A stretch of 64,000 nucleotides of DNA, taken from the NCBI GenBank assembly GCA_034620365.1, contig JAQGEQ010000179.1, forward strand, positions 868,001-932,000, in the 5' to 3' direction. Both the position numbers and the translations under genes were made by a program. This stretch comes from Pegea sp. RAD2-039 (Eukaryota; Chordata; Thaliacea; Salpida; Salpidae). The first letter of the stretch is position 1. Each line of letters starts with the position of its first letter. The notes under the pieces are model-generated. The model was not told the DNA's origin and did no database searches. It was given only the letters and a program-made list of their open reading frames with translations. Below are positions 1 to 64,000 of the stretch, piece after piece.

Positions 1-127
1 TTTTACTCAACTTTTCAAATATATAAATGATTAAAACATAACAAAGATAAAATTTTAGTTTAAAAAATTTAATTTTCTTAAAGGCATATCTTGCTTATTT
101 AATATTTTTGATTTTTTATTAGTTTAC

Positions 128-218
128 TTTTTGTCTTTTCTTCTTTTTCCCAAGGTGTTCCAGGATTTAAAATCAAATTTAAAACAATTTCATCATTTTG
201 TGTTATGTTTGATTCCAT
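128..218 (-). CDS. TTC36-like protein, first coding exon only (partial)
   Basis: Minus-strand ATG at 218 opens 30 codons plus one base, ending at a GTAAAC donor (exon 128-218). The peptide contains NDEIVLNLILNPGTPW. This resembles the start of TTC36 (tetratricopeptide repeat protein 36), where an ND..VL..I.NP.TP motif precedes the TPR repeats. Without the splice the frame stops soon after, and no second exon is visible in bases 1-127, so the gene would continue off the left edge. The ATG faces away from ADAT1, giving a divergent pair about 1.5 kb apart. The match rests on about 20 residues recalled from memory, so a chance ORF is possible. No TPR repeat itself is in view. Confidence 0.42.
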
Positions 219-1697
219 GGTTAAAATTATCTTAAGTACAAAAGTTGATACAAATTAGTTAAAAAAACAAATAGCAAATAGATAAAATCATAATGAATGC
301 TTACAACTAAAATAATGTAGAAAATAGCAAATTTTAAAGCATTATAAAAAATAGTAAATACATTTAGAACTAAATTAGTTAAAAACTATAAACAAACAAG
401 AATTATTATAAAATAATAAATTGTTTTTTAAATTTACATGAACTACTGATTTTAAACAGTAATAATTAATATTGAACATATTTCAATTAAAAAAAAGAAA
501 TAAACTTTTGAAAACAAAGTTATGTAATTATCAATTTAATGATTAGTTTTCAAAATAATAAAGAAAAATGAATTAAAGATCTTATTTGGTTAATAAATTT
601 ATAGACTCATAATAAAAACATTTTCATAGAGACACAATTTATGTTAAAAATTTGAGAACTATAAATTTATAAATAAAACCTAGGACTTTTAGGTAAATTA
701 AGCAAATCTGGAAAGTTAATGAAAATGACGTAAAACAACTTTGAACTTTTTTGACTTTTTCAACATAGTACTTAGAATGAATAAAATATTTTGGAAATAC
801 TAAAGCTAAAGATAAATCCAAAGATCTTCTATCAATCAAGTGAAAACTGAAAAATATTACTGAAGTGGTAATCATTTTGGATGTTCTTTGGAGGCTAAAT
901 CAGTAGATGGATGGAAGGAAGTAAGTCAACTTGTGGATGGGGTTTGATTATAGTGGAAAGTACCATGCGTTAAAATCTCCCACACCTTATATATATTGCT
1001 TGATGACACGGTCCAGTTACCTGGGACAGTGACACAGAGGTCAACAGATTGTAGATTTTTTCTAGGCTTAATTTTATACCCTTTGCTTATCGCTGTAATT
1101 TATCTATACATAAAAGTAAAGGATTTGACTTAAGAAAATACTAAAAAACAAAAAAAAAGTAATACAGTTTATAAGCTTTGAAAACCTAAACAAAAATTTT
1201 TTAGATACTTATAATTAATGCAAAAATTTTTTTACCTTTTTTATTGACTACCTTACAAAATTGTTGATGCATAGTATAACTCAAAAGACATTATTACTTA
1301 TAAAATACTCATTCACGGTTTAGGGGATTTTAAGTGTGCTAAAACTATTTGTTCTTAGAAAGTTATTTGATTTCATTAATTTAAAAAAATATAGCTATTA
1401 AGAAGCTGTGATTTCAAATTACTTCTCAGTTAATCAGTTTCAAAACTTTAAAGATGCTAATATTTTCTAAGATTGTATTATTAGACTTTTGTAACATATA
1501 TGGTTATTTCAAACAAATAAATTAAATTTTAGTTATTTTATAAAGTTATTCTATAATACAATAGACCTAGATTCCTTTATATATTTTTTGTTATCAATCA
1601 AACTAATAATAATTTCAGTAATAGAATGATTAGAAATTTATATTTCAACTAACTTTTGTATAATTTCTAGAACTATTAAATGTTCAATTAGTTAATA
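219..1697. other. AT-rich spacer between TTC36-like exon and ADAT1
   Basis: Very AT-rich spacer between two divergent gene starts. I see no coding exon. A less AT-rich patch at about 900-1065 is a dispersed repeat, listed separately. No promoter motif stands out enough to be called. Confidence 0.5.
900..1065 (+). repeat. Dispersed repeat, copy A
   Basis: This patch is noticeably richer in GC than its surroundings. It aligns with the reverse complement of about 10805-10965. Shared blocks include ACCTGGGACAGTG at about 1019-1031, then AGGTCAA, then GATTGTAGATTTT, preceded by GATTA(T/G)AGTGGA. The order of blocks is the same in both copies. No coding frame, terminal repeats or target duplication is obvious. 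It could be a SINE, a MITE-like element or a fragment of a larger element. Confidence 0.6.
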
Positions 1698-3407
1698 ATG
1701 ACAGAAACTAGTTTTTCTGACAAATTATTTGAATGTTGCTTAAATACTTTTCATAAGTTGCCAAAAAATGGAAAACCCAATCTTTTACAATGGACTGTAC
1801 TATCAGCATTTATACTAGAAGATAAAACAGGTGATTCTATCTAAGTAATCTTTAATTTTGTTGAAAAATGCTAAAAACTTTAATAACTAGAAATAATTCT
1901 TATAAAAATAAATAATGTCTTTGTAATAAAAATAAGAAATGAACTCATTTAAAATTTTTTATAATTTAATTATTACAACTTTATTGTAAGCATTTTGAAA
2001 CTTTCTTCTTTTGAGAACTGTTTAATTATAGTATTGAATATTACTAATTATTATTGATGAAATTATTTAATAATATTTATAAGTATTGAAATAACAGAAA
2101 GTGATGCTTGCTCAGACTCTAGTATTATATATATTATTTGTAGCTAAACATTAAATAAATAAAATTCTAGTTATAGTTTACTGAAAAATACAATTTAACA
2201 TCTTAGGACACTTGAAAACAATATCACTTGGAACAGGAACATCTTGTTTGGGTAAAAGCCAGCTATCTCAGGATGGATCTCTGATCCATGATTGTCACGC
2301 AGAGATGTTAGCAAGAAGATCATTTATTCTGTAAAGACACAAATCTTACTGCATAAAAATGTTAATTACATTTATCTACAGTTTTATTTATCACCAATTA
2401 AGTCTTGCATACAAACATAAAGATGAAAGTATATTTTCACTACTTGATAATAGCTTATGTGAATTGAAAGATGGTTACAAGTTTCATTTTTTCACGAGTG
2501 AACCTCCTTGTGGTGATGCAAGTATCTTTCCTGTAAGGCGCAAACGAAAATTGAATGAACAAGAAGTTCGTGGAGAAAAAATATTAAAAACTGGGAGACT
2601 TTGTGACGAAAATGTAGAAGTTTGGGATTTGAATAGGTTGGTCATTGAAAAAATTTAATTTTTTAGTTTCAAATATTTCGAATTTTTAGAACTGGAGCAC
2701 ATCCAGTTGAAACAGAAGTACAAGACAAGAAATTACCAGGTTTACTTTATCATGAGTTTGGGATCTTTAGAGTGAAACCGGGGAGAGGGGAACGGACATC
2801 TTCTATGTCATGTAGTGATAAAATTCTGAAATGGAACATTTTAGGCTGCCAAGGATCTTTACTTTCCCATTTCATCAACAAACCGATTTATTTAAGCTCA
2901 ATAGTAATTGGAGGGAATTGTAGTGTTGATGCTGCTGAGCGTGCCTTAGTCAAAAGAATATCTTCACCTCATTTAACTTCTATCATTCAAAATTCAGCAT
3001 TTAGATTAAACATCGAAATTCGGATATTGCAAACGACCAAAAACACTGCTTTTTGTAAAGTAGCAACTCGTAAACCTTGTGGTACCTCAATCATATGGTC
3101 ACAAGTTCCTGAAAATCAATTTAATGCTATTGCAAAAGGAGGAAGGAAGTTAGGTTCAACTAGCAAAACAACTTCACTTAAATCAAGATCTGTTGTTTGT
3201 CGTTCAAACCTTTTCACTTTATTCAAAAATTTATGTGAGCTTCTTCCATTAAAACATCTTTTAAAGCAGTCACAAGGTGTACTGAGCTATCAATTATGTA
3301 AAAACTTCAAAACATACTTAGATTATAACTATATTTGGAGCAAATTGAAAGATAGTAGCTTCAAAAAGTGGATTTCTCATGACAGAAACTTGGATAAATT
3401 TAACTAA
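1698..3407 (+). CDS. ADAT1: tRNA-specific adenosine deaminase 1 (ADAT1)
   Basis: Four exons: 1698-1830, 2207-2330, 2382-2636 and 2690-3407. They join to 409 codons plus TAA with consistent phases. ADAT1 deaminates A37 of eukaryotic tRNA-Ala to inosine. The zinc/catalytic site is visible: H75 and E77 in [10 protein letters not shown]129 in PPCGDAS and C212 in SMSCSDK, the canonical ADAR/ADAT1 set. Other family landmarks are LPKNGKP near the N-terminus, VKPGRGERT before the second Cys, and a C-terminal VPCG-like stretch ([10 protein letters not shown]). There is no dsRNA-binding domain, as expected for ADAT1 rather than ADAR. The protein is shorter than human ADAT1 (about 500 aa), mainly because the acidic insert between the two Cys motifs is small. 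The start is the only ATG in frame with LPKNGKP. Confidence 0.93.
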
Positions 3408-3446
3408 ATAGATAAAAGCTTCTTGAATTCATTTTTATCTGATTTC

Positions 3447-3452
3447 AATAAA
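3447..3452 (+). terminator. Poly(A) signal of ADAT1
   Basis: Canonical AATAAA 40 bp after the ADAT1 stop codon. Position fits a short 3' UTR. Confidence 0.55.
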
Positions 3453-6400
3453 ATATTAAAAAGCAATTTTCAGTTATTTGCAAGCTTTTAAGTACTTAAA
3501 GTTGAAACCATCTGTATGATGATCAAAAGTACTTGACTACAATTTATCTGGGAACTAGCCCAGCTGTGCACTTGTGTAGATCCAATCAAACTGATTTACA
3601 TTTATCGGGTTTAAATCAATTCAATAAATAATTTGAAGTAAAAGTTGCTTGAACTAATTTGGAACAATTACAAAATTTTCTACTATTAAATCTCCAATAA
3701 ATTAACAAATTATTGATTGAAAACGAAAAATTTGTGTTAGAGACAAATAGTAATCATAATTACTATCAATTCTCCCAGTGTGTAGCAAAGTCCATTATTC
3801 TATGATCTGTGATTTTAAAACAAATCCAATTTAACTAAATCCTGTAAATATAAAAGTAATATTGATTAGTATTTTATCATGATTGTCTTTTATAAACCAT
3901 CGCAAAATTTGCTTATAAATTTCAATTTAAAAAGTTATTACATATCTTTACCTAAGTCATAATACTAGAGTTTAGAATGTTCGTGGTATGAACAGTTTAT
4001 CTTTTTAACTTAATCTTTTTTCTTTGAAGGGTGTTAATAAAACTATTTCAAGCGAAATGTTGGAGTAGTATTCTAAATATTCTAGAAAGAATAAAAAAGC
4101 TCTCGCGAAATAATCCTACAAAAGAACAAAAACAAACTAAAGCTTAACAAAGATCCAATAAAATTGTTGTCCACTAATTTTTATATTTTTTATAGTCTGA
4201 TTTGTTTTTTAAAATGAATTATCTTGGACTCTAAATATGAACTATCGAAGAAAAACATTATGAACTTTTTAAAATCGCTGTTTACAGAATGGAAAGTTTA
4301 CAATTAAAATACTTTATATAAATACTAACTTATTAATGGTTTCATTTAGATATTTCAAAAATGGTTCTTATAATTAAATAAAGGTAAAACTAGATGAGCG
4401 CTATGTTTATTCTTTTTATATCAAACATTTTCTTACCTCAAATTACATGACCAAAATTAACTTTGATATTGTTATAATTCTTTAAACTTTAAAGGGTCAA
4501 AAAACCTAATGAAACTCAAAGTTGATAAAACTTCTAGATAAAAAATTCTAGAGTAAAGATAGCTAAAAACATTAACTCAAATTTGAAATAAAACTGGTTT
4601 ATGTAATATTTGAAACGTCAAACCTCATGGAACTAAATCAAATTTTTATAACAACTCTTTTTAAAGAAGACTAACTGATAAATTAAGCCCACCAAAGTTC
4701 AGGAAAATTGAGTTGCTTAGGAAATAGTTTAATTTACTGAAACCTATTATAATCTATCTATTTGTTTCATAATTTATTGTTAATCTTTTAATTTCACAAT
4801 GCATTTATACTTTGATTTTCTAAAATATTTACAACAATTTTAGAACAGATTTTGAGCATTCTCTGAATTAGTTTTTTTATTTCATTTAAAACCTTTTGTA
4901 TATGCAAAATGAACGAATTATATAAATAAGTAAGTTATAAATTCAAAGATAATGATAACTAAAAGTGACCATTTAGTGAACTATTGTTTTAAAATTTAAT
5001 TAAAATAACTTTTCTGAGTTTAGTATTTTTAAATTACATATTCAATTACAAAGTATGATATAATCACAGAAAAAAATTTAGAAAAATAATTCACCAACTT
5101 ACTTTATTAAGTTCTAGTGTATAAGTTTCTGTTTTCTCAATAGTTATGTAAAAAAAATTTTGGCACATGTATTTATTTTTAGAGCATTGCTATTATTATT
5201 TATAAATCTGTAAACTTTTAATCCATTTTTTTCTTCTTTAAGTTGTTCTTTTGAATCTGCTTAGCATATATAAATCGCGATCTAAAATTAGATTACCGTA
5301 CGCCCATAAAGTTGTATCAACGATAACAACCCGTTTAAGGTTGAAATAGAACAGTAGAAAAAAGTTGAACTTCATTTTAATCAGAAAGTTTATTTTTAAT
5401 TACTATAATTTCTACAATTAACACTTTTTTAGTATCTAATGTTATTAATTTGTATCATTTTCTAAACTTAGTTTTAAGTTTGTAATAATTTCATTTAGTA
5501 TGTGGTAAAGAGTATTCTATTTTTATACATTTTAATTTCTTTCATCTTAAACTTTTGATTCATCGAGTTTATTCATTCTGTTGTAGTTAATTCTTTATTC
5601 TTTTCATTCTGATGTACAGTTTTTGTTTTTCCTTTTAAATTAATAAATTATTGATGATGTGAGATAAGTTGGTTTTGCAAACTTTGCTTATATCAATTGT
5701 AGCTAAACTGGAAGAACTTTTTGTTTGTAAGATTTTTTTTTAATTATCTATATAAGTGTTAGTTTGAAAATGTTGTAGATAATTTAAACAAGCTAAATGA
5801 ATAATTCTAACGAGATTAAATTATATTTTTTAAGTTCATTATTTTATTCTTAAGTGAAGATAATCTTCACAAAAGTAATTTTTGCTTATTTTTGTTATTT
5901 ATATAAACATTGAATATAAAGGAAAACATAAACTAAGATTTCATTCTTAAAATTTTCAATAAATCTTTTTTTAATATGATAACTCAAATTGTTTGATAAT
6001 TTTAAGATACAAGTTCTATATCTCCTTAAAAATAATATCTTATTATTTTTCAGTCTTAATGAATTTAAAACAGAATTATCTAAAAATTTAAACCAGAATA
6101 TTTTTATTATACAAAGTTTCATATGATTTGAAGTGATATATTTTTTATTTAGTAATTTTTTTTTGATTTCATAAAATTTATTACCTAATAGCTATTATGT
6201 TTTTTATTGCTATTTTTTATTTTTAACTCTTGGTTTAATTTTATTTCTTATCATTCAACTTGTTTTATATAGACTATGTATTAGCTTGTCTATTACTTTT
6301 TGAATCTGTTAAAACTTGAAATATCTTTCTAATGAAATTGTTTATTATCAAGTAGTCATCAAGACATCATACTGATAATGCTTCTACAAAATCTAGAGTA

Positions 6401-7929
6401 AAAACTTATAGAATATTTTCCTTTTACTAAGTGCTTTAAATTTTGATGATAAATATACCTTTATATGATACTGTCATATACAATTGTTATTGTTATTGAT
6501 AACTTTTTATATATTTAAATAATTTTGTTATAAAAATTTTATTTTTTTTTATATTTCATTACTTATTTTCATAATATTATGTAAATATTACTTAAACCAT
6601 CTGTTATTTCTAAAAATTGTTTTCTGAAATTCTATATTATATAAGCATAATTAAAAAAAATATTTTTTCATTTTTAGCTTGAAGCTTTTTCATTTTAGAA
6701 AAAACTTGAGTACTTAAACTCAGATGCATTCTAAAGTTGTTCATTTTATTTTGAATTTTTTTACTGTGGGTCAACTCTATATAAAAGTCGTTATAATTTA
6801 AAATTTCTTGAATTATAATTTATATATATATATATTATATATAGACATATGTATTTTCAGATAGCTTACTTTTTAGATAACTGATCTTTTTATCATGATG
6901 TTTTGTATATCTTTTTGTTAGTTTTTAAGTAACTTATTTTAGATTTTTTTATGTTGCATAATTAGTCTGTTCTAATTCTAGTATTATAGTTTATTTAAGT
7001 GTACTTGAATATTTGAAAACTAGTTTGTGAGACTAATTTTATGCTAATTTTTGTAAAAACATCATAATAACTAACTTGAACCTTGTATATTTCAAGTAAA
7101 GTAGGTAATATCAAGTTTATTATCAGCTTTTTTAATATTTTAGTTTTAATTCACTGTTTACTTTTATATTATTTGATGTTTTTAAAACTGTTTTTTATGA
7201 ATCATTTCTGTTTTGTTATCGAAGTATTTTTGACTTAATAAATTTGTATTAAGTTTATTTTTATGATTAATAGATTTAAAAGTAATATGTCTTGAAAATA
7301 TATTTTTTTATTATCAAGAAATGATAGTAAGTGTGGAATTAAACCTAATATTAGCTTAAAAATTGTTCAAAAATAGTACCAATATACCTATAAGCAATAG
7401 TCTATGTGTTAAAAGTAAGATGCTAACTATCAGTTGGTTACTTATCTTGAATAATAAAGTTGACAACTATTTACTTGAAGATTTTATTCTATTTTTAGAC
7501 ACACATTTTAGGATTATTTCAATAAACATAATTGGCAGAAATGAAACTTAGAATAAAAAATATAGTTTTACCTATTGGTTTAATCAGCTAAAAAACAAAT
7601 TAGTAACTTAAACCCTCAATGTGTCAACTAAGCAAAGTAAATTAGCTCATATATTTTGAAAGTTTAATTCTATAAAATTTATTCCACCATTAATGTCTAG
7701 TTCTTCTTTCTTACCAATTGCTATTAGTAATCAACAGGTTTCTGTCTGCTACTAAAATAATGAAATTGGTATTTTGTAGTTTTCACTTCTATTATTTGAT
7801 TTTGTTTCTGATTCTCAAGTTTTCGCTTAAACACTTTCTTTATTCCATATGATTTGGTCAAATTTTGTTTCTAGAATTTGTCTAAGTTTAAGATTTTTTT
7901 ATTTTTCTTTGTAATTCCTGAAAAGCAAG
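3453..7929. other. AT-rich intergenic region, no gene seen
   Basis: About 4.5 kb of very AT-rich DNA. Reading frames are short and have no recognisable protein signature. There is a TATATA run near 6820-6845 and many A/T homopolymers. It may hold the ERM promoter and 5' UTR exons, which cannot be placed by eye. Confidence 0.5.
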
Positions 7930-12871
<4,942 letters not shown>

Positions 12872-13921
12872 ATCTTCATCAACTTGCATCTTCATCCACT
12901 AGCAATGTTTTGATCAGCACCTCCACCTATAATTTACTTCTGATTTCTTCTCTTCTATAAATATCATTCTCTGAAGAATTTTTATATTTTTATGTCGATG
13001 TTTCTCATTTGTTAATTTGCCATCTGCAATTTCATTTCAACTTCAAGTAGAGTATTTAGATCATGTACAAAACTTTTCTATTTCTATCTTGCAGCCTCTA
13101 AAAGGTGCAAACACTTTCTAACCACTGATATTTATGCGCCTTAAACAGATAGTTCACAAGGAGAAATATATTCACGCCTATTAAGTACTTCTTCAAGTTG
13201 CTTTGTTATCTAATCAAATGTCAGTTTGCCGAATTCTTTGTACATTTAATACTATTGTAATAAATTAGTCGACTTTTTTGTTATTATCTGTATCAGATAT
13301 ACATCTGTGGCTTATAATAATCTACTGGAAACTGTAATCGTTTAGAACTTACTGATTTCAATCAAATGTTATAATACAACAACTAAACTTCAATTCTGTA
13401 TTTTTATTTCTTATAGCTTTATTTCATTCATTCAATTTGTAGAACTTGATTTTAAAACCCATTTTGCAAAAACCTTCTTGTAAGAAAATTGTCTGAATTC
13501 CATTTTTAGATTATTTAAATTAGTTTGATGAAAGGAAAGATTATTTCTGTTTCAAACTTTTGCGTCGTTTTAAATCTATTTTTTTGGAAATAAACTAAAT
13601 TAAAGATTAAAGAATCAAAATAAGTTGGCAGATCAGGATGAATCAATCGTCTTATGAACAGTCATTATAAATAATTATAACAATACTCATTAATTTATAG
13701 AGAAAGGTTTACAACTCGATGCGTTGATTATTAACTTTGATGTTCAAGCATAAAAATATAAAACTAAACTATGATCTAAGATTTTCAGAAATTTTATATC
13801 TATAATGATAGAACTAACTGATGTCAAAAACTTCAGAAACTTGATCAAATTCAAATATCTAAAATAAATATTTCTATTCAGGTTTACAAGATAATACATC
13901 TTGTAAACATTATTTACAAAT
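12872..13921. other. ERM 3' flank and spacer, no further gene seen
   Basis: The start of this stretch must hold the ERM 3' UTR. I found no canonical AATAAA in its first 200 bp. The rest is AT-rich without a recognisable coding exon. Confidence 0.4.
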
Positions 13922-14104
13922 TGTGGTATAACAGTAAAGTATTTTGCCGCTGACGTAAATTTGTTAAACGTCATTCTCGTATAAACCGTTGTCATTCGGT
14001 AATAGGCTATGTTGTAGGTAGTACGTATCGTCAATATATTTATCCTTGTTGTTAGTCGTCTTAGTAATTTGAAGAAAACTCTGTATAAAGTCATTATTAT
14101 TACA
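13922..14104 (+). repeat. 5' LTR of the Gypsy-type element
   Basis: 183 bp, starting TGTGG and ending TTACA, so it has the usual TG...CA ends. It aligns along its length with 15707-15873. The match is imperfect, with substitutions and small indels, which points to an old insertion. Confidence 0.75.
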
Positions 14105-15706
14105 ATTTGTTCAAATTATTCAAGTTTATTTCTTGGACGAATTGTTGCTGGTTGTTTCGGCGTTATTGAAGCTTTGTGCTGTTAAAGCTTAGCAACGGTT
14201 AAGATAGTTTCTTTTTGCCACACCTATTATGGATTGTTCATTCTTTTCGAGTAAGTATATTTGGTTTTTTATGGTAACAAAGTTGATTTTATATAAAAAA
14301 AGAAAGAAAATCGATACAGTGTTGAAATCAAGTAAGTTTTCTATAGAACCAAATAGTCCATCGGCATCTAGCAAATGGTGTCACTGGAAGAAAACTTTTA
14401 CCAATTACATGGAAAAGTGTGGGTCGAATTGAACATGCAAGGAAAATTGGCAGCGCTTGTTAACTGCACAACAGAAGATGTTGACCAGTGCTTTGAGAGC
14501 TGTAAGACTTAAGTAGAAGCTGCAGAAGAAGCAGTGAATTCAATGAAACTCAAGGATGAGCCATGAAAGAAGTTTATTTAAAATGTGGAGATAGCAAACT
14601 TCATGATTTTAAAAGATGCCCAGCTGGTTCGAGCATATGCTTCAAATGTGGGAGAAGAGACACTATAGTTGAACCAGTCATCTTCTGGGAAGGTCTTCTA
14701 AAAAGCACTCAGGAAGTCAAAGAATGAATAGAGCCGCAGTGACTAGCCAAGTACTGGGGCTTACTCGATTTCCCAACCAATTGAACCATGTGATGGTGGA
14801 TGTCTCTATTACAGGCGAGATATTTAAGACTCTTATTGATGCCGGATCTTAGAAGAGCTTTGTAATAAGGGGTTGAAAGTTCACAAGACCCAAAATCCAT
14901 TTAAGGCGGAAATAGCGCAGGATAAATAAATTTTACCAAGTAAACCTCTATCTTTTAAAGAAAAAGTATAGAAATATCACAGGTAATATACAAATCACTT
15001 CCTAAAAATAAATTTATCACAACTTATAAGCACTATTCAACCGAATATAACCTATAACCTTGTTCAAATAGAATCAACTTCTGAGGGATTTTTAGCTCCT
15101 TACAAATCCAATTCGTTGCAGAGTGCACAGGGACGTTTTTGGCTTATGAAGATGAGTTTGTAAATTTTTAGATAAGGTCTTTTAATTCTCCATGAGAGAA
15201 GAGAGAGGTGGTGAGATTGATTTGAAATGGCAGCCACGATTTGAAATGGATATCTAGAAGTACCCTGCTAGAGTTATCATGATCTAGAAGAAATCCGAGG
15301 TTTTCTTTGAGGGATCTAACCAGATACCCAAATGCGAATGAACAGGATTTTGATGTTCACTAAAGACGATCTAATAAAGAAGATAGTCCTCGATGGGTTT
15401 CACAAGTGTTACAAGGAAGAATCTCGATGACGACATCATGACTAGAAAGGAAGAAGATGAAGAGAGAGACGAATCTAGTGTGCAGGTTTCCAATAAGGAT
15501 ATGAAGACGAGCTTTGATGGTTTGGGTTCCAGAAGTGGTAACGTCAGACCGAAAAGTGAGATCGGCGTTCCAACAGATCATTTAAAGGTGTACCTCTAAA
15601 GCATTATGGTTGGGACTAATTGTTGCTGATAGCAATAACTATAGTGGATATAATACCCACAATGTGCAATCTTTATTGTTCGATCCAATTATTTGATTGG
15701 TGAAAA

Positions 15707-15873
15707 TGTGGTATAACAGTAAACTATTTTGCCGCTAATGTAAGAGTGTTGAACTTCATTCTCATAAAAATCGTTGACCTTCGGTAAAAGACTGTGTTAC
15801 AGTAGCGCATATCGTTAGTATATTTATCATTGTTGTTAAATTATTAACTTGAATAAAGCTCGATATCATTACA
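15707..15873 (+). repeat. 3' LTR of the Gypsy-type element
   Basis: 167 bp, same orientation as 13922-14104. Shared landmarks are TATTTTGCCGCT, TTCATTCTC/GTCATTCTC, a TTCGGTA block and TATATTTATC(A/C)TTGTTGTTA. It is 16 bp shorter than the 5' copy through internal indels. Confidence 0.75.
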
Positions 15874-18800
15874 CTTACTAACTTAATACCTTCAAAATAT
15901 CACTTTTAAAATATTAAAAATTAATTCATCTCTAGTTTAAAAAACATTCTTTTATAATTAAAAGGATCTAATAAAAATTATTTTTGACATTATTAATTGT
16001 GCAAACAATAACTTATTAAAACTGTTGGAACTCCTTTAGCATCAAATGTATATTGAAACGTGAATTGTGTTTAGTTTTTTAAGCTTTCAATGATTTATAT
16101 AAAGATTAATATAAAACTGTGATGTATCTAGTAAATATTTAAATTATCCACAGTGTATGATTTATATATATTTTTTAATACTTTTAAATAAAATTTCATT
16201 TTAAAATTATATTGAACTTATTTTTAAAATAAGTCAGTTAGCTTCTACACTATTTACCACTAATAAGAAGATTTATTACTAGAATATGTTTATTTTAGTA
16301 GCGTCTATTAATAGCTATAGCAGTCATGACTTATACTATGACTTGTAGCGACTAAACTTGACAGTTTTGAAATTATTTAAACTAAATTTAAAGTTCAAAT
16401 TAAAATATAGTAAGCAATAGCATATTTTATCAATTAATTTTTAATCATCTTTTGTACCAAGGGTTTCATTGTTAGATTGTAATTGATTAAGCAAATGACA
16501 ACCATAAACCATAAATTTCAAACAAACACAAAATTTTTCAAGTTTATTATTTGTTTTATTGTTTATATTAACTAATCGATAATATCACATTCAAATGAAG
16601 AATTTTTTAAAAAATTTTTGTTTACAACTTATCATAAATCAAATGAAAATTTCATTTTTTATTTATAGACAGTATAAAGGAAACAAAACTGAAAACTTTC
16701 AACAAAGCAAACTTAACTTATAGAAAATATGATTGACAAAATTAATATAAATACAATTTTCTTTATTCTAAACTTTTGTATGTGTGATTAGTATTCAATT
16801 AATTTTCATGATTAAATATTTCAACCAGCTAAACCAAAAATAAGAAGTTTCATCTTTTAATTTTATCTAACTGTCGATTCTATCGTTAACATTCTAAACA
16901 ATAAGCTATTGACTGAAGTTCGTTGTAATCGGGTTTTGTGGGTTCATTTTAAAATTACTAATTTTTTACAGCTTAGAGAAACTATATTTGCGGCAATAAT
17001 TCTGACGAACCAGAAATAATGGGAGATATTTGAAAACTTGAAAGAATGAAGTTGAAAAACAAGTATTGATCTCGTTGTTAACACAACAAAATAAGTTGGT
17101 TGCTGATAAAAGTACAGCTGAAAAGGACATTTTTTCAGCAAAATCTCAAAGTTTATTTCCATTAAATCACTTTGTAGTAGCTTGCTTCGACCGAGAACGA
17201 CCATGTTGTAATTATGGAGACTCAGTAGTTGCCTATGCAACAGGATTTCAAAATAAAATCACTTTATTAACACATTAGAAATAATTGAATGATTTTATTA
17301 GATATTGTTAATAATTTATTATTAGCTTTAATTTTTTAAAGGTCTAATATAACTAACATTAAAAGTTACTTTAAAATGTTCAAGAATAAATAAACTTTAA
17401 AAACTTAGTTGAAATTAAAATTAAAACAAAATGGATCTTAATATACAAACAAAATTTGATACAGAAATAAAACATAAATTTTTAGTTTAATGGTAATTTA
17501 TCTATATTTGTTAAATATAGTGAAGTTACGCTCAAAATTTTTCTAAAATGACCCTTTAAATCGAGAAGTTTCTGATAAAAAGTAGTTTTGTTAAACTATG
17601 AAGTCAAAATTTCCTTGAATTTTGACATTTTTTAATGAGTTTCCAACAACTCTTGTGCTTTGTCATAATGTATCTTCAAAGAAAACATTAAGGTCTATAA
17701 GTGTTCAGTTGAAAGAACTCCTATAAATTTCACTCCCAAAAAATGTTAAATTTTAATTATTTATCATTTAAAAATTCTTCGATGTGGTAAAAGACTGAAA
17801 CATTGATTTTTCACAAAAATAAAACATGATTAGTATTTTGTTCCTGATATTCATTTTTGGTGATCAACACTAATATTATGATAATTAATTAAATTAAAGT
17901 GTTTAGTGATAAATAAATGAATACTTTAATCAAATTTTATATTAAATTTATTTATTAAAATTATTGTGTATTTTCAAAAAATTGATTTATCTAATCAATC
18001 TTGACTTTATATAAAATTTCTTGTTGTAAAGAGTTTTTCGTTCAGTATCTCACATAAGCGTTTTTTTGTCCAAAAACTCATACAAATGTTATGTAATTGT
18101 TTAAAGAAATTTATTAAACAGTAACTTTAAATCTTAACATTTTGAAAATAGTTTTGTTACAATTCTTCTTGATTATTTCACTTTATGAATAATTTGATAA
18201 AATGACGGAAAGCTGAAAATATGTCTTCAGAAATATGACTGGCAGATAAAAATTGTTGTTTATCAAATGATGAACTACTTAAAAAGCATTTGGCAGTTTT
18301 TCAGAATTTTGTATCTACAACTACTTTTTTATTTCATTAAAAATTATACACAGCAAGCAAAAATTAATTTTTAATTAAATCATGAAACTAACAATAATCT
18401 TTAAATACAAATTTGTTAAATTAACTTCTAAATTTCTGAAAAAGTATTTTCTATCTGTTGTTATTATTTTTCATTTGTTATAAGGATGAAAAATATTCGA
18501 AGTAATTTTGCATACAAAGCTAAAATTTAACTAAAATAATTGGAAAATGATTTTTTCTGTAAAATATCTGCTTTTGATCATTTTAAAACCCATGGAAAAA
18601 ATAATTAGCTTGTTTAATTATGAAATTTAATTCAAGTATTACTGACAATAAATTAAATCTAAATATCTCAACATCAAAGCAATAAAAGAAAGTTTTGAAC
18701 AGATGAAATATAAAAAGAGATCCACCTTAAATTTGAAATTTATTCGATAAGTTATTAACTTATTAATCCAAATTTCTATATCTGATGTTAGCTTTTTTAT

Positions 18801-21800
18801 TTAACTGTTGTGTAGTGTTATAAAGAAAGTCGTTTCAGTCGGTTTCTAAGTTTTGTAAATGATGTTATTACATTTGATGGATTTCTTGCTTTAACAAAAT
18901 TACTATTTTTATTTTGCTTATCTTTTAATGAATTACACGTAATAATTGTTTTATTTAAGCAATTCACTTAATTAAGAAATGAAAACTTGTAGCTATTCAA
19001 TTATTTTGTATACATTAAAAGTTTTCATATTTTTAAATTTTTGTCTGATAAGATAACAGTTCCTCTGATTAAATATAGAATTGTGATCTTGCGTAATCCA
19101 AGCCTAAAAAGCAAGAATAAGTTTATTTGAAGTCAAACGACAGAAGCTTTTGGAGGCTTCATCAGTCTGATTTAAAAATCGAAATCAAAATTTGTTTAGC
19201 ATCAAAACACTAAAATATTTTTATGACCAGCAGTAGAAGTTTTTCGAAAATAGCTTTTCTACAACTAATTTTTTAAAAAGAAAATATTTTATAAACCTGT
19301 TTAACTTTTAGATGAAAATTTGAAATAAATATTGAGAAAAATGTTTTTAAATCTGTTAAGAATGAAACTTTTCGAAACATAAAACTAGCTTGATAACTGT
19401 AAAATAGAAAAAATATACAATTTTATATCTAAAAACATAATTATTTATCGTTTGGAATCATAATTAAGTTAAACAATAGTCAGTAAATAGTCGATCATTT
19501 GATAAACAATATATTTTTATTAAATTACCCAAAAAATTTTCAGAATAAACTAAACTGTTGTTTTCTGTAAATATAACTTAAAAATATTGAAGTCAAAAAT
19601 GAAAATTAATAAACTTTGACTTTGCTTCAAGCAGTTTCTTGCGATAGAAGGTTTGTCAAAAAGCTTTGTAAAGCACTTTTGAATCCTCAACAACAAAAAT
19701 CTAATATGAAAAAACAAAGTACTGTAATAAAGTACCTATAAAAGTTTATTACTGAAGTTTATTAAATTCATTTTAAAAATCAGAAAAACGTGAAAATTTA
19801 TCTTATTTTTTGATATCATAATTTGTCTACAACAACTTTTAAAATTGTTGATGCAGCTAAATTTCTAGGAAATAAATAAATGTGGAGAAGAAGTATAGTT
19901 GTTTTTGTAGTTTACTGAATTACAGCTTTGTTCAAAACTCAAAAACAAAACATTAAATTAAGGTATTAATCAATTATTCCAAAAAATACTTTTTAAAGTG
20001 AAAATTTGGGTCTTAGTTTTCCTTTTTTTGCATTTTCTATATTGATTTATTAAATTTGATTAAATACTCAGTTTACGATATAATTTTCATTCAATTTTCA
20101 TAATCCTCATTAAATGTAACAGAAATTTGTTTTAGATTGAGCTTTTATTCCAGTTAAAAACACAAAAAATATTTCAGTTTTATGCAAACATTTGTAAACA
20201 TACTTTTCAAGTTAAAAGAATTCTTGTAAATATATTTGGTGTATTGTAAATACTGGTAGACTTAATAAGATTCTTTTTAATTTTTAATGACTTTAAGTTA
20301 TTTATAAATTGATAAAATGAAGTAATTTATTTAATAATTTTGTTCTCTTTAAAAAATTCATGATAAAATAAACTTTATTTTTATTTTGTCGTCCACACTT
20401 ACATTAAACAGTTGCAATAATGTTAGTACCAGAAGTTGTTTGGGGTACAAAGCTTTTTAGGTCTCTAGAAGCAATTAAGAGCGTAGAAAATTAGATAGAT
20501 CTTCTTCAAATTGTAAACTCCCGGCTTAAGCTAAACTTTTCTTAAATTTCAGATTTAAAAATTTATTTCAAAACATTCAACTTGCTTTTATTCAACTTCT
20601 TAAAGGAATTGATTATAAATATTTGGAATTATTTTTTTGAAAATTTGGAAGAAAAATTCTGAATATATAAAGAAACATAAATAAATATAAAAAAACCTTT
20701 GATAACGAGAAAACAAATAAACAAAAAACCTTTATAAAAAGAACATTTTGCAATAAGTAGTTGTATTTTAAAATTTAATCCTATATTCAGGTTTGAGAGT
20801 TTTAATGTTTTATCTTTAAGTTTGTTATGTTCATCTGAAATATTTTTTTAGTTTTAACTTAATTCTTTAAAAATATGTTTTTGAAATTAAAATATTTGTT
20901 ATAAAAGAATTTGAAACATTAAATTAATATATTATTTAAGTAAAAATAATCAAGCAAGGAAACTATTTTAAATTTTGCAAAACTCTATAAAATATATGAT
21001 CAAATATAAGTTTTGCAAACTTAATTCTAAAATTACTAAATATTTTGCAGAATAGGAGATACACCGAATAGAATTGTTTTATTTATCATTGATATCAGTT
21101 ATTATCAAATATGTAGTATCAGTAAAAACTTACTTAAATAATTTTTCTCAAATTTAAACTGGTAAATTTTTCAGTATCATCTCAAATAGATATTTATTCT
21201 CAACAAAAGTTTTATATAAAAAGTTATAATGAAACAAAAAAAATCAAACAAGAAAAAATATTATTGATTATAATTTGTTATTAGTTTTGTTTATTTCAAA
21301 TTTGTAATTTCAGTTTCATGGATTTTTTTTGTCATATATTTTGAATATTTTTTGAGATAATTTAAATTTTGAAAAATGTTAATCTACAAAACAAATGATA
21401 AATTTTAATTGGCGGATGAATATTTTAAAGTAATATCTACTTGTGTTAATGTTAAATTGCCCGAAGAAAGAAAGACAATTTTGGAAAATGTACAAAATCA
21501 AAAATGTAAAATATTCTTTCTTAATTTTAACGATTTTGGTTTATAGTAGATTTTGAATCATCTCAAATAATTATATAGAAAATTGAGTAAATATCGGAAA
21601 TGTTATTCTAACAACTAGTTAAAGAAACGCAGTTAAGTTACCATAAATATCTTATAATTATTGCAGACATTAGTTGTAAGTCAAAACTTGAAATAAGTAC
21701 AAAGATGTTTATATTTGAACAACTTAGATTCCACCCAATTTCAAATAATCACTAATAGCTGGTTGTTTATTAAATAAAAAGGGGTTCTAAACTTTTGTAA

Positions 21801-23149
21801 TATTTAATTAATATATTCTGTATCAAACTTAATAATTTGATTTTAAATAAATTGAAGTTTTAATATTTAAACAAAATGATATTTCATAAATCACTAAAAA
21901 ATAAATCATCAAAAGATGCCTCTTTAAGAGATTAATCATTTAATCGAACGCTTAGTCTTATGGGAAAGCTTTTATTAGTTTTTAATTGGTTTCAAAACCA
22001 TCCAATAATAAAAAGTAAATAATGCTTTTCTGGTTTTATGTTTTAATTTACTTTCAGTTGTCGTTATATGCAATAACAAATGATATAGTTTTCTAGTTTA
22101 TACAAAATAAGAACCTTTCTATCGACTTTTGAGATTATGTTTTACATTTGCAAATCTTAAAAGTCTTGTAGCAGATTATAACAAATTGTGTTATTCAATA
22201 TTTTTCTTATAAAACATTAAATCAACTTGACAATTTGTTAAAAACATAACTAAACAAATGTTTTAAAAACATCTTTTACAAATCAAGTATGTGCCAACTG
22301 TTAAAATAAGATTAAATAATTAGAATCATATACTAGCTTAAAAAATTTTAAAAAATGTTAACAGCTTAATGGTTATAAATTTAATTTTTTTTAATTGCAA
22401 GTTTAATAATAAATAGTTCAGATTTTTAACAACTGACTGATGTTGATTGTTGTAATATTCAACAAACTATTTTATATTACTCAAAATTAATCATACAGTG
22501 ATTATAGAGAAAATAATGAATATTTTTTTGCTAGAAGTAAGACAAATTATAGAAAAGTATGTAAGGAATATTTCGGATTTTTGAAATGCATAACAAATAT
22601 AAATAATGTTTGTGAGTTTCAACAATTAACTTGTCAATTTTTTATCACTTGAATTGTTTGAAACTAAAATTTCACAAAAGAATTAATTATGAAGTTTGAA
22701 AAAAGTTAAAAATGGAAAGCCAAACTAATTAACTATTGATCAAGTTTATTGTAACTTTGTCGGCAATTTAAACAGATTTATCTAATTTAAAATTTATCTG
22801 ATTAATCTAAACAGATTTATTCATGAGTTCAAAACTAATTGAAAAGCTTTTGTTTTATCATCACAATCTTGTTTTACTCTAGAGCTTCTATCTTTTATTT
22901 CCCCTTTTTCTTCACCTACAGACAACTGCTATTACGGGTACATTTTTTAAGAAAAAATAGATTAAAGAAAAAAGTTTGTGATTATAAAAGAAAGAGATTA
23001 TTTGTTAGAAGCAGTTAGTTTTGGCAAAAGTTTCAGCCATTTTCAAACTATTTTTATAAAAAATTTATCCGGTTTTAAGCTGGTTTCAAGTTAATTTGTT
23101 TTTAGATATTTTGATAATTTTATCTGTTTTTGAATAATTGGAAATAAAA
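15874..23149. other. Long AT-rich intergenic region
   Basis: About 7.3 kb with no gene I can support. One reading frame at 17066-17278 (+) is more coding-like in composition than its surroundings (listed under findings). Otherwise it holds A/T-rich low-complexity DNA. Confidence 0.45.
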
Positions 23150-26100
23150 ATGATTATTTTTTCTTTTTCTCTTATTTTTCTCGCAACTATTTGCTCTGTA
23201 AGTTCAATTTACTCTCGAACTTCAACAAGCTTTTCTGATATTTTTTAATCTTTAGGCGTTCACATCTGGTTTATACGAAGCTTCAATTTCTGGAAATCTG
23301 AAAATTCATGAAGAAAGATTTTTGCCAACTCCAGAGCTTGTCGAAGAATTTAAAGTTTCTGAAACCAACATTTCTTTGTCTGAAAGAGTAAATATTCTAT
23401 CTTTAATATTCGATTTTCATATTTTTGTCTTCAAGGACTCAATAGATGAAGACAGAAAAAAGTTTATTATTTGTGCAAAGAAAAATCTATTGATTTCAGA
23501 AAAATCTTCGAAAAGACCAAAACGATCTTTAAAGCCTTTCACAGAATGGAGTGGATTCAGCTGTTGCAAGTGAGATGAAAATTTTTAAGTTAAAACTTAT
23601 CTTATTCAAATACTTTTTTAGTTTGATCACAAAGACACAGATCAGAGAGAAACGAACAGATGAAGAAATTATGATTGAATCAAGAAATTGTGATTGGAAC
23701 TTCTGTTCAGGTTTCTACCCCAGAAAAATTGAATTGAATTTAAAAAAATTGATGCAGATTGTAAAGATCAGTTGAAAGATTGTGAAGTCCTTAAAATGTA
23801 TGGAAGTGCATGTGAGAGATCTTCACCTTACTTATCGTAAGAAGTAGACGATTGAAGTGAAAATGATTCATAGAAGTCTTGTTTGTTCAGATACATGGCA
23901 GCTAAATGCAGAAGCACTTGTCAATTATGTAGATCGACAGTTTTAAAAGAAATATCAAAAGAAGGTCACCGTCATGGACCAGGACCTGAACTATCAACAT
24001 CAAGACCAATATCAAAGCCAAATATGATTAGAAAAGATCAAAGTATACTTCGAGATTAAGTTTGAAGCAAAAAATAAAAAATGTAAATTGTTGAAGATGC
24101 TGAAAGTGTACGGGTTGACATCTACTCAGCTTATTACAGAGGTAATCTTTACTATCAATATACAATTGGAGAATTGCCTAAGGGGCCGGCGCAGTGGGCT
24201 CCAGCTAATATCAACAACAAAGAAGACTTGTTTTATTTCCATTTATCAAAGAAGTAAGAATAAACTTTAAAATATGGATTATTTAAAATTGGAAACTGTT
24301 TTTTAGGCCAACCTCTAAATATAGCAAAGCGATTTATTTCTGTAGTAGCAGATACCGCTCCTTCACAAAGTTCTTAGTGAAACCAATCTATTGCAGGAAT
24401 GGTAAGATGACATTTCTATAATAAATTGGATTTAACGACCTATAAAATACTGACAGGAACTTTAAATTATTCATTTATGAAGTCAAACTTTTAATTTATT
24501 AGTTTTTACACAGAATTTTTGCAAATTAGTCAAAAAATGTTGAACTATTTCTATTGATAGGCTGGAAAACTGCGTTTGTCTTGTATGGGTCTAATTACAG
24601 AAGTACTGGAACAGTTGCTCTAAAAGTTGCAGCTTCGGGGAAATCCCCATGGATGTCACGAATATATAACGGACGCAAATGTTGCGGATATCATAAAAAT
24701 GAATGGACTTTTTTTGCGTTGGATAAGAAAGGTAAAAAAATTTCAAACATCAAACTTGTTGTTCTAAACTTGATTTTTAGATGATAACTCAGCAATAGTA
24801 GAGGAACCTTCTGACAATAACGACAAAAATATTGTTTCTACTATTTCAAAGGTCGAAAAGTCATGTCTTGACCAACACAACTTTTTCAGGTTTGAACTTT
24901 TATTTCCTTAGAAGATATTTGAGATACAATTTTTTAGAGCTCTTCATAATTCACCCCCTCTTTTGTGGGACGATAATCTCGCTAAAACAGCGAAAAAATG
25001 GGCAAACTACCTGATAAGAGCTGCCACAAAATCACCATTCTCCATCAAACCAGGATTTGAGAAGACTCCGAATTGGCCTCATTCAAAGGTTAAAAATTCA
25101 TATTTTTTCACAGAAAATGAATTTTTAGCTAAAATTTAGAGAGGGAGTCGATATAGAGGTGATGGAGTAGGTGAAAATATCGCCTGGGAACTAAAAATCC
25201 GTGCTTCCCCTCTTAAAGAGTTTGTTCTGCGATGGTACGCTGAAATTTTTGATTACGAATCACAAAACCCTTTGAAAAGCGACTCAGAAAGACCAACAGG
25301 TTAAATTTGAATACTTCTTGATGGTTTCATCATTTACGCGGATTTTAGGTCATTACACACAAATGTTATGGAAAGATTCTAATTATATTGGATGTGCAAT
25401 TGAAACTGGTCAAGTTCAAGTTTACGGGCGAACATACGAATCGACTTATGCTGTCTCACATTACGCTCCTGCTGGAAATTTAATCAGTTACAATCATGAT
25501 CGAACGATGAGGATGTATCAACACAACGTCAAGTCCATCAGAGATAGTAAGTTCGAAAATGTTTTCATCAAAACTTGTTTACAAGGTAGAATATTTTTCT
25601 TTCGAAGTAATCGATCTGTTTACGAGCAATGATTCGACAAGTTTTGCTTTTTTTTAACAATATTTTTAACACGTTAATGAAGAATAATATGTTGATCATC
25701 TATAAACAGTTTGAAACATGCTAAGGCATGTTTAGTCTTTTAAAGCATCATTTAAGCTGATCTTATTATGATTTGATTTGTATTAAATTTCAATCACATT
25801 AAGCTAAGTTTTGAGGTTGGTTTTCAAACCTCAAACTTATTTTAGAAACGCTTCTTAATTTATAAGCGGGTTAAGTTTTATCTGCAGTCACAGCCAGGAT
25901 TGGTTAGTTTATTTTACAGTAAATCTAATTACAATGCAAAAAACAACTCGACAATTTTGATTGTAACCTTTATTAGATACTTGTCGAAGTCCAACAAACT
26001 GTAAAGTTTATGGCAACAGTGGTTGTTTAGGCTTCAGTAAAGCTTTCACCTGTAAATGTGCAAACACTAAATCAGGGTAAGTAAAATTGTTTACAACTCA

Positions 26101-26277
26101 AATTATCGAAAATTAATTTTTTTTTGTAGACTTGTCCCACTTTGCAAAGGGTTTGAAGGAGGATGTCTTGCAAAGTGCCCAAAACCAAAGTTTAAAGCAC
26201 TTAAACCTTGGGAAACATCTTGCTTGGGAAAGACTTTATGTCAATGTGATTTAGAAGTTGGAGCTGTTTGTACGTGA
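23150..26277 (+). CDS. Secreted CAP-superfamily protein with TSP1-like and ShKT-like modules
   Basis: Fifteen exons: 23150-23197, 23256-23387, 23436-23569, 23622-23710, 23758-23836, 23891-24042, 24097-24253, 24307-24401, 24561-24731, 24781-24889, 24938-25088, 25140-25299, 25349-25546, 25977-26076 and 26130-26277. They join to 640 codons plus TGA. A hydrophobic signal peptide occupies residues 1-16. Residues about 95-135 look like a divergent thrombospondin type 1 repeat (FTEWSGFSCC ... NCDWNFCS). Residues about 135-175 have a ShKT-like Cys pattern ending CRSTCQLC. About 195-375 is an unrecognised region. About 380-540 is a CAP (SCP/TAPS) domain: HNSPPLLWDDNLA, GVGENIAW, GHYTQMLW and SHYAPAGN, retaining the two His and Glu of the CAP cavity. 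The last 80 residues are Cys-rich, possibly EGF/CRISP-hinge-like. Secretion is inferred from the signal peptide. Biological role unknown. The short intron 6 (54 bp) is required because the preceding frame otherwise stops. Confidence 0.82.
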
Positions 26278-26386
26278 AAACCTAAACCGTATGATTACAA
26301 GATTTGAAGACAGTTTTAAATCAAGCTGTTAAAACTCTTTTATAACCTTTGAATATTTACATGGAGCTTCACTGGAAAGTAATTTC

Positions 26387-26392
26387 AATAAA
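26387..26392 (+). terminator. Poly(A) signal of the CAP gene
   Basis: AATAAA about 110 bp after the CAP gene stop. Confidence 0.5.
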
Positions 26393-29300
26393 ATAGTTTT
26401 GCTAATTTTCTTTCAAGCTTTTCATCTTTCAAATTTATTCAATTTAACGCTGGCTTTGAGCTTTCGTAGTTTCAAAAACAAAGGATTTAATTAAAACTGT
26501 GCTTTCTTTGTTGTTCAGTTGAAGTTTTTTCTGCGATGAATTTAAGCCTTGGTTTTTGCTTTTTGTTTTACTTTATAGAATTATTTTTGCGAAAATCAAT
26601 TCTTTAAAATAAATTATTGCCGGTTACCAAAGTGTTTAACCAAATATGCTTATCAGATATCAGATAAGAGTAGTTTATTTCAAAGGATCGGGTATGTAAA
26701 AGCTACTAGTCACCAAGACTTGCCCTGGGCTTTTTTATTCTCAGTAACCAAAACATTTTGATTGTAGTTTAAAGTGAATAGTTTTTTTTTTTTCAAATCT
26801 AATTTTAACTACTTGAAAACTTAGTTTTAAACGAAAATATTAAAAGTATCGTTTTTAAAAACAATTGTAAATATTTATAGATTTTTAGAATTGAAAAAAA
26901 CAAACAATTTTTTAAAGATTTTAAAATTGTAGTTATCCAGGTAAATGCTAGTTTTAAACTAAAACTTGTTTGACATTTAAATGATTTTCAAAATGACGAT
27001 GAAAATAAAGTTTATAAAACTTAAATTGAAAGTAAATTTAAAAAAGATATTAAAATGACTTTGATAAGTGATTATCAAAAAATAATTATAACTTAAGTTT
27101 AATTATATAGTTAGTAAATCTGTATAACAAAGGTTGCAAAATATTTATGTTTAGACTTATAAACCGATACTAGATGATAAAGATGAGAACAAATTTAACA
27201 GTTGAAGCTAACATTTAGTTTTAAAGTAAAAACTTTAATTGTAAATGAACAGATGCTAAAGATAAAAACGTCTAACTGTAAACATTTAAATTACATCTAT
27301 TGTTTGTAAATTTAAATCTGTTTGTTGACTTCTTTTCTATTTTATTTATTAAAACTACATTTCAATTGTACGTAAAAGCAATTCGTGATTAAAGTGATAT
27401 TTTACCTCTTTAACAATCATGAATTAATTGATAAATTTCCTAATCGCAGTTAGTATATAGCTTCAAAGAATTAAACACAAATTGGGAAATTAATTGTTGA
27501 TATTCAATAAAGGTTGGAATTCTTTACTGAAGGTTTTTGTCTTGTAACAAATTTGTTGTTACACATTTACTAACCTTTCAAAACAAAATAAACTTTAAAA
27601 CAAATAATTTTTTGTTTTTACTTAAAACATTGCCTTTACTAAAAGAAAAAAACTAATATTTAAACAAATCAATATTTGAATCAATTTTGTCTAAAACAAT
27701 TTATATTATATTATAAAAAAATTATCATAAGCTCTTAAGCATTTCAAAACAAAACTAGTTTAAAGAAAATCTAATTTGGTTTTTTAACATTATATAATAA
27801 TAAATAAAAAACTTTACTCCAAACAACTTATTGAGTTAGAAAATTTGATAGAAAATCACAATGAATGTTCGCACTAATATTTATGAAAGTGGTTTTTTGT
27901 TTGTATTTTGTCAATAAAATATTAAACAGTCAAAACTGCTTAAGGCACAAAATTTTTATGGTTTTCCAATAAACGCTGTACTTTTATTTCATTGTGTTAC
28001 TGTAACACTTCAAGCTAAATATAAAATAAATCTATTTTTCTTATTACCCTCATACTTACTTAGTAGAATATTATTTTTGTTAAATAAAGAAATTGATTTA
28101 AATAAATTTTTTATTTAAAATTATTTTCCAAAAAATTTTTTTTAAGTATTAAAATTATGAGAATGATATTTTGTCTCAAGCATTAAACGATTTTAGTTTG
28201 TAATTCAGATGAGTTAAAAGAAGTTTCTTTGTCATTTTGTGAAACTATAATTTCAAATTTATAATTTTTATTTAGTAACAGCTTACATTAGATGAAGACG
28301 AATCTAGTAAAAGCGCTTGATTTAAAGAACTTAGAAAGTATTCATTTTATGCTATGATAACATAATTGAATAAGTTCAATTTGGTTTGTGGGGCTAGTTA
28401 TTTCCTAAATTACTTTCAATTACAACTTAAGTGTTTTAAAAAATTTATTTTTTGGGTTATATTAGTTTACACATCAGTAAAAAGTTTGAATATTTTATTT
28501 GAAACGATTTTGTGAAACACATTAACAAAAATAAGTTTCCAGTCAACAATTTCAAACTATAAACAGATTTAATTATAAATAACTCTTTATTAAGACTTCA
28601 ATAAAACTGTTGTTGAAATTTTAGATGCGATAAGCGAAAGAAATTATATTTTTTATTATTTTACCTGAAATTCATGCAGTTTACTAGATTTAAACAGCAT
28701 ATATAGATGCACTGTAAAAACTTTTTCAGTTATTTTCCACTTGAACATTTGTTGTGAATTAAAAAAAAGTTGCACAATTTTATTAATGAAATATTTGTGA
28801 TTAGAATAGTTTTTAGCCACTTCCTTAAAATGAATGTAATTAAAATATCATTTGATATCAGTACAAGAAAAACAATTTGTTATTTAGGGAAAAATTTGAA
28901 CATCAAGTTAATGGTAGAAACATTTAATGATTTTCTTGTTTTATACAAGTCGTTGCATTTTAATATTTTAACAATTTATTTAATCTTTAAATAAGTGAAA
29001 GGAAATTTTCGATTGAATATCGAGTTTGTTGAATTTGTTAAAAAAATGTTTTTCTAACAAAATATTTTCTTCTTGAAATTAACTGAGTTAATAATTAATC
29101 CAGAATTATAAAACTTATTCAAAATATTTTCTAATTAATCCATAAAATATAAATTCTAAATATAAAAATAAAAGTTTAAAATAAATTACTAAAAAATAGT
29201 TTGTAAAAAATTGGTTTTATTACATATGATAAATAACATTAAAACGATGGAAAAACTAGGAGTTGTAAAAAGATTATATGTAATCTGTTTTTATGTACTA

Positions 29301-31234
29301 ATAGATTTGTTTTATAAGTTGTACAATAGTTATCATTTAAATATTGTTTTTTACTTTTAAACTGAATGTTACTTTTACAGAAATCAATAGTTGTAAAGTT
29401 ATTAACGATCAAGTTGGAATTAATAACCAAGTTTTCCTAATGTTTACTACAGTATCATTTTTAAGATTAATAGCTAAAAGTAATAGAAACAAATTAATCA
29501 CTTTTACATTTAGCTTTTTAAAAATTACGCATTATATAGTAATTGTGCTTCATTATACAAATTAATTATACAAGGTTTGGTGAATAATTTTTCATATTTC
29601 TTTATTGTAAAGCTCTCAACAAATATAGAAATTGATAGAACGTTTTGAATTTCACTTTTGATTTGATTAATCTTAAAAACCTAATTAGCTAAACCAAACT
29701 ATTAGTTTTATTTTTTGAATATAATCCAAAGTTAATTTACCAGTTCTTTAAACATTAAATAAATCTTTCAATATTTTAATAAGCTATTTTTGCCTTTATT
29801 GTAAATTTGGTAATTTTTTACAAATTTGCAAAAACATTTACAAGCAAGAAAGAAACATTATTTTTAAAAGTATTCTTAAATTAAATATTGTATTTATTGC
29901 TTATTTCATTTAACAGTATCTCTAGATTAAACTAAAATTAAACACCTTTTTATCAAATATATATTTTTTAAATAAGTAAACATTAAATTGCAATTTAGCA
30001 ACTATCTAAAAGTGTCTCTTTATCTCCTAATAGATAAACTTACTAATTTCTATAAATTAATTTATCTTAAATTACTTTTTAACTCCAGTTAAATCTGTAC
30101 AACTTCGAAACAAAAAGTTAGAGTAATAATCATCGTCAGTAGCGTTTACGAGACCAAGCAAATGATATTTCATAGAATTTATTTTTTTTAGCAAGATAAA
30201 AAACTAGTTGTATAATAAAGATAAAAACAAGACTAATTTTATTTCGCCCAAAATTGTAGTATTTAGCAGGCTCTTATTTGACTGTAGAAATAAAGGTGTT
30301 CCAAAAAAGAAGTGGAAAGATCTGGTGAAATCCTAGTTCGAAGCACTTTCTCATCTGCATCAATTCAGCATGGGAAGTCTTATTAACGCTGCAGAAAAAA
30401 GAAGATAAATGTTGCAAGAATAGAGAGAAATCTCAACCACTTTAAGGTCAAACACGTAAAAGATTACAGCTGAAACTACCTTCCTGTACTGAATTGTTTA
30501 ATTACTGGCATGTCTGTCAAAAATCTAGTTTAAAAGAAAATAAATTATGAATTCATCTTTATTCTGCCCTTGTATAACTCTTTCGTGATGTACATGCTTC
30601 TTTTCAAAGTAATATCTAATAAAACCTTCGAAAAACTTTCATTTCAATAAACGAAATCAACAACAGTATTAATATTTCACTTATCATTAGTACACTATTA
30701 TCAATACTTCTTATACTAGATAAATAATATGTCTTCTATTAATAATTGGAAGAATTTCTTGATATTTGAAAAAGTTTTTGTTTCATTAAACATGTTTCTA
30801 GTTGAGTTAAACTTCTATTTTAATCTATAAAGTCGTTCTAGCTTCAGTATTTGTTCAGAATATATCTTCAATCAACATTTACACAAAGATTCGCCATTAG
30901 CTCATTAGTTTTGTGATTAAATAGAAATTTATGAACAACTCAATCTAATTGATAACTGAATATTTTTATAACTTATTCGTCTTCTATATTAGTATTCAAT
31001 CTTCAAAATTATTTGCTTGCAGTAAAATGGTTTAAAATATTGACAAATTGCAATTTTGTTGAAATACTTACGTGTATCATGAAAACTTTGTTTTTGTTTC
31101 AGTATATTTTTTGAAAGATTTAAGAAAATAATTTTGTTATACCAACAACCTCATCTTTATATTTTTCAACATGACATAAAAACAAAATAATTTTTATTAT
31201 TTTAAACTTTTCGAAAATAAAGAAATTCATTTGT
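26393..31234. other. AT-rich intergenic region between convergent CAP and ZGPAT genes
   Basis: About 4.8 kb, very AT-rich. No gene is supported. A less AT-rich patch at about 30280-30440 may be a LINE tail and is listed separately. The right end must contain the ZGPAT 3' UTR; a reverse-complement AATAAA lies at 31194-31199. Confidence 0.45.
30285..30430 (+). mobile_element. Possible LINE 3' fragment
   Basis: A plus-strand frame reads KGVPKKKWKDLVKS, stop, FEALSHL. This resembles the G-x-PKKR(W/Y)KD...K-x-L C-terminal block found in many invertebrate LINE ORF2 proteins. It is short and contains stops. The match is a recalled pattern only. Confidence 0.3.
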
Positions 31235-33871
31235 TTAAAATTTAATCATATTACGAAAACTTTTGACATTATTTCGATGAGATTCCATTTTAGCATTTTG
31301 GGATTCTAACAATCCTAATTCATGTGAAACACTTCGTAATTTTCTTTGGAATTGTTCAGCAACCATCGGATTTCTGAGAAATAAAGATCTTAAGATGTGA
31401 TGAAGAGTAACTAATTTACTTGATCTCTATTAAGTATTTAAAATAATAATTGAAGTTCTAAAAATTTCTTAAAACAATCAATTATAAAAGTAGTGAGCTG
31501 ACGTTAGCAAGCGAGTCCTCACCACCTTCAACTAACAACCACAAGATTTGTTTGTAAGACAAGTCGTTATTGACTTGGTGTTGTTGATCAAGGAGTTTTT
31601 ACAAGTCAAGGTGTTAAATCAATCATCTGGCCTATACCAAATGTTGAAGCTCAATTAGTGTTTAAACTAAAAGTCAAATACAACAGAGAGGAATATTCTC
31701 GCAGCTATCAGCAAATAATTATTTTAATATAAATTTATGAAAATGAAATAAACATACAAGTTTATATTTCTTTTAATTTGAGTTTTCAATTTCGTAATTT
31801 CGTCTTTTTTGGCTTTTATCAAACTTTGACTTCTAACCAAATTTTGACTAAGTTCAAGTTCATCTTTCTTGTTTCCTTTCAACTTAAAACTATTTTTCTT
31901 TGCTAGTTTTTCATCTTTTGACGAGCTAGTTTGATTGTTTTTTCCAGATATAGTTTTGTTAAGAAGATGAAACATTCCAGGTTTTTTCTTTGTTACAAAC
32001 GTTTTTGTCTTGGAATTTTCTTTCTTCTGTAAAAGTACAAGTGTTTATGAAAAGCTTCTTAATTTGTGTATTTTTTTCTCAAACAAATAAAAATTCATCT
32101 GAAAAACTTAGAACAACTAACAGATAGTGGAAAGACCAATTAACAAAAATAATTGAAATTATTAGGTGAAAATATGAGTCGTTTTGTATAAAAATGAAAA
32201 ATCTTGAAGGTCTGGAGTTAAGTGAAAATTTGATTTCAGTAAAAAGACGAAATTTGTGAAAACCTTTTTTTTGGTTTCTTGGTTCTTGAGTATCTCAGCA
32301 CAACAATCTAGAGATTTACCTGGAGGTAGAACTACGATTGGAACAGGTAGCTTTCTTCCTTCACCATTCTTACCTAGACCATCACCAAGTTTATACCTTG
32401 ATGACAAAGCTCAAGTTTTAGGTTAAAAGCAGCAAATGGGAGTTTTTACCCAAATTTCTGCATAATTTTTGACCCTATTCCTTTCGTATGTTCTTCCCAA
32501 GCTCCAAGAGGTTTAGATTGATCCAAACTTGCATCTGATGATAGAGATAAGGATTAGGATTGAGATCAATCTTTCTAAAATGACCTTTGTTGTAAACTGA
32601 AGTGTATGAATCATCAGCAAAATCTTGTTTAGTGTCTTCGACATCTTTTGATTCTTGAAAAATCTGATCTGGAACAACTTCTTCAATATTTACCTCACAA
32701 GTTAAATTTTCATCTAAAAATCTAGAATCAAAAAACATGGATTTTAAATTTGCTTATTGGATTGAAAACAAACGAAAAAAAGCTTAATTATTCATCTAGT
32801 TATTTCACAAACAGTAAAATCGATTTTTAGCTAAATTCGTTTTGTTCCTGCTGAAAATTTTGATAAAAGTTAAACTTTAAAATATTTTAGTTAAAGACTT
32901 AAAGCAGAAAGCGCGATAATTAAATCGATCATGTGACATTAATAATGACGTCATCATGACGTCAAAAAACATAAATACTAAAATTGTAACGAAGTGAGAA
33001 GAGAAAAATAAAGTTGGTTTCGAATTTTTGTTGGGAATATTAACCTGACGGTACATCGAATTCCATTTTCAACTTGGTTGATGGTTCCTTTGCTCCATAT
33101 TCCAGATGGTTTTCTAGCAAGACATGATCTTCCTTTTTTAAACTCTTCATAATCAGGTTCCTTGTAAACTCGTAAGGTGCTTAAACTAGATCTGTGTCCG
33201 TGTGAATAGCGGCAATCGTGCTTCGAGAAGCTGTAAACACCTTCACTATAATCTCTCATCTAAGATTGAAAATTGAAGACTTACCGGCAACTTCCATCCA
33301 AGTAATAAGGACATGGCTTCATCTTCTCAATTAGAGGATTTAAAAAGAGTACATCAACTGATCCTTCATCTTTTTCTTCTTCATCTTCATCACAAGTGAC
33401 GACCATAGCATTGTGGTATTGTATTCCTGTCCATTCAGTTTCATAAGGTGCTTGACATTTAATTCCGTTCAAATTATCAACGTCGGCGATCGAATTAAGA
33501 AAAACTTTGTTCAAACTATCTCCTGGTTGAAGATTTTCTAGTTTAAAACTATTATCAGATCCAGAAGCACCCTGAAACAACTATTGATAGTGATATACGA
33601 AGCTCTAGAAGTTTCAAATCTTACATTTGTATCATCTAACATCGAAAGAAGTTGAGACTTTTCTATTGATAATTGATCCTCTTCTAGTATTTCAATTAAT
33701 TGTTTCAAATCATTTCTAGTTTCGATAAGATCTAATTCATTTGGTTCTATTTCAATTGCAGCTTCTATCTAGAAGCTAGAAATCAATTTCAGATTTTTAC
33801 AAGTTAAAACAAACTTGTAGTAGTTGCTGATTGTAAGTCAACAAATTCCGTTTTATTTCTTCCAGCTCCAT
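31235..33871 (-). CDS. ZGPAT: Zinc finger CCCH-type with G-patch domain protein (ZGPAT)
   Basis: Nine minus-strand exons in gene order: 33871-33815, 33768-33625, 33571-33285, 33230-33045, 32721-32585, 32534-32450, 32396-32264, 32026-31758 and 31373-31235. They give 478 codons plus stop, with all phases agreeing. ZGPAT is a nuclear DNA/RNA-binding regulator in vertebrates. Visible landmarks: an N-terminal helix (MELEEIKRNLLTYNQQLLQ), YHNAMVV, a CCCH finger (KPCPYYLDGSCRF...DCRYSHG, spacing C-x7-C-x6-C-x3-H), a Tudor-like stretch after SCLARKPSGIWSKGTI, the G-patch (HTKGIGSKIMQKFGYKLGDG then GLGKNGEGR), VVLPPGKSLD, and a C-terminal basic coiled coil ending FRNMIKF. The 50-bp intron 32535-32584 restores a frame that otherwise stops. 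The start of exon 4 was chosen to keep the finger spacing; an alternative acceptor at 33254 would add 8 residues. Confidence 0.92.
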
Positions 33872-34294
33872 CCTAAATTCATTGAATTTCTGTTTAAAAT
33901 ATCGTTTAAATAATTAATTCGATGTAATCATATTTTTAGCTTGAATAATTTGTACAGTAGCTTAAAAAGTAGTTTTCAAATTAATTCATTTCAATTAAAA
34001 CATCATATTAATTTCTTATCTCATATATTATTTATGAAAAGTTATTCAAAATATAAAGTATTGGCAAATTTTAATGAAAACTCTTTTACAACGGAATCTA
34101 GTTAAAAATAAAATATTTATTAAAAGTTAATCAGAATATTTGAAGTAAAAGACTGTGCTGTCAGATCTTTATCAAAGTAGTTCCACAATAACATTGAAAA
34201 ATTATCAACTAAAACTTCTATTGAACAAAAACTAAAAACAAATGATCATATAAACTAGAAATATAATATTGTCAATTTCAAATAATACACTTAC

Positions 34295-34316
34295 CTTTAA
34301 TAGAAGCAAGATAAAT
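34295..34316 (-). other. Candidate 22-nt non-coding exon upstream of ZGPAT
   Basis: On the minus strand, 22 bases are bounded by TTCTTACAG and GTAAGTG, both strong splice signals. It lies 424 bp upstream of the ZGPAT ATG, and an acceptor (AATTTAG) sits one base before that ATG. A spliced 5' UTR is the simplest reading. The rest of 33872-34996 shows no coding exon. Confidence 0.35.
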
Positions 34317-34996
34317 CTGTAAGAATCAATTAATAAAACAGATTTTAACTAATTTACAGATACAATAGAAGCTGCAAAAAAGTTCATTAAACATCATGCC
34401 AATATTTCAAAAACAACAAATATTTAAATTAGTGAAAAATTTAAATATACAAGTTGAGAAGTTCAAATAAAAGGAAATATTGAAAAATAAGTTCACACAC
34501 TTCATAAACATCAAAGATATATAACATCTGATGACAAGCAGTATATTTTAGTTCCACAACTTCAAAATACTAGCCACAAATTGTGTGCAGTAAACTACAA
34601 GTAAAATTGCACAAATACTTTCAAATAATTATTTCTTAAAAACCTATCACTGAATAACATTTTAATTCCAAAATGATCTTCTTCAAACTCCACAAAGTCA
34701 TCATTTATACAGAAATTGGTGTTTGGGAATAATATCAGAAATTTTCTACAATACCATACACTTTTAAATCAGTTCAACAATTTAAAAACAAAGTTGATAT
34801 AAAATAAAAAGTAAAAAAAAACTTAAATCTGATAAATAAATTTTGAGATTGTTCATTATTGATAGCTTTATTGACCTGAGATGAAAAAGCTTAGAAATAA
34901 AACAAGCAATTATTTAGAAGTATCGTTGCTGTAAGTAAGCAAATGAAAGGTATAATCTACTACAAAAACGTCCACAGTGGTTTTATGATGCTTTAT

Positions 34997-36345
34997 TTAG
35001 ACGAATATCTTTTGAGGTATCGTATCAATGCTGTAGTATTGATGGAATATTTCATGTTCTTCAACTCTAACTATTCTAATTCCAGAAAGATCATCACCTA
35101 ATTGAGCTCCAACAGCAGATGAGACAACACACTCAACCTACAAAAAGTTTAAAAAAATAAGATAAGTGAAATAAATAATTTGTTTCTTTACACTTGGGTG
35201 TAGACGTTGTGTTTGTTTAACTGAAGTGTATTATGCTAGTAAGACGCCAAAGTGAGAGACATTATCAAATTTCTCACGTTTTTCGACGAATCTTCAGTAG
35301 AAGTCCAAAAACCTCCGGCATTTCGATGATAATGTCCACAAAAGACTTTCTTTATGCCAGCAGTTGATAGTTTCTTTAAAAAGTTTTCACGAATTTTTTT
35401 GGGGATGTTGAAATAAAAATCTTCTTCGTCTGGTTTGTTGATGAACATGGGAATATGCATAAAGAGCACAGAATGCTTAGCAACAGAAGATCTGAAGAAA
35501 AGAATATTTCAACAAATGAAGCTAAAAACCAAACTTGTTGAAAAATTAAGATAAAAAACGAGATTCGAACTTTTGAAGTTGTTCTTCCAGCCAATTTTCC
35601 TGTCTTTTTGCATATTCTTTATATGATGAGGGATCATATACCAGCTGACTATTAATAACAATGTAGAAAACGCCTCCGACCCAAAAGCTATAAAAGTCAT
35701 CGCCGAAATGTTGCTGGTACCAATCGATTGACTTCGAGTCAGGGTAATTCCCCACATCATGATTACCACTGACAAAGAATACAGGAATATTTGATTTCAA
35801 TTTACATAAAACTTCTTTCACATCGGAAACTTGCTGGATTCTTATACTTTCATCTTCACCTGAGCAATCATACAATTTATTACTTGTTTGTAGCAGAAAA
35901 TCCTCCATGTTTGTAGCTTCATTTATTTAGTTTCTTTAACCTGACTTAATTATATAAAATTTTAAAACCTGGTAATGCGTTGATAATATCACCTCCAATA
36001 CACACAAATTTAGGAGAAGGACTCATATTATTGATGGCCTCAACTGATTTTGAAATTAATTTAATTTCTTCTTTCCATGTATGGCCTAAAATTGAAATTT
36101 TGTTTTAATTTATCTAAAGTTTAAGATCTTAAAAGTAAGTTTTACCTTTTCCTTCATTCTCAACCATATCTATGAGTCCAGGTTGAGGGTCTGCTATAAA
36201 AATAAAAGAATAATTTCCTTTCCACAATTCCTCAGTAGCTAGAAAATTCAATCGATAACATCTGCTATTTTTGCTTAATCTATGAAATTTCACCTTTATC
36301 AAAGCCTTTAACTTGTTGGTTTTCAGCTTTTATCAAGTGAGCCAT
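34997..36345 (-). CDS. CPPED1: CPPED1-type calcineurin-like metallophosphoesterase
   Basis: Six minus-strand exons: 36345-36294, 36238-36146, 36085-35969, 35916-35571, 35491-35278 and 35137-34997. They give 320 codons plus TAA (human CPPED1 is 314). CPPED1 is a Ser/Thr protein phosphatase that acts on AKT in vertebrates. The metal-binding motifs are all present: D34 in IADPQPG, D81 in GGDIINA, N139-H140 in SGNHD, H215 in FMHIP, and H256/H258 in GHYHRNAGG. YSFWVGGVFYIVINSQ is the family signature after GNHD. The donor of exon 4 (AAAA|GTTCGA) was chosen by phase. The stop overlaps an AATAAA (34992-34997). A 27-nt possible micro-exon lies at 35194-35220. The gene faces the same way as ZGPAT, 1.1 kb upstream of it. 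Confidence 0.93.
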
Positions 36346-37049
36346 TTGTTCAAATTTTAATTGAAGTTTATAAATTAAAATCTAGCTGAACAAATTTTAT
36401 TACAAAATTTCATTTAATTCATTCAAGTTACTTTATTCTAACTTATTTCTATTATAAATTTTATTCTTATATATTATAAACTAACAAATAATATTCTAAT
36501 GAAACAAAATAAATTTACCCTTAAGAGAAAACTGATTATAGACTGAAAGAACTTCAACTCTTTTACAGTTTATTTATAACCCTGAAAAGTATTCCTAATC
36601 AAAATGAACATATCTTCAAAAAAATTACAAAAAGGGGCTACTACGGTTTTCTTGTTTATAATTTTTACTTCGAACAGTTCCAAAATGAACTAATAATTTT
36701 TTGACCAAATTTTGTTAGTAAGAAAACTATGATTAAAAGTTGCTATACCACAAATACTTAAATCAAGCACAAATAAGAATAGTAAGATTTTAAATTAAAA
36801 ACGGATTTTAAATAAAATATTTCTGTAAATTAACTGGTTTACAAGTTCAAAATTTTTCCTTAAAAAAATCAGATAACGATTGTAAGACTGAAATAAAGCA
36901 AATTTGACTCATACTTAATGGTAGTGCTCGGATATAGATCATCTAATGAAATGAAGTAAATGCAAACACAAAGAAAGGATGTAAGAAAGAGATCATAATT
37001 TATTTTATTTTTCTGGTTGGCACGTTTGTGACTAATTTAGCCAAATCAA
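36346..37049. other. AT-rich spacer upstream of CPPED1
   Basis: No coding exon seen. It should include the CPPED1 promoter, which cannot be pinpointed. Confidence 0.4.
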
Positions 37050-37760
37050 ATTAATTAACTACAAAAGGAACTACTGGCTACATTTTTACAAAGGTCTCAT
37101 AAATGTAATTGTTGGGTGGTAATGGAACTCTTATATTCCATACGCCTTCTTCTTTTATCTACATCATTGGTTCTGGCTTGGCTCATAAAAGATTTTGACG
37201 CTGAGTTGATAGTTTTTCTTAATGCTGTACAATCCGCAGAAAGCTCAGCCAACTGAATATATTCTATATAGCTGTTTCAAAGATGGTTTTACTATATCTT
37301 TGTATCTTTTTTTCAAGTACCTATGTCTCAGTAAACTAACGATTAGCAATAACATTCGAGCCTTAGAAAATACTTTGCTGGTTCGACCATATCTCTAAAA
37401 TGAATGATAACCGTTTAATTAAGGTTTTGTGCATGGTAAGCTCTCATCGGGCTCTAGTTTACTTCTTTATCAACGTTAGCATAAAATTATATTAAGCTGC
37501 CTACATATTTGAGGTACTGCATGGGGTTGATTCTTTCGCTGTTAATGGTAGTGTAAGAATGAGTTTATTCGTCTAATGGATCGGGTTAGTAGTACTTCTG
37601 TTTTTGTGCAGCTTCTTGTCGTTGTATTTCCACAAATATGATGGTTTTGTATCAACACTAACAGCCCCACCACATTTGAGTTGATTAATTGCTTTGATGG
37701 TCTCCCTAAGTGATGGAAGTTCATTAAGCTTTTAAATCACTCAGTTTTTTTATATAAAAA
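37050..37760 (-). mobile_element. Degenerate LINE (non-LTR retrotransposon) relic
   Basis: Read on the minus strand, broken frames give in order ETIKAINQLKCGG (RT N-terminal region pattern), MQYLKYVGS (the ...F.YLGS block after the RT core), and LKKRYKDIVKPSLKQL (the KKRYKDTLKASLK C-terminal block of many invertebrate LINE ORF2 proteins). The order is correct for an RT ORF. There are many stops and the catalytic core is missing. The assignment rests on motif recall. Confidence 0.55.
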
Positions 37761-38529
37761 ACGATTTGTGTTGCAAACTAGACGCTTAGCGCCGAAGAGT
37801 GATTGAAAATGTTCAGACTGCTGTAATAAGATGGATTTTTTTATCAGATTGCATTCTACAGCCGCAGAAGGTTCTCTGCCTTAAACGGTGAGTCATATAC
37901 CGATGTAAAGGTTTCATAAAATCGTCGGTGGTTAATAGTTTAAAAGATAAATACAAAAAGTGTTGTTCTTTCTTCATTAAATAACGTTGGTGGCTTCAAC
38001 ACATAAATTGATATTTTCAGATACTTGTAACAGATTGTTTTAATATCTTCAGACTTTATTAAAATTCTATCTTCTAATCGAATATCACTGATACTAAAAA
38101 CTGGAATAAATATTTTAAGTTAGATGTTCAATTTTACCTGTTTTCTTGTTATGCAACTTTAAATCCAGGTCTATTCTATTTAAATTTACAATATTTTGAA
38201 GTAGGTAAACTTTTTGTCTACTTAACTTCTAGTGATAATTTCAAATAACTAGGTAGCTACCAGATTTGTTACTTCTGATAATATTATTTTATTCGAAGTT
38301 TCTATTATAAAAGTTGATAAATGAAATATATAAATATAAAAACATTAAATGCAATAAACAGGCAATAATCAAGCTTACAACAAGTTTACGTTTATATTTG
38401 AGTTGATTATGTCTCTAAAAGATAAAGAAAACCTAAAAAAATTGATAAATTAATTTTATGAAAAATATTGGAATATAAAACGATGATTAAGTGAATATTT
38501 AGTGAGCCAGAAATTAATTGGAAAAGTTC
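37761..38529. other. Spacer between LINE relic and CFAP36
   Basis: No coding exon seen. The right end contains the CFAP36 3' UTR; no canonical poly(A) signal was found close to the stop. Confidence 0.35.
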
Positions 38530-41500
38530 TTATTTGGTTTTGTTGATCACTTCTCTTTTGAGTCTTTCAGCCAAGGCTCTTCGCGCTTTCAACATCTTCT
38601 CTTTCTCAATATCAACTTCTTGTTGAGAGGAATCTGAAAATAAGAATTTAAAACTTGCAACAGATGATCAGAACTGACCGAAGGTTTGATGGTTTTCCTC
38701 AAGCAGTAGTTCTTCCTGTCTTTGTTTCCGTTTTGCTTCTAAGATCTTTTCTCTCTGCTTGCTTAAATAATCTCTTCTTTGAGCAAGGTCATGCGGATCA
38801 ATTGAATTTAGAGACTTTTGCTGAAGACAAATAAGAACTTTAATAGAGGCTAGTTAGTATGAAAGTGATGAGTAAAATTTCAACGTTAAATGTAGAATGT
38901 GAAGTAAGAAAGCTGGGCCTCATAATAGACCAGAGAGGTTCCTGGGCACCGAAAGCTGGATTCCTGGAATGCCTTAGTTTCAAAACCGCTAAGCTATAAA
39001 AATAGATTCATAGCTACATCCGTAAACGTGCGGATGTCTGAAAGAGACTCCTGATAGACTGTAATTGTAGACCAACGCCCTGGGAAAACTATTACCAATC
39101 ACTGTCCTCTTCCTTTGGTACCAGGGCAATATTAGCAAAAAAGTCATTTGGACAAACTTGGGTAAACTCAACTAATGAAAAGGTTAATGACAAGATCCTT
39201 ATAGTAGTAGGTTTACTTCCAGGATATTCTGAAACCCCTGATTGCTATTTTGATAAAAACTACAAAACCAACTAGTAACAGCCACTATTAATTTATTAAC
39301 TGACTTCTACCGCGGTGTAAGTTGATTTGATGTCTGTGGTTGTAGAAGAATTACATCTTGTCTCATTAGTTACATCTGCAATCCATTTATTTGTGATATC
39401 AACAGCTTTGTGCTATAAGCAAGAACGGTTTTAAAGATTAAAAGTAGAATAAGCTGAAGTCTGCACCTGTTTCAAAGGGTTAAGTACTTTCTTTGTAGTT
39501 TCTTTCTTATCCTTCGATTTATTTGTAGTGTTTGCAGCTACAAGTCATCAAATTAATTTACTTTTTGTTATTTGGTTTCTTCTTACTTAAAAGAGATTGA
39601 TTTTGTAAAGTTAAATTGAAGTCAGGTTTTGATGATGATGATTCTACGGAGCATATCGGAGCTTGGGATTTGTTGTTCGAATTGTTGACGTCATTCACAC
39701 TTAGTAGCGATAACCGAATTGCCTGAAATTTGAATAAATTTAAATATTAAAAAATAAAATTAAAATATTGTTACTAACTTTTATGCCAAATAAATTTAGA
39801 AAAACAGAAAAATTAGTTTCTTTTTTAATAAAACAAAGAAAAAATGTTTAAGAAGAAAATTAGTGAGCTTTTTAGTAAACTAAAATGAAAAATCTTCAAA
39901 TTTAATTTACTTAATTCTTTTGTCAGAAATATTTTCTACTTTCACCTTTTCCAACATTTCGTTTTCTAGCTCAATGAGTTTCTTCAATCTTTCAGATTCT
40001 TGTTTAGAAAATTCAACTGCTCTTTGATAATTATGTTCTTCCTGTTCTTGCAATTTCTTAAGCATCCCCGAGGCTTTTGCAAACTCTTTTTTTGATTTTC
40101 TACAAATAAAATGATGTGATCATTTATTAAGAAATTCAAAAGCATCTAAACTTACTTCAAAATGAAATCAACTTCAACTTTAGGATTTGGTTCAACTCCA
40201 CTATTCTTCAGGTGATTTTGGTCAATTCCTGAGAAATTTCAATAAACTATTTAAAATAGGCAAATGGAAAAAGCTGTAAAGTTTTGAATAATGTTAAAAA
40301 TCAATATAAATATATTTTTGTAGGATCTAAAAGTTCAAAATTAATAATCAAAGATTTATAAAGTTTTGAAAATTTAAGATTTCTAAGAAGTGTGTGGGTG
40401 ATTTTGAAGATAATTTCATTTCACTTTGAAAATCATAAAATTGAAACTTATAAAAAAAATGTTGATCTGATTTCAAATGCTATTCTGATAACTTCTTGTA
40501 CACTGATATTGTATAAACAAAATGGCTAAAATTTTAGATAATCAATTTAAAATAAATAAATAAAAGTTTAAAATAAAAGTGAATTTGATAATAGAAAATA
40601 AAGTTTAAAAAGTTCATTTACAAAAATGTAGAAAAACGACCTGAATAGTTTTGCATCTTCATCAAAGACATGGCCTGCATATCTAACTCCACATTGTGTC
40701 TTGTCATAATCGTTTTAAAAAGAATAAAATCATCAGCTGCCCAGATGTACTCGAAGACACCCTATTACAAAAGTATAAACACTTTTCAACAGTTCAAAAA
40801 AGTTAAAATCTCTTTTAGTATTTAGAAATTGAAAAGTTAGAAAATAATGATAGCAAATTAAGCCTTAAAAGGAGTAAATATTGAAAGGGTGAAGTTTCGT
40901 ACCTCGGCAGGTTGAATTGAAGACTTATGTTGATCACAAGCTTTTGAAAATAGGTCTTCAGAGATTTCTAGCTCCCGCATGTATTTATACAATAATCTTT
41001 CAACCTATAAAGTCCAGATTATTAACATTCATAAATGAAATCAGTTTAAAGAGTTTCAAACCAGAAGATAAAATTCAAATTTTTAACGTTGATGAAAGTT
41101 TAAATAAAAAATAACTAAAAAATGTTCTTATATAATAAACCGAACATTTTTCATTTCAACAACAAATCATTAATAACCATATGACTAAGTTGGGAAATTT
41201 GTGCTGAAATTGTCTTAAAATTGATTTAATAATAGCCTTTAAAATCAACATTTAACACAGACAGAAAAAGTAAACATCAATTTCAATGGATTTAAATGAT
41301 GTTACAAATATTTGTACAAGAAAATACAAACAAGTTCACCAAAATCATCCCAAAGTATTTTAGAAAACAAAACTTTTTGAAATTTATCGACTACTTATAA
41401 CTTTGAATCAAGACTTTATCATTTCATTTAAATATATTTAATAAAGTAAAACATCTCACCAAAGCTTTATATTTCTCATGTATGTCTGTGTATTCAAATT

Positions 41501-42099
41501 TATTTTCCTCTTTTGATTCAAAACCTTAAGAAATTTTAACATTAAGTATATAATGAAGCAATAAATATTTTCTAGAATTTAAATTCTTAAAATATCACAA
41601 TATTTAATTCTAAGATTTTATATTTAGATAAATACATGAACAAATGATTTGAAAAATAATTATTAGATTGAAAAATTTCTTCACATAAAAATAGTTTATA
41701 GATTTAGCTGCTTATAAAAAAACATTAATTTGAATATTTAGTCACTGCTGATTACAACAAGAATTTACAATTAATTACAATTAGAATTTAAATCAATTAA
41801 AAAAGTAATCTTGAAATTGAGGTAACAATTGCAGAGTTATAACAGAATATAAAAGATTATTTGGTTATAAAATAATAGTCTAAATTAGAATAATTTTACA
41901 TAATAGATGCAAAATAATATTAACAATATATTATAACTACATATTTATATATTTCTTAAAACTTACAGCCACAATTATCATCAACAAAATCCATTATTGG
42001 AATCGTCCAAGTTGCACTTTGTAAAAATCCAACAATGCCATCCAAAATCCAACTAACATCTTTAGATTTTTTGCTACTAACTTTTTTTCTTTTTAACAT
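38530..42099 (-). CDS. CFAP36: Cilia- and flagella-associated protein 36 (CFAP36/CCDC104)
   Basis: Eleven minus-strand exons: 42099-41967, 41524-41460, 41004-40903, 40761-40641, 40228-40156, 40099-39946, 39722-39587, 39537-39467, 39412-39311, 38820-38679 and 38633-38530. They give 400 codons plus TAA with consistent phases. CFAP36 (BARTL1) binds the small GTPase ARL3 and is linked to cilia. The N-terminal BART-like helical domain (residues 1 to about 140) matches strongly: WILDGIVGFLQSATWTIPIM, YTDIHEKYKALVERLL, and AADDFILFKTIMTRHNVELD. A charged coiled coil follows at about 165-215. A low-complexity Ser/Thr/Lys linker is longer than in human (342 aa). The conserved end RRDYLSKQREKIL ... RRALAERLKREVINK is intact. 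The start is the ATG 14 codons before DVSWILDG. Intron 9 (38821-39310) contains a GC-richer insertion. Confidence 0.9.
38880..39235 (-). repeat. Possible SINE or other repeat inside CFAP36 intron 9
   Basis: This block is clearly less AT-rich than the flanking intron. On the minus strand it includes TATAGCTTAGCGGTTTTGAA, which resembles an RNA polymerase III A box of a tRNA-derived SINE. A convincing B box was not found. There is no coding frame. No second copy was noticed in this window. Confidence 0.3.
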
Positions 42100-42406
42100 C
42101 AGGAAAATTTGTATTATTTCACAAAATATTATAAAATCCGACACTACAATTAAACCAAAATTTAAAAATGAAATAAGAAGTTTCAACATTTAAACATCAG
42201 CAGAAATATTTCAAAGAGTTTAACTGAAATTGGAATAATTTAATAATTCACAGTTTGAATAGAAAACCTCTCCCAAAATCATGTTAAAGGTAATCAATAT
42301 GTAAAATTCAAACACTAACTATTCAGAACAAGTCTGTTCACAAGATGACTCAAGTGGTTCAAGTCCTTATAATTAAACTAATCTGTTTATTCAAATTATC
42401 TTTTGC

Positions 42407-42982
42407 CTATGCAATCTTATATGCTGATGTAGATTTAAATATTTTTTCTACAGTAGAAGGCTTCTTTCTATATTCTACAGAGTTGGTTAAAGTATAAAGA
42501 AAGCCTTCAGTTGACTTTAAAGCATTTGATCTCCATCTTTTAATTCCAAAATTCTTGATAACGGTTCGACATCCTTTTAAATATGAGTTGATCCACCCTT
42601 CTCTTATAATCAATGTGTCAGTTTTCTGAGGGGTTATTGTCAATTTTTCTTGACAATCCATCATATTTTTATAAGATATGTTATAAGTATACACAACCAT
42701 AGTTTGCTCAACTCTATTTACGATCGATTCTTCAACAATATAAACTAATTTTTTCATATGATTTTTAAAGATATAAGACCCCCATGAAGGTATTGAATTA
42801 GTCTTAGATAATATTCTGATACTTCTTAAACTTCCATTTTCAGTTATTTCTCGAGCAACAACATCTTCACTAAGCACATGTTGGCTGAATTTGTTGGGAT
42901 ACTTTTTCCAGAACCCACAAACCACTTCAAGCCAAGAATGATTGAATACATGATTAAAAATTGCATACTTTGAATTATCCAT
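42407..42982 (-). CDS. PRELID1: PRELI domain-containing protein 1 (PRELID1), intronless
   Basis: A single open frame of 191 codons with ATG at 42982. PRELID1 works with TRIAP1 in the mitochondrial intermembrane space to move phosphatidic acid. The PRELI/MSF1 domain covers almost the whole protein: SWLEVVCGFWKKYPN, HVLSEDVVAREI, RILSKTNSIPSWG, VYIVEESIVN, QTMVVYTYNI, REGWINSYLKG and FGIKRWRSNALKSTEGF line up in order with PRELID1/Ups1. It is slightly shorter than human PRELID1 (219 aa), lacking the LEA-like tail. It has no intron although every other gene here has many, so it could be a retrogene. The frame is fully open. The stop lies about 300 bp upstream of the CFAP36 start on the same strand. 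Confidence 0.88.
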   Translation of the reverse strand: MDNSKYAIFNHVFNHSWLEVVCGFWKKYPNKFSQHVLSEDVVAREITENGSLRSIRILSKTNSIPSWGSYIFKNHMKKLVYIVEESIVNRVEQTMVVYTYNISYKNMMDCQEKLTITPQKTDTLIIREGWINSYLKGCRTVIKNFGIKRWRSNALKSTEGFLYTLTNSVEYRKKPSTVEKIFKSTSAYKIA

Positions 42983-43625
42983 AGAACCAAATTTACTTAT
43001 TATTTTAATTAATATATTATTAGCATTAACTGCAATTAAAAAAATAATTTTACCAAACTACTTAAGCTTGACCATTGGGAATGAATAAAACATTTTCATA
43101 AAGTGTTTTAGATCAATAATTAATAAGTAATTGTAGATCTAAATTTAAACAAGAAAAAAGTAACATTTAATCACTGTAAAAATGAAAATTATAACTTTTT
43201 TAGTTAACCACAAACAAATTTATATTAGGTATTTAATAGTTTAAAACGTTTTAATTTAAATGTAAACAAAAAATACAAATAGGTTCACCTTATATTTATC
43301 ACTATGCTCTCATTGTGCTGCGGAACAGCAAGTCAGACAATTAGCTCTTATGTAGTTTTGGCCCAAACTATGCTTTTAAAACTTGCTAAAATGATAATAA
43401 AGTCATTGACCATTTCATTAGTAAAACCTGAAATAAAAAATGGTAATTCATATAATTAAAAATTCACAAAGTTTGAATGACTTTATTTCCGGAAATGAAT
43501 AATATTTTCTTAAAAGTTAATTAGAAGTTCATTCTATTTGAATAAGTTATTTCTAGGAAGTGATTTGTATATTATATATATATTATATATTGTGGCTGGT
43601 GACAGTAAAAATCGTTTATAAAACT
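42983..43625. other. Spacer upstream of PRELID1
   Basis: AT-rich. A minus-strand stretch at 43340-43430 is preceded by a good acceptor (TTTTTTATTTCAG), but its frame soon stops and no partner exon is visible. No gene is called. Confidence 0.35.
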
Positions 43626-44093
43626 ATGGTGGATACACATAAAACTACTAAGACCTTACGATCAAATATAAAGAAAAACCATAAACCGATTTCATCAAAA
43701 CAAGATTGCAATGGCAATTGCCAATCCTGCAATAAAATTTGCTCTGGTGAAGATCCGGCAATAAAATGCTTTAAATGTCTCTCCTGCTTTCATCTCACCT
43801 GTAGTGATGTGAGCAAGAACATTTATGAAATATTTGAAAACAACCAGTTGAAGCAAATGGGATTTAAATGGTTTTGTATTAAATGTAGAACCATGGACAC
43901 ATCAGCTCCCTCATTTAATTCTAATCAAAACCTATTATCCGACATCAGCAAATGTATTTCCGCTGAATTAGCCAAATTTAAATCGGAAATTGGCAAAGAT
44001 GTTGACAAGATCAATGAGAAAGTTTCTAGTTTGTCTAAATCAAAGGATACCTCTACAAAAAAAAACAGTCACATGGGCCTCGGTGGTCGGTGA
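43626..44093 (+). CDS. LINE ORF1 with PHD-like zinc finger
   Basis: About 155 codons from the ATG at 43626. The N-terminus is basic. The middle has a Cys-rich finger: C-x3-C-x2-C-x3-C, then CFKCLSCFHLTC, then WFCIKC, which fits the C4-H-C3 order of a PHD finger. PHD-like fingers are known in ORF1 proteins of some CR1-group LINEs. A short coiled-coil-like Lys/Ser/Glu region follows. The frame then ends at the point where the copy is damaged (KKNSHMGLGGR), so the native C-terminus is probably missing. Confidence 0.7.
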   Translation: MVDTHKTTKTLRSNIKKNHKPISSKQDCNGNCQSCNKICSGEDPAIKCFKCLSCFHLTCSDVSKNIYEIFENNQLKQMGFKWFCIKCRTMDTSAPSFNSNQNLLSDISKCISAELAKFKSEIGKDVDKINEKVSSLSKSKDTSTKKNSHMGLGGR

Positions 44094-45600
44094 TCTCGGT
44101 TTCGACAAAATGCTAGTATGGTGCAGCTTCTTGCCAAGAAGGTCACCTACACGCACAAAAATCTTACTTTAGAAGGTGAGGACAAGAAAACAATGTCATC
44201 ATATTTAATGTCTCTGAGACTAATAACGACGATGACAGTAAGTTTTCTAATCAAATGTGCTCTCAAAGCCTTGATTTTGTGGACATTCCAAAGGTATCAA
44301 TGACTAGACTTGGAGTAAAAAGCTCAGATCATTAAAGACCGTTGAAAGTGTCCTTTCAAGGAAAGTTGGAACAAACCCAAGTTTCTTGCTAAACTGTATA
44401 AGCTAAGGCTTGACAAAAAATTCGAGCGTATTAGAGTAGCACATGATATGTGTGAAGATGATCGCTTAGAAAATAAGTCTTCTAAAAAAGGCATATAACC
44501 GAAATCAGAAGGAACAACTAACTGATTTCAAATGTAGTTCGAGGTCAAGGGCCTTTTTTTTTTTTTCAAAAAACGGAAGTGGGAAATGACCACTGGTCCC
44601 AAATCTTCTTTTTCACATTCTCTCCACACACAATTGTGAATACCATCCTTCCAGCCCAAGATATCAATTTACCTATCATCAAATCTCAAAAGTGTCAAAA
44701 AGACAATTCTCCTATCACATTAGGTATGTTCTTCAATGCACGGTCAATTATTAACAAAATTTTCAATTGAAAGCTCTTTTGCATTCCAAAGATTTCAGAT
44801 TTGTTTTTATTATTGAAACTTGGCTAAAACCGTCTTATCCTGATTTTTTTCTGGTTGAAGGTAATTGTTTTTGTGTTTTGCGTTGTGACAGACAGTGTGA
44901 TAGAGGCGGCGGTGTTTGCGTAAGTTACAAAACATCGCTAGAACCCAAGATCTCCAGAATTCAGATCGATGCCAATAATTGTCCAGAGTTTGAGATTATC
45001 GCTTTTAATTTTCATTGCTCAAAGTCCAAACTTTCTCGTTTTATATGTAACTACCTACCACTCTCTAAAATTAATGATGAGGTTACTGTTAAAGCCTTAT
45101 TGAAGGTTCTAAAGAGTGTTGTGTGTCCTGAGTTATATATTTTGGGGATTTTAATTTTAGTAAATTGATTGGAATAACCCGAATTTATCATTTATTGGAA
45201 AATCGTTTAACTTCGATAGCGACAATGCTAATTCAGCCATTTTAAGTCAGGCCTTTGTAAGCTTTCTCGATGCCAATAACCTATTTCAGATGGCTACTTT
45301 TCCAACCCGAGTTAGTGGTAATACTTTGGATCTTCTTATCACATCAACTCTGAGGACATTATATACGTTGATCAAAAAGAACCTTTTGCTCTGACATACG
45401 ATCACAACATGATTGAATTCAAGCTTCATCAAGCTTCTTCTATGAACGTTAAAACTTCAAGCAAAAGGAATTTTTACTGTGGAAATTATAATGGTATTAA
45501 CAAACGACCAGTCATTTGATGGAGCACCATCTAATATCTGATGTCCAGCATGGCTTTGTTAAACGGAGATCTTCCCTGACTCAACATCTCACTTTTCCTA

Positions 45601-46286
45601 ATGAGCTTACAGCTTACTTTTTGTGACATCATATATCTCGATTTTTCTAAAGCGTTTGATTCTATCCCACACACTAAGATCGTTACTGTATTAAAAAACT
45701 TAAAAATCAACAAATTTATCTTAAAGTGGATTGAAGATTACTTATCAGGTAGAACCCAACAAACTCGTGTAGAAAGATATTTATCTACTCCTTGTCAAAT
45801 CACTAGTGGTGTTCCTCAGGGTTCTGTTCTGGGTCCCCTTCTCTTTTTAATATTCATTGAAGACTTCATTAGAAGATAGCAGCAGATGATGTCACTGTGT
45901 TTGTGTATGCAGATGATATCAAGCTATTATCTTGTAATCCTTCAAAACTTCAAACTGCACTAAACATTGTAGAAAACTGGTCTACGAATTGGCAGCTCAG
46001 AATCCAGCCCACAAAGTCTGAACTTATAACTTTTTCTCGTAAACCAACTGTAAATTCCTTGAACCAATACTCCATTAGTAGATTTATTATTCAACGAGTG
46101 TCTTCGGTCCTAGACCTTGGCATTACTCTATTATCTGACTTTAAATGGCGCAATTATGTTTCCAAAATCTTTGGAAAGTCAGTCAACCTTGTCTACCTTA
46201 TTATAAAGACCTTTAATTTGAAGGATCTATGCTTTTTTATCAACCTTTTCAAATTTTACGTACGTCCTTGTACAACCCAATATTAA
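45601..46286 (+). pseudogene. LINE ORF2 reverse-transcriptase core (broken)
   Basis: Two adjacent open frames carry RT blocks: YLDFSKAFDSIPH (first catalytic Asp region) and SGVPQGSVLGPLLF in the first, then VYADDIKLL (catalytic YADD) and WSTNWQLRIQPTKSEL in the second. A frameshift between 45879 and 45897 separates them. The N-terminal RT region upstream is largely missing. Confidence 0.8.
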
Positions 46287-47054
46287 TTATGATAATTATA
46301 AACATCATCTCAGCTTCTTCAATTTAGATACTTTGGAAATCCGACGGACATAATGCGACTTAATTCTTATTTTAAAAATTCTCCACAATTTAGTTGACAT
46401 TCAGTTTGATGATTTCTTTTCCATTAGTCCTTCCCTCAAGTTATATGAGCTCAGACATTACATCTTAATAAGCCTATATCACCTGGTACATTAGTCAGAT
46501 CAAATTTTTTCTCATACCGCACAATTAGTACATGGAACCAGCTGCCATTAGACATTTTCATGTCAGAATCACTCGTGCTGTTCAAAAAAAAGTTGAACCG
46601 TTATGATATTGCCAACACTGCCATTTCTAAACTGTTATTTTTTTTTTTTATATTATTAATATTCCATGTAATTGTTCACTGTTATATGCTTTGAGGACTA
46701 TTGAAATGGCATGTGTTACATCTTTTACTTTCTATATTTTTGACTAAATAGATGTTACTGATAAGAATGTGTGTTAGTGAGAGGTGCTCTCTTCAGGTAC
46801 CCTCTTTCGCATTTATTGTAATAAATAAATAATTTATCCTGACTTTGAACTTTTATCCTCGTAACCATTCAACAAATATTTCTTTGCATAATTTTTTTTA
46901 TTGCAGCATCGTACTAATTAGTCAAAGCCAAGATATTTGTGGTCGTTTTTTCTGGTTTAAGTTTCTTCATTCGGCACCATAAGTTGTAAAGTTTTTATTT
47001 AATCTTTTTAGAGTTAATTCCGATGTATAACCTTCATAATTCATATTACGTTTA

Positions 47055-47378
47055 ATGTGGCAGAAAAAGATCTCAAACAACAAAATCTTAAAGCACAATG
47101 GTCTGACAACAATTTATAGCATGCTATGCAAGCAAAAGCTTCTTTGGCTCGAACACGACCGTCGAATAGATGACGGTCGGATCCCAAAGGATCTGTTGTA
47201 CGGGGATCTATCTAAAGATAAATACAACATCGGCTGTCCCTGTCTCAGCTTTAAAGAAACCAGCAAGCTCAACATCAATATTAGCAATTGGGAAGATATC
47301 GCAGAGAATCGATCCGAATGGTACTCTCTACTTCGCAAACAACTGAAGGAGAAGAAAAATCCGCTTTTAAGGAAATAA
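47055..47378 (+). mobile_element. LINE ORF2 C-terminal fragment (different family)
   Basis: An open frame of 107 codons contains RRIDDGRIPKDLLYGDLS, a CPCLSFKETSKLNI block and WEDIAENRSEWYSLLRK. These match the H(V)RRMDDGRIPK-LLYGEL ... W--LA-DR--WR C-terminal signature found in many animal LINE ORF2 proteins. No RT core precedes it, so it is a 5'-truncated insertion. It differs from the 43626-46833 element, whose tail reads FFSYRTISTWNQLP. The GC-richer stretch to about 47520 may be its 3' UTR. Confidence 0.65.
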
Positions 47379-47645
47379 ACTGAAAAGACTTTTCTATTTC
47401 CATGTGTCTTGCTTGTATATTTCCTCCGTTTTTAATGTGTTTTACTTTCTTTTTTTAACACCTTCCTTCAGAGCACATCCCGCATGGCCGTTTTCGGCCG
47501 AAGCTGACCCTCATAATGCCTTTTATGTGAATTTCTTATTTAACTACGTTAGGATTGGGGTTAAAAAAGGTTTTGTTTGTATGAAGTGAAATATAAAGTG
47601 CTTAGAACAAAACTTAAAACAAAACATTTTTATATGATGATGTGA

Positions 47646-48887
47646 TTACAAAGCATTGGACAAAAAATTGGCAAAGTTTTTAGGAATCAACGAGATATCA
47701 GCAACAGGGTTAGCTTTCAGGAAAGTCAAGAATTGATTTCTTTGTCTTCTCATCTCTCCTATGCCGATCTTCTGTTTAAGTTTGTAAGTGTCTTGGCTTC
47801 CAGGTAAAACTATGATCTCTCCAATGGCCTTTGTTCTTTGAGCCGCTAATATAGAAGCAGCGACAGCCTTGAATAAAAGAGTCAAATACGATTTGAAATT
47901 AGAACTTTAATGGTTTAGTGCAAACCTGGATGACTTTATCAGCTTCAAAAACGAAATCAGGGGACATAAGAGGTGGATTTTGAGTTGAGTTGTTGGCTTT
48001 TTGATGTTTTTTATCAAAGATTGCTTCACAAATCTTTTGGTAAGGAAGAGGTTTATTTGAAGGACCATGAACAAAGAAGAAAGGTGAATCCCAGCGGTTG
48101 AGAGGATTTGGTTCTTCAAATCTCATAATTAATTCTATAAATGATTAAAAAAATATAATTATGTGGGAATATTTTCATGTTTAAGATAGTTAAATTGAAT
48201 CTTCCAAATTGAATCTATCAAATTTTGATCAACTTTTAAGTTAGATTGACAATAAATTATGAAAGAAAATCTTTTAACAATAAAAAAACATTCTTACAAT
48301 AACTAATTTTAGTTTTATATTTTTGAATTTAAATTTTACGTCCAAATGTGGAAAAGATATGAAAATTACCTTTGATTATTTGATCAGAGTATGTCTCATC
48401 TGCTGGTTTCTTTCGATTACATTCAAATACTTCTTCATCTTTAGCATCAACATGAATTAAACAATATGTTGTCCTCACATACTTAGCTACACAATGCATC
48501 TCATAGCGGCAACCTATATTCAAAGTTCTTTCTTAAAAATGTACTTCACAATAAATTAATACTTTTAAATTCAAAAAATAAATTGAAAACTTTTTGAAAT
48601 AAACTATTTTCAGAATTTTGAGAAATTGTTCTACCTTTGATATAATTCAAAGAATCAACTACAACAACTACATCTTTAGAAAGAGATCTCTCAACACTTG
48701 ACTTTAGAGAGCCTCTTGCTTCTTTCTCTTTTCTCGTTTCAGAATAAACAACATTTCTATTCATTTTCCCATCATTCACAACTTGAACTTTCTGATTTGG
48801 ATAATTATTTTTGATCCAATCAACTAACTGATTAGTTCTAATAGTTTTACCAACAGAAGGTTTGCCACAAATTATCACTAATGGCAT
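47646..48887 (-). CDS. KTI12: Elongator-associated protein KTI12
   Basis: Four minus-strand exons: 48887-48635, 48513-48370, 48134-47926 and 47867-47646. They give 275 codons plus TAA, shorter than the roughly 354 aa human protein. KTI12 is a P-loop ATPase related to the selenocysteyl-tRNA kinase PSTK. It binds Elongator and is needed for wobble-uridine (mcm5/ncm5) tRNA modification. Visible motifs: Walker A GKPSVGKT (G8-T15), VVYSETRKEKEARGSLKSSV, Walker B-like DVVVVVDSLNYIKG, CRYEMHCVAKYVRTTYC, then the C-terminal tRNA-binding domain FEEPNPLNRWDSPFF, RRQRNQFLTFLKANP and NFANFLSNAL. The start is the ATG giving MPLVIICGKP, as in other KTI12 proteins. The linker between the two domains is short. 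Confidence 0.94.
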
Positions 48888-49764
48888 AACTATCAAGTAC
48901 TAATAATCCTTTAATAATTTAAGCTATTAGAAAAAAAGATTAGATTAGAATAATGTTGATGAACAATAATCTTGTTAGGAAAATTAAAAACCTCTCATCA
49001 TTAGTGAGATTTTTAGGTTAAATTTTTATAATTTAAACATACCATAATTTAACATTCATATAAAAATTTAATCCACAAATAAAACAACTAAAATTTTTGT
49101 TTTAAAAAATTAAGTTGAATTAATTATTTAATAAATAAAAAATTTATCAAATAACCTGTGGCTAAACTTTCCATTATAACAAACTAATATAATTAATAAA
49201 AAAGTTAAAAAATTAAAAATGCCACAATATTGATAAACAAAAAGTAAAAAAAAAATAGTTATTTCTTACCATAATTCTAAATATAACAGATTGAAATCTT
49301 TTAAATAAAAGTATTAAATAGATTATTGAAACTAATATTTCTAAAATAGGTTTAAATTGTAAACATATTGTAATTTTAAAAAACTATAAGTTATTATTTG
49401 AATTTTTATATTTGAGAGCTCTAATTCTACTTTAAAATAATGATAATAAAAACTTAAGAAGGTCTTACAACTTTTTATTGCATAACTTTCGTTATTTTTA
49501 ATTTTATTGCAGTTATTGACACTTTAAACAAAAGGAGGTAAACGAATTTGTAATTACCATGAGAAATAATATTTGTTACAAAGACTCATTACTATGCTAG
49601 CAATAAGACAAAACAAAAAACTACCATAAAAGTCAAAAAACTTAAAATTAATATTAAGAAAAATTGCTTTTTTTACCAGATATAAAAAATTATAACATAA
49701 GCTAACTACAATTAAGTACATGTTAAAACTAAGCTTAAATTTATATCTCTGACAGGCCAATCAA
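48888..49764. other. AT-rich spacer upstream of KTI12
   Basis: No coding exon. Very AT-rich. Confidence 0.4.
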
Positions 49765-50671
49765 AACAAACTTACAATGACAATTGCCAATCCTGCAATG
49801 AAATTTGCTTCGGTGAAAATTCGGAAAGAAAGTGTATTAAACGCTTCTCCTGGTTTCATCTCGCCGTAGATGTGAGCGAGAAATTTATAAAATATTTGTT
49901 GAGAACCAGATAAAGCAAATGAGACCTAAATGGTTCTGCATTAAATGTAGAACCATCGACATAACATCTACCTCCTCTAGCTCTAAATCAAACCTATTAT
50001 CCGACATCACCAAATCGATATCTGCTGAATAGGCTAAATTAAAATCTGATGTTGTCAAAATCAGCGAAAATTTTTTAATTTGTCTAAATCAATGGATGAA
50101 CTGAATGCTTCTACAAAGAAACCTGTCACATGGGCCTCGGTGGTCGGTGATTCCGATTCTGAAAAATGTTAATATGGTGCAGCTTCTAGCCAAGAAGGGC
50201 ACCGACACGCGGAAAAAACTTACTTTGAACCGTGAAGACAAAAAAACAGTCTTGTCCTTCTAAAATAGTCCTTCTCCTAAGTTATACCAACTCAAACGAC
50301 ACACATTACATCTTAATAAGCCCATATCACCTGGTACATTAATCATAGTGAATTTTTTTCTCATACTGCACAATTAGTACTTGGAACCAGCTGCCATCAG
50401 ACATTCTCATGCCAGAATCACTTGTGCTGTTCAAAAAGAAGTTCAACCGTTATAATATTGCCAACATTGTCATTTCTAAACTGTAATTTTTTTCCTTTTT
50501 TTATATTATTGACATTCTATGTAATTGTTCTTTGTTATATGCTTTGAAGACTACTGAGATGCCATGCGCTACATCTTTTGCTTTCTATATTTCTAACTTA
50601 ATGGTATCATTTGTGAGAATATGTGTTAGCGAAAGGCACTCTCTTCAGGCACCCTCCTTCACATTTATCGT
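49765..50671 (+). mobile_element. Internally deleted copy of the CR1/Jockey-like LINE
   Basis: The left part (49765 to about 50250) aligns with ORF1 of the 43626-46833 element from the PHD-like finger onward. The right part (about 50265-50671) aligns with about 46425-46833, the ORF2 tail and 3' end. The roughly 2.2 kb between, including endonuclease and reverse transcriptase, is absent. Both copies end with CACTCTCTTCAGG(C/T)ACCCTC... and AATAAA-like repeats. ORF1 here has stops. A short CTTC-type microhomology lies near the junction. Confidence 0.8.
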
Positions 50672-51170
50672 AATGAATAAAGTTTAAATAAGTAAAATTG
50701 ATTTTCGATTCAAATAGCAAACTGTAATAAGCTTAACTTATCAGACAATTAATAGAAATTCTTATTGCGACCTCAGGGAATAAGGGAGACAAAAAGCTTT
50801 AAAATTATATTTATTAAACTGGCTGAATGCTTTAACAAAAGTTTCAATTCAATTAAAAGTATGAAAAATAATCTTTTGAATTTAGCTTTTCATAAACAAT
50901 TCTATATAGCATACACAGTGTAAATGAGTAAACAATTGATTTAAAACAAAACTTAGTCAAGCGGTTTTTAAATCTTCAGTAGAAATTTTAAATCTTAAGA
51001 GAAAATTTTCTTGTTTTTGTTTTTGTAATCACTTACTTTTAAAAGTTGATTCATAAATAGATTGCTAGTTTTACCTCATACGAGTTTGATGTATTTTGAA
51101 ACTTGTTAAAGTTATAACAAGGTATTTATTTATAGCTTATTTATATATGTAGCTGTTATTTTCTATTGAC
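50672..51170. other. Spacer between LINE copy and SINE
   Basis: AT-rich, nothing recognised. Confidence 0.4.
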
Positions 51171-51440
51171 GTCCGTCTTCATAGTGTAGCAGTTATCACA
51201 CCCGCCTAATGTGCAGAAGGTCAAAAATACCCGGGTAAAAGGGCCTTGTTAGTCTGTTTAGTGACAACACTTCTAGGAGACGCAAAACTCCGAACTTAAA
51301 GCCGAAATTGGAGCTTCGTATGCAGTTGGTCACTACTCAGTGTCGTTCTGACAGCTTTTACACTGACTAGCTTGGTGTAGCTGTATCATTCCTTTTGTTT
51401 GGTTGCATACCTTATTGGTGTATAAAATGTAACCTTGCTA
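51171..51440 (+). mobile_element. tRNA-Val-derived SINE
   Basis: The first 70 bp resemble eukaryotic tRNA-Val: ATAGTGTAGCAGTTATCACA (A box region, 51181-51200), CCGCCTAATGTGCAGAAGGT (anticodon arm region), then a degraded B box near 51219-51231. The next 200 bp form a GC-richer non-tRNA body (GACAACACTTCTAGGAGACG, GTTGGTCACTACTCAGTGTC). The sequence is clearly distinct from the AT-rich flanks. The 3' end is set approximately where base composition returns to background. It is not a functional tRNA gene, because the acceptor stem does not close. Confidence 0.7.
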
Positions 51441-51816
51441 CATGGTCAACAACTGGATATTCATAATTTCTGCCCTGGTTTACAACATAGCTGCTCTCGG
51501 CCTAATGTATTACCCTTTAAGAAAGTGTTTTTTTTTTATTTCCCAATCAAACAGTCCTATTATTTTTACAGAAGTTTAATAAATCTACAAAGCTATAAAA
51601 TATTAAAACTCAGTAATTTAGAAGCAACAAAAATACGTAAATATCTCGACATAAATTAACTGCTGCATTCTATTAGGTTTATATACAAATAGGAGTTTTG
51701 CATCATAAACATCACCAGTTTCAAAAAATAAAATGTTCAGATGAAATATTAAGAGTATAATTGGTACTCATGTTGAATTACAAATACTATTTTGATTGTT
51801 TTCAGCCTAAAATGTT
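51441..51816. other. Spacer and 3' UTR of the large ankyrin gene
   Basis: No coding exon. It includes the 3' UTR of the minus-strand gene that ends at 51817. Confidence 0.4.
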
Positions 51817-54800
51817 TTATTTATCTTCGCCAGACGAAGAAGAAGATGACGAGGAAGAAGAAGATTTACGTGATCTGCTATCTTCATCATTTATCAAACT
51901 TTTTTCAGCTTTATTTTCTTCTTCTTCTTCTTCTTCTTTATTTTTTGTAGTTGACTGTAAAGAAAGTTTCAAAAATAAACAATAAAAAATTACTGATTAA
52001 ATTTAGTGAAATTTGGTAGTTATAGATTTTTAAACTTAGAACAATTTAAGATAAATACTTCAATTTTAGTTATAATTATTTTTATTACTATATTATATCA
52101 GTAATTGATAAATATTATGTCATTTCATCTGATTAACAATTAAAATGTTATTAAGTCAGATTATTTTATTAATATCTTATATCTTAGTTAATTATTTACT
52201 GTCTTATATTGATTGCTGCTGATGTTTTCAACTGGTTCTTTCGTTTCTTTTTTTCTGAATGCAAGTTTCAAAATATATCAAAATTATTTTTCATTTTTAA
52301 AATTTTTTAGAAGTTTTGCAAAGTATCAAGCTGTTGATGGTTACAAAATGAAATTACATATCTTGAAAGTACAACTTCATGTAATTATTATTCTCATTAT
52401 ATTTTATATGATGTGTTTGAATTTTAAATTTAGTATAAGTTCAACAGTTTACTGTTTCAAACTGATGTTTGTGATTAACAAACTTTCAAATCTGTTTTTA
52501 ATATTTTTTAAGATACTCACACTGTATCTGAAGATGATTTAATTGAATATGACTTCAAATATGAGCTAATTATGTAATGTCGATTTATTTCGGCAATTTC
52601 CATTGCAGATCTGAAATAGTTAAGTTAATTATACATAGTTTTATTTTTTATGAATAAATATATTGATTATTAAACTGATAAACAAAGATAAAATAAAATA
52701 ATTTTGATATCAGTTTTATCATATATTCTTTAAGATAAGAAATAGCTTTGAAATACGAATAGATACTTTGTATATTAAACGATGATTTTAAAACATTACA
52801 AAACATACAAAAGTAAGTTTAAACAAACCTTCCATGTATATCTTCCAAACTCACATCTGCATTTGCATTTACCAATACACTAACGGTTTTTAAGTTTCCA
52901 GCTTTACTTGCTAAATGAAGAGCTGTCTGTCCTTCTGTGTTTGTTTCATTTACTTTAGATCCAGATTCTATTAAAGTCTACACAACACATTTTGCTTTTA
53001 CAATATATTTAAAGTAAACCATTGAAATATCAAGGTTGTTGTTACAAATTGAATATTTAGTTTCCAGCGAAATTCCGTTTTCAAGTATTTTTTGAATATT
53101 TTTTTATGGAACAAAAAGTGCTTGTACAAACATAAGTAGCTAAATAGAAATATTTTTACCTCTAACAGCGTATAGTGACCATATATAGATGCCATATGTA
53201 ACGCTGTGTATCCAGTTGTTGTTTCTTTGGTTTTATCTGCTCCTAATTCGATCAAAAACTACAAAAATAAGAATTCTAATTTCTATAGTTTCTTAGTTAA
53301 TAACTATTTTACTTTGAGAATTGATAATTGTCCATTGCAAGCTGCTTCGTGCAGAGGGGTCAGTCCCTGATCACTTAAATGTCTGTTTGTAGAAAAAGAT
53401 ATCAAATTATTTTAAAATGCTGCCAACAAAGAAATGTTTTAACCAAATCAAAAACAACAAAATGTTAAAAGAATCTTTCAAATAAACTTTTTTCTTAGGT
53501 TTTAATTTAAACCACGATTTTTAAGAACATATTTTAAATTTAAATTTAATAGTTTGTCACAAACTCTAATAGATCAAATCTTCTTTTTAATAATTCTTTT
53601 AATTTTTCTTCTCTTCCTTCACGAATCAAGGTATGAACATCCTCTTCTACGTAAGACAAAGATTTTTCATCTAAGACTTTTTCTTCTTCACTATTTGACT
53701 AAATAATAAATGTTATTATCAATATAATCAAACAATATAAAATCTAATTTCAAATTTTTATTAAAAGTTAATTTTGAAGAGATGAATTTTAATAGATTTA
53801 AAATATTTATCAAAAATAATCAATTTCCACTGAAACGAGAAAATATTCAACAAAAACCAAAATTAAGAAATTAGTTTCGAAGCCATTACCTTTTTGTTAT
53901 CTTCTAAAATACCTGATTCAATTGAATCATTTGTAGCTCTAAAACCTTTAAAAAAATAAATACTGATAAACATTTTTAGATTAACATAAAATTCAAATCA
54001 CTTTTCTCATCTGTTTCATGGGAAGTTGCTTCTAAAGCTTCCAAAGTTTCTTCTCTTTCTTCTTTTACTGAAATTGTGTCGAAAGTTGAATTGAGATAGT
54101 ATCAAAATAAAAAAACCACTTCACTATTAAAATCAATTTTCAAGAAGAAATCTGACTTTAAAACTGAGTAATTAAACACTATTTTGTAAGCAACTCAAAG
54201 ACAAGAAATCAGAAAGATGATGACGACTCACGTTTTGAACTAGCTGTTGAAGACTTCATTTCAAAATTGTCCATTCTCTGCTGGTCTGCTACTTCCTGAA
54301 CAATTTCTAACTTTAAAAATATTCAAAAACATGTTTATATCAGCGATTACAGAATCTTAAACTTTTATTTGCTTATTTTTAATCAAAAACATTAAAATAA
54401 ATTTTGAAATTTTACATAATAAAAAAATTAATTTATTTTTGAAAGAATCTAACCTCTGAAGTCGTCTCATCCCTAAAACTTACTTTTTCTTGGACTTCTT
54501 CATCAGTTTGAGCTTCATTTAAAATAGTTTCTATCTGCGTCAAAATTTTCAAATCGTTTGAATAACCCAAATAAATAAAAAAAAAAAAAACAAACATTAG
54601 TTTCTTACTTCTTTAGTCTCTTCATTAATAACTTCAGTTGTAGCTACTATTGCAATCACTTCAGAATTCTTAACTTTTTCTGAAGATAAAAAATATTTGT
54701 TTAACTTTGAAAAACTACAAATTTTCAAAACTAATTTCTGTTAGTGTACAACAACATTTGAATTTATTTCAACTTAGTTGATTCTTAACTAATCGTTTTA

Positions 54801-57800
54801 CCTTCTGTTTCAGAATCAGATGAAGATGATGAAGACGATGAAGACGATGAAGATGATTTTCTAGAACTTGTTGTCTGATCTTTTTCTAGTTCTTTATCTT
54901 CTACACTGACAACAGCTTCTTTAATTTCATCTTCTTTCTGAGTTTAGAAAATCAATTTTAGTAAACTTGCGAAATTTTTTCTTCATTTTCATCATGAAAT
55001 AATTCAAATGTTTCCAAAAAAAAACTACTTTTAATTCTTTAAAGATGAAAACACAAACTTTTACAATAACATATTTTAATAAATATTTAAGCAAACTACA
55101 AACTTGTGAAACAGTTTGTTCATTTTCATCAACCTCTTTCAATTTGTTCGAAATATTTGCTTCATCTTCAGAAAATGAATTGATTTCGTCTACAGCTGAT
55201 TCACAAAATTCATTTTTATTTTCTTCAATTGAAATTTGAGACACCTAAAAGTTTTCAAAATGTTTCTAATGTCTGATATAATTTTTACTAATTGAATCTT
55301 TTAAATAAATTTTAATGCTTTTTAATTATATTTTTTAGGATAAAGTAATTTTAGACAAGCTTTTGTCAAACACTGAATTACTCTCTTACTTCTTTAGTCT
55401 CTTTATTAATAACTTCAGTTGTAGCTACTATTGCAATCACTTCAGAATTCTTAACTTTTTCTGAAGATAAAAAATATTTGTTTAACTTTGAAAAACTACA
55501 AATTTTCAAAACTAATTTCTGTTAGTGTACAACAACATTTGAATTTATTTCAACTTAGTTGATTCTTAACTAATCGTTTTACCTTCTGTTTCAGAATCAG
55601 ATGAAGATGATGAAGATGATGAAGATGATGAAGACGATGAAGATGATGAAGATGATTTTCTAGAACTTGTTGTCTGATCTTTTTCTAGTTCTTTATCTTC
55701 TACACTGACAACAGCTTCTTTAATTTCATCTTCTTTCTGAGTTTAGAAAATCAATTTTAGTAAACTTGCGAAATTTTTTCTTCGTTTTCATCATGAATTA
55801 ATTCAAATGTTTCCAAAAAAAAAAACTACTTTTAATTCTTTAAAGATGAAAACACAAACTTTTACAATAACATATTTTAATAAATATTTAAGCAAACTAC
55901 AAACTTGTAAAACAGTTTGTTCATTTTCATCAACCTCTTTCAATTTGTTCGAAATATTTGCTTCATTGTCAGAAAATGAATTGATTTCGTCTACAGCTGA
56001 TTCACAAAATTCATTTTTATTTTCTTCAATTGAAATTTGAGACACCTAAAAGTTTTCAAAATGTTTCTAATGTCTGATATAATTTTTACTAATTGAATCT
56101 TTTAAATAAATTTTAATCCTTTTTAATTATATTTTTTAGGATAAAGTAATTTTAGACAAGCTTTTGTCAAACACTGAATTACTCTCTTACTTCTTTAGTC
56201 TCATTATTAATAACTTCAGTTGTAGCTACTATTGCAATCACTTCAGAATTCTTAACTTTTTCTGAAGATAAAAAATATTTGTTTAACTTTGAAAAACTAC
56301 AAATTTTCAAAACTAATTTCTGTTAGTGTACAACAACATTTGAATTTATTTCAACTTAGTTGATTCTTAACTAATCGTTTTACCTTCTGTTTCAGAATCA
56401 GATGAAGATGATGAAGATGATGAAGATGATGAAGACGATGAAGATGATGAAGACGATTTTCTAGAACTTTTTGTCTGATCTTTTTCTAGTTCTTTATCTT
56501 CTACACTGACAACAGCTTCTTTAATTTCATCTTCTTTCTGAGTTTAGAAAATCAATTTTAGTAAACTTGCGAAATTTTTTCTTCGTTTTCATCATGAATT
56601 AATTCAAATGTTTCCAAAAAAAAAAACTACTTTTAATTCTTTAAAGATGAAAACACAAACTTTTACAATAACATATTTTAATAAATATTTAAGCAAACTA
56701 CAAACTTGTAAAACAGTTTGTTCATTTTCATCAACCTCTTTCAATTTGTTCGAAATATTTGTTTCATCTTCAGAAAATGTATTGATTTCGTCTACAGCTG
56801 ATTCACAAAATTCATTTTTATTTTCTTCAATTGAAATTTGAGACACCTAAAAGTTTTCAAAATGTTTCTAATGTCTGATATAATTTTTACTAATTGAATC
56901 TTTTAAATAAATTTGAATCCTTTTTAATTATATTTTTTAGGATAAAGTAATTTTAGACAAGCTTTTGTCAAACACTGAATTACTCTCTTACTTCTTCAGT
57001 CTCTTTATTAATAACTTCAGTTGTAGCTACTATTGCAATCACTTTAGAATTCTTAACTTTTTCTGAAGATAAAAAATATTTGTTTAACTTTGAAAAACTA
57101 CAAATTTTCAAAACTAATTTCTGTTAGTGTACAACAACATTTGAATTTATTTCAACTTAGTTGATTCTTAACTAATCGTTTTACCTTCTGTTTCAGAATC
57201 AGATGAAGACGATGAAGACGATGAAGACGATTTTCTAGAACTTGTTGTCTGATCTTTTTCTAGTTCTTTATCTTCTACACTGACAACAGCTTCTTTAATT
57301 TCATCTTCTTTCTGAGTTTAGAAAATCAATTTTAGTAAACTTGCGAAATTTTTTCTTCATTTTCATCATGAAATAATTCAAATGTTTCCAAAAAAAAAAC
57401 TACTTTTAATTCTTTAAAGATGAAAACACAAACTTTTACAATAACATATTTTAATAAATATTTAAGCAAACTACAAACTTGTGAAACAGTTTGTTCATTT
57501 TCATCAACCTCTTTCAATTTGTTCGAAATATTTGCTTCATTGTCAGAAAATGAATTGATTTCGTCTACAGCTGATTCACAAAATTCATTTTTATTTTCTT
57601 CAATAGAAATTTGAGACACCTAAAAGTTTTCAAAATGTTTCTAATGTCTGATATAATTTTTACTAATTGAATCTTTTAAATAAATTTGAATCCTTTTTAA
57701 TTATATTTTTTAGGATAAAGTAATTTTAGACAAGCTTTTGTCAAACACTAAATTACTTTCTTACTTCTTTAGTCTCTTTATTAATAACTTCAGTTGTAGC

Positions 57801-60800
57801 TACTATTGCAATCACTTCAGAATTCTTAACTTTTTCTGAAGATAAAAAATATTTGTTTAACTTTGAAAAACTACAAATTTTCAAAACTAATTTCTGTTAG
57901 TGTACAACAACATTTGAATTTATTTCAACTTAGTTGATTCTTAACTAATCGTTTTACCTTCTGTTTCAGAATCAGATGAAGACGATGAAGACGATGAAGA
58001 CGATTTTCTAGAACTTGTTGTCTGATCTTTTTCTAGTTCTTTATCTTCTACACTGACAACAGCTTCTTTAATTTCATCTTCTTTCTGAGTTTAGAAAATC
58101 AATTTTAGTAAACTTGCGAAATTTTTTCTTCATTTTCATCATGAAATAATTCAAATGTTTCCAAAAAAAAAAACTACTTTTAATTCTTTAAAGATGAAAA
58201 CACAAACTTTTACAATAACATATTTTAATAAATATTTAAGCAAACTACAAACTTGTGAAACAGTTTGTTCATTTTCATCAACCTCTTTCAATTTGTTCGA
58301 AATATTTGCTTCATTGTCAGAAAATGAATTGATTTCGTCTACAGCTGATTCACAAAATTCATTTTTATTTTCTTCAATAGAAATTTGAGACACCTAAAAG
58401 TTTTCAAAATGTTTCTAATGTCTGATATAATTTTTACTAATTGAATCTTTTAAATAAATTTGAATCCTTTTTAATTATATTTTTTAGGATAAAGTAATTT
58501 TAGACAAGCTTTTGTCAAACACTAAATTACTTTCTTACTTCTTTAGTCTCTTTATTAATAACTTCAGTTGTAGCTACTATTGCAATCACTTCAGAATTCT
58601 TAACTTTTTCTGAAGATAAAAAATATTTGTTTAACTTTGAAAAACTACAAATTTTCAAAACTAATTTCTGTTAGTGTACAACAACATTTGAATTTATTTC
58701 AACTTAGTTGATTCTTAACTAATCGTTTTACCTTCTGTTTCAGAATCAGATGAAGATGATGAAGACGATGAAGATGATGAAGACGATTTTCTAGAACTTT
58801 TTGTCTGATCTTTTTCCAGTTCTTTATCTTCTACAATGACAACAACTTCTTTAATTTCATTTTCTTTCTGAGTTTAAAAAATCAATTTTAGTAAACTTGC
58901 GAAATTTTTTCTTCGTTTTCATCATGAATTAATTCAAATGTTTCCAAAAAAAAAAACTACTTTTAATTCTTTAAAGATGAAAACACAAACTTTTACAATA
59001 ACATATTTTAATAAATATTTAAGCAAACTACAAACTTGTGAAACAGTTTGTTCATTTTCATCAACCTCTTTCAATTTGTTCGAAATATTTGCTTCATCTT
59101 CAGAAAATGTATTGATTTCGTCTACAGCTGATTCACAAAATTCATTTTTATTTTCTTCAATTGAAATTTGAGACACCTAAAAGTTTTCAAAATGTTTCTA
59201 ATGTCTGATATAATTTTTACTAATTGAATCTTTTAAATAAATTTGAATCCTTTTTAATTATATTTTTTAGGATAAAGTAATTTTAGACAAGCTTTTGTCA
59301 AACACTAAATTACTTTCTTACTTCTTCAGTCTCTTTATTAATAACTTCAGTTGTAGCTACTATTGCAATCACTTTAGAATTCTTAACTTTTTCTGAAGAT
59401 AAAAAATATTTGTTTAACTTTGAAAAACTACAAATTTTCAAAACTAATTTCTGTTAGTGTACAACAACATTTGAATTTATTTCAACTTAGTTGATTCTTA
59501 ACTAATCGTTTTACCTTCTGTTTCAGAATCAGATGAAGACGATGAAGACGATGAAGACGATTTTCTAGAACTTGTTGTCTGATCTTTTTCCAGTTCTTTA
59601 TCTTCTACAATGACAACAACTTCTTTAATTTCATTTTCTTTCTGAGTTTAGAAAATCAATTTTAGTAAACTTGCGAAATTTTTTCTTCGTTTTCATCATG
59701 AATTAATTCAAATGTTTCCAAAAAAAAAAACTACTTTTAATTCTTTAAAGATGAAAACACAAACTTTTACAATAACATATTTTAATAAATATTTAAGCAA
59801 ACTACAAACTTGTAAAACAGTTTGTTCATTTTCATCAACCTCTTTCAATTTGTTCGAAATATTTGCTTCATTGTCAGAAAATGAATTGATTTCGTCTACA
59901 GCTGATTCACAAAATTCATTTTTATTTTCTTCAATAGAAATTTGAGACACCTAAAAGTTTTCAAAATGTTTCTAATGTCTGATATAATTTTTACTAATTG
60001 AATCTTTTAAATAAATTTTAATCCTTTTTAATTATATTTTTTAGGATAAAGTAATTTTAGACAAGCTTTTGTCAAACACTAAATTACTTTCTTACTTCTT
60101 TAGTCTCTTTATTAATAACTTCAGTTGTAGCTACTATTGCAATCACTTCAGAATTCTTAACTTTTTCTGAAGATAAAAAATATTTGTTTAACTTTGAAAA
60201 ACTACAAATTTTCAAAACTAATTTCTGTTAGTGTACAACAACATTTGAATTTATTTCAACTTAGTTGATTCTTAACTAATCGTTTTACCTTCTGTTTCAG
60301 AATCAGATGAAGACGATGAAGACGATGAAGATGATTTTCTAGAACTTGTTGTCTGATTTTTTTCCAGTTCTTTATCTTCTACACTGACAACAACTTCTTT
60401 AATTTCATCTTCTTTCTGAGTTTAGAAAATCAATTTTAGTAAACTTGCGAAATTTTTTCTTCATTTTCATCATGAAATAATTCAAATGTTTCCAAAAAAA
60501 AAAACTACTTTTAATTCTTTAAAGATGAAAATACAAACTTTTACAATAACATATTTTAATAAATATTTAAGCAAACTACAAACTTGTGAAACAGTTTGTT
60601 CATTTTCATCAACCTCTTTCAATTTGTTCGAAATATTTGCTCCATTGTCAGAAAATGAATTGATTTCGTCTACAGCTGATTCACAAAATTCATTTTTATT
60701 TTCTTCAATAGAAATTTGAGACACCTAAAAGTTTTCAAAATGTTTCTAATGTCTGATATAATTTTTACTAATTGAATCTTTTAAATAAATTTTAATCCTT

Positions 60801-63800
60801 TTTAATTATATTTTTTAGGATAAAGTAATTTTAGACAAGCTTTTGTCAAACACTAAATTACTTTCTTACTTCTTTAGTCTCTTTATTAATAACTTCAGTT
60901 GTAGCTACTATTGCAATCACTTCAGAATTCTTAACTTTTTCTGAAGATAAAAAATATTTGTTTAACTTTGAAAAACTACAAATTTTCAAAACTAATTTCT
61001 GTTAGTGTACAACAACATTTGAATTTATTTCAACTTAGTTGATTCTTAACTAATCGTTTTACCTTCTGTTTCAGAATCAGATGAAGATGATGAAGATGAA
61101 GATGAGAAATGTTTTGAAGAAAAAGTTTTTTGCTCTTGTTCAACTTCTTGCTTTTGAATTTGTATTTTTACCTATTTTTTCATATAAAAGGTTTTCTTTC
61201 AGATCATCTATTCACTTAATTTTTTTCTTACAATTGTTTCTTTTTGTACATCAACCTCAGAATTTGATTTTTTGGAAGAAACTGATTCCACTGTTAATTG
61301 TTTCTCTTCTGTTGTTTGAATTTTTTTCTGTGTTTGTGAGCAGTTATTTAAATTTTTCTTATTAAATATTTGAAATCATGTTTGATAAATAAACATAATT
61401 ATTTTGAAAAAGTTTTAGTACAAACGCTTTAAGTAGAAATTTCATTTATGATATTTACTTTTGTCTCATTAAGCGCTTCAGTTTGTTCAGTGGCTTGTCT
61501 AGCTTCAACTGTATCTTCGTATATTCCGTCTTCATCTACTAATTGAACATAATTACTTTAATTTTGATATAATAATAAGGCTGATATAATTAAATGTGTA
61601 ATTATTTATTGTTTACTTCAAAAGGATTATTTTCTCGCCAATTTCATATTTAAATAAACTTTACCTCTTTTCGTTGGATTCAACGACTGAAAATTTGTTT
61701 CTTTTTCAACTTCAACCTAAAAACGTTTTATTAGTTTTATCAATTTTCGGCATTTCGTAAATTCCAGATAATTACGAATTCTTCAGATCAAATATTTTAT
61801 CATTTGAATTTACTCACGGAAAAACTGTTCTCTCCTTCACCCTCAAACTCTGTAAACATATTTAGAAATTATTAACAATAATTATGTTCAGCTTATTTCT
61901 ACCTTTCCAAGATGTCTTTACATCTGATTCTGCATGTTCCACTTCTTTGAACTCTTCTGCAATCTCCTTTTCGGTTTGCTTCTTCTGTTGATTTGAAATT
62001 TTTTTTAAAAACCAAATATTAAAGATTGCAGTATACAACTGCAAAAGATCTGTTTCAACTAAATTCTTCTAACTTGAGATATCAGCGTTTTTTATATAGC
62101 AAAAGCTGTCACAAGTTTTTTGATATTTATTCTAAAAAATTGTTTCAAAAAACTAACTTGTGAAATACTTAAACTTTCTTTCTTGATTCTTTCATCTTCA
62201 TCTATTTTTGAACTAACACCTATAAGTAAAATTGGCTATTTACAGAACTTCTATTATTAAAAGACTCACTTTCTGTGTCAGGAGAAAATAAAGATTCTTT
62301 TACACTTTCAATTTGTTTGGTTTTCTCAAAAATTTCTTGCTTTTCTTTCTGTTTAGAAAGATTGAATTTGAACACAACAAGAAATAATTGAATTGTATAT
62401 TTGACATATTTATTATCAAATAAATAAATAAAAACTTTGACAAAATCTTAAGATTATTACAAACTATTTTTAAATTTTTTAAAATCATTTGATAGTTTGT
62501 CCATTCTGAATTATAATTCGTCTTATCAAATGATTGGATGTTTTTACAGACCTCTTTTAAGATTGAATCTTCACAATCTTCTTTGACTTTTGGTTTAGTT
62601 CCTGAAAAAAATCAATTATTGATTAAACCAAATTTAAAACAAAACAACTATTCTTTAAATTGCTTACGCTTGACTTGATCGTCATCCAACGAAGATGGTG
62701 AAGAAGAAGATGAAGAAGAAGATGATGAAGAAGATGATGATGAAGAAGATGATGACAATGATGATGAAGAAAAAGATCTTGAATGATAGGACTTTTCTTC
62801 TTCTTTCAATTGTTCAAATTCTTTTTTTATTTTCTATTTACGAAAACCAAATTTGAATTAAATTTAAAGACAGGTCCTTCATCTGATCATTAATCTCTAA
62901 GGAGCTTTGAAGTTTCTTTTTTTTTTTATTTAAAGTGAACTTCTCACAAGTGGTTGAAAACTAACCTTTATTATACGATTCTCCTCATCTTTGATTTCTT
63001 CAGACTCTAAAGACTCGTTTGCATCTTGACTTAAAGATTTTTTAAAAGAAGATTCAGCCTCAATAAAAGTATCTTTTTCGTGTGAATCTTTCATCTGCTT
63101 CTTTTCATATTTTATTTCTACAACTTCTGTTTCAGGGGATTTTTCTTCGCTACTTTCAGGAAGCCCTTCACTTAGAGAAGAAGAAGATGATAAAGAGCAG
63201 CTATCTTCTACAAAGCTCTCAGACTCCTTCACTGTGTCTTCGGAGTTCTCTAAGCTGTACTCTAATTTACTTTCAGGCTCGTCAGGTGCATCGAGGACTT
63301 TCGGATCTTTCGAAGCTTCTTTTAGAACTTCCTCATCTTCCAGAGCTTCCAAAGCTTCTAAAACTCCCGGAGATTTTTTTAATTCCACATCTTCTCCAGG
63401 TTTTATCGTTACTTCCTTCTCACTTCCACTCGAGCTCTTTCTGCTCCGCACCGATCTTTGACTTTTCGATGAGCGACGCGATTTTGCGCTTCGTTTCGAT
63501 TTCGTTGATGACGTCACACTTTTCAACGATATCCGAGAGCTAGGTCTACTAGAAGTTTTTCGGGAAGAAGCTCGATCTCGATCTGATGACGTCATCGACG
63601 CAACGTTTGCAGAAGTCGCTTCATTCGATGCTTCCGTCAACAGCGGTGTTCTAAAGTCCATAAAAAGTCATTAAAGGTCACTAAGGGGTCACGTGGCAGC
63701 TTGTACTCTCACCTGACCCCAAGCGCTGTGTGAGGGCGATTTAGAAGCGAGAGGCTTTCGATCCGATCTTTTTTGTCGTTTCGATCGCAGCTGGATGTTG

Positions 63801-63848
63801 ATCCTGATTCACTGATGAGAGTTTCACTAGAGCTGGATGCAAGAGCGC
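51817..63848 (-). CDS. Giant Ser/Glu-rich protein with 8 tandem exon modules and C-terminal ankyrin repeats (5' incomplete)
   Basis: I reconstruct 47 minus-strand exons, about 1,805 codons, with the start outside the window. N-terminal exons: 63848-63713, 63650-62966, 62833-62668, 62601-62552, 62348-62270, 62219-62158, 61984-61903, 61849-61818, 61716-61665, 61538-61459, 61327-61256, 61171-61063 and 60940-60870. Then eight 3-exon modules (60724-54609, listed separately). C-terminal exons: 54534-54454, 54310-54232, 54067-54002, 53945-53890, 53698-53565, 53382-53313, 53258-53160, 52977-52829, 52610-52523 and 51954-51817. The N-terminal 685-nt exon is rich in Ser/Arg/Lys, then Glu/Ser. Ankyrin repeats include GLTPLHEAACNGQLSILKFL, TGYTALHMASIYGHYTLLE and GQTALHLASKAGNLKTVSVL. 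The tail is a Glu run and Ser run ending GEDK. All junction phases agree. I recognise no orthologue; function unknown. The many DSE/SSxE sites would suit CK2-type phosphorylation (inference). Confidence 0.78.
52523..53698 (-). CDS. Ankyrin-repeat domain exons of the large gene
   Basis: Five exons (53698-53565, 53382-53313, 53258-53160, 52977-52829 and 52610-52523). They encode an N-cap helix (DVHTLIREGREEKLKELL), three recognisable ankyrin repeats with TPLHEAA, TALHMAS and TALHLAS cores, and a C-cap. Ankyrin repeats mediate protein-protein binding. If the last donor (ACA|GTGTGA) were not used, translation would stop two codons later, giving a short alternative C-terminus without the Glu/Ser tail. 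Confidence 0.85.
54609..55244 (-). CDS. Module 8 exons (c, b, a), last of the array
   Basis: Exons 55244-55104 (c), 54937-54802 (b, 136 nt) and 54679-54609 (a). Exon a reads VINEETKE where the others read VINKE. After this module the gene continues into unique exons starting at 54534. Confidence 0.8.
55390..56045 (-). CDS. Module 7 exons (c, b, a)
   Basis: Exons 56045-55905 (c), 55736-55583 (b, 154 nt) and 55460-55390 (a). It has the long Ser run, like module 6. Confidence 0.8.
56191..56846 (-). CDS. Module 6 exons (c, b, a)
   Basis: Exons 56846-56706 (c), 56537-56384 (b, 154 nt) and 56261-56191 (a). It has the long Ser run (27 nt longer than the short form). Exon c has DEINTFSEDETNIS; exon b has DQTKSSR. 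Confidence 0.8.
56992..57619 (-). CDS. Module 5 exons (c, b, a)
   Basis: Exons 57619-57479 (c), 57311-57185 (b) and 57062-56992 (a). Exon a carries the two variants shared with module 2. The intron between c and b is one A shorter in its poly-A run than in module 4. Confidence 0.8.
57765..58393 (-). CDS. Module 4 exons (c, b, a)
   Basis: Exons 58393-58253 (c), 58084-57958 (b) and 57835-57765 (a). It is almost identical to module 5 in exons c and b, including the TCATTTTCATCATGAAATAA intron variant. Confidence 0.8.
58539..59176 (-). CDS. Module 3 exons (c, b, a)
   Basis: Exons 59176-59036 (c), 58867-58732 (b, 136 nt) and 58609-58539 (a). Exon c has DEINTFSEDE, shared only with module 6; exon b has DQTKSSR, also shared with module 6, yet its KENEIK start is shared with module 2. 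Confidence 0.8.
59322..59950 (-). CDS. Module 2 exons (c, b, a)
   Basis: Exons 59950-59810 (c), 59641-59515 (b) and 59392-59322 (a). Exon b starts KENEIKEVVVIVED. Exon a shares two nucleotide variants with module 5 (CTTCAGTCTC and ACTTTAGAATTC on the plus strand). Confidence 0.8.
60096..60724 (-). CDS. Module 1 exons (c, b, a)
   Basis: Exons 60724-60584 (c), 60415-60289 (b) and 60166-60096 (a). Exon c encodes VSQISIEENKNEFCESAVDE and ends NEQTVSQ. Exon b encodes KEDEIKEVVVSVEDKELEK, then a Ser run and DSETE. Exon a encodes KVKNSEVIAIVATTEVINKE. Module-specific change: Gly in place of Glu in the SDNEANIS segment of exon c. Confidence 0.8.
62690..62770 (-). repeat. Ser-coding low-complexity run
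   Basis: On the plus strand this is a run of GAAGAAGATGATGA-type triplets. On the minus strand, in frame, it codes for a run of about 20 Ser with one Leu and a Pro, in the exon 62833-62668. Mixed TCT/TCA codons suggest it is not a pure slippage product. Confidence 0.8.
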
Positions 63849-63960
63849 CTAGAAGATGAATATTAAGATCTGAAAGAAGTCTATAGGATGATACTTTGAG
63901 CTTGAAGATTGAAAATGAGGAAAGAATAGAAAGGTTGAAGATGTTGAGATCCTGGAAATG

Positions 63961-64000
63961 AAGTCTCACAAACAAACTTCCAGATCTTTGACCCTTTCCG
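63961..64000 (-). CDS. Possible upstream exon of the large gene at the right edge
   Basis: A minus-strand stretch reads GKGQRSGSLF followed by a GTGAGA donor at about 63970. This frame and donor could be the exon before 63848, but its start is outside the window. Confidence 0.3.

Follow-up and report, generated by a model that had tools for sequence, protein, structure and literature searches.

In a 64,000-nt window from the salp Pegea sp. RAD2-039 (contig JAQGEQ010000179.1), the minus strand carries eight head-to-tail copies of a three-exon module (a–b–c; 60724..54609, exons placed by splice junctions), near-identical introns included. We regard it as probable that these modules form a tandem array of coding sequence with whole introns inside each unit, that it was grown and homogenised by unequal exchange and that it encodes an acidic, probably disordered spacer. 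In the predicted protein, the eight complete modules (54609..60724) contribute 928 residues, close to the roughly 930 proposed in a first-pass annotation of the window, which had also rightly placed them after a Ser/Arg-rich stretch and ahead of an ankyrin domain.

Exon a is 141 nt and exon c 71 nt long in all eight modules, and exon b measures 127 nt in four copies, 136 nt in two and 154 nt in two; the module introns are 166–168, 122 and 145 nt long. Exon a of modules 1–8 starts at 60724, 59950, 59176, 58393, 57619, 56846, 56045 and 55244 on the minus strand, giving spacings of 774, 774, 783, 774, 773, 801 and 801 along the array. In module 1, exon a (60584..60724, 141 nt, phase 0 to 0) is followed by exon b (60289..60415, 127 nt, phase 0 to 1), which encodes a serine tract and then DSETE, by intron 2 (60167..60288, 122 nt) and by exon c (60096..60166, 71 nt, phase 1 to 0). 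The place, exon sizes and 773–801-bp spacing of the eight modules given in the first-pass annotation were all recovered, as were the phases in which exons a (0) and b (1) end; for exon c it had the end (phase 0) right and the start wrong, which is phase 1 and not 0. The spliced module is 339, 348 or 366 nt long and is entered and left in phase 0. Because this length is a multiple of three, a whole unit can be added or lost with the frame preserved, again as first proposed.

The predicted frame is free of stops in all eight modules, and the remaining two frames contain 6–7 and 20–22. GT and AG are preserved at every module splice site in all eight copies; the stretch at the exon b acceptor deviates in one copy of eight, and that at the exon c donor occurs in three forms (four, three and one copies). 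Exon b varies in length by steps of +9 and +27 nt, whereas intron 1 varies by 1–2 nt, inside a T run. The open frame and intact GT and AG in all eight modules, the spliced frame of 2277 codons in 60 exons in which they lie, and the contrast between length changes in exon b and intron 1 all support a coding array. The longest direct exact repeat, 593 bp at an offset of 774, is far beyond chance. A DNA search of the assembly with the module returned eight near-full and two partial matches, every one at this locus, and a protein search of the assembly with one module gave 25 matches among the best candidates scored, likewise all at this locus. On the 3′ side of the array, homology ends 6–8 nt past the final exon c.

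The gene model that holds the array comprises 60 exons on the minus strand, from 67322 to 51817 in window-based coordinates, and predicts a protein of 2277 amino acids. All its introns are GT–AG and its single stop lies at its end; its openness is partly by construction, because the exons were picked by hand for an open frame, using 8 kb of flanking sequence and a guessed start codon. The part within the window (51817..64000) covers part of exon 12 and exons 13–60; exons 1–11 and the remainder of exon 12 are past the window, where the open spliced frame runs on to 67322 and not, as had been assumed, only from 63848. Within the window the model continues with exon 14 (62966..63650), Ser/Arg-rich and then acidic, and exons 15–22 (61459..62833), whose intron phases alternate between 0 and 1; 3′ of the array come the ankyrin repeat region in exons 54–58 (52521..53698) and the last exon, 60 (51817..51954), with a C-terminal serine tract and the stop codon. 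We considered exons 50–53 as downstream remnant modules and rejected them; their phases (0-0, 0-1, 1-1, 1-0) start module-like and then diverge. Exon 51 resembles exon b marginally (p 0.02 against shuffles), and the similarity of exon 50 to a and of exon 53 to c is no better than that of shuffles.

Directly 5′ of the array lies a hybrid ninth module (60870..61327, minus strand) made of exons 23, 24 and 25. Exon 23 (61327-61232) is a-like by its phases (0-0); exon 24 (61171-61063) is b-like, its 3′ end being homologous to exon b and its 5′ part, from 61171, being a different sequence; exon 25 (60940-60870) is an exon c. Homology in this ninth, partial copy covers about 61105..60725: the tail of a b-like exon, then intron 2, exon c and intron 3. 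The 5′ partial match of the DNA search takes in that exon tail, intron 2 and the beginning of exon c. The annotated count of eight full modules stands, and homology starts earlier than these eight. The near-identity of the module introns noted at first pass was borne out too: intron 1 changes length by 1–2 nt and intron 2 is identical in all nine copies. A functional intron 2 was rejected as the reason for this identity; its RNA fold does not surpass that of shuffles (z −0.03), and regional homogenisation suffices.

No two of the eight copies are identical, since every pair differs by 4–19 substitutions per unit (unit 8 compared without its last intron). Outside the serine tract there are 25 variable sites, 17 of them common to more than one copy and eight singletons. 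Minority variants, with ties assigned arbitrarily, are shared 16 times over seven pairs at distance 1, seven over six at distance 2, 12 over five at distance 3, six over four at distance 4, four over three at distance 5, one over two at distance 6 and two over one at distance 7. Two exon c variants are common to copies 2 and 5, and two further ones, in exons a and b, to copies 3 and 6. The intervening intron differs at two sites, so the pattern is mosaic rather than one clean three-module block; a three-step period in the array is only suggestive. The small number of differences per unit and the predominance of shared sites support homogenisation, and the mosaic fits repeated unequal exchange or conversion. 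We suggest that a three-exon unit between phase-0 introns was duplicated repeatedly through unequal exchange and that its copies may have been held alike by further exchange or conversion.

Growth may have begun before the present array. Nine consecutive intron phases upstream of it alternate between 0 and 1. Shuffling the non-array phases yields such a run 293 times in 100000, and resampling from the outer exons 60 times in 100000. Earlier addition of b–c pairs would give alternating 0/1 phases, so the run is as expected under it and hints at earlier rounds of duplication, with exons 15–22 as possible remnants of older pairs. At the level of sequence, exons 24 and 15 resemble exon b above 300 of 300 shuffles, mostly through the serine tract, and that these two alone among the upstream exons clearly do so counts against our reading. 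Against shuffles, exon 23 is marginally similar to exon a (p 0.02) and exon 22 to exon c (p 0.03), and exons 16–21 match the module exons no better than shuffles do.

The 928 array residues include 193 S, 179 E and 96 K, with 232 acidic against 104 basic residues, and contain 66 [ST]xx[DE] motifs. The array falls on the disordered side of the charge–hydropathy boundary, opposite the ankyrin part, which plots as folded; composition, motifs and boundary position support a disordered spacer. The protein has 11 serine runs of at least six residues: every one of the eight b exons supplies one, and exons 15, 24 and 60 supply the other three. The DSETE that follows the poly-serine tract fits the acidic-kinase (CK2-type) consensus. 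The product would thus be an acidic, serine-tract-bearing and probably disordered stretch, preceded by a Ser/Arg-rich part and followed by ankyrin repeats, and it would most likely serve as a long phosphorylatable spacer or a multivalent binding stretch. Because each module has the poly-serine tract and then DSETE, module number would set both protein length and phosphate load. Repeated modules with acidic serine clusters are also found in Treacle and Nopp140, which the array resembles by that description, with its two modules scanned giving no above-cut-off Pfam match; spider silk proteins differ from the array product in composition.

Protein comparisons covered Pfam, solved structures and the animal's own assembly, and no family name for the protein emerged from them. 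In the Pfam scan (residues 1–490, two modules and the ankyrin part), ankyrin repeats alone were recognised above cut-off, by Ank_2 (96.8 bits against a cut-off of 27.3, E 1.1e-27). The two modules matched six models, none above its own cut-off, with CCDC85 at the top (E 0.0065, 16.6 bits, under the cut-off of 23.8), and this counts against our reading. Residues 1–490 matched no Pfam family at E up to 1; a PLAT/LH2 domain in exons 10–13, suggested by a likeness seen by eye, was dropped on the lack of a Pfam PLAT match in that scan, and a search of solved structures with the candidate yielded seven matches, all at chance level (best E 0.67). Among the best 60 of 508 sequences of solved structures, the ankyrin part matched ankyrins, designed repeat proteins and other ankyrin-bearing proteins. 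Within the same genome it gave 50 matches, and a close relative was not found among them: the top match outside the locus is just 35% identical, a further point against our reading.

Exons vary more than introns between modules, and this bears on how the copies diverged. With the serine tract and the final 16 nt of exon b, which do not vary, set aside, 17 of 294 exon nucleotides are variable, compared with 8 of 435 in introns (Fisher p 0.006); 15 of the 17 exon sites are nonsynonymous, and nonsynonymous sites exceed introns at p 0.003. The excess speaks for diversifying selection, such as an arms race might impose or a recognition protein might undergo, and we consider this quite unlikely to drive the divergence of these modules. 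Between modules pN (0.063) and pS (0.035) do not differ (p 0.54). With three changes in the serine tract added, silent changes occupy 5 of about 68 silent sites, which also exceeds introns (p 0.02) and equals the nonsynonymous level (p 0.58; hand-entered numbers in both comparisons). When the exon mask was rotated along the unit, the observed count was matched or exceeded at 83 of 774 positions, and at 135 of 774 with the serine tract left out; because the exon excess fails this rotation test, we do not claim positive selection. Introns are moreover the more homogenised part of spider silk repeats, even with the exons under purifying selection, as stated in the portion of PMC2576457 drawn on here.

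The same values of pN and pS give no sign of purifying selection between the modules, which counts against a coding array and in favour of a decaying or non-coding one, in which the repeats would have spread as tandem DNA under neutrality, with the modules left out of the mature message or the gene silent. Omitting exon a (0-0), or the b–c pair (0-0), would leave the frame intact, which speaks for such a reading. We nevertheless judge it fairly unlikely, given that the frame, the splice sites and coding length changes in multiples of three are kept in all eight copies. That the array is instead an assembly artefact, expanded or miscounted from fewer (or more) true copies, is also improbable. 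Near-identical units of about 774 bp with exact repeats of up to 593 bp are hard to assemble; yet any two copies are at least four substitutions apart, the serine tracts come in three lengths, the variants form a mosaic rather than verbatim copies, and the array sits within a contig of 1,160,664 bases. A coding array homogenised by unequal exchange is the reading we carry forward.

The layout is already known from other genes and is not a new kind of system. The first-pass annotation knew of no named family with it; at least in the parts of the literature drawn on here, it is described for LPA KIV-2, NBPF/Olduvai, SmPoMuc, spider silk and Tetrahymena LRR genes. The Pegea array has its essentials: head-to-tail, near-identical units with whole introns, in one gene of our hand-built model, frame-neutral after splicing, and with few differences per unit (4–19) and mostly shared variants (17 of 25 sites), as exchange-homogenised units would have. 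In the sections of PMC11462820 and PMC11201333 that concern it, KIV-2 of apolipoprotein(a) is a two-exon unit with its introns, present in near-identical copies at 1–40 units per allele. The likeness lies in a coding tandem array of intron-containing, near-identical units; going by those sections, the KIV-2 unit is about 5.6 kb long and encodes a kringle domain, whereas the Pegea unit has 0.77 kb, three exons and a low-complexity product. NBPF/Olduvai genes are described, in part of PMC9584774, as carrying two-exon tandem units of about 1.6 kb in three-unit higher-order repeats; two Pegea modules scanned against Pfam matched no Olduvai or NBPF model, and the three-step pattern here is weak.

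In SmPoMuc of Schistosoma mansoni, exon 2 and its flanking introns, a unit of about 1 kb, are repeated up to 20 times, and the number of repeats varies between individuals (PMC2576457, in the portion used). By that account SmPoMuc has a single-exon unit in a multigene family, and the Pegea array a three-exon unit at one locus. The same portion of PMC2576457 states that in spider silk genes exons and introns are tandemly repeated at the genomic level and evolve in concert, with introns more homogenised than exons; exon–intron repeats with introns less variable than exons are likewise what we observe here. For Tetrahymena LRR genes, intragenic exon–intron arrays of fixed phase are described in part of PMC6564038, with unequal crossing over as the proposed cause. 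As described there, they have LRR exons of exactly 90 bp, phase-2 introns and thousands of genes, in contrast to Pegea exons of 71–154 nt and phases 0 and 1, and two modules scanned against Pfam hit no LRR model. A literature search for ankyrin repeats with poly-serine and multi-exon tandem repeats found no report fitting by title.

Copy-number polymorphism at the array is plausible; the analysis covered one locus in one assembly. A larger, tentative possibility is a length-polymorphic animal protein with a phosphorylatable acidic spacer set per module, whose array would still be growing and shrinking in the population after at least one earlier round of growth. The array could show whether protein length differs between individuals, and its compact 0.77-kb unit, together with the adjoining alternating-phase exons, offers a chance to trace how a module originates, spreads and is homogenised.

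Some further observations bear on the kind of genome. Four TTAGGG units in a row gave 86 overlapping matches, those listed lying on four contigs, and four TTAGGC units gave none, which speaks against nematodes. A bdelloid rotifer spliced-leader sequence had no match with up to two mismatches, and a search for COX1 did not find it. The gene content, which includes MICAL-like, ADAR-type and CAP domains, suggests an animal.

Beyond the window, upstream of the minus-strand gene that holds the eight-module array and the ankyrin repeats, the 8 kb of flanking sequence used to extend the gene model (L019) contained a MICAL-like flavin monooxygenase gene at about 4400–6620 of L019 on the minus strand. 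Domain matches were obtained in two of the four open stretches scanned (Rossman_Mical, E = 1.1e-23; FAD_binding_3, E = 6.2e-05).

Domain matches in the window itself point to an ADAR-type adenosine-deaminase (editase) domain (2667–3407, plus strand; A_deamin, E = 1.3e-45), a PRELI-like protein (42407–43057, minus strand; PRELI, E = 3.1e-32) and a KTI12-like protein (48546–48899, minus strand; Pfam, E = 4.3e-25). Weaker Pfam matches marked a piece of a CAP (cysteine-rich secretory protein) domain (25276–25632, plus strand; E = 5.6e-05) and, slightly below cut-off, a piece of a calcineurin-like phosphoesterase (35546–35926, minus strand; Metallophos, E = 0.0015).

A non-LTR-like retroelement lies in pieces at 43557–46286 on the plus strand, with a reverse transcriptase match (RVT_1, E = 1.3e-09) and a PHD-like finger below its Pfam cut-off (E = 0.0021); the domain scan gave no match at 44755–45165, between the two. 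Last, a long, near-identical protein segment, probably a repeated element, was common to two separate plus-strand open stretches, at 47040–47378 of the window and at 2240–2590 of another sequence stretch (L040, own numbering).
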